A stretch of DNA of 64,000 nucleotides from Thermogutta terrifontis (GTDB lineage: Bacteria > Planctomycetota > Planctomycetia > Pirellulales > Thermoguttaceae): positions 2,563,206 through 2,627,205 of the forward strand of contig NZ_CP018477.1 in assembly GCF_002277955.1 (NCBI RefSeq). Direction: 5' to 3'. This document shows, piece after piece, positions 1 to 64,000 of this stretch. The notes beneath the pieces are model-generated. The model did not search any database. It saw only the letters and a program-made list of their open reading frames with translations, and was not told where the DNA came from. Both the position numbers and the translations under genes were made by a program. Numbering within the stretch: the first letter of the stretch is position 1; each line of letters opens with the position of its first letter.

Positions 1-600
1 TTCGTGCCGATTGGGTGCCAGCCATTGTCCTATCCGTGGAAGGACGTATTGGAAATAATAGCGGTAGAACTTCCCAAACACGGGGGCACGGGGGAGTGTG
101 AACTCCAGAACGGCCACCTGCCCTTCCGGACGGCACACCCGATACATTTCCGCAAGACCTCGTCGCATGTCGGCCATATTGCGTAAACCAAACGCAACCG
201 CCACTGTGGCAAATTGATCCTCTGGAAAGGGCAAGGTTAAGCCGTCACCCTCAATAAACCATATTTTTGCCCCTTTTTTCTGAGCTTTCTTTTGCGCCAG
301 TCGCAACATGGAACGACAGAAGTCAATCCCTACCAACGGCACCTGGTGTCGGACCACGCGAAAAAACTCGAGGATCAGGTCTCCGGTACCACAACACACA
401 TCGAGTACAGGCCCCCGTCCAAGGCCTGTCAAAAGCTGCGCCACCTTGCGCCGCCAGAGCACATCCTGACCACAGGAGAGGAAATGGTTGAGGAAATCGT
501 ACCGGGGGGATATCTCGGCGAACATTTCGCGGATCCGATCCGCTTGCTTGTCCACCTTCACCCCACGACCATCCTGCACCTCTAACGACACTCCACCCAT
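1..600 (-). CDS. menG: Demethylmenaquinone methyltransferase (MenG/UbiE), cut by left edge
   Basis: SAM-dependent C-methyltransferase of menaquinone (or ubiquinone) biosynthesis, acting in the cytoplasm on the demethylated quinone. The frame stays open from an ATG at 600 to the window edge, giving 200 residues without a stop. Visible motifs are the N-terminal FAEISPRYDFLNHFLS stretch typical of UbiE, motif I DVCCGTGDL (near residue 72) for SAM binding, and GLRNM (near residue 138), which is characteristic of this family. A purine-rich AAAGAGAG lies just upstream of the start. Family members are usually 230-250 residues, so roughly 30-50 residues are missing. In planctomycetes menaquinone is the expected quinone, hence menG rather than ubiE; that choice is inference. 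Confidence 0.93.
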   Translation of the reverse strand, partial: MGGVSLEVQDGRGVKVDKQADRIREMFAEISPRYDFLNHFLSCGQDVLWRRKVAQLLTGLGRGPVLDVCCGTGDLILEFFRVVRHQVPLVGIDFCRSMLRLAQKKAQKKGAKIWFIEGDGLTLPFPEDQFATVAVAFGLRNMADMRRGLAEMYRVCRPEGQVAVLEFTLPRAPVFGKFYRYYFQYVLPRIGQWLAPNRHE

Positions 601-1089
601 CGATCGCTCTCTTTATTTTCCAAACTACCGGTCAGCCACAGGCGAATGGATGCGTCTCCCCAAAGTCGTACCTTAAGAAGCCGCAACTCGTCCGTAAGGC
701 CACTTGGCATGGTCATTTTCACGGATGTCCTTCTGGATTTCCCTGCATCTTATGGGTTACGGTTTAGCCGGTCGCGCCGTTCGCCAATGGCCGATACGTT
801 GCCGATACGTTATTGTATCCCCCAGGTAAAATAACGTTATCGGCAAGACGGTGCGCTGGAACGGACATGCCCAGTTTGCCCCGCCAGCAAACTGCACCGA
901 TCCAGTCTTGTTCGGTGTCCAATTTTTCCGTATTGTGTAGCCAAACGTTCCGCACGCCCATGGATAGGACCCAATCCGGAGGATCCTACGGGCGGTCGTG
1001 CGTTAATGACATCGCTGTGTGTACCACGGCTTAACCAGGCCCGGAACACGTTTCGCTGCGCTCGCGCACTCATACCTTTACCTTAAGCC
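601..1089. other. Intergenic region between divergent menG and comB
   Basis: No credible gene is seen. It must hold the promoters of the divergent menG and comB. The clearest structure is at 790-844: an 11-base unit gccgatacgtt occurs twice in tandem (790-800, 801-811) and is followed by a near-perfect inverted copy (831-844). This could be an operator or an RNA hairpin. Confidence 0.5.
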
Positions 1090-1875
1090 ATGATTCCGCG
1101 CATTAATGTTTACGCCTTGCCAGATCTTGTGGAACCGGAGGAGCTCGCCTCGGGCACCGTGGTGGTCATCGATATTCTTCGGGCGACCACAACGATTGTG
1201 CATGCCATTGCCGCCGGAGCCACCGCCGTCGTTCCGTGCGGCACGGTTGAAGAAGCTGAGCGGCTCGCGGAAATGCTGCGTCAAACCGATCCCGACGCCC
1301 ATGTCTTACTGGCGGGAGAAAGGGAGTGCCTGCCCATCCCAGGGTTCGACCTGGGTAATTCACCGACGGAATTTCAACCTGATCGGGTCTTTCGCTCTGT
1401 GGTCATCATGACCACCACAAACGGAACACAGGCCTTTCGTCGCTGTCGTAAGGCTTCCAAGGTCATCGCAGGGGCCTTCGTCAACGCATCGCGGGTGCTG
1501 CAAGAGTTGTTTGAAGAAACCTCGGCTATTCACCTGTTGTGCGCGGGAGCCGACGGCGAAGTAACCCGCGACGACGTGCTCTTCGCAGGTTATCTGGTGG
1601 ACCGCCTGGAACGTCGCAGTGGACTCCGATATGAGATGAACGCCCAGGCCTTGACCGCTCGGGAGAATTGGCAGGCGAGTTTCGTGGAACCGTACGTGTC
1701 GGGAGCTGAGCCTCTGCCTCCGGAACTTCTCGCCAGTCAACTTCGTCGCAGCCGGGCAGGAGAGAAGCTCGTCGCTGCGGGGATGGAACACGACATCCTG
1801 GAGGCTGCACGGGTGGATAGATTTTCTTGTCTTCCCGTATTTGACCCCGCTTCGGGAATTATCGTGGGTCACTGA
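1090..1875 (+). CDS. comB: 2-phosphosulfolactate phosphatase family protein (ComB)
   Basis: ComB hydrolyses 2-phosphosulfolactate to sulfolactate, a step of coenzyme M synthesis in methanogens; bacterial members probably serve sulfolactate metabolism or an unassigned phosphatase role. The 261-residue protein has the full family length. Family blocks are recognisable: VVIDILRATTT near residue 26, LLAGERECLPIPGFDLGNSP near residue 74, TTTNGTQA near residue 108, and CAGADGEVTRDDVLFAG near residue 151. The start is the first ATG and has only a weak ribosome site (TTAAG). No other coenzyme M or sulfolactate genes are nearby, so the biological substrate is uncertain although the family assignment is firm. 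It converges on the next gene with a 21-base gap. Confidence 0.9.
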   Translation: MIPRINVYALPDLVEPEELASGTVVVIDILRATTTIVHAIAAGATAVVPCGTVEEAERLAEMLRQTDPDAHVLLAGERECLPIPGFDLGNSPTEFQPDRVFRSVVIMTTTNGTQAFRRCRKASKVIAGAFVNASRVLQELFEETSAIHLLCAGADGEVTRDDVLFAGYLVDRLERRSGLRYEMNAQALTARENWQASFVEPYVSGAEPLPPELLASQLRRSRAGEKLVAAGMEHDILEAARVDRFSCLPVFDPASGIIVGH

Positions 1876-1896
1876 TCTCCACGGGGCGTGGCGGAA

Positions 1897-3633
1897 TCAG
1901 TCAGACAGCTTGGCAGAAGGCAGCTGGTGATCTTCTTCCGAGAACTGGTCAGCGGAACCCTGATTCGCACTGCGGCCCAATATCACAAGGCAGATGTCGT
2001 CGGTCTGTGCCCGTGGACCCACAAAACGGTGAACGGCATTGACCAAAGCATTTCCGATTTCCGTGACTGGACCCGATGTCTGTCGAATGACCTCCAGCAA
2101 GCGATCCTGGCCGAAGCTCTCGCCAAATTCATTGAGGGCATCGAGCATGCCATCCGTGTAAAGGACGAGAACATCCCCGGGTTCGAATACTCCAGTTTCA
2201 GCGACATATTCTCCATTTTTTGGATCCCCAATGGGCAATCCGGCGTTGGTCTCACCAAGAATCTCAATTCTTCCGTCGGCCCTCCGAAGGATTGCCGGAT
2301 AATGGCCCGCGTTGACAAGCCAAAATCGGTGTGTGATCGGATCGAGAATGGCCAAAATCATTGTGATAAAGCGATCTTCCCACCGCTCGCTGCAGAAAAT
2401 GTTGTTGAGACGTTTCAGGGCCGCCTGGGGACTTCCCTCGCTCACCAAGCAATACCGCATTTCGGCCGAGAGTTTCGCCATGAGCAAAGCCGCTGCAATC
2501 CCTTTTCCGGAAACATCGGCCAGGACAATCGCGAGTCGCTTGGCGGGAAGGGATACGTAATCAAAGTAATCGCCACCAATTTCATGCGCAGGGTCATAAT
2601 GGTCAAAGAACTCATAATTATCAATTTTGGGAGGCGAGGACGGCAAAAATCCTTGCTGAACCTGGTGAGCAAGCGCGAGTTCCCGCCGGAGCAACTCTTC
2701 CCGCACGGAAACCTCATGCAGGATGGCGTTCTCGACAACAACCGCCACCAGGCTGGCGACACTCACGAGAACCTCTAAATCTTCCTGTGTGAAGCGCGCC
2801 CTCCTTTGGCGTGTGTCCATTTGGATCACTCCCAGGACAGTACCGTCACTGCCAATGAGAGGAACGCACATCACCGAGTGAATGGGAAAATCCGCAATAC
2901 TCTGGCTGAGGTCGAAACGCGAATCGGTGGCCACATCAGCCGACAGGACAGCCTGCTTGCTCTGCACGACGGCATTGACAATCGTCTTGCTGATTCGCAG
3001 ATTCTCCTGATCCTCTGGTCGTCGTGAACGAACCGCTCGCGGAATCAACTTTCCGGTGCTCTGGTCTCGCAGAATGACGAAGCCGCGATCCGCCTGGGTA
3101 AAAACATTGAGGAGGCTCTGCAAAACTTTGTCCAGAACCTGCTCCAACCCGATCGCCTTCCCCAAGTTCTGACTGATTTCCATAAGTGCTCGCAATTTCG
3201 CCTCGGGGTTCACCTGGAGGCGATTTGTCGGGGAGGTGGCGTCCAGCCGGGACATAATGGTGGACCCCGTCCGAAAACGCTCTTCGTCTTCCACCCACGC
3301 GGCCTCTGTGAGAGTGCTCTGTCCTCCCTCGCCGGTACTCGAGGGAGCGTCATGAAACACAAAGACAAGGTCACAAATGCGGATTCTGTCCCCATGTCGG
3401 AGAGGCCGGCGCCCGTGGAGCCTCTGCTCGTTAAGGAAGGTCCCGTTGCGACTGTTCAGATCCTCCACAAAATAGCCGGTGGGGGTCCTCACGATTTGCG
3501 CGTGCTGTCGGCTTACAGCACCAATGTCTAGGACAATATTGCAGTGCGGATGCCGTCCCAGAACGACGCAATCAGCATCGATGGGAAAAACGCGCCCCCG
3601 GTCGGGACCTTCAATTTGACGCAATTCAGCCAT
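1897..3633 (-). CDS. FHA-GAF-PP2C (SpoIIE/RsbU-type) serine phosphatase
   Basis: Cytoplasmic signalling phosphatase that probably dephosphorylates an anti-sigma-factor antagonist (STAS protein) in a partner-switching pathway. Domains in order: FHA at about residues 1-98, with GRHPHCNI, SRQHA and LNSRNGTF phosphothreonine-binding motifs; a GAF domain at about 140-310; and a SpoIIE-type PP2C domain at about 330-555, with metal-binding GGDYFDY, ADVSGKG and LYTDGMLDA. A TTG six bases upstream could also start the frame, but the ATG at 3633 lies 9 bases after AAGG and is preferred. No membrane segment is seen. Possible functional relation to the response-regulator/ATPase fusion at 35842-36750 is inference only. 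Confidence 0.9.
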   Translation of the reverse strand: MAELRQIEGPDRGRVFPIDADCVVLGRHPHCNIVLDIGAVSRQHAQIVRTPTGYFVEDLNSRNGTFLNEQRLHGRRPLRHGDRIRICDLVFVFHDAPSSTGEGGQSTLTEAAWVEDEERFRTGSTIMSRLDATSPTNRLQVNPEAKLRALMEISQNLGKAIGLEQVLDKVLQSLLNVFTQADRGFVILRDQSTGKLIPRAVRSRRPEDQENLRISKTIVNAVVQSKQAVLSADVATDSRFDLSQSIADFPIHSVMCVPLIGSDGTVLGVIQMDTRQRRARFTQEDLEVLVSVASLVAVVVENAILHEVSVREELLRRELALAHQVQQGFLPSSPPKIDNYEFFDHYDPAHEIGGDYFDYVSLPAKRLAIVLADVSGKGIAAALLMAKLSAEMRYCLVSEGSPQAALKRLNNIFCSERWEDRFITMILAILDPITHRFWLVNAGHYPAILRRADGRIEILGETNAGLPIGDPKNGEYVAETGVFEPGDVLVLYTDGMLDALNEFGESFGQDRLLEVIRQTSGPVTEIGNALVNAVHRFVGPRAQTDDICLVILGRSANQGSADQFSEEDHQLPSAKLSD

Positions 3634-4032
3634 AGTCAAATACCTTGTAGGAATCGGACAAGCCTCACTCCGGGGGTTTATTATCCCCGAAGACGGGCTT
3701 TTCTACCAGAATGGCAATCTGCTGTCGATTGATGAGCCAGCCAAACTCGGGGCTTGGCCGGCACAGCCCCCTTGCCGCTCGGCAGTCGGACCAACCCCAC
3801 CCCTTCACGGTGAAATAACTATTTTCTTTACTTCAATTGGCTCGACGAGAGCCGATAGTACCGCAGCCGAGCTTGCCTCGGCTCGTGGGGTCACCACATC
3901 TCCTGCCGTCCCGGTACCTCCCTTGCCTGCCGGCCTTGCGTTTTGGCAGAATCGGGATTAAAAACCGATTTTCCCGCTGTGTTGGACATGGTTCCCGGAA
4001 TGTGTCGCACACAGATCGCGGTTTGAGAAGGA
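3634..4032. other. Intergenic region upstream of thrC, with small hairpins
   Basis: No gene is supported. Two adjacent hairpins precede thrC: arms 3839-3843/3849-3853 and arms 3865-3871/3877-3883 (7 base pairs, 5-base loop). A third weaker one has arms 3950-3955/3965-3970. They could be part of a structured thrC leader, but I do not recognise a known riboswitch class. Confidence 0.4.
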
Positions 4033-5442
4033 GTGTCTGCCATCGCTCGTTCAGATGCCGCCTACCAACGATGCATATTTCCTCAATGTGCAGCCACCTT
4101 TGCCGTGGACGAAACACATATTGCTTGTCCAAAGTGCGGCGGGCTGCTGGAAGTGGCCTATGATTGGGATAGACTGCCGCTTCCCACGGCCCTGCGAGAT
4201 TTTGAAGAGCATTGGTGCCGACGTGCAGATCCCCATTCCTTCAGCGGCGTCTGGCGGTTCCACGCCCTTTTGCCTTTTGCCCCCCGCGAAATGTGCGTGA
4301 CCATCGGCGAGGGGCAGACTCTGCTGCAAAGATCAGATCCGGTGGCTGAATATGTGGGACTTCGGCCGGGATCTCTCTTCCTCCAATATGAGGGGCTCAA
4401 TCCCTCGGGAAGTTTCAAAGACAACGGAATGGCCGCCGCATTCACTCATGCCCGATTGGTCGGGGCCACCCGCGCAGCGTGCGCTTCGACCGGAAACACC
4501 AGCGCGTCACTGGCGCTCTACTGTTCTGTGACGCGCCTGATGCGAGCCATCATTTTCATTGGCTCCGGAAAAATTGCCTATGGAAAGTTGGCGCAGGCTC
4601 TCGACTATGGGGCGCTCACGGTTCAAATCGCCGGAGATTTCGACGACGCGATGAAGCGAGTCCAAGAGGTGAGCCGCTCGCTGGGAATCTATCTCGTCAA
4701 CAGTGTCAATCCATTTCGGCTGGAAGGGCAGAAGACGATCATGCTCCGGGTGCTGGAAGCCCTTCGCTGGGAGGTTCCCGACTGGATTGTCGTCCCCGGC
4801 GGCAACCTGGGAAACAGCAGCGCCTTTGGCAAGGCTTTTCGCGAATTGCGGGATCTCGGGCTGATCAAAAAGGTGCCTCGACTGGCAGTCATTAATGCCG
4901 TTGGTGCCAACACCCTTTACCGCCTCTACGAATGTGAGGGCCTCCGCTGGAACGGGGGCCGGGTCGATGGAGAGAAGCTTTCCCAGTTTTACGGAGAAAT
5001 GGATCGCGAGGGACGCCGGGCTTCGACCATTGCCAGCGCCATTGAAATCAATCGACCCGTCAACCTCTGGAAATGTTTACAGGCCTTGGAAGTCTGTCAG
5101 GGAGTCGTTCGCGAGGTAACGGATCAGGAAATCCTGGATGCCAAGGCCCAGGTTGGTGCCGGTGGTCTGGGCTGTGAGCCGGCCAGCGCTGCAAGCGTGG
5201 CAGGTGCCAAAAGACTAGTTAGCGAGGGGGTTATCACGAAAGACGAGCTGGTCGTCTGCATCCTCACCGGACATCAGTTGAAGGATCCAACCGCGACAGT
5301 TGCCTATCACACCACGGATCAGCAAATGTTTAACGAGGTGCTCGGTAAACGAGGGGTCCGTAGAGCCACCTTCGCCAATCGCGCGGTGACGGTGGCCAAT
5401 GATTTGAACGAAATCATCAAGGCCATTCATCTGTACGGGTGA
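4033..5442 (+). CDS. thrC: Threonine synthase
   Basis: PLP enzyme converting O-phosphohomoserine to threonine in the cytoplasm. The 469-residue protein starts with a zinc-ribbon-like CxxxxC...CPKCGG segment (residues 14-37), followed by the fold-type II PLP core. [11 protein letters not shown] near residue 118 contains the Schiff-base lysine, and [10 protein letters not shown] binds PLP phosphate. The only in-frame initiator is GTG 4033, but AAGGAG (4027-4032) abuts it with no spacer. The sequence reads more naturally if initiation is displaced downstream, for example at ATC 4042, which is a non-standard codon. The N-terminal zinc-ribbon extension is common in threonine synthases of this type. 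Confidence 0.93.
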
Positions 5443-5634
5443 ACCTATCGCAAAAGCAAACGAAAAGCGAGTTCGCGCGAACATACCTGTTTTCTGTAGT
5501 TTATTGCATTCTGGTTTTGCAGAGTGAGCGCTGAGTTGCAGGGAGAACTTTCAGAGATCTCACAGGCCTGTACGGGAAAACGGGTTGCTCAACAGAGTTT
5601 CGTGAGGAGTTTCTAGAACCGCGAAGGGAAGATT

Positions 5635-6426
5635 ATGGAGAAGATACGTGTTGTCGTCTCAGGGGCGGCCGGTCGGATGGGACAACGGGTGATTACTCTC
5701 GCCGCGGAGGAGCCCGATCTCGCCATTGTTGGGGCTCTGGAAGCTCCCAATCATCCCAAACTGGGACAAGACGCGGGAGTTGTAGCGGGGCGTGAGCCTC
5801 TAGGCGTTCCGCTGTCAGCGGAATTTCAAGGGAAGGCGGACGTGTTGATTGATTTTTCCCACGTCAGTGGGTTTGACAGTGTCGTCAGGACATGTCGCAA
5901 CAACCGTCTCGCTCTTGTCTTTGCCACCACGGGAATCACACCCGAGCAAGAGCGCGCCCTTGTAGAGCTGGCGGAATTTGTACCGGTCATTCGTTCCCCA
6001 AATATGAGCCTCGCGGTCAACGTCGCGATGAAGCTGTGCCAGATGGCTGCCGAGGCTCTCAAAGACAAGGATGCGGACGTCGAGATCATTGAACGCCACC
6101 ATCGCTTTAAGGAAGATGCCCCAAGTGGGACCGCGCTACAGTTCGGGAATTTGATCTCTCAAATCATGGGCCAAATTGTCCATCGTCATGGACGCCAGGG
6201 ACGTCCGGGCCGGAGACCGCACGAGGAAATCGGCTACCACGCTGTGCGAGTGGGAGACAACCCGGGGGAGCACACGATTATCTTCGGTTTGCTTGGCGAA
6301 ACGCTGGAAATCACGGTGCGCGCAACCAACAGGGATGCGTACGCCAAGGGAGCCCTGGCCGCTGCCCGGTTCGTGGTCAAACAGCCGCCAGGGCTTTACG
6401 GAATGCGAGACGTACTTGGGCTCTGA
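5635..6426 (+). CDS. dapB: 4-hydroxy-tetrahydrodipicolinate reductase
   Basis: NAD(P)H-dependent reductase of the lysine/diaminopimelate pathway, making tetrahydrodipicolinate; the product feeds both lysine and peptidoglycan. At 263 residues it matches the family length. Seen in the sequence: the N-terminal dinucleotide motif VSGAAGRMGQ, the ATTGITPEQ stretch, and the catalytic ERHHRFKEDAPSGTA block near residue 159 with the conserved His pair, Lys and SGTA substrate loop. GGGA precedes the ATG at a sensible distance. The partner gene dapA lies separately at 37464-38354 on the other strand, so the pathway genes are dispersed. The preceding 192-base gap carries a perfect 12-base palindrome at 5471-5482. 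Confidence 0.96.
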   Translation: MEKIRVVVSGAAGRMGQRVITLAAEEPDLAIVGALEAPNHPKLGQDAGVVAGREPLGVPLSAEFQGKADVLIDFSHVSGFDSVVRTCRNNRLALVFATTGITPEQERALVELAEFVPVIRSPNMSLAVNVAMKLCQMAAEALKDKDADVEIIERHHRFKEDAPSGTALQFGNLISQIMGQIVHRHGRQGRPGRRPHEEIGYHAVRVGDNPGEHTIIFGLLGETLEITVRATNRDAYAKGALAAARFVVKQPPGLYGMRDVLGL

Positions 6427-6619
6427 CGTCCCTTGGTAGTCCGTTATTTGTTGTATGTTCATCGACGACGGTTCGCGGGGAATTCCCAGAGTATGCGGAC
6501 CGCGATTGCCATCACAAGGGAAAAACAGCCTCTCGACCGGACGTCCGACCCTGCCGAGGGAGACAGCACAAGACAATCTTCCGATTGTGCCAGCACAACT
6601 TTGTCATCCCGGAGTCTTT

Positions 6620-7633
6620 ATGGATTTTGAAGCGCTTTTTGTCACCAAGTCGAGCGACGGGCAGACTTGTATATCCATTGGACGGGCACAATCCTCACAA
6701 CTTCCGCCGGGAGAAGTGGTAATTCGGGTGGCCTATTCGTCGCTCAATTACAAGGATGCACTTGCCGCCCGAGGCCATCCGGGCATTGTCAAGAAATTCC
6801 CACACGTGCCCGGAATTGATGTTGCTGGAGCCGTGGAGGAGAGCGGGGTCTACGAGTTTGTGCCGGGTGACCCGGTGATCGTTACCGGATACGAATTGGG
6901 AGCGGAGCGGTGGGGCGGCTACGCGGAGTTCGTCCGCGTCCCCGCCGATTGGGTACTTCCGCTGCCGAAAGGTTTGGACTTCGTCGACGCCATGACACTG
7001 GGGACGGCAGGCCTTACAGCAGGTCTCTGCGTGGATGCTCTTCTCAGCCATGGCATCAGCACGGAAAAAGGACAGATTGTCGTTTCGGGGGCATCAGGGG
7101 GAGTCGGGTCAATTGCTGTGGCGATTTTAGGCAAGCTGGGATTTGACGTCGTTGCCGTGACGGGAAAGGCCCATGCCCATGAGTTGTTACGCGAACTCGG
7201 AGCCGGGTCCGTTGTGGGCCGCGAGGCTGTGCTGGCCGATCCTGAAAAACCCCTGCTATCCGGTCGCTGGGCCGGCGGGGTGGATACTGTAGGGGGCGAC
7301 ATGCTCTCCAGTATTCTCCGCGCCACGAAACATTCTGGTTGCGTGGCTGCATGTGGTCTGGCGGGTGGTGCTCACCTCCGAATGACGGTCTATCCATTCA
7401 TCCTGCGTGGTGTTACGCTTGCGGGAATCGATGCAGCCTGGCAACCCCTGGCAAAAAAGGCGGCCATTTGGGAAAGGTTTGCCGGACCCTGGCGAATCGA
7501 AAAGCTTGATCGACTCCGGACGATGGTCCCGCTCAAAGACTTGCCGATGTGGTTCGACCGAATTCTTAATGGGGAAGTGATGGGACGAATCGTCGTTGAG
7601 GTTGGCGGATCCCGCGTGCCGCTCAAGCGATAA
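6620..7633 (+). CDS. YhdH/AcuI-type NADPH-dependent reductase (acrylyl-CoA reductase family)
   Basis: Medium-chain dehydrogenase/reductase without the catalytic zinc site, of the YhdH/AcuI group that reduces acrylyl-CoA or related enones with NADPH. The 337-residue product has SSLNYKDALAARG and HVPGIDVAGAVEES near residues 45-75, and the NADPH-binding loop VSGASGGVGSIA near residue 153. The frame is open further upstream to 6455, but ATG 6620 has GGAG (6611-6614) five bases before it, and residue 1 there starts exactly where family members start. Tight substrate assignment is not possible from sequence alone. Confidence 0.9.
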   Translation: MDFEALFVTKSSDGQTCISIGRAQSSQLPPGEVVIRVAYSSLNYKDALAARGHPGIVKKFPHVPGIDVAGAVEESGVYEFVPGDPVIVTGYELGAERWGGYAEFVRVPADWVLPLPKGLDFVDAMTLGTAGLTAGLCVDALLSHGISTEKGQIVVSGASGGVGSIAVAILGKLGFDVVAVTGKAHAHELLRELGAGSVVGREAVLADPEKPLLSGRWAGGVDTVGGDMLSSILRATKHSGCVAACGLAGGAHLRMTVYPFILRGVTLAGIDAAWQPLAKKAAIWERFAGPWRIEKLDRLRTMVPLKDLPMWFDRILNGEVMGRIVVEVGGSRVPLKR

Positions 7634-7896
7634 ATCCATGTGTCGCTCCGGCACCCGTCACCGTCACTCCCGCGCGCAATTTAAAGCTGTCAACTGCCCA
7701 AAACGTACCCACGACCGAACCGTGCTCCGTTCCTGGACGGTTTGACCTAACAGTGGTTCCCGGCCTATGAATGATCCTGCCTCTTTTCCCCGCTCACCTT
7801 CCTGAGAACTTTCCCTACCACCGCGATAATCGGCGTAATACGGTAAGATGGGGCCTAACAATCAAGGAAGAAAACACGACGATTTTGTCCCACTTT

Positions 7897-9669
7897 TCAT
7901 CCGTTGCTGCCGTACAAAGCAGCCTTAAACCGAGCACCGGTTTCCCTTTCTTCGCGAATCCACGCGGAAACTTCCGCAACAACCTTGTCCAGGGGCATGA
8001 GCTGCGGGGCCTTCTCCCAACGCCATTTCACCTCGACATTTCCCTGCGCGAGACCTCGCTCACCCACCACCACGCGCATCGGAAATCCGATGAGATCGAC
8101 ATCTTTAAACTTGACCCCGGCCCTGACATCCCGGTCATCCAGAATGACCTCGATATTCTCTTTTTGGAAGGCATTATAAAGCTGGAATGCCGCTTCGCGC
8201 GATTTTTCATCGGCCACATTCACAGGCACAATGACCACCTCGTAGGGTGCCAGTGCCACCGGCCAGATGATACCGTTTTCATCGTGAGTAGTCTCGATGA
8301 GAGCTGCGAGAATGCGATTAATGCCGATACCGTAGCAGCCCATTATAATCGGCTTAAGTTGCTCGCTGGGATCGAGAAAGCGGGCGGAGAGAGCTTCTGA
8401 GTATTTCGTCCCCAGCTTGAATACGTGACCCACCTCGATGGCCGGCCTGAGCCGAAGGATCCCGCTGCACCGGGGGCAGGGGTCGTTATCCTGGGCACAA
8501 CGAAGGTCCGCGAAACGCTCAACGTTGAAATCCCGTCCAAGATTGACCCCCTTCAGGTGGGTGTCAGCTTCATTCGCCCCCGTGATCGCGTTGCGCATGA
8601 ACTGAATATCATAATCCGCGATAATCGTGAGCTTTTCCTTAAGTCCTACAGGACCTGCGAATCCCACCGGTGCGCCGGTGACACGTTCGATGGTCGCCGG
8701 ATCCGCGAGCTGGATCTCCTTTGCCCGCAAAGCACGACGGATTTTATTCTCATTCGCCTCGTGGTCTCCGCGGATGAGCACGGCTACGGGTTGACCATCA
8801 GCCAAATAAATGAGTGTCTTGATCAAATCCTCGGGACGACAGTTCAAAAACCGGCTGACCTGATCAATCGAGCTGGCACCGGGAGTTGGAACTCGTTCTA
8901 AAGGAGCCGGTTCCGTTACAGCAGGCTGCTCCGGTCTTCGCGGACCGATCTCGGCACGTTCCAGATTCGCGGCGTAACCGCACGCAGCGCAGTGGACAAT
9001 CTTGTCCTCACCGTTATTGGCTGGCACCATGAATTCATGACTGGCTTCCCCTCCGATGGGACCACTTTCGGCCTCCACCGGAATGTACGCCAGGCAACAC
9101 CGGTCAAAAATACGACAATAGGCGCGATACATCGCCTCGTAACTGCGGTTGAGGCCTTCCAGTGAAGTGTCGAAACTGTAGGCGTCTTTCATGAGGAACT
9201 CGCTGGTCCGCAGAACACCGAAACGCGGTCGCTCCTCGTTGCGGAATTTCGGAGAGATTTGATAGAGCGTGATGGGGAGCTGGCGGTAGCTCGAAATATG
9301 GTGGGCCACTAAATCGGTGACAATTTCTTCGTGGGTCGGCCCCAGCACGGAATTCACCTTCCGGTTTTGCCGTTTCAACTCAACCCGAATGAGAACGTCT
9401 CCAAAGGCCTTGTCGCGGCCGGTTCGTTCCCAGAGAGACAGGGGACTCAAACTCGGCATGAGCAACTCCACGGCCCCCGCTGCGTCCATTTCTTCACGAA
9501 CGATTCGCTCGGCCTTCCGCAGCGCACGCAGTCCCAGTGGCAGGTAAGTGTAGGCACCAGCCATGACCTGATTGATGAGTCCCGCCCGTAACATGAGCAC
9601 ATGGCTGGGAATTTCAGCGCCCTCGGGGATTTCCTTCAGTGTTGGGATGAAAGTCTTGGACCACAACAT
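7897..9669 (-). CDS. proS: Prolyl-tRNA synthetase, bacterial type
   Basis: Class II aminoacyl-tRNA synthetase charging tRNA-Pro. The 590-residue product has the bacterial architecture: catalytic core with [32 protein letters not shown] (motif 2) and [11 protein letters not shown]; an inserted YbaK-like editing domain around residues 260-390; then motif 3 ([10 protein letters not shown]) and an anticodon-binding C-terminus. Cys pairs (HCAACG and CPRC) sit near the two borders of the insertion and may bind zinc. A TTG 30 bases upstream extends the frame, but ATG 9669 aligns with the normal family start ([13 protein letters not shown]) and has GAAGG 10 bases before it. It converges on the YhdH-type gene. 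Confidence 0.96.
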
Positions 9670-10441
9670 GCCACAATCGCCTTCGGTTAAAGTTTTCAAA
9701 TGAAGTATCGAAAAATCGTGATCATTTTCTTAGACGCAGCAGTTTTGCAACTGCCTTTTTGCCTGGCCTAAGTTCGGTCGTAAACACCTCCACAACCAAA
9801 CTCAGGAATTGTTGGTACTTTTCGATCGCTCCCCCTTCGCGGCGAGTCTTAAGAAAATGTGATTTTAGACCAGTGGCGGATGTTCGTACAAGGTCACGGC
9901 TGCGCCATGCCCGTTCTCAGAAAATCCATACCATGCCATGGGCACCACGTGGTGTGGGGGCAATTCATGAATTGCCCTTACCGTTGAAACAGCAACTGAA
10001 CCAAGCAGTTGGAGCCACTCAGTCAAATGGATAATCCAAGCGTTGGAACGTGACCTGACAAGCGGGTTTCTTGAAGAAATCCTTCGAAGGGGCACGCTTA
10101 TCGTGCCCGATGAATTGGAGTTGGGCCAACCAAGGTTTACGAGCGCACCTGAGAAGTAGGTCGCTCCGGTTGAATCTCGCTCCCAAGCGAACTCCTGTGG
10201 GGGTCCGCGTTCCCGTCCCCGTTTGCAGTGGAAAAGTGCGGACGAGGGAATGAGTCGGAAGTCACGTGGGTTGACCACCCGGGAATGCCTCCTCTACACT
10301 GAGGGATTCCCCCGGCAGGAAAAGCCAGCAAACGGAGGGCTTGGCCAATATCGGCACTTCGCTGCCCGCTGACTTTTGGTCCGGGTTTTTCTTTCACGGT
10401 CCACTGGCTTGTAAATGTTGAGAAACTGCAAGGCGGAGCCA
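9670..10441. repeat. 772-base gene-free region with REP-like palindromes
   Basis: No coding gene is supported between divergent proS and the YhaM-like gene. It holds several perfect palindromes: a 12-base one at 9943-9954 (caccacgtggtg), a 20-base one at 9958-9977 (GGGCAATTCATGAATTGCCC), and a hairpin with 7-base arms at 10090-10096/10102-10108 (GGGCACG/CGTGCCC). The 20-base palindrome resembles dispersed GGGCAATTCATGAATTGCCC-type repeats that I recall from unrelated bacterial genomes. A 6-base-pair hairpin followed by TTTTT is at 9739-9760. Confidence 0.6.
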
Positions 10442-11434
10442 ATGACTCGAAAATTTGTCAGTCATCTTCGGCCGGAAGAAAGTGTGAATGAGATCTACCT
10501 CGTCTCGAGCCGTCAACTGCGGCCCAATCGCAACGGGGTTTTGTATCTTCAGATGAGATTGTCGGATCGCACGGGTTCCGTGGACGCTCGGCTGTGGAAC
10601 GCCGACCAGAGCCTCCTTGAGCGCGTCGTTCCCGGTGGTTATGTCCGAGTGGAAGGCGTGACCCAGGTTTATCAAGGGAATCTCCAAATTATTCTGTCTC
10701 GAGTGAAACCGGTGGCGGCCGAGGAAGTGGACCCTGCCGATTTCCTTCCGCTGACCCAGCAGAAGCTGGACCAGAACCTTAACTATTTAGCCCAGATTCT
10801 TCGCTCCGTGGAAAATCCGCATCTAAGAGCGCTCTTGGAGGTCTTTCTTACCGATGAGGGGTTCATGGCGAAGCTCGCCAAGGTCCCGGCCGGAATCAGC
10901 TTCCACCACGCTTATCCGGGAGGACTTGTGGTTCATCTGGTGACCATGCTGGAACTCGCACAGACCATGGTCCTGCTGTATCCGGCGGTCAATCGGGATC
11001 TTCTGCTGGTAGGGGTGTTTCTCCACGATATTGGAAAAACCGCTGAGCTGGCTGCCGATTTTGAATCCAATTACACGGATGAAGGTCAACTGGTGGGCCA
11101 CCTAGCCCTTGGATTGGAGATGCTCAATGAGGCAATTCCCAAAGCAGAAGAGTTGGTCGGGGAACAGTTTCCCAGCGAGTTGCGGCTTCGTCTGAAGCAT
11201 ATGATCCTGAGCCATCACGGGGAGTACGAATTTGGAAGTTTTCGACTTCCAATGACTCCTGAAGCAGTGGCGCTCCACTGCCTGGACTATTTGGACTCGA
11301 GAATGGCAGCATGCCTGGAGAGGATCCAAAGCGACCCGCTCCCGGATGGAACGTGGACTTCCTATTGCTCGGTGCTCAATCGGAAATTCTACAAAGGCTC
11401 AGGCTGGGCAGCCCCCGGAGATCACCAGACCTAG
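10442..11434 (+). CDS. YhaM-like OB-fold/HD-domain 3'-5' exoribonuclease
   Basis: Probable 3'-to-5' exonuclease related to Bacillus YhaM. The 330-residue protein combines an N-terminal OB-fold nucleic-acid-binding module (about residues 10-100, with LYLQMRLSDRTGSVDARLW) and an HD metal-dependent hydrolase domain. HD-type ligands are visible in HHAYPGGLVVH near residue 155, FLHDIGK near residue 200, and LSHHGEYEFGS near residue 260. The frame opens at ATG 10415, but ATG 10442 has AAGGCGGAG (10430-10438) in front and gives the usual N-terminus. The stop codon TAG uses the TA target duplication plus the first base of the IS630 element; the flank beyond the element would have recreated the same stop. 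Confidence 0.85.
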   Translation: MTRKFVSHLRPEESVNEIYLVSSRQLRPNRNGVLYLQMRLSDRTGSVDARLWNADQSLLERVVPGGYVRVEGVTQVYQGNLQIILSRVKPVAAEEVDPADFLPLTQQKLDQNLNYLAQILRSVENPHLRALLEVFLTDEGFMAKLAKVPAGISFHHAYPGGLVVHLVTMLELAQTMVLLYPAVNRDLLLVGVFLHDIGKTAELAADFESNYTDEGQLVGHLALGLEMLNEAIPKAEELVGEQFPSELRLRLKHMILSHHGEYEFGSFRLPMTPEAVALHCLDYLDSRMAACLERIQSDPLPDGTWTSYCSVLNRKFYKGSGWAAPGDHQT

Positions 11435-11516
11435 TGCCCCTTCCGGTTCGGGAGTTTCGCGTTTTTGGTAGGGGCAAGAATTGGTCTTGGAGAATTCGGG
11501 GAGTTTAGACAAAAAG

Positions 11517-11564
11517 GGTCTCCACGTCGCGTGGTTCAAAAAGACTCTCAATGACGTGGAGACC
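11517..11564 (+). promoter_or_regulatory. Hairpin masking the transposase ribosome-binding site
   Basis: Two perfect 12-base arms (11517-11528 ggtctccacgtc and 11553-11564 gacgtggagacc) with a 24-base loop end five bases before the transposase ATG. The only good Shine-Dalgarno (GGAG) is inside the right arm. On a transcript reading in from outside, the arm pairing would hide it, a known way for insertion sequences to prevent expression from host promoters. The function here is inference. Confidence 0.65.
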
Positions 11565-11569
11565 GGAAA

Positions 11570-12670
11570 ATGGACAAGGTTCATGTTCGCCCGATCACCT
11601 GCTACGAGCGACAAGAGCTCCATAGAATGAAACGACAATTGTCTAATCATGTCAATAGCCGTCATGCGCGGATTGTGCTGCTCTCCGCCGGCGGGGTTCG
11701 CAACCGCGAAATTGCCCAGCGGGTCGACTGCACGCCGCAGTGGGTGCGACGGATCATTCACCGCTTTAACCAAGGCGGGCTGGAGGCGATCAGTTGGCAT
11801 CCGTACTACCAGGCTGGTGGCAGCCCACGCAAATTCCTCGCCGAGGTGGTCGAGCAGATCGTCGAGGTGGCCCTTTCCTCGCCGAAGGCCTTGATCGGGA
11901 TGACACAATGGTCGCTGAGCAAGTTGCGGGAGTATCTGGTGAGCCAGAAGATCGTTGCGTACATCAGCTTGGAGTGGCTGCGCACGTTGCTGAAGCGTTG
12001 TGGCATTCGCTGGCGGCGGACCAAGACGTGGAAGGAGTCAACGGACCCGGAGTTTTGGCCTAAATACCGGCGAATTCGCCGACTTTACCAGCGTCGGCCG
12101 GCGGTGGGTCGGCGGATTTGCGTCGATGAGTTTGGCCCCCTGAATCTCCAGCCACGCCATGGCCGTTGCCTGGCCAAAGCGGGGACCAAGCGGGTCGAGC
12201 GTTTGCGAGCCACCTACCGCCGCACCAGTGGAGTTCGCCATTTCCTGGCGGCCTACGACCTGGAAACGGGCACGTTGTTGGGCCGGTTCTACAGCCGGAA
12301 AACCTGGATCGAGTTCTTGCGATTTCTCCGGTGGCTCCGGCGGCGTTACCCGCAGAGCGAAACGTTACACATCGTGATGGACAACTACAGTCCCCATCTG
12401 AAGGAAGAGGTCTGGGCATGGGCCCGGGCGAACAATGTGAAGTTTTACCTTACCCCGTCCAATGCGTCATGGCTGAATCGGATCGAGTGCCAGTTCACGG
12501 GACTGAAGAAGTTTGCCCTGGACAATAGCGACTATCGGAGTCATGAAGAACAGGAGCAAGCTATCCGGAGGTATTTGGCTTGGCGCAACGGCCGCCGTGC
12601 GATAGCCGTCGAGCCTTGGCGATCCTCCCTCCGAAGAAACGCCCCATCCACCTGCCGCGCAGCAGCCTAA
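11570..12670 (+). CDS. IS630-family DDE transposase
   Basis: Catalyses cut-and-paste transposition of the surrounding element. The 366-residue protein has an N-terminal helix-turn-helix (VRNREIAQRVDCTPQWVRRI, about residues 42-61), a second winged-helix-like DNA-binding segment, and a C-terminal RNase-H-like catalytic domain. The DDE acidic residues appear in CVDEFGPL, VMDNYSPH and NRIECQF, in the order and context of the family. Length and all motifs are intact, with no frameshift, so it is probably active. It starts inside the element and ends 32 bases from the right end. Confidence 0.95.
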   Translation: MDKVHVRPITCYERQELHRMKRQLSNHVNSRHARIVLLSAGGVRNREIAQRVDCTPQWVRRIIHRFNQGGLEAISWHPYYQAGGSPRKFLAEVVEQIVEVALSSPKALIGMTQWSLSKLREYLVSQKIVAYISLEWLRTLLKRCGIRWRRTKTWKESTDPEFWPKYRRIRRLYQRRPAVGRRICVDEFGPLNLQPRHGRCLAKAGTKRVERLRATYRRTSGVRHFLAAYDLETGTLLGRFYSRKTWIEFLRFLRWLRRRYPQSETLHIVMDNYSPHLKEEVWAWARANNVKFYLTPSNASWLNRIECQFTGLKKFALDNSDYRSHEEQEQAIRRYLAWRNGRRAIAVEPWRSSLRRNAPSTCRAAA

Positions 12671-12893
12671 CACGCGCGAAACTGTTCGACCGGAAAGGGC
12701 ACTAGACGATCCACAAGTCGTGCCCCAAGGCATCGAACACAGGCCCGCTCTTTTCCAGTGTTCGTCGCGATGCGGAATCAGTCTATCGGCCAGCGATCTC
12801 TTGCACACGCTTGTAACTGGCACCGGGGAGTATTACACTGATCGCCGTCGGTGATCAGCTTCGCCATTTCAGTGTTTAGGGGAGGATTGAGAG

Positions 12894-14288
12894 ATGGGTC
12901 GCCGTGTTAGTCGTCGCAATTTTTTGGCCCTGGTGTCCCGTGCCGGGCTGAGCGTCTCTGGGGTGACCATCTTAAAGTCTGCGGCGAGCGCAACCACGTA
13001 TCAGGCCAATGACCGTCTCAACATCGCCCTGGTCGGCGTATCCGGACGTGGATCCTGGTTTGTGGAGGCGATTCCCCAGATTGGCGAGAATGTGGTAGCT
13101 CTCTGCGACGTCAACGAACGCCGCGCCGCAAGCGCTTTCGCGAAATTCCCCTCCGTCCCCAAGTTTAGAGATTTTCGGCGGATGTTCGACACCGTGGCCA
13201 ACCGCATCGATGCGGTTGTGGTGGCCGTGCCGGACCATAATCACGCCATGATCTCTTACACGGCCATGAGCCTCAAGAAGCACGTCTACTGTGAGAAGCC
13301 TCTTACCCACGATGTATGGGAAGCTCGTGTGCTCCGGGAAGCCGCTGATCGGTTTGGTGTCGTGACACAAATGGGGAATCAGGGAACCGCAACCCATGCA
13401 TTTCGCCGGGGAGTGGAACTCGTCCAAACGGGGGCCATCGGCCATGTCCACGAGGTGTACGTCTGGAAAGACAGCGGTGGGTCGGGCGAACGACCGTTGC
13501 CCACCGGTGAACAACCTGTTCCTGATTACCTCGATTGGGACGTTTGGCTGGGACCTGCTGCATATCGGCCGTTCCACGAACAGTGGCTGAACTGGCATGC
13601 GTGGCGGGATTTTGCTACCGGCAACCTCGGGAACTGGGCGTCGCACTCGGCAAATATGGCCTTCATGGGCTTGAGAATCGACTCACTGTGGCACTCTGGT
13701 AGTGAAGGCCGCATCCGTGTGGTGGCCGAGGTGCACAACCGAACACAGCATGCTTTCCCCCAGTGGGAAATCGTTCGCTGGCAAATACCGGCGCGAGGTG
13801 AGCTTCCTCCTGTCCGCTTTGAGTGGTTCAACGGCGCCGGCGCACCTGGACGGCGAGCCCATGTCGAGGAGCTCATGGGGAAGAAACTGGATTGGGGTGA
13901 CGCCGGCAATAAGAAATGGGAGGATCATGCAGGCTGTCTCATCTGCGGGACGCAACAAAAGATCCATGCCACAGGGCACAACTCAACATTTGTTTTGTTG
14001 CCATCAGGTCGCACATCAGAGCAGGAAGGTCCACCTCAAGTCCTTCCTCGAGGAGGGAGCCACGAAAGGGAATGGACGGCGGCCTGCAAAGGGCGTGGGC
14101 GGACGATGTCGCACTTCGGCTATTCCGGTCCGCTCACCGAATTTCTCATGCTCGGCAACGTCGCTACGCTGTTCCCAGAGGAAGAGCTGGAATACGACCC
14201 GAAACGAGGGGAAATTGTTAACCATCCGGCAGCCAACGCTGCGCTTCGAAGAGAGCGGCGTAAAGGATGGGAGATAGGCATGGAATAA
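12894..14288 (+). CDS. Tat-exported Gfo/Idh/MocA family oxidoreductase
   Basis: NAD(P)-dependent sugar/inositol-type oxidoreductase fold, probably acting in the periplasm on carbohydrate-derived substrates. The 464-residue protein starts with a twin-arginine signal (SRRNFLALVSRAGLS), then the Rossmann segment LNIALVGVSGRGSWF near residue 42, DAVVVAVPDHNH near residue 103, and the family's EKPLTHDVWEAR with catalytic-type lysine near residue 132. AGGGGAGGA precedes the ATG. It is followed after 23 bases by an FG-GAP protein in the same direction, which suggests one transcript. Planctomycetes carry many paralogues, so the substrate cannot be named. Confidence 0.9.
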   Translation: MGRRVSRRNFLALVSRAGLSVSGVTILKSAASATTYQANDRLNIALVGVSGRGSWFVEAIPQIGENVVALCDVNERRAASAFAKFPSVPKFRDFRRMFDTVANRIDAVVVAVPDHNHAMISYTAMSLKKHVYCEKPLTHDVWEARVLREAADRFGVVTQMGNQGTATHAFRRGVELVQTGAIGHVHEVYVWKDSGGSGERPLPTGEQPVPDYLDWDVWLGPAAYRPFHEQWLNWHAWRDFATGNLGNWASHSANMAFMGLRIDSLWHSGSEGRIRVVAEVHNRTQHAFPQWEIVRWQIPARGELPPVRFEWFNGAGAPGRRAHVEELMGKKLDWGDAGNKKWEDHAGCLICGTQQKIHATGHNSTFVLLPSGRTSEQEGPPQVLPRGGSHEREWTAACKGRGRTMSHFGYSGPLTEFLMLGNVATLFPEEELEYDPKRGEIVNHPAANAALRRERRKGWEIGME

Positions 14289-14311
14289 TTTTGTTTTCGT
14301 GAGGTCAAGCC

Positions 14312-15466
14312 ATGCGTAAAGTCTTTCCCGCACTCCTTGCCGTATGGGGGATTTGCACCGGCGCTCTCGGGGCCGCCGATGGTTGGCGCCTGATCAGCAG
14401 TCAAACCGGCGATCTTCCACGACCCAACGCGGGAGATCAACAAACGTGCCTCGTGCCGGGCGACTTCGACGGCGATGGAAGGATCGACTTCGTGGTCGGA
14501 GAAAGAACGCAGGCTCCCTCGGTCGTGCTCTTCCGCAACACAGACACAGGATGGCAGCGAGTTGTGGTTGATGACTCCCATCTCCGGCCGGAGGCTGGTG
14601 GCGTCGCATTTGACGTCGATCGTGACGGAGACCTCGATCTCATCTTGGGGCAGGATGCAAGCGGCTCAGAAATCTGGTGGTGGGAGAATCCTTTTCCAAA
14701 CTTCAACAGTCCCTGGGTCCGGCGGCCGATTAAGACAACCGGTGGAAAGAAGCACCACGACCAAACGGTTGGGGATTTTGATGGCGACGGTCACGCTGAA
14801 CTTGTAAGCTGGAACCAGGGTGCCCGGTGTTTGTTGCTTTTCGAAATTCCAGAGAGTGTGCACTCGTCAGGCGACTGGCCTTACCGAGCAATCTTCCGCT
14901 GGACTGCCGGTCCAGAATACGAGGGTTTTCCGTCCCAGCCGGTTGATTTGGATGGCGACGGGCACATCGACATCGTGGGCGGAGGCCTATGGTTTAAATA
15001 CAAAAATGGAGAGTTCGTCGCCCACACAATTGACGACAATATGCGGTTCACGCAGTGCGCCGCAGGCCAGCTCATCCCGGGCGGTTTCGCAGAGGTAGTC
15101 TTTTCTCCAGGCGATGCCGATGGGGATGCCAAATGGTACGAGTGGGACGGCGAGCAATGGCGGGTTCACGCGCTGGGAGCCGTTCGTCATGGCCACACAT
15201 GCGAAATTGGCGACCTCAACCTTGACGGCCATCTTGACATCATGATTGGAGAGATGGGAAGCCCCGGTGCCGGCGAGGATGCTCGCGTGATTGTGTGGTG
15301 GGGTAACGGCAAAGGGAATTTTCGCGAAGAGGTGATTCACCGGGGGCAGGGCATCCACGAAGGGCGCCTCGCCGACGTCGATGGTGACGGCGATTTGGAC
15401 ATTATCGTTAAACCCTACCATCATCATGCCCCCTTTGTGGGGATTTTGATTAATCCTACGAAGTAA
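14312..15466 (+). CDS. Exported FG-GAP/VCBS repeat beta-propeller protein
   Basis: A 384-residue secreted protein with an N-terminal signal peptide (MRKVFPALLAVWGICTGALGA) and at least five calcium-binding FG-GAP/VCBS-type repeats with DxDxDGxxD loops (GDFDGDGRID, FDVDRDGDLD, GDFDGDGHAE, VDLDGDGHID, ADVDGDGDLD). It should fold into an integrin-alpha-like propeller outside the cytoplasm. Its close position behind the Gfo/Idh oxidoreductase suggests a joint role in extracytoplasmic carbohydrate handling, but no enzymatic motif is visible. Confidence 0.88.
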   Translation: MRKVFPALLAVWGICTGALGAADGWRLISSQTGDLPRPNAGDQQTCLVPGDFDGDGRIDFVVGERTQAPSVVLFRNTDTGWQRVVVDDSHLRPEAGGVAFDVDRDGDLDLILGQDASGSEIWWWENPFPNFNSPWVRRPIKTTGGKKHHDQTVGDFDGDGHAELVSWNQGARCLLLFEIPESVHSSGDWPYRAIFRWTAGPEYEGFPSQPVDLDGDGHIDIVGGGLWFKYKNGEFVAHTIDDNMRFTQCAAGQLIPGGFAEVVFSPGDADGDAKWYEWDGEQWRVHALGAVRHGHTCEIGDLNLDGHLDIMIGEMGSPGAGEDARVIVWWGNGKGNFREEVIHRGQGIHEGRLADVDGDGDLDIIVKPYHHHAPFVGILINPTK

Positions 15467-15594
15467 CATGGGAAAGTTGCCTTCCCCGCAGTGGGAAATC
15501 TCATGGAGTTCTCCTGGGGGTGTTGTCGCGGCTCGGGACAAAAGCGGTGTTTTGTCAGAACGCTGTTGCACAACAGAAAGAATCGGCGAAAGAA

Positions 15595-15628
15595 ATCGGC
15601 CGCGCCGGTGGGGGCCAGCGCGGCCGAT
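15595..15628. promoter_or_regulatory. GC-rich 11-base-pair hairpin
   Basis: Perfect arms 15595-15605 (atcggccgcgc) and 15618-15628 with a 12-base loop. It lies between the FG-GAP gene and the rpsI end, and six bases before the strong ribosome site of the small ORF at 15647. Read on the minus strand it is followed by ATTTCTTT, so it may be the rpsI transcription terminator. Confidence 0.55.
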
Positions 15629-15646
15629 CGTCGAAGGAGGTGGGCT

Positions 15647-15784
15647 ATGCATTTATACTCTACGCCGCAATCAGCGGAAGGTTCGACAATTGAGACAATT
15701 TTTTTGCGGGAATTTTGGAAGGCCGAATTGGAGGAAATCGAAATTCACCGCTTGGAGAATTGGGTTCCGCGGCGGGCGCCGTGA
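15647..15784 (+). CDS. Possible 45-residue small protein
   Basis: Short frame with ATG 15647 placed six bases after a consensus AAGGAGG (15634-15640), one of the strongest ribosome sites in the window. The product (MHLYSTPQSAEGSTIETIFL followed by REFWKAELEEIEIHRLENWV and PRRAP) is acidic in the middle and could form an amphipathic helix. It has no signal or cysteine motif and I do not recognise it. Its last 40 bases overlap the 3' end of rpsI on the opposite strand. The evidence is the ribosome site and plausible composition only. Confidence 0.45.
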   Translation: MHLYSTPQSAEGSTIETIFLREFWKAELEEIEIHRLENWVPRRAP

Positions 15785-16167
15785 AGCCCGTACTTCTTCC
15801 GTTCCTTCTTCCGGCCATCTGCAGTCAAAAGGCCAGCGTCACGGAGAGTTTGCCTCAATTCGGGATCCATCCGCACGAGGGCTCGGGCGATGGCCAGCTT
15901 GCAGGCATCCGCCTGCCCCGAAATGCCGCCGCCTGCCACGCGGAGAATCACATCCACACTTTGGAGACGGCCGGTTAGCTCCAGCGGCTGGAGCACCCGC
16001 TTCTGATACAGTTCATTGGGAAAGTAGTCCTCAAGGGCCCGGCCATTAACAGCGATTCGCCCCTGTCCCGGACGAATCCTTGCCCGAGCCACCGCCGTCG
16101 CTTTGCGACGTCCGGTTCCCAAAAAATCGTTCGTCCCCTTACCCTCAATGATGACCTTTTTCACCAT
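15745..16167 (-). CDS. rpsI: 30S ribosomal protein S9
   Basis: Small-subunit ribosomal protein S9. The 140-residue product has the typical GTGRRKATAVARARIRPGQG start, VAGGGISGQADACKLAIARAL centre, and a basic C-terminal tail ending ARRGTQFSKR, which in S9 reaches the P-site tRNA. It follows rplM in the usual L13-S9 order with a 65-base spacer. A 16-base inverted repeat (16171-16186) directly precedes the ATG and places the AGG of the ribosome site in its loop. Confidence 0.97.
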   Translation of the reverse strand: MVKKVIIEGKGTNDFLGTGRRKATAVARARIRPGQGRIAVNGRALEDYFPNELYQKRVLQPLELTGRLQSVDVILRVAGGGISGQADACKLAIARALVRMDPELRQTLRDAGLLTADGRKKERKKYGLHGARRGTQFSKR

Positions 16168-16170
16168 ATT

Positions 16171-16186
16171 ACTTGACCTGTCAAGT
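16171..16186 (-). promoter_or_regulatory. Inverted repeat over the rpsI ribosome-binding site
   Basis: ACTTGACctGTCAAGT has perfect 7-base arms three bases before the rpsI start codon. In the mRNA the loop would expose CAGG, the only Shine-Dalgarno-like sequence. It may present the ribosome site or bind a regulator. Confidence 0.4.
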
Positions 16187-16232
16187 TAATTCCTCAAGCA
16201 AGCGGATGTGGCCTCTTTGACACACGAAAACG

Positions 16233-16721
16233 TCACACCGGCAAAAACCGACGGAAGCGCCCTTTTTCCTTGACGCCGAGTTCAATCGGCGTCGGCTGCT
16301 GAGCCTGGTGGGGATGTTCCGGCCCAGCGTAGATCTTGAGCTTGCGCAGCATTTTCTTGGCAAGCCGATTTTTCGGCAGCATCCGACGAACTGCCTCGTA
16401 GAGGATCATTTCGGGCTTCCTTTCCTTCCGCTCGGCTGCCGTTTCGGACCGCAGGCCAGGGAACCCGGTGTACCAGGTGTACTCTTTCTGTTCCCACTTC
16501 TTGCCCGTGAATACCACTTTCTCGGCATTCGTCACGATGACATAGTCCCCCGTATCCACGTGCGGGGTGTACGTCGGCCGATGTTTCCCCATTAAAATGG
16601 TGGCAATATCGGATGCCAAACGGCCGACCACCTTGTCGGTGGCATCCACCACGTACCACTTCGGTTTCAATGAACCTGGTTTCGCCAAATAGCTTTTTAT
16701 CACGGCCAATTTCTTCCTCAT
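16233..16721 (-). CDS. rplM: 50S ribosomal protein L13
   Basis: Large-subunit ribosomal protein L13, first gene of the L13-S9 pair. The 162-residue product has KWYVVDATDKVVGRLASDIA, TYTPHVDTGDYVIVTNAEKV and the GMLPKN-like segment MLPKNRLAKKMLRKLKIYAG of the family. A GTG 18 bases upstream extends the frame, but ATG 16721 has GGGGGG five bases before it and gives the expected N-terminus. A hairpin (arms 16729-16736/16752-16759) overlaps the ribosome-site region. Other bacteria control this operon by L13 binding its own leader, so autoregulation is plausible. Confidence 0.96.
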   Translation of the reverse strand: MRKKLAVIKSYLAKPGSLKPKWYVVDATDKVVGRLASDIATILMGKHRPTYTPHVDTGDYVIVTNAEKVVFTGKKWEQKEYTWYTGFPGLRSETAAERKERKPEMILYEAVRRMLPKNRLAKKMLRKLKIYAGPEHPHQAQQPTPIELGVKEKGRFRRFLPV

Positions 16722-17153
16722 GATACCCCCCGTTCGCACCTAAAATCGGGACAAACGGGAAATTCCGACGAAATTGCCCAACGCCTATCGCCACCACAAT
16801 CCGGGCTGCCAACCACCCCGCCAGCTGCGGGCCAGATGAACCTGGCGTGGTCCCAGTAACGGTTGGGAAAAACTTAATCTAGCGGGGAAAGAATCTCATG
16901 CCAAGGGGTACCACCGAAACACGTACCCAAGTTACGCGCGATCTGATACGCTGATTGCTTCAAGCTAACGTATCTTCAACGATCAACTCGGCTATCCAAA
17001 CGACCTGTCCTCGGAAGATGAAGTAGCCCCTCTGGAGAGGGCGCCTGTTGCTTTAGATATCGGCTCCAGCGTGTGCGGTAATGGTGACCGGGAGTTTACG
17101 GTACAGCTTCCAAACACCGTTACCGCCGCTTGAACACTCGCCACCGGCGGCCA
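16722..17153. other. Region between ftsQ-like gene and rplM, with L13 leader hairpin
   Basis: No gene is supported. Immediately upstream of rplM, 8-base arms (16729-16736 and 16752-16759; 7 of 8 pair) with a 15-base loop end next to the G-run that acts as ribosome site. The remaining sequence to 17153 should include the rplM promoter; I could not pick a convincing -35/-10 pair. Confidence 0.4.
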
Positions 17154-18044
17154 TCACCGGACGGGCTCTTTCGCCCTGATTTGGGGCTCCGCCGGACGGA
17201 GATCGATAACCAGCGGACCATCCAGTCCCGCAAAGGAACCGTGTTCCCGATAGTATTCTTCGAGCCATCGGAGCTTTCTCGCGGTTTTTTCGTCCTCCTG
17301 TGGCCCATTCCCTGCTTCCCCCCACTGGATTATGCTTCCTTCTCGCGTCACGATTTGAAACTCAAGACCCCGGGTTCCGGAACCTTCCTGGAGAGGCATG
17401 ATTGAGCGAAACTGGTACTTGACCCACACGGGGAGCAGATGCGCAGCGAGACTTGCCCCCTGTTTGATGAGAGGATCCGCCCAAACGGTGCCCGCTGGTC
17501 CTCGCGGTACCGACTCCGCACCTTCGATTCGCGGGTACCGGGAGGCTTCCAGTGGCGTGAAGTCACGCGTCGGGAGAAGAACCCCGGTTTCGTCCACCGG
17601 CAAAAGGCCTCCCGGAACGCGGACCATCGCCACAGGTCGTCGCCACTCCACTTGCACAACCACTACCCCGGGAAACCGTTTCTCTGCACGGCCGACACGG
17701 CTGACCCACGGATGCTTTTGAATCCCATCCACGAGCTTCGCCAAACAATCCCGATCGGCAACGGAAAGTGCCCCATCCTGAGTGGCGTTGAGAAGGAACT
17801 CGGGGCGGGGGTCATGGTGAATCCACGCCGGCAGGGAACCCACGTCGATCTCTTCGGGGACCAGATGGAACCGTGGATCGGCGAGTAACTCGTCTCGGTG
17901 TCCGTCCCACAAAACCCTGGTTGCAATGAATCCCACGACACCGACGAAGCCCCACACGGCAACCCAGCGGAGTCCGCGCACCATTACAGAATTGCGCTGC
18001 ACAGAGTCGTTCGCTTGTCCTTTTTTCGACTTCGATCTGGCCAT
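17154..18044 (-). CDS. ftsQ: FtsQ-like POTRA-domain membrane protein
   Basis: Likely homologue of the divisome protein FtsQ/DivIB. The 296-residue protein has a basic N-terminus (MARSKSKKGQ), one transmembrane helix (WVAVWGFVGVVGFIATRVLW, about residues 27-46), then a periplasmic part. The segment HPWVSRVGRAEKRFPGVVVV followed by WRRPVAMVRV and LLPVDETGVLLP (about residues 113-157) matches the POTRA/beta-domain junction of FtsQ. It lies 230 bases downstream of murB in the same direction, the order of the classical division and cell-wall cluster. Planctomycetes lack FtsZ, so its role is uncertain; the family call is from pattern and context. Confidence 0.72.
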   Translation of the reverse strand: MARSKSKKGQANDSVQRNSVMVRGLRWVAVWGFVGVVGFIATRVLWDGHRDELLADPRFHLVPEEIDVGSLPAWIHHDPRPEFLLNATQDGALSVADRDCLAKLVDGIQKHPWVSRVGRAEKRFPGVVVVQVEWRRPVAMVRVPGGLLPVDETGVLLPTRDFTPLEASRYPRIEGAESVPRGPAGTVWADPLIKQGASLAAHLLPVWVKYQFRSIMPLQEGSGTRGLEFQIVTREGSIIQWGEAGNGPQEDEKTARKLRWLEEYYREHGSFAGLDGPLVIDLRPAEPQIRAKEPVR

Positions 18045-18274
18045 GACCGCTTTGAATAAAGGTCACACTCTCCCCAAAGGTACCCCTCCCCTTTACCGAA
18101 ACCGCGCGCAGATTTCCCCGTCCAATTTCGGCTGCCCAACGTTCAGGACTTGACCGAAGTGTTGAACAGTCATGTCCTGCAATTTACCGTTAAAGGTGCC
18201 GCGTTAAGCATTCCTGAGCCAGTAATCGCAGAATCCGCCGCAGGATGTCAGTTCGGCGGACTCCGTAAAAACGC

Positions 18275-19153
18275 TCACCAGATTTCCAACTCCAGTTCGA
18301 GGTTGACGCCTAGGCGATTGGAAACTTGCGTTCGGATGAGATCGATTAATCGGAGAATATCGGCCGTCGTGCAGCCGGCTTCGGCAACGATGAAATTGGC
18401 GTTTCGGTCAGATACGACGGCCCCCCCAATTCGCGTGCCTTTCAGCCCGGCCGCTTCGATCAATTCAGATGCGGCCGTTCCGCGTGGATCGCGGAATACT
18501 CGCACAGATGCCTGGTGTCCCAGCGGCTGCGCAGCGCGGCGAACAATCCAGAGTTTTTGCAGTCGCCGTGCGAGCTCGCGGGGATCTTCTGGTTGGAGCT
18601 CAAACCGCACCTGGAGAATGACCAGATCGTCAAGGCTGCTTCGCCGGTAACCGAAGACAATTTCGTTTCGCGGACGAACCACGATCTCGCCGGCATGGGT
18701 GAGAAGCGTCACTTCCGCCACCCATTGGCCAATGTCCCCACCGTGTGCTCCGACGTTACCTCGGACCGCTCCCCCTACGGTACCCGGGATCGCCGTTAGG
18801 ACTTCCAAGCCGGCAAGTCCTTCATGCACCGATGTGGTGACTACCTTCGGGAGACTTGCTCCACCGCCAGCAATAACCGAATTTTCAACGACCCGAATAT
18901 CTGCAAAGGCGGGATGATCGAGATGGATGACCAGTCCGGGAACCCCCTCGTCCCGAATCAAGACATTGCAACCGTTACCAAGGACGCGAACAGGAATGTT
19001 TTCCTGGTTCGCCCGCTGGACAATGTCGATCAACTCATCCTGGTTGCGCGGCTGGGCATAATACTCCGCCGCTCCACCTACGCCCAGCCAGGTGTGCATG
19101 GCCAGCGGCTCTTGCTCACGGACAATCCTTTCCAGTCCTTTCCACCTCGACAT
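18275..19153 (-). CDS. murB: UDP-N-acetylenolpyruvoylglucosamine reductase
   Basis: FAD enzyme reducing UDP-GlcNAc-enolpyruvate to UDP-MurNAc for peptidoglycan. The 292-residue protein has the FAD-binding VLGNGCNVLIRDEGVPGLVI near residue 57, AIPGTVGGAVRGNVGAHGG near residue 121, GYRRSSL near residue 168, and a C-terminal AGLKGTRIGGAVVSDRNANF block. AAGGAG lies seven bases before the ATG. The start codon directly follows the TGA of a possible small upstream ORF. With dapA and dapB in the window this supports a peptidoglycan-making cell. Confidence 0.95.
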   Translation of the reverse strand: MSRWKGLERIVREQEPLAMHTWLGVGGAAEYYAQPRNQDELIDIVQRANQENIPVRVLGNGCNVLIRDEGVPGLVIHLDHPAFADIRVVENSVIAGGGASLPKVVTTSVHEGLAGLEVLTAIPGTVGGAVRGNVGAHGGDIGQWVAEVTLLTHAGEIVVRPRNEIVFGYRRSSLDDLVILQVRFELQPEDPRELARRLQKLWIVRRAAQPLGHQASVRVFRDPRGTAASELIEAAGLKGTRIGGAVVSDRNANFIVAEAGCTTADILRLIDLIRTQVSNRLGVNLELELEIW

Positions 19154-19372
19154 TCACAGACTCCTTTTGGACAGCGACCGTCTATCTCGATTGTCCCATT
19201 CTACCCAATCGGACTGACCCAATCGAAGGGGGTTTTTTGCAGAACCGGCGTCCTCCCGTTCCCGCGCAATTTCAAGCGGCGATTGCAAGCCAACATCGCA
19301 ACCCGGTAGATTACAATTAACACACCGGTAACATGCGGAAGAAGGATCAGCCCAATGGGTGTTGATGGTCAT
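19154..19372 (-). CDS. Possible 72-residue cysteine-containing protein upstream of murB
   Basis: Open frame ending in TGA that touches the murB ATG (TGAATG), the arrangement seen in translationally coupled genes. From ATG 19372 (AGG seven bases upstream) the product has CYRCVNCNLPGC near residues 14-25, which could be a small zinc or metal site, and a charged C-terminus (RLGQSDWVEWDNRDRRSLSK). The frame also extends upstream to 19552 with less protein-like sequence. I do not recognise a family. It may be only the murB leader. Confidence 0.3.
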   Translation of the reverse strand: MTINTHWADPSSACYRCVNCNLPGCDVGLQSPLEIAREREDAGSAKNPLRLGQSDWVEWDNRDRRSLSKRSL

Positions 19373-19570
19373 CCGGGCCTGTTCCGAAACCGAGCCGTTC
19401 CATTTTACAACACAGCAACCCGTCGGTGCTTCATCATCGCGTCTGCACCGTTGCCCACTCGGTCCCGGAGTATAGTCCGTAATACTGCGCAGTCTGCGTG
19501 AGAGTAGCAACAGCGTACCGGCCTCTGTATCGTCGGCGAGGCTGGGAATCACTCACGGAGAAACTCCAGA

Positions 19571-20209
19571 ATGAACAATGGAAGCGATAGCCGTGCTTTG
19601 CAGACTTCCGCCGAAAAAATGAATTGGTGGAATATTCCCAACACCATCACCACCGCCCGCATTGTTTTAACAATCGTTCTTTTTGTAACACTCGCCCTTC
19701 ACTCACAGTTAGGTTATTTCCCATCGCTGGTGCTATTTGTGATCGCCGCAGGAACAGACTGGTTGGACGGATTTCTGGCACGGCGGCTCCATCAGGTAAC
19801 CGCTTTAGGACGCGTCTTGGACCCATTTGCTGATAAACTTATCATCTGTGGGACGTTTGTGTTCCTGGCGGCTGACCCGAAAATGCTCGAAACGCCCGGG
19901 GGACTTCATCCCTGGATCGTGGTCGTGATCATCAGTCGGGAGTTGCTCATCACAGGATTGCGCAGCTTTCTGGAAGGCCAGACCGTGGATTTCTCCGCAA
20001 AATGGTCGGGAAAGTTCAAGATGGCGTTTCAATGCATCCTAGCCATTGTCGCTTTTCTCTACCTCGAGGGTGGAGGCACCCCTACGCAAAACCCGGCGGT
20101 GTGGACTCTCTTGGTCATCTTTACATACGGGACGCTCATTTTGACCGTTTACTCCGGTGCGGCGTACGTGGTCATCGGTTTGCGGCAGCTTCGGCAACTG
20201 GAGGCGTGA
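19571..20209 (+). CDS. pgsA: CDP-diacylglycerol-glycerol-3-phosphate 3-phosphatidyltransferase
   Basis: Integral membrane enzyme making phosphatidylglycerol phosphate. The 212-residue protein has several hydrophobic helices and the exact CDP-alcohol phosphotransferase signature D-x2-D-G-x2-A-R-x8-G-x3-D-x3-D in DWLDGFLARRLHQVTALGRV followed by LDPFADK (about residues 63-89). NIPNTITTARI near residue 21 is typical of PgsA. The 15-residue hydrophilic N-terminal extension is unusual but the ATG is the first available. It is followed by the CPBP gene with a 4-base gap, so both are probably co-transcribed. Confidence 0.92.
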   Translation: MNNGSDSRALQTSAEKMNWWNIPNTITTARIVLTIVLFVTLALHSQLGYFPSLVLFVIAAGTDWLDGFLARRLHQVTALGRVLDPFADKLIICGTFVFLAADPKMLETPGGLHPWIVVVIISRELLITGLRSFLEGQTVDFSAKWSGKFKMAFQCILAIVAFLYLEGGGTPTQNPAVWTLLVIFTYGTLILTVYSGAAYVVIGLRQLRQLEA

Positions 20210-20213
20210 TATT

Positions 20214-21236
20214 GTGGCTGTTCCGCCGGAAACGGTGATCTTCTTCGCTCTCTCCTTTTTCTCCCTAGTTTGCTGGGTGACTCTATTAACTTTTCCCAAT
20301 TTGCGGAAGCGCATGTGGCCGCGGTATTCGTTTCGGCCGCCCCCGTGGCGACTGGTGGATGTCTGCGGGGTATGGCTGGCCCTCATTTTGCTCATCCTTC
20401 TGCTTAACAGCGTTGTTCAGGGAACTTCGACGCGTAGGAGCAACGACGACCGCAGGAGCGTCACCACAGTCGCTCGGATACACGGGGATGAAAAATCCAC
20501 GTCTGCCCAGCGGGCACACTGGGCGATTCTGCTCCTCAGTGAGCGGCCGAGCGTCTCCACGCTTCTTTTAGTTGTCATCAGCGCTGGTGTTCTTGGCCCT
20601 TGGGTGGAGGAGATCGTTTTTCGCCTTTTTTTCCAGGGATGGCTTCATGCCCAGGAACTCCGCTGGCGGCGTCTCCGCAATCGTCTGGGACGTTTGGGCA
20701 GAAACCGCATGACCGGACCAGGCGATGAGTTCGCATTTCTTACATGTCGTCCGACATTGCGAAGACGCGGGATTCCCGTCGGAGCCATGTCAGTTGTTAT
20801 GTCCGCATCCGTTTTCGCACTCTTGCATGCGCGATCAACTGAGAATGTTCCCGATCCGGAGACGATCCGATTGATCCTCTGGGCCCGAACCCTCGCCTAC
20901 GCACTGTTTCTGGCGTTTTTTTCCGTGTTCATATCACGTAGGGCGTCGTCGCTGTGGAGACAGCTTGGCCTGTCCCGAACACGCATTTTTCCAGATGTCG
21001 CTTTGGGATTGGGCTGGTTCGCGGCTGCGGCGTTACCGATCTACGGTCTTCAGTTTTTTTTATCAAGCATCGTTCCCGAAAGTATCGTGGTTGACCCGTT
21101 GACAATTCTTATTGTTGGGACGATCCTCGGCGTGCTCTATGCACGAACAGGGCGGCTTTTGCCGAGCATTGCCTTTCACATGAGCCTCAATTTGACGAGT
21201 CTCCTCCTGGCGTGGTTGCTTCTGCATTCTCAATAG
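20214..21236 (+). CDS. CPBP-family intramembrane glutamic endopeptidase
   Basis: Predicted membrane protease of the CAAX-processing/bacteriocin-processing (CPBP, ABI) family. The 340-residue product has N-terminal hydrophobic helices (VIFFALSFFSLVCWVTLLTF), then the three family motifs: WVEEIVFRLFFQG (EExxxR), FALLHARS (FxxxH) and FHMSLNL (HxxxN). Initiation at GTG 20214 is chosen because GGAGG (20200-20204) lies nine bases upstream; the open frame reaches back to 20157 but would overlap pgsA. The substrate is unknown. Confidence 0.85.
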   Translation: MAVPPETVIFFALSFFSLVCWVTLLTFPNLRKRMWPRYSFRPPPWRLVDVCGVWLALILLILLLNSVVQGTSTRRSNDDRRSVTTVARIHGDEKSTSAQRAHWAILLLSERPSVSTLLLVVISAGVLGPWVEEIVFRLFFQGWLHAQELRWRRLRNRLGRLGRNRMTGPGDEFAFLTCRPTLRRRGIPVGAMSVVMSASVFALLHARSTENVPDPETIRLILWARTLAYALFLAFFSVFISRRASSLWRQLGLSRTRIFPDVALGLGWFAAAALPIYGLQFFLSSIVPESIVVDPLTILIVGTILGVLYARTGRLLPSIAFHMSLNLTSLLLAWLLLHSQ

Positions 21237-21427
21237 GCCCCGTGTGTCGCAATCAAGCCTCCCGACGCCTCGCGCGAGCGTTTGACCGGTATTTCTGGCA
21301 ATCCTCCAAGTCCTGCGTCGAGCAAAATCAATGCAGGCAAGCGGTGTCACGGGTGCTTTATGGGAGGCAAGCCGTTACAATCGATGAGGTAAGATGTGAC
21401 ATGGGTTCATGCTGAGGGAGTCAGGCG

Positions 21428-22075
21428 ATGCGCAAGTCGGTTTGGATTGCATTTCGAGCGAATCCGGTCTGGTTGCTCTCCATTTTGGCTTTTTGTGCTG
21501 GGGGATGGTGGCTTGGTTACCATTGGCATGATTTCCCACCCGTTGCCCGAGCAGAAACGGCCGCCACCGATACCCGAATGAACGCCCGAATCGGTGTCAT
21601 TGATCTCCCGGCGGTGATGCAGCGCATTCCGGAATTCCGTGCTGAACTGACAGAACTGCAGAGCGATGTGCAGCGGGCACAGTCACAGTTTCAAAAACGA
21701 CAGTCCGAACTACTTTCATTGCAAAAGGAATTGCAAACCCTCCCCCCGGAAAGTCAGGAGTTTCAGCAGCGTCAGCAGACGTTGCAGCAGCAAATGAGCC
21801 AACTGCAAACGGAAATGCAACTGCAGCAGCAACAATTTTTTGAACGGGAGCGAAAGGCCTATCTGTCCGCCTTCGGTCGAATCGACGAGGCCGTGCAAAA
21901 AGTGGCCCGCGCAAAAGGCTTGGTCATCGTTCTGAGACAATCCCGGCCACCCGCCGCCACGTCAAATCCGCAGGAGCTTCTCGCCTACCTCGCACGGGAA
22001 GTGATCTGGGCGGAACCGGATCTCGATATTACAGATGATGTTGTTCGCGAATTACTTGGACCTTTGCAAAAGTAG
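21428..22075 (+). CDS. OmpH/Skp-family periplasmic chaperone
   Basis: Exported coiled-coil protein resembling Skp/OmpH, which holds unfolded outer-membrane proteins in the periplasm. The 215-residue protein has a signal anchor (NPVWLLSILAFCAGGWWLGY), the family start IGVIDLPAVMQRIPEF near residue 57, and a long Gln/Glu-rich coiled coil (about residues 70-145, with runs such as QQRQQTLQQQMSQLQTEMQL). The C-terminal KGLVIVLRQS fits the family's beta-strand. Presence of Skp implies an outer membrane with beta-barrel proteins. BamA and lpx genes, the usual neighbours, are not in the window. Confidence 0.85.
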   Translation: MRKSVWIAFRANPVWLLSILAFCAGGWWLGYHWHDFPPVARAETAATDTRMNARIGVIDLPAVMQRIPEFRAELTELQSDVQRAQSQFQKRQSELLSLQKELQTLPPESQEFQQRQQTLQQQMSQLQTEMQLQQQQFFERERKAYLSAFGRIDEAVQKVARAKGLVIVLRQSRPPAATSNPQELLAYLAREVIWAEPDLDITDDVVRELLGPLQK

Positions 22076-22105
22076 GTCGACGGCTCCGGAACTGGGCAGG
22101 AGAGG

Positions 22106-23023
22106 TCACTTCACAGAGACGTCCTCTGGGATCCCCAGACTCTCGTAAAGGCGGCGTCGTCCCGCTTTGTCCGTTTCCAGGGTTTTCCGAGCATAAGAGG
22201 CAACCTGCTCGGCGAATTCTCGGGGCACCACAATCACCCCGTCGCTATCGCCCGCCACCACATCGCCGGGCCGCACAAGCACCCCGCCAACCTCCACGGG
22301 GCGATTGACCGATTCGATCAGGTTTCTGCCAGGCCGGACCCCGCGCCCCGGCCCGCGGAGGTAAAGTGGGACTTTTTCCAGGGCAATTTCATCAAGATCC
22401 CGGGCAGTTGCATCGGTGACAACGGCCACACAACCGCGTTTCTTCCAGCTCAAAATGTTGTTCGACCCAATTGTCCCAACGTCCGCCCTTTCTGCATCAT
22501 CGATCACCACCACAGTACCCGGTCGAATCAACGGGACGAAAGGTTCTGGGGAAAGCTTTTGATACCACTCGCCCATCCACCTGTCGAACTCCTCAGCGGC
22601 AAGCGGTCCCGTGGACGGCAAGTTACTCGGCACATAGCGAACCGTTACGGCGATTCCCACGAATCGATGGCGTAATTCCACCGGGTCTTTCCATGCGGGA
22701 TGAATCTCGGGTGACATCAGTCCCACGTTGCGGAGGCCTACCTGATCCATGGCATCACAGATATCGGCAACGCGGAGCCCTTCGAAAAGTTTCAAGATTT
22801 TCGCGTCTTCTTCCTCGGAATATACCGGCGTTTGCAAAAACGCTATCCCTTTTCGAAGTTCTTCTATCGTGGGTTTAGTTTCATGACGGGATGCCGCTTC
22901 CCCCGCCGCTGCCTCCGACCCAGCGCAGCTTTCAAGCTGGGTAATCGTGTTCACCCAAACTACTATCAGCCCCACCGTAATTCCAATCCTTAAAGGGATC
23001 GATCTAATTCTCTGTTCCCGCAT
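22106..23023 (-). CDS. Exported/membrane-anchored RraA-like protein
   Basis: RraA-fold protein (family of HMG/oxaloacetate-type aldolases and RNase E inhibitors). After an N-terminal hydrophobic helix (RIGITVGLIVVWVNTITQL, residues 12-30, followed by a Cys), it has the RraA core: LRVADICDAMDQVGL near residue 84, GTVVVIDDAERADVGTIGSN near residue 169, and TDATARDLDE near residue 204, corresponding to the usual DGxxRD metal/substrate motif. AGGAG lies eight bases before the ATG, so the hydrophobic extension is real. RraA relatives are normally cytoplasmic; the anchor makes this unusual. Confidence 0.82.
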   Translation of the reverse strand: MREQRIRSIPLRIGITVGLIVVWVNTITQLESCAGSEAAAGEAASRHETKPTIEELRKGIAFLQTPVYSEEEDAKILKLFEGLRVADICDAMDQVGLRNVGLMSPEIHPAWKDPVELRHRFVGIAVTVRYVPSNLPSTGPLAAEEFDRWMGEWYQKLSPEPFVPLIRPGTVVVIDDAERADVGTIGSNNILSWKKRGCVAVVTDATARDLDEIALEKVPLYLRGPGRGVRPGRNLIESVNRPVEVGGVLVRPGDVVAGDSDGVIVVPREFAEQVASYARKTLETDKAGRRRLYESLGIPEDVSVK

Positions 23024-23100
23024 CGTTCCAGCTCCTATGCTTCCGCTTTTTTAGGTTGTCCCGCCTGAAGTTTCGCTTTTCTGGACGCAATGGAAACTCC

Positions 23101-24321
23101 TTACTGGGATGGGTTCCTGGTGGGCGGTGTAATGGGTTGAGGAATCGGAGTGGGCCTTGCAGCCGGAGGTGGCGATGGGATCGGCGAAGCGGCCGGTTCA
23201 CTTTGCGGGCTGCCGGAAACAGCCGAACTTGCCGAAGCGTCCGGAGCTTTGGAAACGACCTTCCTCGCAGGACGTGGTCCGACGGGAATCGTCTCGCCGT
23301 AAGTCGGTTCTGGAATCACCTCCAGAATCTTCTCAATGATCTGATCCACATCGACCCCCTCGGCATCCGCGTTGAAATTCGTGAAGATACGGTGTCGCAG
23401 AACGGGAAATGCCATTGCACGAATGTCATCCGCAGTGACAGCGAACCGTCCATGAAGGATGGCCCGCGCTTTGGACGTCAGAATGAGATTTTGTGCTGCC
23501 CGGGGACCGGCTCCCCAAGCGAGCCACTTTTTCACAAAGTCAGGACTGGGGGGATCTTTGGGGCGAGTTGCGCGAACCAGGTCCACTGCGTAGTCCACCA
23601 TGTGCTGCGAGGCAGGCACCTGACGCACAAGCTGCTGAATCCACAGAATATCCCGGCCGGTGAGGACCGGTTGGATTTCATGTCTCACAGTCTGCGTGGT
23701 GGCCATCACGATTTCCCGCTCTTCTGCCCGAGTGGGATAGGTGATGTTGATGGATAGCATGAAGCGGTCCAGTTGAGCCTCGGGAAGCGGGTAAGTTCCC
23801 TCTTGCTCGATGGGATTTTGCGTGGCCATCACGAAGAAAGGTTGCTCCAGCGGATAAGTCTTTCCACCCACCGTCACTTCATATTCTTGCATCGCCTGAA
23901 GGAGAGCCGCCTGCGTCTTGGGGGGAGTTCGGTTGATCTCGTCGGCCAGAACGATATTGGCAAAAATTGGTCCATGCACAAACCGAAAACTTCGCTTTCC
24001 CGTGGTCGGATCGACGTCAATGATCTCTGTTCCCGTGATGTCGCTGGGCATCAGGTCGGGTGTGAACTGAATCCGACTGAATTTCAGATGCATGGCCTTG
24101 GCCAGTGTGGAGACGGTCAAGGTTTTAGCAAGGCCGGGCACTCCAATCGTGAGGCAGTGACCACGGGCAAAGATGCAGATGATCATTTGTTCGATCATTT
24201 CATCCTGCCCGATAATAACTTTGTGCACTTCTTTTAAGAGCAACTCTCGCGCGTGCGCTACCCGACGCACGGCCTCTTCAGGGGACATTTGAGAAGATGT
24301 AATGGGCTGTGCCTGGGACAT
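23101..24321 (-). CDS. MoxR-family AAA+ ATPase
   Basis: Cytoplasmic AAA+ chaperone-like ATPase thought to help assemble or activate metal-cofactor or vWA-domain proteins. The 406-residue protein has Walker A GVPGLAKT near residue 58, Walker B VLADEINR near residue 120, a sensor-1 ATQNPIEQEGTYPLPEAQLD block near residue 160, and a C-terminal lid domain. The last 60 or so residues are a Pro/Ser/Ala-rich tail (SPIPSPPPAARPTPIPQPIT) unlike ordinary MoxR. The usual partners, DUF58 and vWA membrane proteins, are not adjacent; the next genes are an RraA-like protein downstream and a divergent PA14/TPR protein. Confidence 0.92.
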   Translation of the reverse strand: MSQAQPITSSQMSPEEAVRRVAHARELLLKEVHKVIIGQDEMIEQMIICIFARGHCLTIGVPGLAKTLTVSTLAKAMHLKFSRIQFTPDLMPSDITGTEIIDVDPTTGKRSFRFVHGPIFANIVLADEINRTPPKTQAALLQAMQEYEVTVGGKTYPLEQPFFVMATQNPIEQEGTYPLPEAQLDRFMLSINITYPTRAEEREIVMATTQTVRHEIQPVLTGRDILWIQQLVRQVPASQHMVDYAVDLVRATRPKDPPSPDFVKKWLAWGAGPRAAQNLILTSKARAILHGRFAVTADDIRAMAFPVLRHRIFTNFNADAEGVDVDQIIEKILEVIPEPTYGETIPVGPRPARKVVSKAPDASASSAVSGSPQSEPAASPIPSPPPAARPTPIPQPITPPTRNPSQ

Positions 24322-24440
24322 GATGTTTCAACCTCCTTCCAATCGGGCTATCAAAATCCTACATTAGTCTAAGAGAAGGTCTCAGGCAACGGTAATAGGA
24401 GTCGGACACTTCCTAAACGTCTTGCCTTCGGAATTAATCT

Positions 24441-26735
24441 ATGGCGCGCTTGAAGGATAAATTCGCTTGTCGCCTCACAAGTATGAGCGATCGGTGGCTC
24501 TTCCGCGGAATAGCAAGTTTAACCTTTATCACTGTCTGTCTGATGTCTCGTGGAGGACAGGCGCAGCTTTTCCGACGTGCAGGCCATGAGTTTTCATTTC
24601 TTCGTCCCATCGACCTCGCTGCCACCGGTGGGGCAACCGTCGGTGTGGTGGAGTTTTATCACCATGGTCAAATTGATCAGCAAGGCAAGAACGTCGTTGT
24701 GGCTGCGGGAAATGAGGTGCTCCCTGTCCGCATTCTCCAGATGGGGCCAGGAGACTTTTGTCGGTTGGCTTTTCAGATGACGACCGCTCGGGGGCCATTC
24801 GAGATTCTTTACGGCGGCGACGCTTTTCCGGACGATCGCCGTCCAAAATGGACGGCTCAGGAGGGGCTTCTCCTTGAAATTCGTGAATACAAGGAATGCA
24901 ACCTCAATAGCTTCCAATCGGTAAAGGCGGCCTTCGAGAGCGCGCGTCCGATTGGAGCAGACTACGTCCCAACAGTTTTTCATGCTGGGAATCCATTCGC
25001 AACGGTCCCTGGTCCCTACATGAGCCGCTACATCGGCGTCATGCAGATTCCCAAAACAGGGACTTACGGGTTTTACACTTCGAGCCAGGATTGTAGCTTT
25101 CTGCTCATTGACGGAAAAATTGTCGCAGAGGCGCCCGGGCGGCATCCGCCGGAATATCAGGCTCGTCCCGGTCTACGGCGCGATGTGCAACTGACGGCTG
25201 GCCCGCATCAGTTCGAGTATTACCATGTGGCCACAAGCGAAGTGGGCGTGGCGGTGGCCGCCTGGGAAGTCGAGCCACGTGGCAACGTGCCGGCTCCCGT
25301 CCCAATTCCGCCGGATGTCTTTCGCGACTCCTCAATTGTCCGCCCTGCTGTAGGGCCTCCTATGAGCCAAACACAACGCTTCTTGCCTGATTTTCGTGTC
25401 AATGTCCTCGGCACTGTGTCTCTGCCCGAAAATGAAATCCCTCTGGTGGTTGCAGAGTTTCGGGATGCCTCTCCCCCTGCTTTGGTTTCGTCGGCACGCA
25501 TCGACTGGGAATTTGGAGACGGGCAGACAGGTCAGGGCCCCTCGCTAGTGCACGTTTTCCTTCGGCCTGGGCTCTTCACAATTAAGCAAACAGTCACCCG
25601 CGCGGGCCGACCTTTTGAAATGCCACAAAGAATTTGGATCGGCCCACCGCCAGTCCCACCGCGAGAAACGGGAAAAAACAAGCCCCTCCGATTGGACGAT
25701 GTTCTGTCCATTCTGGACACCTACAATCCCGCTGCGTTGGACGCACAGTCCCTTCTCCAAATGGTCCAGGCCTATCTCACCAAAGCCGACGAATATTTAC
25801 CGCCACCGCCCCCGGACACGGTCTTTGTGGACGAGGAACAAGCCGCGGCACCCGCGCAAAAGTCCACAATTGACCCAAAGACAAGAGAATCGGAACGTCG
25901 TAAATATCTGATGCGCGCATTGGAGGTGGCCAGGGACGGACTGCTGAACGGCAAGCAAACGGGCGACGAGGAACTTCTGCGACTCCTCCGATTGGTTGCC
26001 CCAATCGCTCGCGACGTTTTTGCCGATTCAGGGCTTGCGCTGAATCTCTGGACAGGTGTATTGCCCCGCTTGCAAACAGATCCTGCGCGGGCTGAAGCCC
26101 ATCTCGTTGCAGGCGATATCCAACTAAACGATTTACTCGCGCCGGCGGAAGCCAAAAAACATCTCGATGCGGCCGAAAAGTTGCTCCAGAATCCCAGCCG
26201 CCATGAGTCTCTGGGAGCACTCTGGTACCGTTTGCAGGGGGAACTGGCGGCAAGTGAAGGACGTCAGGATGAAGCGGTGAAGGCACTCCAGCAAGCCGAG
26301 CAACTCGTAGCGGCTCGTCGCAATGAAGTGGAACGTACGGCCTGGCGGGGTGCACGAAGTCGTTCCACCGAGCAATTCCTGCGATCAGGGGAACTCGATC
26401 GGGCAGCGGCTGAACTGCGAGCCTGGTCCAATGACTTTCCCCTGGATATTGTGGAGGGGTATTTACCCCTTTTATGGGGAAAATACTGGTTTGCCCGTGG
26501 CCGGTACGAAGTTGTCACCGCTCTGGCGGATCGGTTGCTCGTTCTCAATCCTTATTCGCCGTACATCGAAGAACTTCTGCTCCTGTCGGCTCAGGCCGAC
26601 GTGGCTTTGAAGCGCGTCGATCGGGCAAAGGCAACGCTTGAATCCCTGCTGAAAGATTATCCGGGCAGTCCGCTGGTCGGCGAAGCAAAACAACTGTTGG
26701 ACAAACTGCAGTCGGCAGCTCCTGAACGAAAATAA
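24441..26735 (+). CDS. Exported PA14-like/PKD/TPR protein
   Basis: A 764-residue secreted protein of unknown function. It has a signal peptide (hydrophobic FRGIASLTFITVCLM, residues 21-35, ending RGGQAQ), a PA14-like beta-sandwich at about 170-285 (GTYGFYTSSQDCSFLLIDGK), a PKD-like domain at about 325-400 (WEFGDGQTGQGPSLVHVFLR), a Pro-rich linker, and TPR-like helices from about 480 to the end. ATG 24441 is used; ATG 24483 would give a shorter signal peptide. It leads a same-strand series of three exported proteins (to 29672). Confidence 0.75.
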   Translation: MARLKDKFACRLTSMSDRWLFRGIASLTFITVCLMSRGGQAQLFRRAGHEFSFLRPIDLAATGGATVGVVEFYHHGQIDQQGKNVVVAAGNEVLPVRILQMGPGDFCRLAFQMTTARGPFEILYGGDAFPDDRRPKWTAQEGLLLEIREYKECNLNSFQSVKAAFESARPIGADYVPTVFHAGNPFATVPGPYMSRYIGVMQIPKTGTYGFYTSSQDCSFLLIDGKIVAEAPGRHPPEYQARPGLRRDVQLTAGPHQFEYYHVATSEVGVAVAAWEVEPRGNVPAPVPIPPDVFRDSSIVRPAVGPPMSQTQRFLPDFRVNVLGTVSLPENEIPLVVAEFRDASPPALVSSARIDWEFGDGQTGQGPSLVHVFLRPGLFTIKQTVTRAGRPFEMPQRIWIGPPPVPPRETGKNKPLRLDDVLSILDTYNPAALDAQSLLQMVQAYLTKADEYLPPPPPDTVFVDEEQAAAPAQKSTIDPKTRESERRKYLMRALEVARDGLLNGKQTGDEELLRLLRLVAPIARDVFADSGLALNLWTGVLPRLQTDPARAEAHLVAGDIQLNDLLAPAEAKKHLDAAEKLLQNPSRHESLGALWYRLQGELAASEGRQDEAVKALQQAEQLVAARRNEVERTAWRGARSRSTEQFLRSGELDRAAAELRAWSNDFPLDIVEGYLPLLWGKYWFARGRYEVVTALADRLLVLNPYSPYIEELLLLSAQADVALKRVDRAKATLESLLKDYPGSPLVGEAKQLLDKLQSAAPERK

Positions 26736-26866
26736 TTCCGGGCAACATCGTCTCACTCGAAAACTCGCTAAAACTTGAAAAAGGTCAATTGAATCTGGCG
26801 AACCGTTTATTGACGTGGTTTTCAGGTTACAGGGGCAGTACGGCACCTGTCATGGGAGTGTTTGAT

Positions 26867-27640
26867 ATGATGCTGTGGCGGATGTGGCTTTTCGCGACAT
26901 GTGCGGCAGTGGTAGGAGCGACGGTGGGCTCACCGCGCGACGTGGCGGCGGGCACTCTGACTCTTCGCATCAAAGGTGCCCCGCCGCTTCGACTGGTCGG
27001 CGTCATTCAACGCTGGGACCAAGATGGTAATCCCGTTAAACCAGTGGATCCCAAAGCGAAGATCGACGCCCCCGATTGCATTCCCGGTAAGCAGACGGCC
27101 GAAGGCGTGTGGCAGGTAGAGAAACTTGCACCAGGGCGGTACGACGTCGTGATCCTTGGGGAAGGCAAACTGCGGATCGATGGATTCGATTTTCCACCGG
27201 TCCTCGAATTCGACCCATTCTTCCCCGGCACAGCGGAAATCTCGGATGAACACCGCGAAGAAATCGAATCCGAGATTCGCAACTCGAAGCACTACGAAAA
27301 CAAGGTAGAACCATTGTATTTCGGAGGTAATGACCAGGCCATCCGGGTTCTGGTCATGCTCATCCGAGATCTCCCCACCAGCTACGAAGGAGATTTTCCA
27401 GGGGCCGCCACGATCCGCCACGAAATCTGGCAATTCACGTGGGCTTATGGAGGCTGGAAAAAGGAGCGTCGCACCCGGGTGATTGACCGCTGCATCCTTC
27501 ATCGCGATGAACTGCGACGATGGACCTGGTTGTGGGATCCTCAATTGGGCGGGATTCAAGTCGGTAAAGAGCCGATCACCCTGGATTATGAATTTCCGGA
27601 CCTGGAGAAACGAACCCTTAAAGGGCTGTATCCTTATTGA
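26867..27640 (+). CDS. Exported protein of unknown function
   Basis: A 257-residue secreted protein I do not recognise. ATG 26867 lies eight bases after GGGAG and begins a clear signal peptide (MMLWRMWLFATCAAVVGATV). The mature part begins AGTLTLRIKGAPP and includes an early beta-rich segment resembling a carboxypeptidase-regulatory-like fold (KLAPGRYDVVILGEGKLRID), then a charged region. Upstream TTG and ATG codons extend the frame but give no better signal. It lies between two other exported proteins on the same strand. Confidence 0.7.
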   Translation: MMLWRMWLFATCAAVVGATVGSPRDVAAGTLTLRIKGAPPLRLVGVIQRWDQDGNPVKPVDPKAKIDAPDCIPGKQTAEGVWQVEKLAPGRYDVVILGEGKLRIDGFDFPPVLEFDPFFPGTAEISDEHREEIESEIRNSKHYENKVEPLYFGGNDQAIRVLVMLIRDLPTSYEGDFPGAATIRHEIWQFTWAYGGWKKERRTRVIDRCILHRDELRRWTWLWDPQLGGIQVGKEPITLDYEFPDLEKRTLKGLYPY

Positions 27641-27680
27641 AGAGCTTTCCCGCTGTAGCTTACAGGATACTGTTACCGAC

Positions 27681-27700
27681 TGGCCGATGCCCTTCGGCCA
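27681..27700. promoter_or_regulatory. Small hairpin after the 26867-27640 gene
   Basis: Seven-base arms (27681-27687 tggccga, 27694-27700 tcggcca) with a 6-base loop lie 41 bases after the stop. A TTTTT run follows only 12 bases later, so it is at best a weak terminator. Confidence 0.35.
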
Positions 27701-27863
27701 ACTCATGTAACCTTTTTGGACAGAATGTGTATAGTTTCCTGAGAGAATCTTTGCCGAATATCTCTGGATACTCGCCGGGCGGCGCAGGATGCACAAATTT
27801 TTAGTTTGCCCTCGGCGGTCGGGAAAATTGGTACTGACGGGTAGGGGGAAAGGAGACTGAGCC

Positions 27864-29672
27864 ATGCAATGCCAAAATTTCAGATCAGTTGGGAAGTGGG
27901 CGGTTCTCGTCCTCCTGTTTTGCGCTCTCCACAGCGCGGCACAGGGTCAGCCCGTCCCGCATGCGGCGAAAATTTTCCCCCAGAACACTGCGGCCTTCGT
28001 AAGTATTCCCAACATCGCCGACGCGAAAGCGGCGTTTCTGCAATCCGCGGTGGGACGGATGGCCACCGATCCAGAGTTGCGTCCTTTCGTGGCAGACGTC
28101 TGGGGTGTCCTTATGAAAGGAAGCGAGGAGTTTGAAAAAGAAAGCGGCGTCTCTCTCAAAGCACTGCTCACCATTCCCCAGGGAGAAATATCCGTGGGCT
28201 TCGTGTCTTCCTCTTCACAGGCCTGGGTACTCCTGGTGTATCTGGAGGCCGGCGAAAACGCTGAGACCCTTGGCAAGCTCGTTGATTTCGTCTGTCAGCA
28301 GACCACCAAGGAAGGCGGCAAGGTTCGCACAGAGCAGGTGGAGGATGTGAACTTCCGTATTGTGACTCCGCCACACGAAGAGAAACAGGTGATTGGGTTA
28401 GCGGTGGATGGTTCGCGATTCATCGGTGGGATTGCTTTCTCGGGAGAAGCCGACCTCCAGGTTGTCCGCGATGTCATACGGAGGTCCAAAGGAACCGCAG
28501 CGGACTCGGCGACACTGGCCGAACAGAAGAAGTTCCAGCAGTTTCTGAGCAATATTCGATACGCCAAACAGGGCCAGATCCACGGCCTGGTGTTCGCGGA
28601 TCCTCTCCAAATTCTCGAAGGCTTCAAGACGATGAATCCCTCCGCAGCCGTGACGCTGGCGATCCTGCCCGTGCTCGGATTGGACGGCTTGAACTCCGTC
28701 GGAGCCGCCATGAGTTTGGACGTGGCGGGATGGGATTCGATCCGAGAGTTCCATATCTTTCTGGACAATCCTCGTCGCGGTGTCCTGGATATCCCGGCAT
28801 TCAAAAAAGGAGATGGAACTCCGGAGTTTTTCATCCCTGACTCCGTGATGCGATACATCACAGCCTATGTCGATCTGCCCGTTACTGTGGAGCGCGTCTC
28901 CAAGATCTACGACGGCTTCCGCGGTGAGGGAGCTTTCCAGCGACAGGTTCTCGATGAGATGAATCGAGGATTGCAGCTCGACGTGGTTCGGGATGTACTG
29001 CCGGCGTCCACCGGGCGAATCACCATCGCACAGTGGATCGAGCGTCCAATCCGCCTTAACAGTGCCGCTAGCGGTTTTGTGATGGAAATGAAGGATGAGC
29101 AGATTGCCGCCAAACTCGTCGAGGCGATTGCTCAATCCGATTCCCAAATCTTTGAAAAAAAGGAATTCGGACAACGAAGTTACTACATTTCGAGCCGACA
29201 ACGTCCGGAATGGTTTCCTGAAAACATGCGACTTCCCGTCCCCTGTTTCGCAGCGATTGATCAATACGTCGTCCAGACGGACAGCCCGGCGTTCATGGAA
29301 CAGATACTCATGACCGCGGACGCCCCCGAAAAGTCTCTCGCAGAGTCTCTGGAATACAAACTGGTGCGGGGTCGGATTAAAGCGCTGGCCGGGACCGATA
29401 GTCCCTCTGTGTTCATATTCACCCGGCCAGATAGCGTACTCGAGATGTGGTACGAGGCTTTTCTGACGAGGAATTCCTTTATGGTCCAGGCCATCGAGGG
29501 TGACGCACCCAAGGATTCAGTCGGAATGGCCATCGTCCAGGCAATCAAAGACGGGAAGCTCCCTCCTGTGGATGTCCTCAAACGATATTTCGCTCCCCAG
29601 GGCGGATTGCTCATCGACGATGCGACCGGCTTGCACCTCGTCTTCTTTGACCTGCGTAAAAAGCTCCCCTGA
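27864..29672 (+). CDS. Exported DUF3352-like protein of unknown function
   Basis: A 602-residue secreted protein. It has a signal peptide (WAVLVLLFCALHSAAQGQ, about residues 12-29), then AAKIFPQNTAAFVSIPNIAD, a start that reminds me of DUF3352-type proteins. Two similar halves with 'bias towards lone-residue' substitutions (LEYKLVRGRIKALAGTDSPS late; FLQSAVGRMATDPELRPFVA early) suggest a duplicated fold. AAAGGAGA lies before the ATG. Its last 156 bases overlap the 3' end of mnmG on the opposite strand. No catalytic motif is seen. Confidence 0.7.
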   Translation: MQCQNFRSVGKWAVLVLLFCALHSAAQGQPVPHAAKIFPQNTAAFVSIPNIADAKAAFLQSAVGRMATDPELRPFVADVWGVLMKGSEEFEKESGVSLKALLTIPQGEISVGFVSSSSQAWVLLVYLEAGENAETLGKLVDFVCQQTTKEGGKVRTEQVEDVNFRIVTPPHEEKQVIGLAVDGSRFIGGIAFSGEADLQVVRDVIRRSKGTAADSATLAEQKKFQQFLSNIRYAKQGQIHGLVFADPLQILEGFKTMNPSAAVTLAILPVLGLDGLNSVGAAMSLDVAGWDSIREFHIFLDNPRRGVLDIPAFKKGDGTPEFFIPDSVMRYITAYVDLPVTVERVSKIYDGFRGEGAFQRQVLDEMNRGLQLDVVRDVLPASTGRITIAQWIERPIRLNSAASGFVMEMKDEQIAAKLVEAIAQSDSQIFEKKEFGQRSYYISSRQRPEWFPENMRLPVPCFAAIDQYVVQTDSPAFMEQILMTADAPEKSLAESLEYKLVRGRIKALAGTDSPSVFIFTRPDSVLEMWYEAFLTRNSFMVQAIEGDAPKDSVGMAIVQAIKDGKLPPVDVLKRYFAPQGGLLIDDATGLHLVFFDLRKKLP

Positions 29673-31520
29673 GGTTGCTGAAACTGAATGATCTGGTCGG
29701 CTACGCCGTTCCAGATAGAGGGCAAGCACTGCCAGATCCGCGGGCGTGATGCCGCTAATCCGGCCCGCCTGAGCAAAGTCTCGGGGCCTGATTTTGGAGA
29801 ATTTCTCCCGGGCCTCTGCCCGCAAATGCGGCACGGAAAAGTAGTCAATGTCGTCCGGAATTCGCTTTTCCGCCAATCGGCGTTGCTGTTCGATGGCCGC
29901 CTCTTCCCGCGCAAGATATCCGGCATATTTGATATCAATGACGACTTGCTCCACGACTTCGCGCGGGAACTCCGCAAGGGAGGGCGCTATTGACACAATA
30001 TCCTCCCAAGAAACCTCTGGCCTGGTGAGAAGTCGGGAAACCGGAACTCCGCCGTGCCGCGTGGCCTCCAGGACAGCCCGAAGCCGTTCAATCGCCTCGA
30101 CCTTTTGCACAAATCGGTTCCAGCGTGCATCGTCCACCAGTCCCAGCTCGCGCCCCAGAGGCGTCAACCGGCGGTCGGCATTATCGTGACGCAACCGCAG
30201 CCGATATTCCGCCCGGCTGGTAAACATACGATACGGCTCATCCACCCCCCGGGTGACCAGGTCATCGATCATCACGCCGATGTAGGCCTGGTCTCTCCTC
30301 AGGATGAGGGGATCCTTTCCCCGCAGCTTCAGCACGGCGTTAATCCCGGCGATCAACCCCTGCCCAGCGGCTTCTTCGTAACCCGTCGTGCCGTTGACCT
30401 GCCCGGCAAGGAAAAGCCCCTCCACACGTTTCGTTTCGAGCGATAGATGGAGCTGATCAGGCGGGAGGTAATCGTATTCAATCGCGTACCCGTAGCGGAT
30501 GATCTCCGCCTTTTCAAGCCCCGTGATCTCGCGAATCATGGCTTCCTGCACGTCCCGCGGAAGGCTTGTGGAAAGCCCATTCACGTAGATTTCCAGCGTG
30601 TTACGCCCTTCCGGTTCCAGGAAAAGTTGATGCCGCGGCCGGTCGGGAAACCGCACGATTTTGATTTCCACCGACGGACAATAGCGCGGTCCCGTGGATT
30701 GAATCTGCCCTGTGAACATCGGTGCCCGGTGCAGATTCTGCCGGATGATCTCATGAACCCTTTCGTTCGTGTAGGTAATCCAGCACGGCAATTGGGGCTG
30801 CGTGATTTCATTCGTCATGAAAGAAAAAGGCACAGGATGCTCGTCCCCGTGCTGGATCTCAAGTCGGGAATAGTCTATGGTCCGGCCATTGAGTCGAGGC
30901 GGCGTTCCTGTCTTAAACCGCGAAACAACGAACCCAAGCTGGCGGAGCGACCGGCTCAGTCCAACGACGGCCTCCTCCCCTGCTCGGCCGCCCACCATGG
31001 TCTTATCTCCAAAGTGAAGCAGCCCCTGCATGAACGTTCCAGCACACACGACGACACAGGGCGCCCGATAAATGGCTCCCCCACGGACCAGCACGCCGGT
31101 AATGCGGGTCCTCCCCCGTGCCTCTTCAACCAGCAACTCCTCGGCCGTCTCCTGCCGAAGCGATAGATTATCCTGCGACTCGCAGATACGTTTTACTTCC
31201 TGATGATAAGCAAGTTTATCTGCCTGAGCGCGGGGACCGTGCATCGCCGGCCCCTTCCGTCGATTGAGGAGCCGAAACTGGATGGCCGTGCGGTCGATTG
31301 CAAGGCCCATGGCACCACCGAGGGCATCAATCTCGCGAACGATTTGCCCCTTGGCCACGCCCCCTATGGCGGGGTTGCAGCTCATCTTGGCGATGGTATC
31401 GAGGTTGCTTGTGAGCAGAGCAGTTCTTGCACCCATCCGTGCGGCTGCCAGGGCCGCCTCCACCCCTGCATGCCCAGCCCCAATGACGATAACGTCATAT
31501 TCATATGTGCTTATGTCCAT
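29517..31520 (-). CDS. mnmG: tRNA uridine-5-carboxymethylaminomethyl modification enzyme MnmG
   Basis: FAD protein that with MnmE installs the carboxymethylaminomethyl group on U34 of several tRNAs. The 667-residue protein has the N-terminal FAD motif VIVIGAGHAGVEAALAAARM, the diagnostic SCNPAIGGVAKGQIVREIDA block near residue 48, and TGPRYCPSVEIKIVRF near residue 270 containing the catalytic-type Cys. The usual family length is about 620-630; here about 45 extra C-terminal residues (after RISGITPADLAVLALYLE) extend into the convergent gene. The start lies 18 bases downstream of the EIIA-like stop, so it is probably co-transcribed with mgtA and that gene. No mnmE is nearby. Confidence 0.95.
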   Translation of the reverse strand: MDISTYEYDVIVIGAGHAGVEAALAAARMGARTALLTSNLDTIAKMSCNPAIGGVAKGQIVREIDALGGAMGLAIDRTAIQFRLLNRRKGPAMHGPRAQADKLAYHQEVKRICESQDNLSLRQETAEELLVEEARGRTRITGVLVRGGAIYRAPCVVVCAGTFMQGLLHFGDKTMVGGRAGEEAVVGLSRSLRQLGFVVSRFKTGTPPRLNGRTIDYSRLEIQHGDEHPVPFSFMTNEITQPQLPCWITYTNERVHEIIRQNLHRAPMFTGQIQSTGPRYCPSVEIKIVRFPDRPRHQLFLEPEGRNTLEIYVNGLSTSLPRDVQEAMIREITGLEKAEIIRYGYAIEYDYLPPDQLHLSLETKRVEGLFLAGQVNGTTGYEEAAGQGLIAGINAVLKLRGKDPLILRRDQAYIGVMIDDLVTRGVDEPYRMFTSRAEYRLRLRHDNADRRLTPLGRELGLVDDARWNRFVQKVEAIERLRAVLEATRHGGVPVSRLLTRPEVSWEDIVSIAPSLAEFPREVVEQVVIDIKYAGYLAREEAAIEQQRRLAEKRIPDDIDYFSVPHLRAEAREKFSKIRPRDFAQAGRISGITPADLAVLALYLERRSRPDHSVSATSGELFTQVKEDEVQAGRIVDEQSALGSEISFEDIHRRELPVFDCLDDGHSD

Positions 31521-31538
31521 GGGCCTACGATGATTTTG

Positions 31539-32342
31539 CTAACTTTCCGATGGAAAATCCTTGCGACGGGTCGTGATCGCCAGACAATCGTACATGACCC
31601 GGCCATTCTGATACACCATTTTACTCCTGCGAATGATTCGCCAACCCCCATTCTGGAAGTAACCATCCGTTTCGATCCGTTCTGCCAACCCCGCCACAGT
31701 CTCAAGATACCGGGCTAAACCCGCATGTTGTGTGAGTATGATCGGTTTAAAGTCGGGACCAACCACCAGCATGACCGGTTCGATGATCAGGTTGGAAAGA
31801 TCTGTGATCGGTGTCGGTTCAATCCGCGGTCGCTGGAGACGAATCATTCGGGCACGGCTATCCGGCCCGACCATTTCTTTCGCTGAGCTGATCAGATCGA
31901 GCAGACGATCGCGAACTTCATTGATTTCCCGGGCCTCGTTAATCTTTTCCCAACCCGGATAGTTCTGGATTGCCTTCGCCAGCAGGGAAACCTCCCGAAG
32001 ATACTGATTGCGCTGGTTCTCCGGGACGAGATACATCGTGATGATCGTAACCGGGGCTTGATCTTTGGCGTTGTACTGAATGCCGTGGGGGCTCCACCCC
32101 ACCACGCAGAGCAGATCACCTTCGAATGACACCCGTGCGTGGGGACAGGCCCAACCCTTTCCAAGTGACGTATCAGCCGTCCTCTCCCGTTCCAACACCA
32201 ACCCTTCAATGTCCAGACCTGCCGGCAAAGTGGGGATGGCTTCCAGTATTCGCGCAAGCAGCCGCAGTGCCGCAATCTTGTCTGCTCCTTCCGGCAGCTC
32301 GATGAGGCGGCCTTCCTGCAGGGCGTCTAGCAGGCTGTCCAT
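31539..32342 (-). CDS. PTS EIIA type-2 (PtsN-like) domain protein
   Basis: A 267-residue cytoplasmic protein whose first ~140 residues resemble PTS IIA-Ntr/fructose-type domains: LLARILEAIP, LVLERERTADTSLGKGWACP with His68 in CPHARV as the phospho-acceptor position, and ITMYLVPENQRNQYLREVSL for the C-terminal strand-helix. The remaining ~120 residues are a domain I do not recognise. The start is two bases after the mgtA stop (32345), so translation is likely coupled. No other PTS genes are in the window. A regulatory rather than sugar-transport role, perhaps tuning the Mg2+ ATPase, is inference. Confidence 0.72.
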   Translation of the reverse strand: MDSLLDALQEGRLIELPEGADKIAALRLLARILEAIPTLPAGLDIEGLVLERERTADTSLGKGWACPHARVSFEGDLLCVVGWSPHGIQYNAKDQAPVTIITMYLVPENQRNQYLREVSLLAKAIQNYPGWEKINEAREINEVRDRLLDLISSAKEMVGPDSRARMIRLQRPRIEPTPITDLSNLIIEPVMLVVGPDFKPIILTQHAGLARYLETVAGLAERIETDGYFQNGGWRIIRRSKMVYQNGRVMYDCLAITTRRKDFPSES

Positions 32343-32344
32343 GT

Positions 32345-35014
32345 TTATTGATCTCCAAACTTACGGAAAAACCACGTTTTTACGAAGTGCGTGATGACGG
32401 CATACGACAGCAAGAAAGCTGCAATGAAAGGCCAATAGGTCAATGGTAGGGGCACCATCCCCAGCAAATTGGCCAACGGGGAATACGGCAGCCAAATCCC
32501 AATGGCGGCAACCAATAAGGTTGTCAGGGTGAGATGCATAGAGGCGTGACTTTGAATAAAAGGAACACGCCTCGTCCGAATGATGTGCACGATCAACGTC
32601 TGTGTCAGCAAGGATTCCGCGAACCAGCCGGTTTGGAAGAGCGACTCATAGTCGATGCCACCTCCCGAACCCATCTGGGTAAACCGCCAGCATTCGAACA
32701 CAAACCACATCAGGGCAAACGTTGCGTAGTCGAAGATCGAACTGATAGGACCAATAAAGATCATGAAGCGGCGAACATTGTCGATGTTCCATTTCAGCGG
32801 CCTGGCGATCTGTTCGGGATCGACGCTATCCGACGGGATCCCCGTCTGAGAGATATCATAGAGAAGGTTATTCACAAGCACGTGAATCGGCTTCATAGGA
32901 AGGAAGGGAAAGAGATAACTGGCCCCGACAACGCTGAACATGTTGCCAAAGTTCGAACTTGCTCCCATCCGGATATATTTGATGATATTGGCAAAAATTC
33001 GTCGTCCTTCCATAACGCCTTCTTCGAGGACAAGAAGGCTTTTTTCGAGGAGCACAATATCGGCCGCTTCTTTGGCTACATCCACCGCCGAATCCACTGA
33101 AATCCCCACGTCAGCCGCTCGCATTGCCGGAGCGTCATTAATTCCGTCCCCCAAAAACCCAACGACGTGTCCTCTTTCCCGCAGTTTTTGGACAATCTGC
33201 TCCTTCTGGCCGGGGTTCAGCTTCACGAACACATCGGCCTCTTCCACCAATTGGCTGAACTCCTCATCGGTAAGATCCACCAACTCGGTTCCGCTGACCA
33301 CGCGGCGGACCTCAAGTCCCACGTCGCGACATACTTTTTGCGTCACCAGCGCGTTGTCGCCCGTGAGCACCTTGACAGAGACCCCCACGTCACGAAGCAG
33401 CCGAATCGCCTCCAATGCTGATTCCTTAGGCGGATCATAGAAGGCGATATAGCCGAGGAGGATCAAGTCTGACTCGTCAGCGACAGTAAAGGTCGTTTTT
33501 TCCCGGGGAAATTCCCTGTACGCCACACCAAGCACGCGGAATCCCTCGCGATTGAGCCGCTCAACCTCTTCAAAAAGATCGTCTTTAATGACTGGAATAA
33601 GTGGGTAGACCTCGTCGCCGATTTGATAGTACGAACACTGCTGGTAGATTTCCTCCACAGCCCCTTTGCAAATGAGGACATGGTCCCCCTCATAGTCCAC
33701 GACCACCGACATCCTGCGCCGCTCAAAGTCGAACGGAAGTTCGTCCACCAGGCGACAGTTCCCTTCGACATCGAGCTTCGTCCTTTCCAGGACAGCCCGA
33801 TCGATGAGACTCCGCAACCCTGTTTGGAAATAGCTGTTCAAGTACGCGTAGGTCAGGACATCCTCGCTGGGACGGCCGGTGACGTCCACGTGACGCTCCA
33901 GAACCACCCGGTCCTGGGTCAATGTTCCCGTTTTGTCCGTGCAGAGCACATCCATGGCCCCGAAATTCTGGATCGAGGGAAGGTATTTGACGATCACCTT
34001 CCGTTTCGCCATGCTGAGGGCCCCTTTGGCGAGGTTGACAGTCACGATCATGGGAAGCATTTCCGGCGTGAGGCCGACGGCAATGGATAGACCAAATAGA
34101 AGTGCCTCAACCCAGTTCCCCTTGGTCAAGCCGACGAGAAAGAAAACGATGGCCACCATGATGACCATCATCCGGATCATCAACCAGGTAAAATTGCGAA
34201 CGCCTCGGTCGAAGCTCGTTTCTGTCCGCGTGGCTGCTAGCCGCTGGGACACCGAGCCCAGCATCGTGTGGCCCCCGGTATTCACCACCAGCGCCCGGGC
34301 AGTGCCACTGATCACGTTGCTTCCCAAAAAACACGCGTTGGGCAAATCCCAGGGACTAGAAACCTCCCCGCCACTCACCAGGGCAGTTTTCTCCACGGGC
34401 ATGGACTCCCCGGTGAGAACCGATTGACTGACAAAGAAGTCCTTCGCGCTGAGAAGCCGCACATCCGCTGGAATCATCGCCCCGGCCTGAAGGAGCACCA
34501 CGTCACCGGGAACGATTTCCGAGATTTTGACTTCCGTTTCACGACCGTTGCGCAGCACCACACTTCGCGGTTGGACACGCTTTCCCAGTGCCTCAACCGC
34601 GCGTTGCGATCGCCGGTCGAGGATGAATGAGAGCCCCACGCTGAGGAGCACCATCGCCCCTACCACAATTGTGGACTTCCATTCTCCAACGAGAAACGAC
34701 ACCATGGCGATGATGATGAGCTGAACATTGAGAGGATTGCGCAGCCGATGGAAAAGGTCTGCCCAAACAGAAAGTCGTTTGGCATGGGGAAGCTCATTCG
34801 GGCCATATTCCTCGAGCCGGCTCTCGACTTCTTCGTCAGTCAGGCCATTGGGCGAAGAGTTGAGCCGCCGGAGGGCTTCACCTGGAGTAAGGAGGCAGAT
34901 TTCCAGGAGTCTTTTCTCGTCGGGAGTGAGAGTGACGGTTTTGGACGGTCCCTCACCCGTGCCATTTCGGCGTCGGAACGGAATGATCAAGGAGTGCGAC
35001 AGAGCCCGCATCAT
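32345..35014 (-). CDS. mgtA: Mg2+-importing P-type ATPase (MgtA/MgtB-like)
   Basis: Inner-membrane type P3B ATPase importing Mg2+. The 889-residue protein has an N-terminal actuator/cation-ATPase domain (LTDEEVESRLEEYGPNELPH), LTGESMPVEK of the actuator loop, IAVGLTPEMLPMIVTVNLAK in M4 (the MgtA-type PEMLP), the phosphorylation motif CTDKTGTLT, and the hinge GFLGDGINDAPAMRAADVGI. ATG 35014 is chosen because GGAGGGGGG lies seven bases upstream; a TTG at 35035 also opens the frame. It heads a probable operon with the EIIA-like gene and mnmG. A 12-base-pair hairpin 190 bases upstream may be regulatory. Confidence 0.93.
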   Translation of the reverse strand: MMRALSHSLIIPFRRRNGTGEGPSKTVTLTPDEKRLLEICLLTPGEALRRLNSSPNGLTDEEVESRLEEYGPNELPHAKRLSVWADLFHRLRNPLNVQLIIIAMVSFLVGEWKSTIVVGAMVLLSVGLSFILDRRSQRAVEALGKRVQPRSVVLRNGRETEVKISEIVPGDVVLLQAGAMIPADVRLLSAKDFFVSQSVLTGESMPVEKTALVSGGEVSSPWDLPNACFLGSNVISGTARALVVNTGGHTMLGSVSQRLAATRTETSFDRGVRNFTWLMIRMMVIMVAIVFFLVGLTKGNWVEALLFGLSIAVGLTPEMLPMIVTVNLAKGALSMAKRKVIVKYLPSIQNFGAMDVLCTDKTGTLTQDRVVLERHVDVTGRPSEDVLTYAYLNSYFQTGLRSLIDRAVLERTKLDVEGNCRLVDELPFDFERRRMSVVVDYEGDHVLICKGAVEEIYQQCSYYQIGDEVYPLIPVIKDDLFEEVERLNREGFRVLGVAYREFPREKTTFTVADESDLILLGYIAFYDPPKESALEAIRLLRDVGVSVKVLTGDNALVTQKVCRDVGLEVRRVVSGTELVDLTDEEFSQLVEEADVFVKLNPGQKEQIVQKLRERGHVVGFLGDGINDAPAMRAADVGISVDSAVDVAKEAADIVLLEKSLLVLEEGVMEGRRIFANIIKYIRMGASSNFGNMFSVVGASYLFPFLPMKPIHVLVNNLLYDISQTGIPSDSVDPEQIARPLKWNIDNVRRFMIFIGPISSIFDYATFALMWFVFECWRFTQMGSGGGIDYESLFQTGWFAESLLTQTLIVHIIRTRRVPFIQSHASMHLTLTTLLVAAIGIWLPYSPLANLLGMVPLPLTYWPFIAAFLLSYAVITHFVKTWFFRKFGDQ

Positions 35015-35343
35015 GCGCCCCCCTCCGCGATGCAAAATGGAAAACCAACGAGACAGCCGAAATATACACGGGTCGTGGCGGATCGACCGTCAAAAGAACA
35101 ACGAGCAGAATGTTGCAAAACACTCCCCGTGCCGGGCGGTGAGCAGCTCTTGTATAGCGCTGGAGAGGTGGAGCTCGATCTTCTGGGCAAATAACGCATC
35201 GCACGCCTCCGGTTTCACACGCCGATTCATCCACCGGAGGCGTGGTGTCGATCCATTATGGCAGGGGGTTAAGACCGACCCATAGCCTCCGGAGAGTGCG
35301 GACAATCGTACACTGATGGTCGTCCGGATCGTTGTCCAACATT
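35015..35343. promoter_or_regulatory. mgtA upstream region with a 12-base-pair hairpin
   Basis: No gene is supported. Perfect 12-base arms at 35202-35213 and 35233-35244 (cacgcctccggt and its complement) enclose a 19-base loop. There is no U-run on either side, so it is not a standard terminator. It could be part of an mgtA leader or an end signal for the small gene at 35344-35763. No known Mg2+ riboswitch (ykoK/M-box) is recognised. Confidence 0.45.
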
Positions 35344-35763
35344 TCAGGTTGCATGGCTTGAAGTTCGGTCCCTACCAACAGACTCAAGCGTTCTGCCGTC
35401 CTCGGCCGCTTTCAACAGAACGAACACCCGCTTCGTGCCCGCATCCTTTTCAGTGTAGAACGCGACGAGTGGCTCTTCAAGGACACGCCACGCTCCATTA
35501 TCTCTGCCACAGTCTGCTATCGTGTTCGCCAATTGTTGAAACCACCCTAACGTCGAATCGCGTGGAGTAATCATTCTCACAGGAATAACGAAATGATTTT
35601 TCGCAACAGCGGGGCCACGTGCTCCGGCCAGGCCGTTACCCCGGCACATTCCCCTTCTCACGTTCTCTCCCCATAATTCGAGATGTTCTCGAAAAGTGAC
35701 CGGGACAACGGTTGCGCCTTCGCCCGGTGCATCTATCACCAGAACCCTGGACAGCGGGCTCAT
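35344..35763 (-). CDS. Possible hypothetical protein
   Basis: A 139-residue frame, VLVIDAPGEGATVVPVTFRE near the start and GAWRVLEEPLVAFYTEKDAG near the end. Codon choice and residue mix look protein-like, with no long shadow gene opposite to explain it. There is no good ribosome site before the ATG, no signal peptide and no recognised domain. It could be a pseudogene fragment or a real small cytoplasmic protein. Confidence 0.4.
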   Translation of the reverse strand: MSPLSRVLVIDAPGEGATVVPVTFREHLELWGENVRRGMCRGNGLAGARGPAVAKNHFVIPVRMITPRDSTLGWFQQLANTIADCGRDNGAWRVLEEPLVAFYTEKDAGTKRVFVLLKAAEDGRTLESVGRDRTSSHAT

Positions 35764-35841
35764 CTGTGGTGACGGGCTGTCAAATTGGATATAAAGATAA
35801 GGTGTGCAAGGTTGTTTTGCTCACCTCAGGAGGTCACAGTT

Positions 35842-36750
35842 ATGACGACGGTCCTTGTGGTGGACGACTCGCCGCTCGATCGGAAGCTGGTGGGATCACT
35901 CCTCGAGAAAAAATTCGGCTGGAAGGTAGAATACGCTGCCTCCGGCGCGGAGGCACTTGCCCGAGTAAAACAGAGCCCGCCGGACCTGGTGATTACCGAC
36001 ATCAGCATGCCAGAAATGGATGGACTGGAACTTGTCCGGCACCTTCGCGAAACCTTTCCTGAGGTCCCCGTCATTCTGACCACAGCTTTTGGTACTGACA
36101 TGCTGGCCATTGAAGCTCTGGAACGGGGTGCCGCCAGTTATGTGCCGAAGTCGCAACTCTCCACCAGACTCGCCGAAACGGCAGATTCCGTTCTGCGAAT
36201 TGCCGAACAGAACCGAGAGCGCGAACGGCTCTTCGAATGCCTCGAATTCATCGAATTTGAATACCTGCTGGACAACGAACCGGAATTGATCCAGCCGCTG
36301 GTCTCAGTGGTTCAACAGACCCTGGCTGGGGTGCGGTTCACAGATTTTCCCGGCCGACTGCAAATGGGGATCGCCCTGAAGGAGGCTCTCTTAAACGCTC
36401 TGTTCCATGGCAACCTCCAAATCAGCAAAGAAGAGATTGAAGCGGTGTCGGATCGTCTCCTGGAGGACGATGAATTGAGCCTGGTGGAGAAACGACGCCG
36501 TGAACCTCCATACCGGGACCGAAAAATCCGAGTCCATATCAAAATCACGCGGGAAGAGGCTGTGTTCACCATAACCGACGACGGGCCAGGATTTGACGTG
36601 GAAAAAGTTGTCCGAAAGAAAGACCAGACACCGGAACTGGAGCAGCAGCGGGGCCTCTCCCTGATGCAAACATTCATGGACGAAGTCCGCTTTAATGAGC
36701 GCGGCAATCAGGTGACGCTCGTTAAACGACGTCCAGTAAATTCTCGGTGA
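35842..36750 (+). CDS. Response regulator fused to RsbW-like ATPase (anti-sigma kinase type)
   Basis: A 302-residue cytoplasmic signalling protein. Residues 1-120 are a receiver domain (VLVVDDSPLDR acidic pair, DLVITDISMPEMDG with the phospho-Asp, VILTTAFGT, SYVPKSQL with the conserved Lys). Residues about 160-300 are a GHKL/HATPase_c domain: N-box GIALKEALLNALFHGNL and G1 ITDDGPGFDV, as in the RsbW/SpoIIAB serine kinases, with no His phosphotransfer motif. AGGAGG (35828-35833) lies eight bases before ATG 35842; the frame opens at 35785 without a good site. It could phosphorylate an anti-sigma antagonist. Confidence 0.85.
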   Translation: MTTVLVVDDSPLDRKLVGSLLEKKFGWKVEYAASGAEALARVKQSPPDLVITDISMPEMDGLELVRHLRETFPEVPVILTTAFGTDMLAIEALERGAASYVPKSQLSTRLAETADSVLRIAEQNRERERLFECLEFIEFEYLLDNEPELIQPLVSVVQQTLAGVRFTDFPGRLQMGIALKEALLNALFHGNLQISKEEIEAVSDRLLEDDELSLVEKRRREPPYRDRKIRVHIKITREEAVFTITDDGPGFDVEKVVRKKDQTPELEQQRGLSLMQTFMDEVRFNERGNQVTLVKRRPVNSR

Positions 36751-36832
36751 GTTGCGCGATCAGGGGATAATCTGCACATTCGCTCCTCAACACAAAGGGG
36801 AACTGCGAAAGATTTCTCCACCGGTCCTTGCT

Positions 36833-37489
36833 ATGCAGCGTTTTCTCCGCGTCTTGCTCATCGATCACAAAGATAGCTTCGTCCACAACCTCGCGCGCTA
36901 CTTTCGCAACCTTTCTTGCGAGGCGAGCGTACAGCGGGTTTCGTCACTGCCTGACAGACACACTATCCGCGGAAACTTCGACCTTGTGGTCCTCTCCCCA
37001 GGCCCGTGCGCGCCCCGGAACGCCGGAACCGTGGAGCTTGTGCGTAGCATTGCTGGTGACGTTCCCATTCTCGGCGTGTGTTTGGGACATCAAATCATTG
37101 CCGAGGCCTTTGGCGCACGGATCTCCCAAGCATCCCACCCCGTGCACGGAGAAGCTTCTCTCATGTGGCATGATGGGCAGTGCGAGTTCGCACGGTTCGC
37201 CAGTCCTTTGCTGGTGGGACGGTATCACTCTCTGATCGTTGAGGCCGGGTCGTTGCCCTCGGAGCTTTGCGTTAGCGGATGGCTCGAAGACGGCACGGTT
37301 ATGGCCATCCGGCACACGCGTCTGCCGATTGTGGGATGGCAGTTCCATCCCGAGTCCATCCTGACTCCGGATGGAATGCAACTCCTCGAAGCGTTTATTG
37401 GCTGGATCGAAGAGTGGCCACGGGGACAACTGGGAGTTGTCCAGGCTCAGGGCGTCAATCCGGTTACGACAACAAACCGTAGTTCTTGA
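36833..37489 (+). CDS. Class I glutamine amidotransferase, PabA/TrpG type
   Basis: Glutaminase subunit supplying ammonia to aminodeoxychorismate or anthranilate synthase. The 218-residue product has [17 protein letters not shown] at the start, LVVLSPGP (oxyanion region) near residue 50, the catalytic Cys in [10 protein letters not shown] near residue 80, and the His-Glu pair in [10 protein letters not shown] near residue 173. ATG 36833 is used because it aligns with the family start, although its ribosome site is weak. No trpE/pabB partner is near, so folate versus tryptophan use is undecided. Its last 26 bases overlap dapA on the other strand. Confidence 0.86.
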
Positions 37490-38354
37490 GCGTGGTGCGG
37501 AGTTTGGCCTCCTGCTCGGGCGACAAAGGTGTCAACGGAAGTCGCAACTCACCGGTATCGCGTCCCAAAAGTCGCATCGCAGCCTTAATGGGGATCGGAT
37601 TCGTGGCAAGCCCTAGCATGTCTCGTGCAAGCGGGAAGAGCTTCTTATGCCAGCGAAAGGCCTCCGCGATATTACCCTGTTCGAAAGCCGCGATCATCGC
37701 CTTCATATCGTGGGGAACGATGTTCCCGATCACCGAGATCACCCCGCGCCCGCCCACTGCCATGATCGGAAGAGTCAGGCTGTCGTCCCCGCTGAGCACC
37801 GTTAAATCGGTCTGCGTGGTGATCTGCGAGACCTGATCCAATGAGCCACTCGCCTCTTTCACCATGGCAATATTCGGGAACTCGGCCAAGCGAAGAAACG
37901 TCTCGGGCTCGATGTTCCTACCGGTGCGTCCCGGGATGTTGTAGACGCAGATGGGAATATCCACCGCCTGAGCGAGAAGTTTGAAATGCTGGTAAAGCCC
38001 TTCCTGTGTCGGCCGATTGTAATACGGCGATACAATGAGGACCGCATCCGCGCCCACCTGGGCCGCCCACCGAGTAAGTTCCAGCGCCTCTTCCGTACTA
38101 TTCGAACCAGTGCCCGGCATTACCTTGACTCGGCCCGCCACCGTTTTGACGACGGCCGAGATCACTTCTCGATGTTCGGGATGCGAGAGCGTCGGTGACT
38201 CTCCGGTAGTCCCCACCGGGCAGATACAGGTGACTCCCGCCTGAACCTGGAACTCCACCTGCTCTTCCAGAGCCTTGTAATCCACCTTGCCGTCCCGGAA
38301 AGGTGTAATAATCGCAACAGACAGCCCAGCGAATTGTTCAGCACGCGTCGCCAT
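37464..38354 (-). CDS. dapA: 4-hydroxy-tetrahydrodipicolinate synthase
   Basis: Condenses pyruvate with aspartate semialdehyde at the head of the lysine/diaminopimelate branch. The 296-residue product is a class I aldolase-type barrel: [15 protein letters not shown] near residue 47, [15 protein letters not shown] near residue 108 with the catalytic Tyr, [10 protein letters not shown] near residue 137, and MVKEASG with the Schiff-base Lys near residue 164. It lies 51 bases after pdxJ on the same strand, probably co-transcribed. Its pathway partner dapB is at 5635-6426. Confidence 0.95.
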
Positions 38355-38405
38355 GATGAATCCACGCTTCTTGGGTGATAAACGAGAACGTAGCCCAAAA
38401 ACACC

Positions 38406-39158
38406 TTAATGAATGTCGGGCGAAAACATCTCGCGATGGGAGGCTGCCCAAACCATCAATTCTTTCATTTCTCGAACCGCCTGGCACATTCCAACCATGA
38501 CGGCTCTGGCGATAATACTATGGCCGATGTTCAGTTCTTCCATGCCAGGTATGGCTGCAATCGGTTGGACATTACGGTAGGTCAGGCCATGGCCGGCGTG
38601 TAAATGCAATCCCCGCTGCAGGACATCGCGGGAGGCGTCACGCAAAATGATCAGTTCCCGGTGCTGCTCTTCGCCCCGTGCGTTAGCATAACAGCCGGTG
38701 TGCAGCTCCACCGCCTTTGCCCCCGTTTTTTCAGACGCTTCGATCTGGCGTATATCAGGATCGATAAAGAGGCTCACAGAAATTCCCGCGTCCTGAAGCC
38801 GGTGCACCACACTTGTCACGCGATCGAGCTGCCCGGCGACGTCGAGCCCTCCTTCCGTCGTGATTTCCTCTCTTCGCTCCGGCACCAAAGTTGCTTGATC
38901 AGGTTTGACTTGAAGGGCAATTTTGACAATTTCTTCAGAACACGCCATCTCAAGATTCAGCTTGACGGCCGTCGTCTCGCGGAGCAATCGCAAATCCCGC
39001 TCCTGAATGTGACGCCGGTCCTCCCGCAGGTGAATGGTAATACCATCCGCACCCCCGAGTTCGGCCAAGGCCGCCGCCCAAACAGGGTCCGGCTCATAGG
39101 TTCGCCGCGCCTGGCGAAGCGTCGCCACGTGATCAACATTGACGCCGAGATGAATCAT
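38406..39158 (-). CDS. pdxJ: Pyridoxine 5'-phosphate synthase
   Basis: Final step of the DXP-dependent vitamin B6 pathway, condensing deoxyxylulose 5-phosphate with 3-amino-1-hydroxyacetone phosphate. The 250-residue product has [17 protein letters not shown] at the start, [17 protein letters not shown] near residue 44, [16 protein letters not shown] near residue 95, and a terminal [16 protein letters not shown] block. ATG 39158 has GGAG close upstream and matches the family N-terminus; the frame is open to 39227. PLP made here serves the PLP enzymes of the window such as ThrC, a general link only. Confidence 0.95.
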
Positions 39159-39412
39159 GTTCTCCAAGCAAAATCCCTTCGCCGGTACCGGAGAATACCC
39201 AGAATTGGCTGGCAGCAATAGAGCCACTCAAGCAAAAACGCGATTATATCGCCGTTCGCCGCAGGTGGAAAGAAACCCTCCCTTCGCTGGATCGGGCAAG
39301 ATTTCAGACGGTCCCTGTAGACACGGCGGAAACCATGCCATACATTGCGTCAATACGTTCGCTTCGCTTCCCCTACCCCTTGATCTGTTGTTTTTCGAGA
39401 GGAGACGCGTCT

Positions 39413-40744
39413 ATGAGGAGGCAACGTTTCGGCTTCGGGTTTGGATTTGGATGGTTGCCCATGGCGGTCGTGGGTCTGTTGTGGTTTGCGCCAACCGGGG
39501 TGAGGGCCAACGACGCCGTTGTACCAGTCCCACGCCCAGATCAGTGGTGGCAGCAACGTCATCAATCGATGAACGAACGCGTGAAACAGGGCAATGTAGA
39601 TCTGATTTTTATTGGTGACTCGATCACACACGGCTGGGAAGGGCAGGGAAAGGAGGTGTGGGAAGCCTATTATGGCCACCGAAATGCTGTGAATCTGGGA
39701 ATCGGCGGGGACCGTACTCAACACGTGCTCTGGCGGTTGGACAACGGCAATATCGACGGAATCAGCCCCAAGCTGGCCGTCATCATGATCGGCACCAACA
39801 ACGCGGCCCCGAATCAGCCGGAAGAAACAGCAGAAGGCGTCAAGGCGATTGTGGAAAAGCTGAGGACAAAGCTCCCGCAGACCAAAATCCTGTTGCTGGC
39901 GATTTTTCCACGAGGCGAAAATCCCCAGGATCCTCTCCGGCAAAAAAATGAGCGCGTCAACGAACTAATCTCCAAACTGGATGATGGGGAACATGTGAAG
40001 TTTGTCAACATTAATTCGGCATTTCTGACCATGGACGGGACTTTGCCCAAAGACATCATGCCCGATTTACTCCACCCCAATGCCAGGGGCTACGCCATTT
40101 GGGCAGCGGCAATCGAACCCTATGTTGCGGAAGTCCTTGGCCCGCTTCCCGCCCCCCAGGGAAAACCCGATGCAGAGGGCTTCGTGCCCCTTTTTGATGG
40201 CAAAACCATCGCGGGCTGGCGAAAGGCCGGTGGCGGGGCCACCTACTGGGTCGAGGACGGGTGCATCGTGGGCAAGGTTGGCCCGGGCCCCAACACGTTT
40301 TTGTGCACGGAAAAAACCTTCCGCAATTTCATTCTCAAGCTGGAAGCGAAATTTGATGAGCCGGGGAACTCGGGCATCCAAATCCGGAGCCACCAGCGGC
40401 CGGATACTGGTCGCGTGTACGGGTATCAGTGTGAAATCGATCCCTCCGATCGGGGATGGTCCGGTGGAATCTATGACGAAGCCCGGCGAGGTTGGCTCTT
40501 CAAACTGGATAAAAACGAAGAAGCCAGAAAGGCTTTCAAGCGTGATGATTGGAACGAATTCGTCATCGAAGCAAACGGTCGTCGTATGCGAACCTGGGTG
40601 AACGGAGTTCCGTGCGCCGATTTTACCGACGAAAGTGATCAGGCCGACCTCGAAGGTTTCATTGCCCTCCAGGTGCACGCGGGCAATAAAGGCCAGATCA
40701 GGTGGCGCAATATCCGGATCAAGGAATTGCCCGATAATCAGTGA
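39413..40744 (+). CDS. Exported SGNH/GDSL hydrolase fused to DUF1080 domain
   Basis: A 443-residue secreted protein. It has a signal peptide (WLPMAVVGLLWFAPTGVRA), an SGNH hydrolase domain at about 35-235 (block I FIGDSITHGWEG with the Ser, IGTNNAAPNQPEE, and DLLHPNARGY with Asp/His), and a DUF1080 (3-keto-disaccharide hydrolase-like lectin fold) domain at about 250-440 (FVPLFDGKTIAGWRKAGG). GAGAGGAG lies before ATG 39413; the longer frame from 39335 has no good site. It probably removes acyl groups from, and binds or cleaves, polysaccharide outside the cell; this is inference. Confidence 0.88.
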   Translation: MRRQRFGFGFGFGWLPMAVVGLLWFAPTGVRANDAVVPVPRPDQWWQQRHQSMNERVKQGNVDLIFIGDSITHGWEGQGKEVWEAYYGHRNAVNLGIGGDRTQHVLWRLDNGNIDGISPKLAVIMIGTNNAAPNQPEETAEGVKAIVEKLRTKLPQTKILLLAIFPRGENPQDPLRQKNERVNELISKLDDGEHVKFVNINSAFLTMDGTLPKDIMPDLLHPNARGYAIWAAAIEPYVAEVLGPLPAPQGKPDAEGFVPLFDGKTIAGWRKAGGGATYWVEDGCIVGKVGPGPNTFLCTEKTFRNFILKLEAKFDEPGNSGIQIRSHQRPDTGRVYGYQCEIDPSDRGWSGGIYDEARRGWLFKLDKNEEARKAFKRDDWNEFVIEANGRRMRTWVNGVPCADFTDESDQADLEGFIALQVHAGNKGQIRWRNIRIKELPDNQ

Positions 40745-40828
40745 ACCGTAATAATCACTGAACGGTACCCGACAAAATACGGTCGGCAGTTCTCAGCCGG
40801 GTCTTCTTTGCGTAATGTGTCAGTCATC

Positions 40829-40864
40829 GAACGGCCGACGAATGGATCGTCGGTCGTTCTTTTT
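40829..40864 (+). terminator. Strong intrinsic terminator between SGNH and MBL genes
   Basis: Arms 40829-40841 and 40847-40859 pair over 13 bases with a single G-T type mismatch, a 5-base loop ATGGA, and are followed by TTTTT (40860-40864). It lies 84 bases after the SGNH-DUF1080 stop and only 17 bases before the next start codon, so it could also attenuate the downstream gene. Confidence 0.82.
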
Positions 40865-40881
40865 GACCGGGGGTTACGGAC

Positions 40882-41634
40882 GTGAAAATTCTCTTCCTCC
40901 AATCTGGTAGTGCGGGCAATTGCCTGTACGTTGAAACAAAGCACGGCGCGGTCCTTTTCGACGCTGGCATCACGGCAAAGCAGGTGGCTCTGCGTCTTGA
41001 GAGCAACGGATATTCGCTTGCTAAGGTCCAGGCAGTTGTGGTGTCGCATGGCCATCGCGATCACATTCACCATAGCGGAGTCTATCACCGACGACTGAAA
41101 CTGCCCGTGTGGGTCCCCCGTGCATGCAAAGATTGGCTTGCGGAAAAAGAGGGATTCTCACCTCAAGCCTATCGCCCCGGAGAAATCCTGACGATAGGGG
41201 ACCTGACCATTGAAACAATCCCCACCCCTCACGATTTTCCCGATTCTGCCGCTTTCATTGTGGACGACGGTCACAATCGGCTCGGCGTTTTCACTGACCT
41301 GGGCCACGCCTTCGCCGGGTTAGAAAAGTATCTCGCCACGGTCGATGCCCTCATCATCGAGAGTAACTATGACCCGGTGATGCTGGCCAACGGGCCCTAC
41401 CCTCCCGACTTGCAGGCGCGAATCCGCGGTCCCGGCGGTCACCTCTCTAACGTTGAGGCCGCAAACTGCGTAAAAAAGTGGAAGCACCAGTACCGCTGGG
41501 TGTGCCTTGCCCATCTTTCACAACACAACAACACGCCCGAGGTCGCGGAAAAAACCTTCCAAAAGGTGGTCGGCCGCGGAACCCCCTACATCGCCGAATA
41601 CTTCACGGTCACAAGGCTCCCGGCGCTGGAATAG
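40882..41634 (+). CDS. MBL-fold metal-dependent hydrolase (YycJ/WalJ-like)
   Basis: Cytoplasmic metallo-beta-lactamase-fold protein resembling the YycJ/WalJ exonuclease-like group. The 250-residue product has KILFLQSGSAGNCLYVET at the start, VVVSHGHRDHIHHSGVY near residue 53 (HxHxDH dinuclear metal site), GVFTDLGH with a further Asp ligand near residue 134, and CLAHLSQHNNTPEVA near residue 212. Translation starts with GTG 40882. It has no signal peptide. The substrate is not clear from sequence. Confidence 0.85.
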   Translation: MKILFLQSGSAGNCLYVETKHGAVLFDAGITAKQVALRLESNGYSLAKVQAVVVSHGHRDHIHHSGVYHRRLKLPVWVPRACKDWLAEKEGFSPQAYRPGEILTIGDLTIETIPTPHDFPDSAAFIVDDGHNRLGVFTDLGHAFAGLEKYLATVDALIIESNYDPVMLANGPYPPDLQARIRGPGGHLSNVEAANCVKKWKHQYRWVCLAHLSQHNNTPEVAEKTFQKVVGRGTPYIAEYFTVTRLPALE

Positions 41635-41701
41635 CGGGTAGTCGTTCAGATCCCCCTTTACCTCCAGTGCGGATCGCACGCGGTTCTCAATTGAGCGCGT
41701 T

Positions 41702-42697
41702 TCAACGAAACCGAGAGCGAGCCGATCCCTCCCACATATCCGGATTAGGACCGAGTTTCTCTTTGACTGGGTCGGTGATTCTCCGCAGTTGCTCGACGAC
41801 TTCCGTGGGGAGGGCAAGGTCAGCCGCTGCCGCATTTTCCCGTGCCTGATGGGGCCGCCGCATTCCATTGATCACCGACGTGACCCCCGGCTGGGCGAGA
41901 AGCCAAGCCAAAGCTAAGCGGACAACCGTCACGCCCAGTTGCTTCGCTACCTCCTCAATTTGATGAATAGCGGCGAACGTCTCGGCTTCACAGCCGGGTT
42001 CACCGTGCCGCGTGAGAGGGCGAGTCGAGGAAAAATGCCGAGTCCGCGCCCGCCCCGGTGGAACTTCGTCAGGTGTCCTGTACTTACCAGTCAACAGTCC
42101 AATCGTGAGAGGACTGTAACACAAAACACCGATGTTCTTCGCGCGGCAGAGGGGCAGGATGTCGTATTCGATAGCTCTGAACAGCAGCCCATACGGAAGC
42201 TGATTCGTTACAGGCTTTCCCAATCGAAGAATCGCCGTGAGATCCTGCACCCCAAAATTGCACACACCAATGGCCCGAATTTTCCCCTGCCGTTTCAATT
42301 CTTCCAACGCAGACCAGGTTTCCTCGAACGGCACGTCCCAATTGGCCCAGTGAATCTGGTACAGGTCAATGACGTCCGTACGGAGTCGCCGGAGGCTTGC
42401 CTCACACGCACTAATCACCTTGTCGTAACGGGCATTCTCCCAATTGAACTTGCTCGCGAAGAAGACCTTTTCACGCTGGCCGCGCAACGCTTTACCCAGA
42501 ACCTCCTCAGCCAAACCTGCCCCGTAAAGCTCGGCCGTGTCAAAAAAATTGATCCCCGCATCCAGGGCCGCGTGGATTGTTGCGATAGATTCTGCTTCGT
42601 CCTGCGGGCCCCAGGTCTGGTCACCCGCAAGGGCCCAGCATCCCATCGCGACGGCTGAAACATTCCAATCCGTACCCGGAAGATTAACGTAACGCAT
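41702..42697 (-). CDS. Aldo/keto reductase
   Basis: NADPH-dependent oxidoreductase of the aldo/keto reductase superfamily. The 331-residue protein has the barrel-start GCWALAGDQTWG, the catalytic tetrad positions in FFDTAELYG (Asp, Tyr), FFASKF (Lys) and YQIHWAN (His), and the NADP-binding LRALAWLLAQPGV-type C-terminal region. It has no signal peptide. Substrate is unknown. The next minus-strand gene is upstream at 42731-43744 with a 33-base gap, so the two are probably one operon. Confidence 0.9.
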   Translation of the reverse strand: MRYVNLPGTDWNVSAVAMGCWALAGDQTWGPQDEAESIATIHAALDAGINFFDTAELYGAGLAEEVLGKALRGQREKVFFASKFNWENARYDKVISACEASLRRLRTDVIDLYQIHWANWDVPFEETWSALEELKRQGKIRAIGVCNFGVQDLTAILRLGKPVTNQLPYGLLFRAIEYDILPLCRAKNIGVLCYSPLTIGLLTGKYRTPDEVPPGRARTRHFSSTRPLTRHGEPGCEAETFAAIHQIEEVAKQLGVTVVRLALAWLLAQPGVTSVINGMRRPHQARENAAAADLALPTEVVEQLRRITDPVKEKLGPNPDMWEGSARSRFR

Positions 42698-42730
42698 GGA
42701 ACCTCAGGATCGTACACAACTTCGGATTCG

Positions 42731-43744
42731 TCACTCGGACTTCTCGTCCGTATTTTTCAACTGCCCCGACGCTTGGGCAAATCGGCTGGCAACCTTTGAT
42801 ATTTCGCTAGCCGATGGGATACCATCCCAAACGGCCACCAAATACCGCAGATCAAGTGTTTCCCCAGCTTTCACAAAGTACTTCTCGTTTGCAAGGTTCA
42901 GAGTCGCGGACAAATAAGCAAACGGCGCATCCATGGTGAACCAAACTGCGGGATGACGCAAATTCCGCGGATGGTCGAAAATCGCCACGGTGACGGGCTG
43001 GCCTGCCGCCTCCGCCGAGTAAGCACACCATTCAGCCGGTTTATCGTTTGTGGTCGCCACGCTGTCTCCTCCCGCCGAATTTCGGAACTTACCCCCCTTG
43101 TCCATGGACTCGACAAATCGGCAGCCGAGGCCGAAGTAATGTCGGCCCCAAAGAGTCCGACCGGTATCCGTTTCGGCCACGTGCAGCCGCGTATGCCAAA
43201 CGAGCAAAGTGGGAACTTCCGGTTCGCTCCAGCGAACCAGCAAAATCTCACGTTCTTCTGTGAGCTGTGGATTTCCCTGGGCGTCTCGCCAAGTGATTGG
43301 GTGGAGAATGCGAGCCATCAATCGCCCGTTCTCCTGGCGTGTTTCCAGCTGGACAGTGCCCTGCGGGCTCTGCGTCCCACAACCCGGACCTTCTGCCCAG
43401 TAATCCACGTCATCAACACCAATAGCAAACATTAGCCCGTGATGGTGAACATGATCGGGTGGAGAATCGCGAAGTACGTTGATCCCCTTGGGTGAGCACA
43501 ACGTTTTGATGTAACATTTCGGCCCATTGACGGGAGCAACATACTCGAGCACAATCCTGTCCCGCAGAAATACCGTCACCCGCCCGTCCTGAACCGTTCC
43601 CCGGATTTGTTCATCAGAACCAATCCCACTTTGGATTGCGGATGCATTCCCTGGCGATTGGCCTTCCCCCCGTGCTCCTCCGCTGATCATCGCCAGCCCA
43701 GCCAGAATCATCGGCATAACGAGTAGTAAATGAGATAATCGCAT
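42731..43744 (-). CDS. Exported DUF6807 (PmoA-like) protein
   Basis: A 337-residue secreted protein of the PmoA/DUF6807 family (named for a distant likeness to a methane monooxygenase subunit, but generally of unknown function, often in carbohydrate loci). ATG 43744 has GGGAG before it and starts a signal peptide (HLLLVMPMILAGLAMISGGA). HVHHHGLMFAIGVDDVDYWA near residue 97 is the hallmark His-rich stretch; WGRHYFGLGCRF and AAGQPVTVAIFDHPRNLRHP follow. It precedes the aldo/keto reductase by 33 bases. Confidence 0.85.
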   Translation of the reverse strand: MRLSHLLLVMPMILAGLAMISGGARGEGQSPGNASAIQSGIGSDEQIRGTVQDGRVTVFLRDRIVLEYVAPVNGPKCYIKTLCSPKGINVLRDSPPDHVHHHGLMFAIGVDDVDYWAEGPGCGTQSPQGTVQLETRQENGRLMARILHPITWRDAQGNPQLTEEREILLVRWSEPEVPTLLVWHTRLHVAETDTGRTLWGRHYFGLGCRFVESMDKGGKFRNSAGGDSVATTNDKPAEWCAYSAEAAGQPVTVAIFDHPRNLRHPAVWFTMDAPFAYLSATLNLANEKYFVKAGETLDLRYLVAVWDGIPSASEISKVASRFAQASGQLKNTDEKSE

Positions 43745-43978
43745 GACTCGTCTCCCTTTCTCGCAGGAATCTGGCAAACCCTACGGATGACAACATCATG
43801 TTGCCGAAGTTCAATAGCGGAATCAAGCCTGCCAGGGCCTAACCGAAAGGACGAGGCTCCGCCTCCGCACTACCCCGCAGATCCAGAATTATTCTTAACC
43901 AGATGGTGTTCCCCGCTGAATTGCAGAGCCGAGGCGAACGCCTGCCCCTTCGTCAATGCATTCTTTACAGGCTCCGAC

Positions 43979-44230
43979 TCACTCCTCTAGCCAGGGCTTT
44001 CGCCGAGCACGTTCCGGCTCGCTCACGGGATGCTCGAAACCGGGCGGTCGTGCCCCGTCAATCGCGGGGGCACTGCGATCCTCGGGAAATGGGTCAAAAC
44101 CATGGAGTGCCTTCCTCTCGGCTTCGATGGAAGTCATCTCTGCAGGCGTACCGACAAGGGGTGGCAACGGTGCACATCCGATCGTCCCCGCGAATACCAA
44201 AAAAATAGAACACGCAAGGAGTTTTTTCAT
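43979..44230 (-). CDS. Small predicted lipoprotein
   Basis: An 83-residue protein beginning MKKLLACSIFLVFAGTIGCA: a Lys-rich start, hydrophobic core and a Cys at about residue 19, a plausible lipoprotein signal. The remainder is Pro/Glu-rich, including APAIDGARPPGFEHPVSEPE, and is probably unstructured. A GTG 27 bases upstream could extend it. No strong ribosome site is seen. I do not recognise a family. Confidence 0.55.
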   Translation of the reverse strand: MKKLLACSIFLVFAGTIGCAPLPPLVGTPAEMTSIEAERKALHGFDPFPEDRSAPAIDGARPPGFEHPVSEPERARRKPWLEE

Positions 44231-44523
44231 TTTGGCACGAAACGCAGAACGGTACACACAGAGTGATCAGTCGCCGGCATACGCGCTAAGCCGGTGAATG
44301 GTAGCGGCTTGCTAAAAAATGGGCAAGGTGTAAAAAACTGGAAAGTCATTTGGATCGTTCACAGCCACGGAGTTCTGCCGTGGACGGTGTCGGCAGTGGG
44401 GCATCGAACAAGGTCAAGTTGTTGACGTTTTCCATCAACCGGGGAAAATAAGAAAAGCGATTCCACCGGGAGCGTATTACATGCTAACCGATTTGTCCCT
44501 TACTTGATGCAGGAGTTTGCCAA
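44231..44523. other. Intergenic region before bfr
   Basis: No gene is seen. A short hairpin (arms 44365-44370 and 44378-44383) lies in it. The bfr promoter should be here; none is convincing. Confidence 0.35.
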
Positions 44524-44994
44524 ATGAAGGGGAACGAAAAACTGATCGCTGTGCTGAATGAGTTGCTCGCCGAGGAGTTAACGGCGATCGTCCAGTACAT
44601 CGTTCATTCCGAGATGTGCGCCGACTGGGGCTACGACCATTTGCACGAAGCCGTTGAAAAGCGTGCAATTCAGGAGATGAAGCACGCGGAAAGCCTGATC
44701 GCCAGGATTATCTTTCTCGAAGGCACACCGATCGTGAACCGGTTGAACGAGGTCCGTGTCGGCCCCAATGTAGCCGATCAGTTCCGTTCTGACCTCAACG
44801 CTGAATTAACCGCAGTTCAGGCGTACAACAAGGCAATTGCTTTGGCCCACGAGGTAGGTGATGCGGTCACTCGCGAGTTGCTGGAATCAATCGTGAAGGA
44901 CGAGGACCACCACGTGAATTGGCTGGAGGAGCAACTGGCTCAGATTGAACAAATGGGTCTGCAGATTTACCTCTCCACGCAAGCAAAGGGCTGA
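44524..44994 (+). CDS. bfr: Bacterioferritin
   Basis: Iron-storing, haem-binding ferritin-type 24-mer. The 156-residue protein is collinear with classical Bfr: MKGNEKLIAVLNELLAEELT with Glu18 of the ferroxidase site, IQEMKHAESLIARIIFLEGT with Glu, His and the haem-ligand Met near residue 52, NAELTAVQAYNKAI near residue 94, and VKDEDHHVNWLEEQL near residue 127. AGGAG lies before the ATG. All ferroxidase ligands are present, so it is probably active in iron oxidation and storage, fitting the haem-rich proteins encoded nearby. Confidence 0.95.
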   Translation: MKGNEKLIAVLNELLAEELTAIVQYIVHSEMCADWGYDHLHEAVEKRAIQEMKHAESLIARIIFLEGTPIVNRLNEVRVGPNVADQFRSDLNAELTAVQAYNKAIALAHEVGDAVTRELLESIVKDEDHHVNWLEEQLAQIEQMGLQIYLSTQAKG

Positions 44995-45320
44995 CGATCC
45001 GGCCCATTGCGTGGTACGCGCCACTTCCCCTCGCGGAACGATCCAAGCGGCTTCGCGTTGAGATAACGACGGTCAATAAACCTGAATTAGCATCAGGAGT
45101 TTGCCCGAGGAAGAATAATCCCGGGCAGTTTTCTGATTTACATTATTAAGTGCAAGTGCTTGCCCGAGATGGATAGTGGACTCATCAAGGAACTCGTCCT
45201 GCGACAATCCTGCGTCGCGTGGGTTCTTATCCGAACAATTCGATCTTCCCGTTTCGGAATCAATGCAATTTTCAGCGGACGCAAGCAGGCAAACATTCGA
45301 GTGTTCATGGAGAAGCTTCA
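44995..45320. other. Intergenic region between bfr and the TPR/FG-GAP gene
   Basis: No gene is supported. It must hold the promoter of the TPR/FG-GAP gene. The base mix here is more AT-rich than the flanks. I see no clear terminator after bfr. Confidence 0.35.
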
Positions 45321-48300
45321 ATGAGTTGGCAAATGTCTCTCTCCCGAATCTATGTCGCGTTTGGCTGCTGCACAATGGTGGCAAATCTTTTTTTGATGGC
45401 GCCTCCTGGATGGGCGCAGGCCACATCGCCGTCCCCGCAACAGACGACCGATATCGTCTACCGCGCACTTGCGGCATTTAACAAAGGATGTGCTCTTCTC
45501 GAACAATATGAATACTCGGCAGCAAGTAAGCAATTCGAAGCCGTATTAAAGGAATTTCCGCAATGGACAGCCGCGAAATTCAACCTTGGGCTCGCCTATC
45601 TGAATATGATGGAGGATGCCGGGGGGAAAGAAATCATCAACCAGGCCGAGCGATTGTTTCAGGAAGTTGCCAGGGAGAATCCACAACTCATTCATGCCTG
45701 GTACTGCTTGGGTCTTTATTACGAACATGTAGGGCAAAGAGAAAAGGCGCTGGAAGCCTTTCAAAAAGCATATCAACTCGACCCTCAAGATCCTCACATT
45801 TGCCTCAAACTGGCAGAAGCTTACCTCGCGATGCAGCAAAACGAAAAAGCGATAGAACTCCTCGAACGGGCAGTCAACCTCGATCCGGGGTTCGTTTCCG
45901 CCATTTATCGACTGGCCCTGCAATACCAGCGTTTGGGAAAGCGAGATGCGGCTTCAAAATTATTCGAAAGGTTCCGCGCGCTCAATCAAGCGGAAGTCGC
46001 AGGTGGAAGTTTTACTGTACGAAAAATATATGGCTCGGCGGGAAAATACTACTATGCACTGGGACCTGACATGTTGCCGATTGTCCGACAGCTGGACACG
46101 GACGCCCACGCCGCAACTCCGGTTTTTGACCCCGAATCACGAGAACTCGTAAAAATGGGGCCTCCGTGGCGAGCAGGTCAAATATCTATCGAAATCGGCG
46201 GTGTCGCCGTGGCGGACCTGAATAAAGATGGTATTTTGGATCTGGTTTTAAGCGGTGTCACAAATGACCATGCTACTCAGGTTTTATTTGGAGAAAAAAA
46301 CGAGCATTTTCAACCCGGTGAAATATTGGCCACCCAAGCCATATGTGCGGCCGTCGGAGACGTTGACAACGATGGCGATGTGGATATCTGGATAGGCGGT
46401 GCAGGGTTCGTTCGTTTGATGGAAAACGATGGCACCGGCCATTTCAAACCGTTCTCGGGAACAGCTGCCTCCATGACCGGGGACTTCACTGCCTTACACG
46501 TGCGATTGCTGGATATCGACAGCGACGGGGATTTGGATCTCTATGCCAGCCGGTTTAATTCGAATGGTGAAGCGCTCGCGCCTTTGCTTTTGATCAACAA
46601 CCGCGACGGAACTTTCGAGGAAAAGGCTGCTGCCTGGGGACTGGAAACACCGCAATTCTCCGCAGTCGCGACGAGCTGGCTCGACATTGATAACGATCGT
46701 GATCTCGACTTAATTCTCGCGTCAGGAAAAGGTTCACCTGTCGTATGGCTCAACGATCGGGCCGGGGCATTTCGGATTGTCAAAGGCTCGGATGCAGGTC
46801 TTGACGTCCCCGGTGTTTCCGGCCTGACTACCGGGGATGTCAATTGTGATGGCAGGCCGGATCTTGTCGTACTCAGTAGCGGCCGGGTGAGGTTGTTCCT
46901 CAACCAAGGTGCATGCCGCTTTCGGGAGGACGAAGCCTTCGCACGGCAGTTTGGAAAGCTGGGCGGGACAATCGCACAACTTGCCGATATCGATAATGAC
47001 GGAGATGCGGATCTTTTTATTGCGGACACATATTTGCCGAATGGTGCCCGGCAACCCGTTATCCTCCTGAATTCCTGGCCAAAACCGGGGTTCGTGAACC
47101 TGTGCCAAGAAGACCCGCGATTTCTCTTTTGCGGCGTCCGCAACCAGGGAAACACCGCTGGAGTCCTCGCTGATTTCGATGGCGACGGTGGGCTCGATGT
47201 TCTTATTGCGCCGTTGAGCACCAGCAGCGTGTGGTTTAGAAATTGCGGTTCCCGAGGAAACTGGCTTAGCCTTGATCTGGCCGGAACCCGTTACACAGAT
47301 CAGAAGTCTCGCTCCAACGAATCCGCCATCGGTGCACGCGTGGAGGTTCGCAGCGGGCAAATCTTTCAGCAGTGGGATGTGGGGCAAATCGCCGGCAGTA
47401 CTTGCTGGGCACCTCTTCGGTTACACTTTGGCCTTGGGCACCAGCAGGAAGTCGAATGGCTCCGGATCATTTGGCCGGATGCGGTCCTCCAATCCGAGGT
47501 CTCAATCAAGGCCAACCAGGTGGCCAGTATTGGTGAAGTCCCGCGCAAAACATCTTCCTGTCCACATTTATTTGTATGGAATGGTGACCACTTCGAATTT
47601 GTATCTGATTTCGGCGGGAAGGGTGGGCTCGGATACTTGATTCGGCCGGGAATTTACGCCCAACCGTATCCCGTTGAATTTGTTCCCCTGCCTCGCATAA
47701 AGCACAATAATGATCCAATTGTCTGTAAAATCATCGAGCCATTGGAAGAAGTTGTGTATTTCGATCACGCTTCTCTCATCGCGGTTGATCACCCGGCGGG
47801 AACATTCGTTCTCCCCAACGAGATGATGCCGGTTTCGGTGACTGATATCCCCGAGGAGATTCTCTGTTTTGGCGAAGAACTGGATCCCATTGCTGCGACA
47901 AACGATCGTGGTCAGGATGTGCTTACCCTTCTGAAGAGAATTGATCGCGACTTTGTGGGGCCCACCGAGCAGGACAAACGCTTCGTTGGCTATGCGAAGG
48001 AGCATTCACTGGTGCTTCAATTTCCGGACACCCTGGATCGATGGATGGAGTTGGGAAGGCGGATCTTCTTTATTGGGCATGGTTGGGTGGAATACAGCTA
48101 CTCCCAGACAAATTTCGCCGCCGCGCAGGCGGGTCTTACTCTCCGAGCTCCCACTTTTGAAGTCTTTCGCGATGGAAAATGGATAGAACTCATCAGGGAA
48201 GCGGGATATCCGGCTGGTGTAAACCATTGGATGACGCTGGAATTGACGCATTTTCTGCAAAAAGGAGATCGCAGGCTCCGTATAAAAACAAATATGGACC

Positions 48301-48857
48301 TTTACTGGGACCGGATTTTTCTTGCAGCAACAATCGACGGTGCGATCCAGCAATCAGAGATACACCCGCGCCTCGCTAATCTGACATATCGCGGCTTTCC
48401 GCGAGAATACTCGCCGGATGGAAAACAACCCACACTTTTAGACTATGAGAGTATAGATCTTACTCTTCCCTGGAAATCTATGCCGGGATTTTACACGCGT
48501 TTTGGTGATGTGACAGAACTTGTCATGAAGCGTGATGACGCATTTGTCATTATGGGCCCCGGCGAGGAACTCACGCTTCAATTCGATGTTGGTCAACTCC
48601 CCGAACCACCCGCGGGGTATGTACGTTCATGGATCCTGAAAACAGACAGTTTCTGCAAGGATATGGATATTCATACCGCGGCAGGAGATCAAGTGGAGCC
48701 TCTGCCCTTTCACACGATGCGATCTTATCCGTACAGCTTGCCGGAGAAGTTTCCCGAAACGCCGGCGACTATCAGGGCGAGAACAATTTATAACGTACGA
48801 TGGATGGGATCGCGAAACGATTGGCCATCGAATTCTATTTCGAAGAGTGAAAGATAG
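45321..48857 (+). CDS. Exported TPR/FG-GAP/UnbV protein with large C-terminal domain
   Basis: A 1178-residue secreted protein. ATG 45321 has GGAG upstream and starts a signal peptide (ISRIYVAFGC...APPGWAQ type, residues 6-32). TPR repeats follow (about 45-220; AWYCLGLYYEHVGQREKALE), then FG-GAP repeats (about 245-650; GDVDNDGDVD, LDIDSDGDLD, ADIDNDGDAD), then an ASPIC/UnbV-like domain at about 670-745 (IGARVEVRSGQIFQ). The last ~420 residues begin CPHLFVWNGDHFEFVSDFGG, a stretch seen in some CRTAC1-type proteins, and have no assigned function. It is convergent with the minus-strand cluster 49018-60032 and shares the FG-GAP/UnbV theme with it. Confidence 0.85.
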   Translation: MSWQMSLSRIYVAFGCCTMVANLFLMAPPGWAQATSPSPQQTTDIVYRALAAFNKGCALLEQYEYSAASKQFEAVLKEFPQWTAAKFNLGLAYLNMMEDAGGKEIINQAERLFQEVARENPQLIHAWYCLGLYYEHVGQREKALEAFQKAYQLDPQDPHICLKLAEAYLAMQQNEKAIELLERAVNLDPGFVSAIYRLALQYQRLGKRDAASKLFERFRALNQAEVAGGSFTVRKIYGSAGKYYYALGPDMLPIVRQLDTDAHAATPVFDPESRELVKMGPPWRAGQISIEIGGVAVADLNKDGILDLVLSGVTNDHATQVLFGEKNEHFQPGEILATQAICAAVGDVDNDGDVDIWIGGAGFVRLMENDGTGHFKPFSGTAASMTGDFTALHVRLLDIDSDGDLDLYASRFNSNGEALAPLLLINNRDGTFEEKAAAWGLETPQFSAVATSWLDIDNDRDLDLILASGKGSPVVWLNDRAGAFRIVKGSDAGLDVPGVSGLTTGDVNCDGRPDLVVLSSGRVRLFLNQGACRFREDEAFARQFGKLGGTIAQLADIDNDGDADLFIADTYLPNGARQPVILLNSWPKPGFVNLCQEDPRFLFCGVRNQGNTAGVLADFDGDGGLDVLIAPLSTSSVWFRNCGSRGNWLSLDLAGTRYTDQKSRSNESAIGARVEVRSGQIFQQWDVGQIAGSTCWAPLRLHFGLGHQQEVEWLRIIWPDAVLQSEVSIKANQVASIGEVPRKTSSCPHLFVWNGDHFEFVSDFGGKGGLGYLIRPGIYAQPYPVEFVPLPRIKHNNDPIVCKIIEPLEEVVYFDHASLIAVDHPAGTFVLPNEMMPVSVTDIPEEILCFGEELDPIAATNDRGQDVLTLLKRIDRDFVGPTEQDKRFVGYAKEHSLVLQFPDTLDRWMELGRRIFFIGHGWVEYSYSQTNFAAAQAGLTLRAPTFEVFRDGKWIELIREAGYPAGVNHWMTLELTHFLQKGDRRLRIKTNMDLYWDRIFLAATIDGAIQQSEIHPRLANLTYRGFPREYSPDGKQPTLLDYESIDLTLPWKSMPGFYTRFGDVTELVMKRDDAFVIMGPGEELTLQFDVGQLPEPPAGYVRSWILKTDSFCKDMDIHTAAGDQVEPLPFHTMRSYPYSLPEKFPETPATIRARTIYNVRWMGSRNDWPSNSISKSER

Positions 48858-49017
48858 CGCCAAAAACAGAAAACCAACGTGCCACTGCGAGGTCTGTAAG
48901 CGGAATAGAGCTTTACAGTGCACTGGCTAGCAGCGACTCAACCACGTCTCATCTGCACGACCCCATGGCTCAAGCCGGGAAATCCTTCGACGTGCGCCTT
49001 AGCTTCTAGTAATAAGG

Positions 49018-50361
49018 CTAACGCGATGACGGCACTTCCGGGATGATCTTCCCGTTGCGAATAACCCCAGGCACAACCGAGCATTTATTCGCGTTGACCC
49101 TATCCCATTCAATGGTCCCGAAAACACCTCGATAGGGTGAAATGGCGAGCAGGCTGTTGTAGATCTCAACACGGTCGATGTTATCACGACCTCCTTGTGC
49201 GGCTCGCGCAACGGCATGAAGAAGCATACGAACGGCATCATAGGTGAGCGCGACAGCATAGTCGGGTTCGACAGCGAATTCTTTCTGAAATGTCTCTCGG
49301 AAGTCCTGTGGTATATGGCAAGAATCCGGAACAAGACATGGACAAATGATCCCTTCGGCGTCAAGACCGAGTGATTTGAGAGCGTCAACTCGGGAAACTC
49401 GCGCGTCGCACACAATTTGCACAGTGGATGTGTGGCGACGGATCTCGCGGATGATGGAAACGAGGAGAGGCCGGGGGGCACTTACAATCAGCCACTCGGG
49501 CGAGTTCTCGAGCGATTCCCAGACCGCTTTTGTAACGGCTTGCTCCTCTCGCGGGAGAATAATCACCGAATTGACCTGGCAACCGTGGCGGAGAAGCCAT
49601 TTGTTCAATTCACGCCAAAACCATTGAGAATCATGGTCACTTCCGAGAAGAACGGCAATCCGGCGGGGACAACTGCCGGCAATTCGTTGCGCCAGGACCG
49701 GCGCGATCAGATGGTCGCCCGGCGCAAGCGCGAAGATCCACGGCACACCTGCCAAATTAGTCGTCTTATCGGTGGCCACAGGTGAAAGCAAGGGCAAATG
49801 CACTTTGGCAACGATCGTTTCCGCGAGGTGTGTTGCTTCACCGTCGGTCCCGCCGACAACTCCGACGACGTTTTCCCGAAAAATCAATTCCGCAAGGGCG
49901 GATGCACCATCCGACCACGGCGAGTCCTTGATGAGAGGGACGAGGCGGCATGGCGGCAGCTTGTCGTGAAGCTCTCTTTGTGCATCATCAAGACCTCGTT
50001 GAGCCGCCCACCACAGACTCGCCATGCCTAAGTCATCGCTCTTCGACGGACCAAAGTATCCGATAATGACCTCTTTCCTTAAGGCTATCCCCGAACTTCG
50101 AAGGACAGGCGTGGAATTAATTGGATCGCGTGCCTTAAAAAAAGGATGGATTGAGCGATCAAACGGATAAATAATTCCGCCATTCGGGCCGTCCGCAATA
50201 AGCTCAGCGGTTGGGGTTCCCCAAGCGATCAATATAGCCACAATCGCGAAAAAAACCACGCACGCTCTGCCCATAAATTTGGACAAGCGTGGTCTTATAA
50301 GCACAGAGCATAACAACTGTGGCATGGGAACCGGTAGTCGCAGCCACCAAGGCTTAATCAA
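49018..50361 (-). CDS. Type-1 periplasmic ligand-binding protein (LivK-like)
   Basis: Substrate-binding-protein fold of the Peripla_BP_6/branched-chain amino acid receptor group. The 447-residue product has a hydrophobic signal segment (CVVFFAIVAILIAWGTPTAE, about residues 34-53), then KEVIIGYFGPSKSDDLGMAS, VVGVVGGTDGEATHLAETIV, PLLSPVATDKTTN and YAVALTYDAVRMLLHAVARA, the family's typical blocks. The longest start is TTG 50361, four bases from the upstream stop; ATG 50274 would give a cleaner signal. It is the last gene of the cluster. No permease or ATPase gene adjoins it. Confidence 0.85.
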   Translation of the reverse strand: MIKPWWLRLPVPMPQLLCSVLIRPRLSKFMGRACVVFFAIVAILIAWGTPTAELIADGPNGGIIYPFDRSIHPFFKARDPINSTPVLRSSGIALRKEVIIGYFGPSKSDDLGMASLWWAAQRGLDDAQRELHDKLPPCRLVPLIKDSPWSDGASALAELIFRENVVGVVGGTDGEATHLAETIVAKVHLPLLSPVATDKTTNLAGVPWIFALAPGDHLIAPVLAQRIAGSCPRRIAVLLGSDHDSQWFWRELNKWLLRHGCQVNSVIILPREEQAVTKAVWESLENSPEWLIVSAPRPLLVSIIREIRRHTSTVQIVCDARVSRVDALKSLGLDAEGIICPCLVPDSCHIPQDFRETFQKEFAVEPDYAVALTYDAVRMLLHAVARAAQGGRDNIDRVEIYNSLLAISPYRGVFGTIEWDRVNANKCSVVPGVIRNGKIIPEVPSSR

Positions 50362-50364
50362 GAG

Positions 50365-51861
50365 TTAATTCTGTGAAACTTGAACAGGCCGAGCGGGCAC
50401 CTCTTTCGGCAGGCCGAGGTCTTCTCTGGAGTAAAACTTCCACTGATTGTTTTCTCGGATCGCAAGATAAGCATCACTTGCCCGGTCTAAAACCGCCGTC
50501 AGCATTATTTCTCCGGTAACCCCATGCCACGGATCCCGCCGCGTGGCCAGCACATCCCGTATTTTGGCACGATTGAGTCCGGCCAGTTGGATCGCCCAGA
50601 TCAACATTTGAGTCCCATCGTAGGCATGCGCGGCGTAGGTTTCTGGCTCACAACCGAATCGCGCTTTAAATTTCTGCCGAAATTCTTCCAACCGGGAGTC
50701 ATCACGCGCGGGATTCCAGGGCGAAGCACAAACCACGCCCTCGGCATTTTTGCCAGCGATTTTCACAAAATCATCAAGCAAACAGCGGTCGCACGCAAAA
50801 AAGGGCTGTTTCATTCCCATCTCGCGCATCTGGTTGAGGATGCGGGCACCGTCTTCCGCGTCGCCCCAGTGAACAACCGCTTCCACCTGAGCGTCAGCAA
50901 GTCGTTGCAACTCCATCGAGAAGTCCTGTTGCCCCACAAAGTACGCCATCTCGATAGGCACAGGCCGTTCCAGGCGACGACTTGCATCACGAAATTCGCG
51001 CACCCCGAAACGGCCATAGCGGTTGCTCGCTCGAATGATGCCGACGCGACTGAGGCCGAGCTTCTTATAGATATAATCCGCTAGAATATAACACTGACGC
51101 CGGTCATCCGCAATAACTCGCAGAACCCATGGAATATTCGTCTCAATGAATGTCGGGTCTGTATCACCTGTATTGACCACCGGTACCTCCGCCTTGAGAG
51201 CGACGCGAATTGCAATATGACTGTTCGCTCCGTCGATCGTGCCAATGATCGCCCAAACATTCTCTATGTAGGCCAAGCGAATAATCTCATCTCCAGAAGA
51301 CCCCCACAGGCCGTTGTCATTGCGAACAACAAGTTCGAATGGTATTTTCCGCCGCCAGTAGCCGCCTGCGGCGTTGGCTTCCTCGATTGCAAGCTGGCAA
51401 CCACGGAGCATCATTTGTCCCAGATTCTCCTCATGGCTTTTTCCACCCGTTGCCACCGACACCGTAGGCTCGATCGGCCCCAAAAAGCCGATCTTAACAG
51501 TATCCACGTGTTCTGGCTCAGGAATACCCCGTCCCGGTCCTGTGTATTCCATCTGTACGAGGAAATACCTTTTAAAAGGTTGGGTCAGCCGTCCGAATGG
51601 ATCCAATTCTTTGGGTGTGTCGGCATAAACGGGGTCCACACGCAGGGGGAGTTGCGGCACTTGATAGGCCCCCGCACGATTGATGCGTTCGAGGATGCTC
51701 AACGTATAGTCATCCACAGGAAATGGCAGGTCTTCCTGATTTGGAAGAGCCCGGTTGTCTGCGCCCACTGTCGGGGCGGAATCGGATGCCGCAGCCAAAC
51801 CCATCTCCCAGATGAACATCGTGACTAAAACTAAGCCAGTAATAATGGTAACCCGACACAT
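50365..51861 (-). CDS. Second type-1 periplasmic ligand-binding protein
   Basis: A 498-residue exported protein of the same fold as its downstream neighbour. The signal peptide is MCRVTIITGLVLVTMFIWEM followed by GLAAA; GGAGAGAGGG lies before the ATG. A ~90-residue N-terminal extension (FPVDDYTLSILERINRAGAY) precedes the binding domain at about 120-460 (VKIGFLGPIEPTVSVATGGK; LAIEEANAAGGYWRRKIPFE; YAAHAYDGTQMLIWAIQLAG). It is about 50 residues longer than the first. The 3-base gap to the next gene implies co-translation. Two divergent binding proteins in one operon suggest two ligands or a heterodimeric sensor. Confidence 0.86.
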   Translation of the reverse strand: MCRVTIITGLVLVTMFIWEMGLAAASDSAPTVGADNRALPNQEDLPFPVDDYTLSILERINRAGAYQVPQLPLRVDPVYADTPKELDPFGRLTQPFKRYFLVQMEYTGPGRGIPEPEHVDTVKIGFLGPIEPTVSVATGGKSHEENLGQMMLRGCQLAIEEANAAGGYWRRKIPFELVVRNDNGLWGSSGDEIIRLAYIENVWAIIGTIDGANSHIAIRVALKAEVPVVNTGDTDPTFIETNIPWVLRVIADDRRQCYILADYIYKKLGLSRVGIIRASNRYGRFGVREFRDASRRLERPVPIEMAYFVGQQDFSMELQRLADAQVEAVVHWGDAEDGARILNQMREMGMKQPFFACDRCLLDDFVKIAGKNAEGVVCASPWNPARDDSRLEEFRQKFKARFGCEPETYAAHAYDGTQMLIWAIQLAGLNRAKIRDVLATRRDPWHGVTGEIMLTAVLDRASDAYLAIRENNQWKFYSREDLGLPKEVPARPVQVSQN

Positions 51862-51903
51862 AGTTCAACCCTCTCTCCACTCCTTATCAACCTATACACA
51901 ATT

Positions 51904-53139
51904 TTACTTTTCGCTCGTTGAGTTTAATTTATTAAGCCATTCTGGTTGCCGCCTGACTCCCGGGTAGTAGCCCCGCCCGATACCATGCGAAAGTCCCTTT
52001 GCAGTTCCTACCCATACGTCATCGCCATCAAAGTCCATTGCAATTATGAAGTTATGTGCGATACTCGTTTCAAGTGGAACTTCTTTAATTTTTCGTCCTT
52101 GACGGAAGACCTCCGCGCGTCCGCTCGAGTCATCACCGTTGCGGTAATAGGAGACGTAGGTATCGGTGGCGTAGTCAGCGACGACTCCGAGTCCCTTGTC
52201 TGTGCACATCCAACACTCCTGTCCGGAGCGAGCCCGAAGCGCGTTGGTGAAGTCGCTGGGAAGACCCGTCTCATGAGCATAAAACCCACGCCAGTATCGG
52301 CCGTCGTATCGACACTGCCCGAAGTAGGTGGATACCCAAAGCGCTCCGCCTACATAGTTTGCCGCGGTGGTAATGACATGAATGATTCCATCATCGCGGA
52401 AGAGGTCGATCTCCATTTCCCGATCAGGATCGAGATAAACCTTCCATTTTTCCGTCGGTACGTCGAATTCCAGGCAGCCACTTCCCCACACGGCAAGGAA
52501 AACCTTATTCACCTCCGGTGAGTAAAACACGTTGTAATTCCAGATTTCTTCCATTGGTGCGTTTTTCTCGGTGAAAATTGTCCATTCTTTAGTCGTCGTA
52601 TTATAGCGGCTTGCTCCGGCAGTTGTGGCGCACCATACGTTATCGTGTTCGACCGCTATCGCATAGACGACATTATTGACTAGTCCGCTGTTCAACTGGT
52701 GAAAATGGTCAAATCGCCCGCCGGACAGGCGAGCCACGCCACCTCCGAAGAGAGCCAGCCACACGTCACCGGTTTGGGGATCCACGTCAATTCCAGTTAC
52801 GGCACGCCAGGGAAGGCCATCTTTCTCCCTCCACACCGTGAATTTCCGCGTCTTCTTGTCATAACACGCCAGGCCGTTTTCCGTACCAACCCAGACCTTC
52901 TCCCCTGCACAACGCACGGCGAAAATATGGTCGTTGGGAAGTCCATCCTCTTCCGTAAAGTTTTCCCACTCCGTGTACACATACGGTAAATCATCGTCTG
53001 TAAGATTATCGACACTCTGCCCAAACGCGAGCTTGGGCACCTGTGCACCTGAAGCTTTTTCACCAGAAGTGGTTTCGGCCCATGCAGTGCCGGTCGCGAG
53101 TAGCCATGCCATTACCCACAGAAATACTGCACGCCACAT
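51904..53139 (-). CDS. Exported Reg_prop-type beta-propeller protein
   Basis: A 411-residue secreted propeller. The signal peptide is MWRAVFLWVMAWLLATGTAW followed by AE; GAGG lies six bases before the ATG. Repeats of the two-component-regulator-propeller type are visible: WENFTEEDGLPNDHIFAVRC, VWVGTENGLACYDKKTRKFT, VWREKDGLPWRAVTGIDVDP, VWLALFGGGVARLS, DVWVGTAKGLSHG. Such propellers are normally the sensor part of hybrid histidine kinases, but this protein ends after the propeller and has no transmembrane helix or kinase. Confidence 0.84.
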   Translation of the reverse strand: MWRAVFLWVMAWLLATGTAWAETTSGEKASGAQVPKLAFGQSVDNLTDDDLPYVYTEWENFTEEDGLPNDHIFAVRCAGEKVWVGTENGLACYDKKTRKFTVWREKDGLPWRAVTGIDVDPQTGDVWLALFGGGVARLSGGRFDHFHQLNSGLVNNVVYAIAVEHDNVWCATTAGASRYNTTTKEWTIFTEKNAPMEEIWNYNVFYSPEVNKVFLAVWGSGCLEFDVPTEKWKVYLDPDREMEIDLFRDDGIIHVITTAANYVGGALWVSTYFGQCRYDGRYWRGFYAHETGLPSDFTNALRARSGQECWMCTDKGLGVVADYATDTYVSYYRNGDDSSGRAEVFRQGRKIKEVPLETSIAHNFIIAMDFDGDDVWVGTAKGLSHGIGRGYYPGVRRQPEWLNKLNSTSEK

Positions 53140-53163
53140 AGTTGTCCTCGCTTCTCCGATCAG

Positions 53164-56076
53164 TCACAATGTTTTCAAATACTCAATAAGATCGTTCAAT
53201 TGATCCTTCGTAAGGTCGTTCGTCACACCGTGGGTGTCGTACGGGTTGTGGACAGTCCAAATTTCTTCCAGCGTCGGGGCGATTCCGTTGTGAAGATAGG
53301 GAGCGGAGTTATAGATGTTGAGAAGCTGTGGCGTATCAAACACACCATGCCGATCCAGCTTCATTTTGGTGCCCACATCGTGACTTCGCCGATCTGTGTA
53401 CAGCGGCGGTGGGTGGCAGGTGACACAACGATTTTCCGGTGGGATCAGGCGCCCATCATTCGTATAAATCCTCTCGAAAATAGCCCGACCGCGACGCTGT
53501 GCGGGAGTGAGCGGCGCCCCAACAGGTCGATGCCGATTGGGAGCGAGCGGGATAGTGCAGATATAATAATCCAGGGCCGTTAATTCCTCCGGAGTAAAAG
53601 GCTGAATGCGGGTAAAGAATACGGCAAGGCGGGTTCCGCATTGACGGGAAAGTGTCGGGTTGATTCCCTCCCATTTGAATGGGGATGTGTCAAGAATTCC
53701 CCTCAGAGTTCGGTTGTCGACGGGGTTGACCCCAATATCATCTTCAATATCGTACGTCAATCCTTCAACATGTCCGTCGGGATGGCAGCTCGCACAGGAA
53801 AACTGTCGATGGAATGTATTTTTCGCGCTGTGGAAAATGCGTTCCCCAAGCCGTTCGCGTGTGATAATCTTCGGACCACCCAGGTCAATTGTTTTCACGA
53901 GCTCCAAAGACTGAACGTCAATGATCCCTATGCTGTCATCGAGAGAATTCGCCACAAGGAGCAGCCCGCGTTTCTTATCGAGTGCAAGCCCCCGTGGACA
54001 GTGACCGACATCGATCTGCTTCAGAACGAACTCTGTGGCAGGCCCCAGGTGGTTGGGAAGAATTGATTCTCGAGTTTCGTCCGGATATGAACGAACGACC
54101 GCTTCCAGCTTCTTGAGATCAACAACCGCCACGCGGCTGTTACCCGCACTGGTGACAAACGCCTGGAGACCGTCCGGGCTGATGACAACGTCATGCGGAT
54201 CAGGAAAACATTCGCCTGGCTCATCGAGCAGGACTTGGTCAATGCGACCGTCCGGCCAGAGAATTCCCAGCCCGTTGGTGATCGTCCAGCCTTGAAGCAG
54301 TCGCGTGATTGGAATCACGTTCTTATGCCGGGCCAGGGTAAAAAGTGCAAATCGCTGCTTCGGATCCCAGGCCACTCCACGGAGGCCATTAGCCCCATGC
54401 GCCACCGGCCGATTCACGACTTGGACTGTGCTTGTGTCCAGTATGGTCAGCTCAGTCTGAGCTTCCGTGCGGAACGGCACAAATCGCGAGTAGATATTGG
54501 TAACCACAAGCCACTTTCCATCCGGTGAAAGACTCAAAGACCAAGGACCGCGTCCCGCGCTCAATGTCTTGACAACCTTAAATGACTTCAAGTCAACGAC
54601 GGATATATCATCCGAAAGAAAATTACAGACATACAAAAAGCGCCCCTGTGAATCGATCAATAGTCCGTGCGGCTCATCCCCGACAGAAATCGTTCGCACC
54701 ACTTTTTTTGTACGAATATCGACGACCGATACTGAATCATCCAGCCGGTTACTTACAAATGCGTAGAGGCCATCGGGCGTGAACGCTACGTCATGGGGTT
54801 GACGCCCCACGGGGATTTCGCCGCGAACCGTCATGGTGTCCAAATCGAGTAAAGCCACTGTATTTGAAGCCTCGCAGGCCACCAACGCAATGTCAAAGTT
54901 CGGCGATACGGCAATATTCACCGGCGTCTTATAAACCACTTCCGAATTCTGTGTGGAACGATCAGGCTGGGAAGGATGAGCAATTTTGGCCATCATTTGC
55001 TCGAAATCGAATGGTTTATCCGGGCTTGATTGATGGCATCCGAGGCATGTTTCACGGGTGGGTTTCCTAAGCGATCCGTCCTGCTGAGACAGATTACGCC
55101 GCCGGGACTCGACATGCTGACTTCCTGGGCCGTGACAGGCCTCGCATCCAACACCCTCGAACAGGTTGAAGCTCTCGCGAATTGCAGCAGCCGGTACATG
55201 ATAGGCCGTGGAATGACATTTCAAACATTGCGTCGCCGTCCGTGGATCCCCCTCCACCCCCCGCTTTTTCGCCAATTGCTGCCCTTTGGTCGAACCCAAG
55301 CACGAGTACGCCCCGGCGTGTTTACTTTCCAGCCACTTGCTGAACTGCCATCCGGAACGAGCACCGTCGTGGCACTCTGCACACACTGCAGATCCCACAA
55401 GGGCCGACTGCGTCTTGTCTACGGGCGGAGCGGGTCTTTCCAGTGGCGAGAGCGACGCATTAGATGGAACCGGATGTTTAATCGATTGCCAACCTTTGGC
55501 AATATCGAGGCCGGATTTACCCAGCACGCGCTGGTGGGATTCCTTCGGAGCGTGACAATATATACAACCTTCCAGCCCGGGCATGCGCAGGCCGCGTTCC
55601 ATGGCCTTCTGCCGATCCCGCATAATAGCAGCATCCGCATACTCACTTCCGGGTCCGTGGCATTTCTCGCACTGAACACCCTCGCGAACTGAAAATGTCG
55701 GATCCAGCTCCCAGGGTTCTGCCTCTGCTGCCGTTGCATGGCAACCCAGACATATCCGTGACTGATCGGGTTCCTCGGCCACTCCACTCAGTCGTGCAAT
55801 CTGCCTGGCCTCTGGCTTGTGCAGCGCCGCATACGCCCGGGCATGGGCAGATTGTGCCCAAATACCGCATTGATCGCCCAAAGATTCTCCTTCGTGACAC
55901 TCTGCACATACCTTCACACCGACATAAACAGGCTGAAAATTAGGCGGTGCGGCTTTTGAATCACGGGCCGCCAAAACCGAAACGCTAATCCCGATTAAGA
56001 TCCACGGTATCCGCCTCACCCAACTTGACCCCTTACCGGAGGATCGCAAAGTGCGTCTAAATCCCGCTGTACTCAT
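53164..56076 (-). CDS. Exported ten-haem cytochrome c with YVTN propeller and peroxidase-like C-terminus
   Basis: A 970-residue secreted electron-transfer protein. After a signal segment (WILIGISVSVLAA), CxxCH motifs begin at about residues 57, 109, 136, 171, 232, 284, 311, 344, 761 and 884. The first eight form two tetrahaem units with near-identical spacing (52, 27, 35 versus 52, 27, 33), including CEKCHGPGSE versus CEACHGPGSQ, in cytochrome c554 style. A YVTN-type beta-propeller covers about 365-745 (VVDIRTKKVVRTISVGDEPH). The C-terminus with two haems resembles dihaem cytochrome c peroxidase/MauG ends. GTG 56085 is a possible longer start; ATG 56076 is preferred. Confidence 0.88.
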   Translation of the reverse strand: MSTAGFRRTLRSSGKGSSWVRRIPWILIGISVSVLAARDSKAAPPNFQPVYVGVKVCAECHEGESLGDQCGIWAQSAHARAYAALHKPEARQIARLSGVAEEPDQSRICLGCHATAAEAEPWELDPTFSVREGVQCEKCHGPGSEYADAAIMRDRQKAMERGLRMPGLEGCIYCHAPKESHQRVLGKSGLDIAKGWQSIKHPVPSNASLSPLERPAPPVDKTQSALVGSAVCAECHDGARSGWQFSKWLESKHAGAYSCLGSTKGQQLAKKRGVEGDPRTATQCLKCHSTAYHVPAAAIRESFNLFEGVGCEACHGPGSQHVESRRRNLSQQDGSLRKPTRETCLGCHQSSPDKPFDFEQMMAKIAHPSQPDRSTQNSEVVYKTPVNIAVSPNFDIALVACEASNTVALLDLDTMTVRGEIPVGRQPHDVAFTPDGLYAFVSNRLDDSVSVVDIRTKKVVRTISVGDEPHGLLIDSQGRFLYVCNFLSDDISVVDLKSFKVVKTLSAGRGPWSLSLSPDGKWLVVTNIYSRFVPFRTEAQTELTILDTSTVQVVNRPVAHGANGLRGVAWDPKQRFALFTLARHKNVIPITRLLQGWTITNGLGILWPDGRIDQVLLDEPGECFPDPHDVVISPDGLQAFVTSAGNSRVAVVDLKKLEAVVRSYPDETRESILPNHLGPATEFVLKQIDVGHCPRGLALDKKRGLLLVANSLDDSIGIIDVQSLELVKTIDLGGPKIITRERLGERIFHSAKNTFHRQFSCASCHPDGHVEGLTYDIEDDIGVNPVDNRTLRGILDTSPFKWEGINPTLSRQCGTRLAVFFTRIQPFTPEELTALDYYICTIPLAPNRHRPVGAPLTPAQRRGRAIFERIYTNDGRLIPPENRCVTCHPPPLYTDRRSHDVGTKMKLDRHGVFDTPQLLNIYNSAPYLHNGIAPTLEEIWTVHNPYDTHGVTNDLTKDQLNDLIEYLKTL

Positions 56077-56201
56077 TATCGCCACGTCCGACGTTCACGT
56101 TTAAAATGCCTACCAACTACTCGCATGCTAAACTCACGATTTATTCGCAATCCCTGCTGCGATGACCTATACAAGCTTATCCTAAAACGCACGACAGTCC
56201 T

Positions 56202-57881
56202 TTAGTCAGGTTCAACAACTTTGAGTACCTGGTTCGCCTTGACGTTCTCCAAACGTGTTTTTTTACCGTTTGGCCAGCGGATTTCGACCCAGTCGGCAAC
56301 GGTGTTGTCTCCCGACCCAAAATGAACCCGCGGATCCATCTGCGACAGGTATCCACGGGTCGGAATAGCATCGCGGAACTGAATCAGCGACCCGGCGCGG
56401 ACTGTGACCCTGGCACCGATCGCATCCGTTTTTCCATTAGAGCGCTTGGGCCAAACCATAAGCCAATTCTTCCGGTTTCCCCCGTCGTTGCGTAAAAGGA
56501 CTGGCCTATCATTGAGATTAATTATGAGGAGGTCTAGGTCACCATCATTATCAAAGTCACCACATGCCACAGCCCGTCCTACATGCTTTTCGTGGAAATA
56601 TGCACCGGATTGATGCGACACGTCGACGAATTGTCGATTTCCCACATTCCTCAAGAGCACATCCTCTTCCGGATATTCATGGTGGGCATCCCCGTTTGCC
56701 ACAAAAATATCCAACCAGCCATCATTGTCGTAGTCGAAAATGACCGATCCCCAGCCGGTGTATTGTCCACACACAGCGGCGATTCGTGAACGTGCCGTCC
56801 AATCCTCAAAATATTCACCGAAATTGATGAGCAAGCAGCTATAATCCATATCTGGAATGAAAAGATCCAGCAAACCATCGTGGTCAATATCGCCAAAGTC
56901 CGGCCCCATACTGGATACACCCTGCCCCGCCTCTCCAAAGGCAAGGCCCCTGGGTAGGGCTTCGTTGCTGAACTTCCCGCCTCCCAAATTCAGGAAGAAA
57001 TCGTTTGCCATCGCATCGTTAGTAACATAAATATCGAGCAGGCCATCGTTATTTACGTCGGCCACCGTCGCGCTCATGCCACGCCCCTCCGGATTCCATA
57101 CTCCTGCTTCTTTGGTAACATCGGTAAAAGTGCCGTCCCCATTATTTCGATATAGACAATCCGGTTGTCCCTCATAACTCAGCGGGCCTGGATAGCCGTC
57201 CGCCTTATAAAAAGCACGAAAGGCCCCCAGATCATATTGCAGATAGTTACACACATAGACGTCCAGCAGTCCGTCGCCGTTGTAATCAAACCAGGGTGCG
57301 GACAGGCTCCATCGGGGATCATCCAGGCCAGATTGGCGGGAAACATCGGTAAATGTTCCATCCCCGTTATTATGGTAGAGAACATTTGGACCATAATTGA
57401 GGACATAAAGGTCAACAAATCCATCATTATCGTAATCTGCTGCTGAACATCCGCTTCCGAAATGCGTGTCGCCGACTCCCGCCTGATCCGTCACATCCGT
57501 GAATGTTCCGTCTCCGTTGTTTCGATACAGAGCGTTGCGAAGCTGCCCGCGTAAATGACGGCCTCGATTACTGCTGACGCCGGGAGTCCAAGCACCGTTG
57601 ACAAAGTAAATATCCATCAGGCCATCATTGTTGTAATCAAAGAACAGCGCCCCGCTGCCTGTCCCTTCGACGATGTTGCTGAGTTCTTCATCGCCAAAAC
57701 TGTGTTTAAAGGTGATGCCTGCCTCCCGCGTCACATCCGTGAAGGTTGGCAGGCTCTGAGCAAGAGACGGCACGCTGAGCGTGGTCCAGTAAAGGGACAC
57801 TGAAGCCAGAAACGCTAGACGCATCCACCGGGCAGGTGCGTTTGTGTATAGAAATCTGTATAGAAATGATAACGTGTTCAT
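56202..57881 (-). CDS. Exported CRTAC1-like FG-GAP/UnbV protein
   Basis: A 559-residue secreted protein. The signal segment is RLAFLASVSLYWTTLSVPSL, ending SLAQ. FDYNNDGLMDIYFVNGAWTP, ADYDNDGFVDLYVLNYGPNV, FDYNGDGLLDVYVCNYLQYD, ADVNNDGLLDIYVTND and GDFDNDGDLDLLIINLNDRP are successive calcium-binding FG-GAP/VCBS loops, each commonly followed by NNGDGTFTDVT. An ASPIC/UnbV-type domain ends the protein (IGARVTVRAGSLIQFRDAIP; VEIRWPNGKKTRLENVKANQ). It resembles the C-terminal half of the TPR protein at 45321 without the TPR part. It shares the cluster with the multihaem proteins. Confidence 0.88.
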   Translation of the reverse strand: MNTLSFLYRFLYTNAPARWMRLAFLASVSLYWTTLSVPSLAQSLPTFTDVTREAGITFKHSFGDEELSNIVEGTGSGALFFDYNNDGLMDIYFVNGAWTPGVSSNRGRHLRGQLRNALYRNNGDGTFTDVTDQAGVGDTHFGSGCSAADYDNDGFVDLYVLNYGPNVLYHNNGDGTFTDVSRQSGLDDPRWSLSAPWFDYNGDGLLDVYVCNYLQYDLGAFRAFYKADGYPGPLSYEGQPDCLYRNNGDGTFTDVTKEAGVWNPEGRGMSATVADVNNDGLLDIYVTNDAMANDFFLNLGGGKFSNEALPRGLAFGEAGQGVSSMGPDFGDIDHDGLLDLFIPDMDYSCLLINFGEYFEDWTARSRIAAVCGQYTGWGSVIFDYDNDGWLDIFVANGDAHHEYPEEDVLLRNVGNRQFVDVSHQSGAYFHEKHVGRAVACGDFDNDGDLDLLIINLNDRPVLLRNDGGNRKNWLMVWPKRSNGKTDAIGARVTVRAGSLIQFRDAIPTRGYLSQMDPRVHFGSGDNTVADWVEIRWPNGKKTRLENVKANQVLKVVEPD

Positions 57882-57926
57882 AAGGTAGACGACCTCTCCG
57901 AGTGCGGTCTGCTGATTTACAAGATA

Positions 57927-60032
57927 TTACTGTATTGCAAATGGATGTTGACGATCATACAAAGCGCCAGTGTCAATCCACTCAATCATTATTTGCACAT
58001 CTTTTTGGGATAAGGGTTGCACCTCAGGGTCGTTGGGCCAGGGTTTATACGGTCGGGAAGGCCATTCTCCATCCCACGGTTTTGCCAGGTTTTTAGACAT
58101 CACGTGCCAGACAAGCGAACTTAAACGAGCTGCGCCGGGCACCACGTAAACGGGCGCGGCATCGGCAGCCTCCGCCGAAGACGGAGTATCAGCAGAGCGA
58201 ACCAGCTGCGCGTATGAAAACGCTGGCGACGCTGACACGGGACCAGGATGAGCCGGATCCGCCGATGGAGCCAGCCACGGCCTTGTTCGCGGCGGAGTAT
58301 GGCAATTCAAACAGGACCGTTGAATAATAGGCCAAACGTCGTGTACAAAGTCGGGCACAGTGAGGGAAGCCGAGGGCTCAATCCGTGGTCGATCTTCCCA
58401 CAGGGCGTCAGCCATTCTGTTAAACGGCACACGTTCCGGATCTTCATGACAGCCAATACACCCTTGATGAACGCCGCCCTTGACCCAAAACCATCCGGAG
58501 GTTCGCACATTGATCCCCTGTTCGTCAATCAGTTGGAGTGCCAAGGGAACGTCGGAAGGGACTTCCACCTGGAAAGATCCGTCCGGATATATCGGAATTT
58601 CACCCAGCACGCGGAATGGAAAACGCGGCTGCCGATTGGCGGCGGTTTTCGGATCGGTGATAGCCTGCAAAACTCGCAACTTTTTGATCGAGCCTTTCGG
58701 AAATCCCTGATCTCCCAGGTCGTTGTCGTAAACGCTCAAGCAATAGAGAGTGCCGCAAGACGCGTTGTCATCAACCCCCGAGGATCGGCCGTCGGGAAGG
58801 AGTCGGGGAGCAACTGGCTTGGCCAAGAGTTCGTGGTAACGGGGATCATCGAAGAGCGGCGTCCATGCGCGTGCTTCTAAATCAAAAATACCAAGCGCAA
58901 ACGAACTCCCGCCGGTTCGGGGGCGCCGTGAAACGAGCAGACGCCCATCTGGGAGAGCGCACGGCGAGTGATAGACCCACGCCCGATCTTCGGTAAGGCG
59001 TTGATATGTCCGTAAAGGACGTCTCAAATCGACACATGCAATCTGTCCTGCCCCATCCGGTGTCAATTCGTCGCTTTCTATGAAGACCAATTTTCCGAGC
59101 AGGCCGTGGGGAATGACGGTTGGCATAAGCTTGTACCTGGCTCCGATGCCTGGTAAAAAATTCGCAGGGTCCGTCCCGTCTGTGTTGACCGCCAGGAGGT
59201 CCAAACGCACCTGTGGATCGTGCGGGTATGACGAGCGAAAACTGGCAAAAACAATCCTGCCATCAGGAAGCAGTGTCCCGGGCAGATCGGGTGCATGACT
59301 AACCGTAAGACGTCGAAAATGTGACCCATCCATGCGACAGGAGAACAGAGACGAAACCGCTGTGCCTGTGAGTGCCGATGCTTCTTCGCTCAACACTCGA
59401 AAAAGCGTGATTTGAAACCAGGGAAGCGGGGCATCGAGAATATACTGAGTGGATTGGTAGCTGGGAGATCGACAGTCGCGTGCCTCACGTGTGATTTGCC
59501 GCAGAGTTCGCGTTTCCAGATCGAGCTCATAAATGTTCCAGGGTGCATTAGCCTCAGGTTTACCGGCGAGGAGCAGCTTTTTTCCGTCAAAGAACACATC
59601 TGCTTCGGCCGTAGCAAAAAACGAGGGTAGCAGAATTTCCGGCTCGCGACCCGGCTGAAGAAGCACGAGGCGACATGGCCGATTTACGCCGACCAGAGTC
59701 CCGGGGTACGGTGTGGCGATCAGGTCCCCGCTTCCCTCAACTGCCACCTGTGTCAGTACAATAGGACAAGGGAGATTATCCACCGAAGGGGGGGCTGCCC
59801 TCAGTTGCCCAACTGTGATAACAAAGACGGCCACCCCCGATATCAAAGACCAGCACGGCAAAGGCAAGACACGTGTCTGAAAGATGTGCTGTCGCTTCCA
59901 GATTGGCCTGACCCAACCAGAAATCATGACAAAAGAAACCCAGTTAACGAACAGAGCGTTGACCATCGTGAATGGACTGAGAGTAAAAAGCGATTTTACA
60001 GCCGGACCTTCTTGATTGCAACAAATTGGCAC
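57927..60032 (-). CDS. HzsA-related exported dihaem protein
   Basis: A 701-residue secreted protein that resembles proteins annotated as HzsA-related, after the alpha subunit of hydrazine synthase. A hydrophobic segment (CWSLISGVAVFVITVGQLRA, about residues 60-79) acts as signal. The middle is a TolB-like propeller (LPDGRIVFASFRSSYPHDPQ). Then comes the characteristic IPIYPDGSFQVEVPSDVPLA, GWFWVKGGVHQGCIGCHEDP (haem site at 525) and CLNCH at 574. Start is uncertain: GTG 60032 has AGG upstream, whereas ATG 59927 gives a more compact signal. It is the first gene of the cluster. Hydrazine synthesis itself is not implied. Confidence 0.78.
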   Translation of the reverse strand: MPICCNQEGPAVKSLFTLSPFTMVNALFVNWVSFVMISGWVRPIWKRQHIFQTRVLPLPCWSLISGVAVFVITVGQLRAAPPSVDNLPCPIVLTQVAVEGSGDLIATPYPGTLVGVNRPCRLVLLQPGREPEILLPSFFATAEADVFFDGKKLLLAGKPEANAPWNIYELDLETRTLRQITREARDCRSPSYQSTQYILDAPLPWFQITLFRVLSEEASALTGTAVSSLFSCRMDGSHFRRLTVSHAPDLPGTLLPDGRIVFASFRSSYPHDPQVRLDLLAVNTDGTDPANFLPGIGARYKLMPTVIPHGLLGKLVFIESDELTPDGAGQIACVDLRRPLRTYQRLTEDRAWVYHSPCALPDGRLLVSRRPRTGGSSFALGIFDLEARAWTPLFDDPRYHELLAKPVAPRLLPDGRSSGVDDNASCGTLYCLSVYDNDLGDQGFPKGSIKKLRVLQAITDPKTAANRQPRFPFRVLGEIPIYPDGSFQVEVPSDVPLALQLIDEQGINVRTSGWFWVKGGVHQGCIGCHEDPERVPFNRMADALWEDRPRIEPSASLTVPDFVHDVWPIIQRSCLNCHTPPRTRPWLAPSADPAHPGPVSASPAFSYAQLVRSADTPSSAEAADAAPVYVVPGAARLSSLVWHVMSKNLAKPWDGEWPSRPYKPWPNDPEVQPLSQKDVQIMIEWIDTGALYDRQHPFAIQ

Positions 60033-60166
60033 CTTAATACCTGATCAGAAAAAAGCAAGTAATTCGATAAACTTTCATGATGATCCCCGGTAGCGAGTGT
60101 CGGGTGAACCTGCCACCAGTGTGACAAATCAGGACGGGAAAGAAGTGCTCCTGTAGCAGGGGAGTT

Positions 60167-61276
60167 ATGCGAGAACGGGACTCTAAACTCCGGCGACGTG
60201 TGGCGTGGGAAGCGGCACGCCTGATGTACTTCCGGGAGGAGACCGAATATTATCGCGCCAAGTTAAAGGCGGCCCGCCGAGTTTTTGGCCCCGACGTTCG
60301 GCCGGGAGACCTCCCCAGCAACCGCGAGATTCGCGAACAGATCGAGGCCGTTGCCCGCGCTTTCGAGGGGGAAAAGCGGGTCCAAAAGTTAGGAGAAATG
60401 CGGCTGGAGGCTCTCCGCATGATGCGGTTACTGAAAGAGTTCCGCCCCCGCTTGGTGGGAAGCACCCTCACCGGTCACGTGCGCCGTGGCTCGGACATCG
60501 ATATCCATGTCTTCTCAGACAGCGTGGAAGCGGTCCGGCTAACACTGGAGCAGGCCGGACTGCCCCACGAGGTGATTCGTAAGCGGGTTGTCAAACACGG
60601 GGAGGAACGGACCTACACGCACATCCACGTTTCCGGGCAATTTGAGTTTGAATTGACCGTCTATCCGAGCGAGTTGGTAAACTACCGCTTCAAAAGCTCG
60701 ATCACAGGCAAACCGATGGAGCGCGCGTCAATCGAGGAACTTGAAAAACTGCTTGCCCGCGAGCATCCCCAACTCATGGTGGAGATCGAGTCGGACGACG
60801 CGGAGACGGTTGTGGACCGGTTCCGCGTGTACGAATCCCTCCTGCTGCCGCTGGAGAAGGTGAAAGAAGACCCAAGGTATCACCCGGAGGGTGATGTTCT
60901 TTACCACAGTCTCCAGGTTTTTGAATGTGCTCGGGAAGAGTCCCCCTACGACGAAGAATTTCTTCTCGCAGCTCTTTTGCACGATGTGGGAAAGGCCATT
61001 GACCCCAAAGACCATGTGAAGGCGGGCCTGGAAGCCCTGGAAGGTTTTATTACAGAGCGGACGGCCTGGCTCATCGAGCATCACATGGAAGCTCAGGGGA
61101 TCCTTGATGGAAGCATCGGGGCGCGAGCCCGCCGCCGTCTCGAGGCTTCGGAGGACTTCGACACTTTGATACTTCTTGCCAAGTGCGATCGGGCTGGTCG
61201 GCGGGTGGGCGTCAAAGTTCCGGACCTTGAAGAAGTCTTCGAGTACCTTCGCAGCCTAGAACGCGATTTCCAGTAG
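60167..61276 (+). CDS. Nucleotidyltransferase fused to HD-domain phosphohydrolase
   Basis: A 369-residue cytoplasmic protein. Residues about 70-180 form a pol-beta-type nucleotidyltransferase domain with LVGSTLTGHVRRGSDIDIHV, matching the GSxxxG...SDIDI metal-binding signature. Residues about 225-365 form an HD domain: DVLYHSLQVFECA, LLAALLHDVGKAIDPKDHVK with HD, and IEHHMEAQG. This two-domain order resembles CCA-adding/poly(A)-like proteins but lacks their RNA-binding part and normal length. GGGGAG lies just before the ATG. It might make and destroy a nucleotide-modified product; the target is unknown. Confidence 0.78.
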   Translation: MRERDSKLRRRVAWEAARLMYFREETEYYRAKLKAARRVFGPDVRPGDLPSNREIREQIEAVARAFEGEKRVQKLGEMRLEALRMMRLLKEFRPRLVGSTLTGHVRRGSDIDIHVFSDSVEAVRLTLEQAGLPHEVIRKRVVKHGEERTYTHIHVSGQFEFELTVYPSELVNYRFKSSITGKPMERASIEELEKLLAREHPQLMVEIESDDAETVVDRFRVYESLLLPLEKVKEDPRYHPEGDVLYHSLQVFECAREESPYDEEFLLAALLHDVGKAIDPKDHVKAGLEALEGFITERTAWLIEHHMEAQGILDGSIGARARRRLEASEDFDTLILLAKCDRAGRRVGVKVPDLEEVFEYLRSLERDFQ

Positions 61277-61581
61277 AGACGGTTCACGGCATTCTCCTCA
61301 ACCGCTCAACGATTCAACATGGCCTGATGTCTCGCTCAAAGGGTCATTCAGGTCCGCGGAGGGACTTACGACTCCCAGTCGTCTGGCCTATAATAACCCG
61401 GCCACAGAATTTTCGGGCATTTTAAAGGCGAAGCTTTTTCGCGGCTGCGCTACGCGCTGTAAGTCCATTGGCGCCACCCGGACAGGCGGCCCTCACGATC
61501 CTCCCTCCGAAACCTGAGGCAACCCGTAGGAAATTCGTTCGGACGTGGCCTATCGTCCAAATCCAAAACGGAGAACGGCCC
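61277..61581. promoter_or_regulatory. Upstream region of the right-edge gene, with candidate promoter
   Basis: No gene is supported. TATAAT at 61389-61394 is a perfect -10 sequence; the -35 region 17 bases upstream (ttacga at 61366-61371) matches TTGACA in only 3 of 6 positions. It is the best promoter candidate I see for the gene at 61582. Confidence 0.45.
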
Positions 61582-64000
61582 ATGCTGACTTGGAATTGGC
61601 TCGGTCGAGCCACGAATACCAGCCTTATCCGATTGAGTCGGCTATTACTGATCTGCTTGCTAGCGACGGGCACCGACAGCGCAAGCCAACGTTCGTCGCT
61701 GGCAAGTGAGCCAATAACTCATTTGGAAACGGCCACTGACTCGATCGCGTGGCATCACCCTTTGTATCTAAACTGGGGAGATTACTGGAGAGTACGGATC
61801 CCGATCACAGTCTCCAACACCAGCCAGGAGGATATTCTGGGGCAAACCCTGGCGTTTCGTGTGGTTTCCCCGGAGGAAGCCAACACGTCCGGCGACCAAG
61901 GACCATGGCCGGCATTGCCCATTGCCGGCCGGGAACTGCGTGAAATCCGCGTGTGCACGGAGAACGGTCGAGAACTGTTATGGGGAGCGGTCGATGGTCA
62001 GGGAAGAGTCCTCGGAACGGGCGTCCTGCCAGCGGGTGCGTATTTCGTCATCCCAATAGAGTGCCGTGCCGGCTCGATGACGCGACTTTTTGTCTACCTG
62101 GACAATCCAAAAGCGACTGCCGTGCCGGACCACTGGACCAAACGACCGTTTCTGACCAATGGTGGGATGGAACTCGGAAGCGGCGAAGCACCGCTCGGCT
62201 GGGCCCACGACCCCAGGGACGCTGACCACCAGGCCTACTGGACGAATGATCATCCCCATTCCGGTTCGAAATGTGTGACTACGGTCGTTCGACCTGGTGC
62301 CGCACCGAGTTGGATCGCCACTCGACAGATAGGAATCGCCGCCATTCCGGGTGCGAGATATCGTTTGCGGGCATGGGTGAGGGCTGAGAATGTCCAGGGA
62401 AACGCGGGATGGTACGTGCATGCTGGAAATGAAGCAAACCCAATGATGATTGCCCCAGTATTTTCGGCAGGGGGTGGCACTTACGACTGGAAGGAGATTC
62501 AGGCCGAATTCTCGGCTCCCATGCAGGCAACGACACTGAGCGTGGGCACAGTTCTGTGGGGCACCGGCCAGGCGTGGTTCGATGATGTGTCTCTTGAGGT
62601 CATTGGCCAGTCGCCCTGGATCGTAAAAGTGGGGAGGCCGGAGCAGCGGTTTCTCAAAGAAGTGGCAGCAGAAGAACCCTGGCGAGCGGAAGCGGCGATT
62701 AACGGAGGGTGGCCCTCGCGGATTCACGCGAAGGTGTTTCGATTTGCCGATGAAGAGGCCAGAGATGTTTTGGTGGCGCTGCCTCTGGAACAATTTCGCA
62801 GGAAAAACGAAGGCGTGGACGGCAGCTTTATCGTGCAACACAACTCAGGCATAAAAGAGTGCCTGGTGGTGGGAACGTGGGTCCTGTGGAGCGACGATTT
62901 GCCGGCTGGCTCGGTTTTGCATCGTTATTTGAAGTTAACAGCCGATGACCAACGATCGCCTGCCGAAGGCGGTCATCAGCGTGACTTTGAACGGCTCCTT
63001 TTCAGCGGGAAAAATCTGGTCAAAAACCCATCGTTCGAAGATGGTGAAAAACTGCCCGAGGTTTGGATGCGAGTCGGTGAGGGAGTCACGGGTGTGAAGT
63101 TTTCCGTCGAGGAGAACGCCCCTTTCACTGGAGGGAAACGGCGGTCGGCTCGCTTAGAAGTGAGCAATGACACCAAGCCGGGATGGTACGGCTGGCAGCA
63201 AAAAGTTCCCGTCAAGGCTGGGCGCAATTACTTCGTGGCGGGCTGGCTCAAATGCCAGAACGTCAGCCAAGGTGAAGTCCGGATCCATTTACACTTTCAC
63301 GATGCGCAGGGGCGGCTCACAGCGCAGGGAGCGATGACCAGCATCGGACCAGGAATATCGGGAACGCGAGATTGGACACTACTCAGCGGGGTAGTACGGG
63401 CACCGGCTGAGGCCACCGACATGACGATCCACTTGACGACGAACGTCCCCGGGGTTTTATGGCATGACGCCATTGTGGTGGCTGAAGTCGCGCTGGTCGA
63501 CGCGGCCGAGTGGGAAACCAAGCCCCTTCCCAGTGGCGAATTAGCGTTATGGCAGATGCCGAGTGTCGTCAAAGTCTTTCGGGAAGATCCGCCGGGCCGC
63601 TCGGCGAAGGAACTGTCCCTTTTCGCCGCAAAAGGGGAATGGGAGGCCATCCAATTCGTCGTGAAGTCGCACGATCCGTTGGGCCCAGTGACGGTCGAGG
63701 TCGACCCGCCCAAAAACAATCTCGGTGAAAAACTCGACCAGTTCCAGGTGGCAGTCGTGGGGTTTGTTCCGATCGACCACCCCTCCAACTACTTTCGTTC
63801 CGAGGAGCCCGCCTGGTACAGGAAAATCCCTGCGGGGTCACGAGGAAGTGACGGTTGGGCGGGTTGGTGGCCCGATCCCCTCCTGCCTGCGAATACATTT
63901 GATCTTAAGGCTGAAACAGCCCAGCCAATTTGGATCATCTTCAGAATTCCTCGCGATGCACGTCCCGGTGACTACCGTGGACAGGTTCGGCTTCGCGTGG
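61582..64000 (+). CDS. Large exported carbohydrate-binding-like protein, cut by right edge
   Basis: The frame stays open from ATG 61582 (GGAG at 61570-61573) to the window end, 806 codons without a stop. A signal segment lies at about residues 15-35 (SLIRLSRLLLICLLATGTDS). Two similar beta-sandwich modules follow, each beginning like a CBM4/9-type module: FLTNGGMELGSGEAPLGWAH near 192 and LVKNPSFEDGEKLPEVWMRV near 480. At about 650 comes MPSVVKVFREDPPGRSAKEL and then LFAAKGEWEAIQFVV, which resembles DUF4091/DUF6067-type glycoside-hydrolase-like proteins. The catalytic domain, if any, lies beyond the edge. Confidence 0.82.
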   Translation, partial: MLTWNWLGRATNTSLIRLSRLLLICLLATGTDSASQRSSLASEPITHLETATDSIAWHHPLYLNWGDYWRVRIPITVSNTSQEDILGQTLAFRVVSPEEANTSGDQGPWPALPIAGRELREIRVCTENGRELLWGAVDGQGRVLGTGVLPAGAYFVIPIECRAGSMTRLFVYLDNPKATAVPDHWTKRPFLTNGGMELGSGEAPLGWAHDPRDADHQAYWTNDHPHSGSKCVTTVVRPGAAPSWIATRQIGIAAIPGARYRLRAWVRAENVQGNAGWYVHAGNEANPMMIAPVFSAGGGTYDWKEIQAEFSAPMQATTLSVGTVLWGTGQAWFDDVSLEVIGQSPWIVKVGRPEQRFLKEVAAEEPWRAEAAINGGWPSRIHAKVFRFADEEARDVLVALPLEQFRRKNEGVDGSFIVQHNSGIKECLVVGTWVLWSDDLPAGSVLHRYLKLTADDQRSPAEGGHQRDFERLLFSGKNLVKNPSFEDGEKLPEVWMRVGEGVTGVKFSVEENAPFTGGKRRSARLEVSNDTKPGWYGWQQKVPVKAGRNYFVAGWLKCQNVSQGEVRIHLHFHDAQGRLTAQGAMTSIGPGISGTRDWTLLSGVVRAPAEATDMTIHLTTNVPGVLWHDAIVVAEVALVDAAEWETKPLPSGELALWQMPSVVKVFREDPPGRSAKELSLFAAKGEWEAIQFVVKSHDPLGPVTVEVDPPKNNLGEKLDQFQVAVVGFVPIDHPSNYFRSEEPAWYRKIPAGSRGSDGWAGWWPDPLLPANTFDLKAETAQPIWIIFRIPRDARPGDYRGQVRLRV

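Follow-up and report, generated by a model that had tools for sequence, protein, structure and literature searches.

A run of genes in the heat-loving planctomycete Thermogutta terrifontis may, with about even chances, encode one exported redox complex in which substrate-binding proteins are coupled to a haem wire and a hydrazine-synthase-like (Hzs-like) enzyme. At the sequence level this reading is supported by the gene order, the obligate co-occurrence of the genes, single-chain fusions in relatives, haem motifs, the conserved residues of the gamma-I site and the lack of a Liv-type permease; the physical assembly in this organism, the direction of electron flow, the substrate, the ligand and the channelling are inferred. 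To our knowledge, hydrazine synthase (HZS) was long believed to have no relatives, and we know of no function assigned to its homologues.

The window analysed was a stretch of 64,000 nt of the T. terrifontis genome (GCF_002277955.1, NZ_CP018477.1, positions 2,563,206–2,627,205 of the forward strand), and all coordinates are relative to it (Table 1). The seven open reading frames proposed in the initial annotation were all found in their places, with six genes in the order A-B-C-D-E-F forming the minus-strand run 49018–60032 and G, as proposed, convergent to it. The intergenic gaps, put at about 3, 42, 24, 125 and 45 bases, came close to the measured 45 (A/B), 116 (B/C, assuming a GTG start of C at 56085), 24 (C/D), 42 (D/E) and 3 bases (E/F). 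The domain families assigned to A, B, D, E, F and G were recovered with Pfam/NCBIfam models. Each N-terminus, read by eye, carries a hydrophobic signal-like stretch, in agreement with the proposal that all products are predicted to be exported. Promoter and terminator scans of the locus gave background-level signals only. Bacterioferritin, listed earlier as a neighbour of the system, was rejected as a cluster member; its adjacency is incidental and confined to Thermogutta (including L058).

Table 1. Genes of the T. terrifontis locus, with positions in the 64,000-nt window
Gene	Product	Position	Strand	Domains and motifs
A	HzsA-like dihaem protein	57927..60032	-	N-terminal propeller, HZS_alpha domain, two CxxCH
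B	CRTAC1-like FG-GAP/UnbV_ASPIC protein	56202..57881	-	PF13517, PF07593
C	Ten-haem c554-HzsB-HzsC-like fusion	53164..56085	-	PF13435 x2, hydrazine_BC, ten CxxCH
D	Reg_prop beta-propeller, secreted (predicted)	51904..53139	-	PF07494 9e-7
E	LivJ-type (type-1) substrate-binding protein	50365..51861	-	PF13458 1e-39
F	Second, diverged type-1 substrate-binding protein	49018..50361	-	PF13458 1e-16
G	1178-residue TPR/FG-GAP/UnbV exported (predicted) protein, convergent	45321..48857	+	TPR + FG-GAP_3 + UnbV_ASPIC

Protein C had been described as a ten-haem cytochrome. The ten haem motifs were confirmed, but the protein is not a plain cytochrome; it is a c554-HzsB-HzsC fusion that had gone unrecognised in the initial annotation. 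Two cytochrome c554 domains (approximately residues 54–360), with four haems per domain and eight CxxCH motifs in total, are followed by an HzsB-like seven-blade YVTN propeller (~385–725) and an HzsC/MauG-like dihaem domain (~740–973). The matches of C were to hydrazine_BC (1.4e-57), 5c2v_B (3.8e-37), 5c2v_C (2.6e-21) and c554 1bvb (1.3e-8), and those of A to PF18582 (3e-16) and 5c2v_A (1.7e-24). Because C joins the two c554 domains to HzsB-like and HzsC-like parts, A and C together would make up an enzyme resembling hydrazine synthase that is attached to a haem wire. A single gene run holds homologues of all three hydrazine-synthase subunits and the eight-haem extension. The pairwise divergence of C followed that of A (r = 0.95) and E (r = 0.88).

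The designation of the system as undescribed did not stand, since A, B, C and two binding proteins had already been published as an HZS homologue cluster (Hagglund et al. 2025, December 2025; PMC12758564). In that work the hydrazine-synthase homologue clusters were divided into clades I–IV, T. terrifontis was named in clade I and clade I was considered not to be true hydrazine synthase (PMC12758564). Clade I is described there by an HzsA-like protein, CRTAC1, an HzsBC-like fusion with eight extra haems and two binding proteins; the clade I gene order (alpha, CRTAC1, beta-gamma with two c554 domains) was found in the T. terrifontis locus, whose assignment rests on that publication and on the gene order. 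The main text of PMC12758564 contains no Reg_prop gene, no D-E, c554-D or c554-D-E fusions, no obligate co-occurrence, no Hzs-free variants, no missing permease, no TPR/UnbV gene and no role for the binding proteins. Searches of the literature for binding proteins associated with cytochromes gave nothing beyond the same publication.

In common with anammox HzsABC (5c2v), the locus has alpha, beta and gamma domain homology, the gamma-I haem motif, an equivalent of Cys165 and two alpha haems. It differs in lacking key catalytic residues, in the fusion of beta-gamma to an eight-haem c554 module and in its association with binding proteins and propellers. All 19 clade-I/III-type sequences aligned share three invariant features at the gamma-I site: the haem motif, a Trp and the cysteine that lines up with gammaCys165 of HZS. 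The position of gamma His144 was occupied by Trp in every aligned sequence. Cys165 provides the third covalent haem link in HZS; the residue is kept here, within a QCG that is invariant in clades I and III, and the Cys–haem bond is predicted. In the alpha subunit, Tyr591, the ligand of haem alpha-I, is missing (CIGCHEDPE aligned with CSGCHYGSY), and none of the aligned orthologues has Tyr. His772, the distal ligand of haem alpha-II, is aligned with Glu, the second CxxCH itself being kept. Phe takes the position of the zinc ligand Cys303, a residue that is itself not conserved across all anammox bacteria. Arg is aligned with the beta loop glutamate, which we take to be Glu253 after fitting the residue number to the chain. 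With these key residues lost, HZS chemistry is not transferable to A and C. Both proteins also missed the NCBIfam equivalog cut-offs by far (104.5 bits against 800 for A with hydrazine_alpha; 195 against 1250 for C with hydrazine_BC). The joint presence of alpha, beta and gamma homologues and the retained gammaCys165 would fit a true hydrazine synthase, with T. terrifontis as an unrecognised anammox bacterium. However, the absence of the equivalents of Tyr591, His772, Cys303, Glu253 and His144 and the low scores make this exceedingly improbable, in line with the conclusion drawn for clade I in PMC12758564. True hydrazine synthase was rejected at the residue level and by the cut-offs; judged by the missing Tyr591, His772, Cys303 and His144, A and C are not a hydrazine synthase.

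The initial annotation had named missing co-occurrence elsewhere as one outcome that would refute the grouping. Once run, this test did not refute it and supported a conserved unit. In about 30 related genomes, exported small-molecule-binding proteins were encoded with, and sometimes fused to, haem electron carriers and a distant cousin of hydrazine synthase. The gene order A-B-C-D-E(-F) recurred in other genera, B orthologues (61–97%) lay between A and C at other clade-I loci and F orthologues (30–75%) adjoined E. The family survey covered 119 genomes, 13 with full-length C and 106 without, and D and E were present in exactly those 13. The probability of this co-occurrence with C was 1.3e-17 by genome and 5e-8 by genus if independent, although all 13 carriers belong to one family, so that the independent events number fewer than 13 (7 genera). 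The recurrence of the order in other genera and the restriction of D and E to the C-bearing genomes indicate that the grouping is not due to chance. G, counted also when non-adjacent, was found in 10 of the 13 C-bearing genomes and in none of the 106 others. A contig search with a single protein gave a match in Thermogutta sp. MAG-77 only.

Single-chain fusions with D were seen not in T. terrifontis itself but in MAG assemblies elsewhere in the phylum. D was fused to E in L071 and L072, c554 to D in L076 and L077, and c554, D and E formed a triple fusion in the single case of L075. The core was kept with no Hzs-like enzyme beside it in four genomes (L075, L076, L077 and L078), that of L078 containing a seven-haem cytochrome. 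The earlier suggestion that ligand binding acts on electron transfer outside the membrane fits the fusions of E to a propeller and to tetrahaem c554 in these relatives. The AlphaFold model of the D-E fusion had good individual domains and a pTM of 0.54, a value at which no claim on relative domain placement is made. What looked like a 1287-residue "B-D fusion" in L078 was discarded, since B is encoded in a different frame and the extension at the N-terminus is not genuine.

The AlphaFold model of E (pLDDT 81) had LivK 3td9 as its best PDB match (TMt 0.84), and 3td9 and 4gnr were the closest solved relatives; as modelled, the fold of E is of the LivK/LivJ type. It shares the type-1 fold with LivJ/LivK and differs from them in that no Liv permease is present in the genome, relatives of E are fused to a propeller or cytochrome and the pocket Ser/Thr are altered (by alignment, the canonical Ser is replaced and the pocket Thr is not invariant). 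E and F are the only Peripla_BP_6 proteins of the whole genome. A genome-wide search for a Liv-type permease (paired LivH/LivM) found none, only two BPD_transp_2 genes, both single and each adjoining an RbsA/MglA-type two-domain sugar ATPase. This inventory bears out the claim that E and F lack a partner for transport, and because the genome has no Liv-type permease, they probably bind their ligand for the redox complex rather than for transport. E and F could be ordinary importer parts that share an HZS-like operon and use a permease elsewhere in the genome; both have LivJ-type folds, operons can hold unrelated genes and PMC12758564, where two are reported downstream, terms such proteins ABC transporter substrate-binding proteins. 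Such a role is improbable, as the two permeases are not LivHMGF and E is, in the family, confined to genomes with the cytochrome module. E and F as orphan importer parts were rejected on the permease inventory and on the fusions to D or c554-D elsewhere.

In the exported redox complex favoured here, E (with F) would be docked via the Reg_prop propeller D onto the c554 haem wire, which is fused to the HzsBC-like propeller and dihaem enzyme pairing with A; B, and in many cases G, would serve as additional structural partners. In the periplasm, E and F may bind a small, polar organic compound and either hand it over to the haem enzyme or report its presence to that enzyme. The c554 haems would link the respiratory chain to the gamma-I-like haem by electron transfer. 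The substrate turned over at that haem would be small, most probably an N-oxide or a different small inorganic molecule. The product may then travel past the propeller loop and reach A at its alpha-I-like haem, on the pattern of hydrazine synthase. If this is true, LivJ-type binding proteins work in electron transfer, not in transport. As encoded, the Hzs homologues are embedded in a conserved ligand-binding/propeller/c554 assembly that some genomes keep with no Hzs-like enzyme. The identity of the E/F ligand would offer a direct route to the substrate of the hydrazine-synthase homologues, and the assembly also one to the evolutionary origin of the anammox enzyme. A more general version, a so far unrecognised kind of periplasmic enzyme system, is rather speculative: a transport-freed ABC-type binding protein, structurally coupled via a propeller to a multihaem wire in the periplasm, would supply or switch a swappable haem enzyme, and HZS-like variants could join or process a bound organic nitrogen compound with a haem-made reduced nitrogen intermediate.

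In hybrid two-component systems, sensing falls to Reg_prop propellers, and this family role, together with the D-E fusions and the missing permease, is consistent with E, F and D acting as a periplasmic sensor that modulates the cytochrome complex allosterically and delivers no substrate. This is unlikely: the locus has neither a kinase nor a transmembrane relay, and gating and feeding look alike in sequence. A slightly smaller chance is given to maturation of the MauG/MbnH type, in which the dihaem domain of C would oxidatively modify a residue of a partner such as E, D or B, the modified form of that partner being the working product. C resembles MauG, bacterial dihaem cytochrome c peroxidase (CCP) and MbnH in its two c-haems, matches MbnH- and MauG-family models weakly and keeps the interhaem Trp of MauG/CCP where HZS has His144 (also PMC12758564, section 8). 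In contrast to those enzymes, it has the HZS-type Cys nearby (all aligned clade-I/III members have the Cys165 equivalent), a propeller of the HzsB type whose loop is conserved, the c554 wire fusion and an HzsA partner; no obvious precursor site was seen in any partner. By residue counting, the dihaem domain showed no Glu at the spacing expected for the distal catalytic Glu of CCP.

Nitrogen-oxide respiration was rejected as the context of the cluster: the nitrite-to-ammonium reductase NrfA was present in 10 of the 13 genomes with C versus 22 of the 106 others (p = 9e-5 by genome), and the enrichment vanished at the genus level (p = 0.38). NrfA or an HAO-like protein, a union chosen post hoc, was encoded in 12 of 13 versus 26 of 106 genomes (genus p = 0.08), and a link of these enzymes to the cluster is suggestive only.

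The 4,810,751-base genome around the window is a single contig, and the closest named record for gene A was that of Thermogutta sp. MAG-77 (81%). The minus-strand genes code for an HzsA-like protein with an HZS_alpha domain and two haems (A), a CRTAC1-like FG-GAP/UnbV protein (B), a ten-haem protein (C), a Reg_prop propeller (D) and two LivJ-type binding proteins (E and F), with the gene of a TPR/FG-GAP/UnbV protein (G) convergent to them. The initial annotation recognized C as a multihaem cytochrome and overlooked its HzsB-like propeller and HzsC/MauG-like dihaem domain; together, the domains of A and C thus represent homologues of all three hydrazine synthase (HZS) subunits. The bacterioferritin gene adjoining G was also found in this position in another Thermogutta (L058) but does not generally accompany the cluster. 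The divergent neighbor gene encodes a protein with an HD domain, the N-terminal half of which appeared nucleotidyltransferase-like by eye; in L058 it likewise lies upstream of A, beside the cluster.

Positions of the genes, domains and related loci
Feature	Sequence	Position	Strand	Remarks
Genes A-F	window	49018-60032	minus	gaps 45, 116, 24, 42, 3 bases
Two c554 domains	gene C	residues about 54-360		eight CxxCH
HzsB-like propeller	gene C	residues about 385-725
HzsC/MauG-like dihaem domain	gene C	residues about 740-973
Bacterioferritin gene	window	44524-44994
HD-domain gene	window	60167-61276
D-E fusion	L071	8008-10509		833 aa
D-E fusion	L072	4211-6970		919 aa
DAHP-synthase-like frame	L078 (G402)	about 7430-8320
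Second HZS-like pair	L040 (G000:C1)	3628-3637 kb		781-aa HzsBC-like, 1023-aa HzsA-like
Third HzsA-like protein	L041 (G000:C1)	1632-1635 kb		838 aa, three CxxCH
HzsA/HzsBC-like pair	L039 (G006:C109)	9215-14226, 5313-7211

The system had been regarded as undescribed, a view that does not hold for A, B, C, E and F. In its main text, the study of Hagglund et al. (2025, PMC12758564) sorts HZS homologue clusters into four clades, of which clade I takes in T. terrifontis and comprises alpha, CRTAC1 and a beta-gamma protein with eight extra haems, with two ABC substrate-binding genes placed downstream; key residues are missing and the homologues are not considered anammox enzymes. The same main text contains no Reg_prop gene, no fusions and no role for the binding proteins. 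HzsABC-like genes were also described in Phycisphaerae (Suarez et al. 2023, PMC10732223).

The main new result concerns the core of the system. D and E formed one open frame in two families, the two fusions being 74% identical. In family f87 of the phylum, no Hzs-like enzyme was found in the neighborhood or among the matches of the search with C; two of its loci (L076 and L077) encoded B, then a four-haem c554 protein fused to D, then E, and in a third (L075) c554, D and E were joined in one 955-residue chain. In locus L078, B and D, with a DAHP-synthase-like frame between them, were accompanied by genes for two E-like proteins, a G-like protein and a seven-haem cytochrome. The fusions and Hzs-free variants thus define a common core of multihaem cytochrome, propeller and binding protein, usually with B, to which the HZS-like enzyme is, judging by gene content, a frequent but replaceable addition.

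The proposed grouping was borne out by co-occurrence. The A-B-C-D-E(-F) order was detected, as far as contig ends permit, in 13 of the 119 genomes of the family (7 of 40 genera), and also outside it in G100, G116 and G519; in one carrier (G623), F was located at the opposite side of the cluster on the opposite strand. D and E, each searched alone in the 119 genomes, matched exactly the 13 carriers and none of the remaining 106. G was present in 10 of the 13 carriers, in some far from the cluster or on a separate contig, and in 0 of the 106 others. For the coincidence of D and E with C, the genus-level probability was 5e-8, with shared descent ignored. Among 392 genomes of the phylum, E was found in 17, 13 of which have C (counted at E<=1e-60; p=1e-12, kinship ignored). 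Over eleven clusters, the mean identity was 59-64% for D, E, B and C and 43% for A, and C diverged in step with A (r=0.95) and with E (r=0.88).

In line with PMC12758564, alignment revealed that the equivalents of Tyr591, His772 and Cys303 are missing in A, and those of Glu253 and His144 in C, where Trp takes the place of His144. The Cys165 equivalent, mentioned in the main text of that study for clade I, is kept in C, and the present alignment extends it, in a W...QCG context, to four clade-III-type sequences. The HzsB-type loop KN.(V/I)P(M/I)TR...QGWT(I/V)TNGLG was strongly conserved across clade I, which would fit a retained alpha-gamma connection and does not prove channelling.

A Liv importer requires two permeases of the BPD_transp_2 family. 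The genome encodes two such permeases, each single and each beside a two-domain sugar-type ATPase, and its only two Peripla_BP_6 proteins are E and F, which by this permease inventory are probably not transport components. The predicted fold of E was LivK/LivJ-like (pLDDT 81; 3td9, TMt 0.84). In alignments to 4gnr and orthologues, a conserved Gly occupied the position of the canonical pocket Ser, and the D358-R359 Asp-Arg pair was invariant, unlike the pocket Thr. From the pocket residues, the ligand is probably small, polar and not a standard branched-chain amino acid. The Cys-Asp-Arg-Cys stretch at residues 357-360 of E was invariant in clade I, clade III keeping Asp-Arg only, and is a possible disulfide or metal site close to the ligand cleft.

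The reading with the best support is an exported complex: E/F would dock through D onto a c554 wire, which would trade electrons with the HzsBC-like dihaem site, and, as in hydrazine synthase, another reaction site may lie in A. The chances that the binding proteins are coupled to the redox complex appear about even, gating and feeding being indistinguishable by sequence; any specific chemistry is far less probable.

Other HZS-like genes were also noticed. In the second pair of the same genome (L040), a GH2-family gene separates the two genes, a cytochrome bd-like subunit is encoded nearby and the HzsBC-like copy has no Cys165 equivalent. The third HzsA-like protein (L041) has no adjacent HzsBC partner. 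A different pair in a genome of the same class (L039) has Trp at the His144 position and lacks Tyr591. Its HzsA-like member resembles true hydrazine synthase alpha far more closely (288 bits, 1e-85), and a NapC/NirT-type tetrahaem gene and an HAO-like multihaem gene lie near the pair.

Follow-up and report, generated by a model that had tools for sequence, protein, structure and literature searches.

We analyzed a window of 64,000 nucleotides from the complete genome of Thermogutta terrifontis, and all positions given for this locus refer to that window. A gene encoding a ten-haem fusion protein was found on the minus strand, a strand that the original prediction had not given. Its reading frame starts with GTG at 56085 or ATG at 56076 and stops at 53164, giving 970 residues when counted from the ATG (minus strand, 56076..53164). 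The encoded protein consists of a likely signal peptide, two c554 units, a propeller similar to the beta subunit of hydrazine synthase (HZS), and a di-haem end similar to HZS gamma, in that order. The CxxCH motifs start at residues 57, 109, 136, and 171, at 232, 284, 311, and 344, and at 761 and 884 (n = 10). The first eight of these positions, and the gaps of 52-27-35 and 52-27-33 within the two sets of four, had been given in the original prediction and were exact on recount of the translation.

The ten-haem gene lies within an operon that was found to be conserved in Planctomycetota, Acidobacteriota, and Latescibacterota, and of which our view is incomplete in Elusimicrobiota. An HZS-alpha-like gene is located two genes upstream on the same strand, and relatives almost always have the alpha-like haem gene near the beta-gamma gene. 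The remaining members encode a CRTAC1-type protein, a Reg_prop propeller protein, and two LivK-type substrate-binding proteins (Table 1). On the opposite strand to the operon, positions 45219-48857 of the window encode a large protein with TPR, FG-GAP, and UnbV_ASPIC domains. The operon of Thermogutta MAG-77 (L007) also has a gene for such a protein next to it, and similar proteins are encoded upstream of some Acidobacteriota operons.

Table 1 Features of the ten-haem gene and its operon in T. terrifontis (window positions; residues counted from ATG 56076).
Feature	Position	Strand	Evidence
Ten-haem fusion protein	53164..56085	minus	Open reading frame; ten CxxCH; Pfam, NCBIfam, and PDB matches
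Likely Sec signal peptide, residues about 1-42	55951..56076	minus	Read by eye: basic stretch, then IPWILIGISVSVLAARDSKA
c554 unit 1, residues 50-180, four CxxCH	55537..55929	minus	PF13435; 1bvb 4.7e-9; present in six-haem relatives
c554 unit 2, residues 225-355, four CxxCH	55012..55404	minus	PF13435; 1bvb 2.8e-5; missing in L011 and L012
HZS-beta-like seven-bladed propeller, residues 380-735	53872..54939	minus	5c2v_B 3.8e-37; fold match; pLDDT mostly about 85-95
HZS-gamma-like di-haem module, residues 736-970	53167..53871	minus	5c2v_C 2.6e-21; NF052341 3.6e-24
Gamma haem I motif CASCH, residues 761-765	53782..53796	minus	Motif in 63/63 aligned proteins, HZS included
Trp802 in place of HZS gamma His144	53671..53673	minus	Column comparison with three anammox HZS
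Cys813, equivalent of gamma Cys165	53638..53640	minus	Column comparison and PDB alignment
Gamma haem II motif CVTCH, residues 884-888	53413..53427	minus	CxxCH motif scan
HZS-alpha-like protein: propeller, HZS_alpha middle domain, two CxxCH	57927..60032	minus	PF18582 3e-16; NF052339 3.6e-30; 5c2v_A 1.7e-24
CRTAC1-type FG-GAP/UnbV_ASPIC protein, between alpha-like and beta-gamma-like genes	56202..57881	minus	Pfam; same place in relatives
Reg_prop beta-propeller protein, directly downstream of ten-haem gene	51904..53139	minus	PF07494; kept beside beta-gamma in relatives
LivK-type substrate-binding protein 1 (Peripla_BP_6)	50365..51861	minus	1.1e-39; conserved in relatives
LivK-type substrate-binding protein 2 (Peripla_BP_6)	49018..50361	minus	1.1e-16; conserved in relatives

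We compared the two N-terminal units directly. A local alignment of residues 50-180 with residues 225-355 was mostly gap-free and scored 251, while 500 shuffled controls in which every CxxCH was held fixed scored 58.8 +/- 11.7 with a maximum of 111 (z about 16). Because the motifs were fixed in the shuffles and the real score was far above them, the similarity of the units does not come from the motifs alone, and a chance CxxCH likeness between the halves was ruled out. Both halves also matched the Pfam family Cytochrome_C554 (PF13435; 5.5e-31, score 107.8 against a cut-off of 20.8 bits, in two stretches), and each unit searched singly against the PDB returned cytochrome c554 (1bvb). The proposed tandem duplication of a c554-like module is thus a true one, and the motif-keeping shuffles together with the PF13435 matches show the halves to be homologous.

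The propeller and the two-haem end seen in the original prediction are real, and together they correspond to a known pair of proteins, HZS beta and HZS gamma. In a sequence search of the PDB, residues 384-719 matched HZS beta end to end (5c2v_B) and residues 742-970 matched HZS gamma (5c2v_C). The NCBIfam model of the beta-gamma fusion matched at 1.3e-57, with a score of 195 against a curated cut-off of 1250. Structure prediction was confident for the propeller, whose predicted fold resembles HZS beta: in a fold search of the whole PDB the best match was 5c2v_B (E 5e-31; TM-score 0.90 on the target), with other propellers ranking behind. In the haem domains the pLDDT of the AlphaFold model, made from an alignment of ten sequences only, was mostly below 60, and the model is good for the propeller only. 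Taken alone, the conclusion that the protein is related to HZS is in our judgement virtually certain.

Weak matches to MauG, RoxA, MbnH, and CCP were also found at the C-terminus, and a Trp is conserved at the position where CCP and MauG have one (PMC12758564). These would suit a di-haem peroxidase of the CCP/MauG type mounted on an octahaem wire and clearing periplasmic peroxide. However, the CCP_MauG Pfam score was 22.3, below the cut-off of 25.6 bits, and HZS beta and gamma match far better. A peroxidase would also have no need for an alpha-like haem subunit or two binding proteins, and it leaves the Rid and DAHP synthase genes in the operons of relatives, described below, unexplained. We consider this explanation unlikely.

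To our knowledge, HZS long seemed to be without relatives, and a de novo birth had been proposed for it. In December 2025, distant HZS homologues outside anammox bacteria were described (PMC12758564). Clade I of that study combines two cytochrome c554 domains with fused beta-gamma, and its members include T. terrifontis, Aquisphaera giovannonii, Novipirellula artificiosorum, Syntrophobacter fumaroxidans, and Paludibaculum fermentans; T. terrifontis was placed in clades I and IV. The ten-haem locus fits clade I, and its gene order (alpha-like, CRTAC1, beta-gamma) is the clade I order. Since the fusion has been published for the same species, the architecture is already known and is not new. The original prediction is therefore supported in its c554-like tandem duplication and in the fusion of this part with a di-haem end and a propeller of the YVTN type, but not in taking the combination as undescribed (PMC12758564). 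The description gives no function for it, concluding only that residues critical for HZS are lost. To this description we add the Reg_prop neighbor, the Rid/chorismatase-like and DAHP synthase genes in the operons of relatives, and the single origin of the octahaem fusion.

Cys165 of HZS gamma forms a third covalent bond to its haem. We compared residue columns in an alignment of 63 proteins, using three anammox HZS as the reference. The gamma haem I motif was present in all 63, and Cys165 was kept in the T. terrifontis protein and in the entire clade of six- and ten-haem proteins. His144 was replaced by Trp in every protein on the clade I-III side of the tree, and Asp168 was found in no homologue of the alignment. 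In the alpha-like protein, the haem ligand Tyr591 as well as Cys303 and His772 were unmatched in a weak alignment to 5c2v_A; the same alpha losses have been reported across the clade (PMC12758564).

These results bear on whether the complex could be a true hydrazine synthase, with a host that performs anammox or makes hydrazine. Homologues of alpha, beta, and gamma are encoded together at the locus, gamma Cys165 is kept, and other hzs-like Phycisphaerae have been proposed as possible anammox bacteria (PMC10732223). Against this stand the Trp at His144, the loss of Asp168, the unmatched alpha residues, and NCBIfam scores far under the curated cut-offs, both for the beta-gamma fusion and for the alpha-like protein (104.5 against 800). 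Furthermore, no HAO/HDH-type gene (PF13447) was found in the complete T. terrifontis genome of 4.81 Mb, while two anammox genomes, searched in the same way as a positive control, returned 12 and 15 match places. The published analysis likewise concludes against hydrazine synthesis (PMC12758564). Residues, scores, and the missing HAO/HDH rule this explanation out as far as we can judge, and we regard it as extremely improbable. By its sequence, the ten-haem protein is a non-anammox homologue of HZS and is itself no HZS.

Cytochrome c554 accepts electrons in hydroxylamine metabolism. This would favor a nitrogen-oxide reductase that acts on NO, hydroxylamine, or nitrite with HZS-like chemistry and another end product, as would the conversion of NO into hydroxylamine by HZS gamma (PMC12758564) and the reduction of nitrate to ammonium by T. 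terrifontis (PMC5673643). Yet the residues of the gamma haem I pocket are changed, T. terrifontis already has NrfAH (PMC5673643), and no recurring nitrogen-oxide genes were found in the operons surveyed. Such a reductase seems to us rather improbable.

We constructed a tree of the beta-gamma core from our own sample, which is separate from the alignment of PMC12758564. All six- and ten-haem proteins were found to form one clade (support 100/100) with members from Planctomycetota and Acidobacteriota. A fragment at a contig end (L119) also fell within it. Judging from this tree, the octahaem part has a single origin. Within the clade, c554 units 1 and 2 formed separate groups across species. This indicates that the duplication predates the divergence of these species, and a recent duplication within Thermogutta was ruled out on the same grounds. 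Of the two units, the six-haem proteins L011 and L012 contain only the first, pointing to loss of unit 2 on one or two occasions. It has been suggested that the HZS ancestor may have carried ten haems (PMC12758564). The confinement of the octahaem part to one derived clade, under midpoint rooting only, argues against such an ancestor.

In Latescibacterota, a stand-alone c554-type gene (L015:10806-11390) with three CxxCH and one CxxxCH directly follows a two-haem beta-gamma gene. A gene for a nitrate-reductase-delta-like chaperone of the TorD family (L015:4782-5543) is located upstream of the same operon. Across the relatives, c554 units are gained and lost while the beta-gamma core stays, and forms without the octahaem part persist. 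Variable units, a constant core, and the separate Latescibacterota gene are what one would expect if electron-transfer units had been added to an enzyme core, and we read the c554 part as a probable addition of this kind. The many haems, the FG-GAP and Reg_prop neighbors, and the poor matches to characterized enzymes other than HZS could instead suggest a multihaem protein at the cell surface that would serve as a structural element or an electron store and carry out no small-molecule chemistry itself. However, among the beta-gamma relatives the gamma di-haem module, together with its C-terminus, was the most strongly conserved part, and the nearly constant presence of the alpha-like gene and the persistence of forms without octahaem part also speak against it. 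We give this explanation little weight.

We then considered which genes accompany the HZS-like operons of relatives. Neighboring genes were called as open reading frames with phmmer matches, and the counts below are of loci with both Reg_prop and substrate-binding protein (SBP) genes in view. They are loci rather than independent events, many being from related Acidobacteriota. A Rid-family gene was located near 25 of 26 loci encoding two to four haems and near 13 of 17 encoding six or ten; overall, a Rid gene with a chorismatase signature was found at 38/43 loci. A DAHP synthase gene was located near 16/26 of the two-to-four-haem loci, whose proteins lack the octahaem part, and near 0/17 of the six/ten-haem loci. 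The typical order in Acidobacteriota is alpha, CRTAC1, beta-gamma, Reg_prop, Rid, DAHP synthase, SBP, SBP. Three Planctomycetota genomes from a single family (L057, L059, and L060) have the DAHP synthase gene just upstream. HZS-like operons with the signature-bearing Rid gene, many of them also with DAHP synthase, include L113-L118, L120-L130, L132-L137, L139, and others. At the ten-haem locus of T. terrifontis, Rid and DAHP synthase genes are absent, as is any chorismatase-type gene from the 64-kb window. The Rid gene is likewise missing from the operon in Thermogutta MAG-77 (L007), L054, and L112. With no Rid gene at the T. terrifontis locus and no DAHP synthase gene at six/ten-haem loci, the chorismate link is made only through relatives.

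The Rid proteins of these operons carry SGTAS in 43/44 cases and CxxxLxxExE (of the CRxxLLVEIE type) in 43/44, and ordinary Rid proteins differ at the SGTAS site (SGQ...). The Cys of the second motif occupies the position changed to Ser in 5a3k relative to the chorismatase entry 5ag3, and we take it to be the catalytic Cys327 of Hyg5. The operon Rid proteins are mostly single-domain and below the TIGR04444 cut-off, and generic Rid models match them at least as well; the single-domain proteins may not be chorismatases. Both DAHP synthases that were scanned scored above a curated cut-off. Where an operon has a DAHP synthase of its own, as phenazine clusters do, the enzyme usually raises shikimate-pathway flow to supply a special product. 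Some LivK-type binding proteins bind aromatic acids.

T. terrifontis also encodes paralogues elsewhere. The HZS_alpha domain has five matches in its genome (L036-L040), four of them outside the window. A second beta-gamma-like gene, without c554 units, is located at G000:C1:3.63 Mb and fits clade IV of PMC12758564. There, the c554-free beta-gamma-like gene and an alpha-like gene 4 kb downstream (L071:6945-9296 and 13429-16539) have a glycoside-hydrolase-2 gene between them. A two-domain chorismatase relative (L070:7661-8944, G000:C1 about 3.475 Mb; TIGR04444 1.2e-49, below the cut-off) adjoins a gene for a paralogous HZS-alpha-like protein of 1034 aa.

Taken together, we tentatively propose that the complex is a non-anammox HZS homologue, octahaem-wired and periplasmic, that works on a chorismate-derived small molecule; we put the chance that this holds as a whole at somewhat short of even. 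The ten-haem protein would be the beta-gamma subunit and would probably pair with the HZS-alpha-like protein encoded two genes upstream, in a complex that the c-type haems and the signal peptide read by eye would place in the periplasm. The eight N-terminal c554 haems would pass electrons into or out of the gamma di-haem center, in which a CCP/MauG-like Trp replaces His144. As in HZS, the alpha-like and gamma-like haem sites might act successively on a single small molecule. This putative molecule would be chorismate-derived rather than hydrazine; DAHP synthase and a Rid/chorismatase-like enzyme would produce it in the cytoplasm, and the LivK-type proteins would bind it in the periplasm.

A wider version of this proposal, possible but doubtful in our view, is that the non-anammox homologues of clades I-III are periplasmic oxidoreductases dedicated to a chorismate-derived molecule, which a dedicated DAHP synthase and a chorismatase-like Rid enzyme would help to make, and that the ten-haem form is a wired version that came later. 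If so, redox chemistry linked to chorismate would be the source from which HZS was recruited. The main text of PMC12758564 does not use the words RidA, L-PSP, chorism, and DAHP, and a search by title or abstract gave no papers linking hydrazine synthase with chorism-. The operon link to DAHP synthase and chorismatase-like proteins is, as far as we know, the first concrete substrate hypothesis for HZS relatives, and it is cheap to test. In addition, the tree speaks against an HZS ancestor with ten haems.

Finally, we compared the T. terrifontis system with known ones. Like cytochrome c554 of Nitrosomonas (1bvb), each N-terminal unit has four CxxCH, the CHGPG motif, the W....HA region, and the Pfam family, but here two copies stand in tandem and are fused to an enzyme core. 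With anammox HZS (5c2v/5c2w) the locus shares homologues of alpha, beta, and gamma, the gamma haem I, haem II, and Cys165, and a beta-gamma fusion as in Scalindua. It differs from anammox HZS in its eight extra haems, in lacking His144, Asp168, the alpha active-site residues, and HAO/HDH-type partners in the genome, and in having the alpha-like gene upstream rather than downstream. The di-haem enzymes of the CCP/MauG type resemble the protein in two C-terminal CxxCH and a Trp at the equivalent place (PMC12758564), whereas the Thermogutta protein is below the family cut-off and has a propeller and an alpha-like partner. The SGTAS and CRxxLLVEIE signature of the FkbO/Hyg5/XanB2 chorismatases is found in the operon Rid proteins of relatives, although most of these copies are single-domain and under the TIGR04444 cut-off. 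The clade I homologues (PMC12758564) likewise have two c554 domains with fused beta-gamma, the same alpha-like and CRTAC1 neighbors, the Trp in place of His144, and the retained Cys165, and the protein differs from them in nothing essential.
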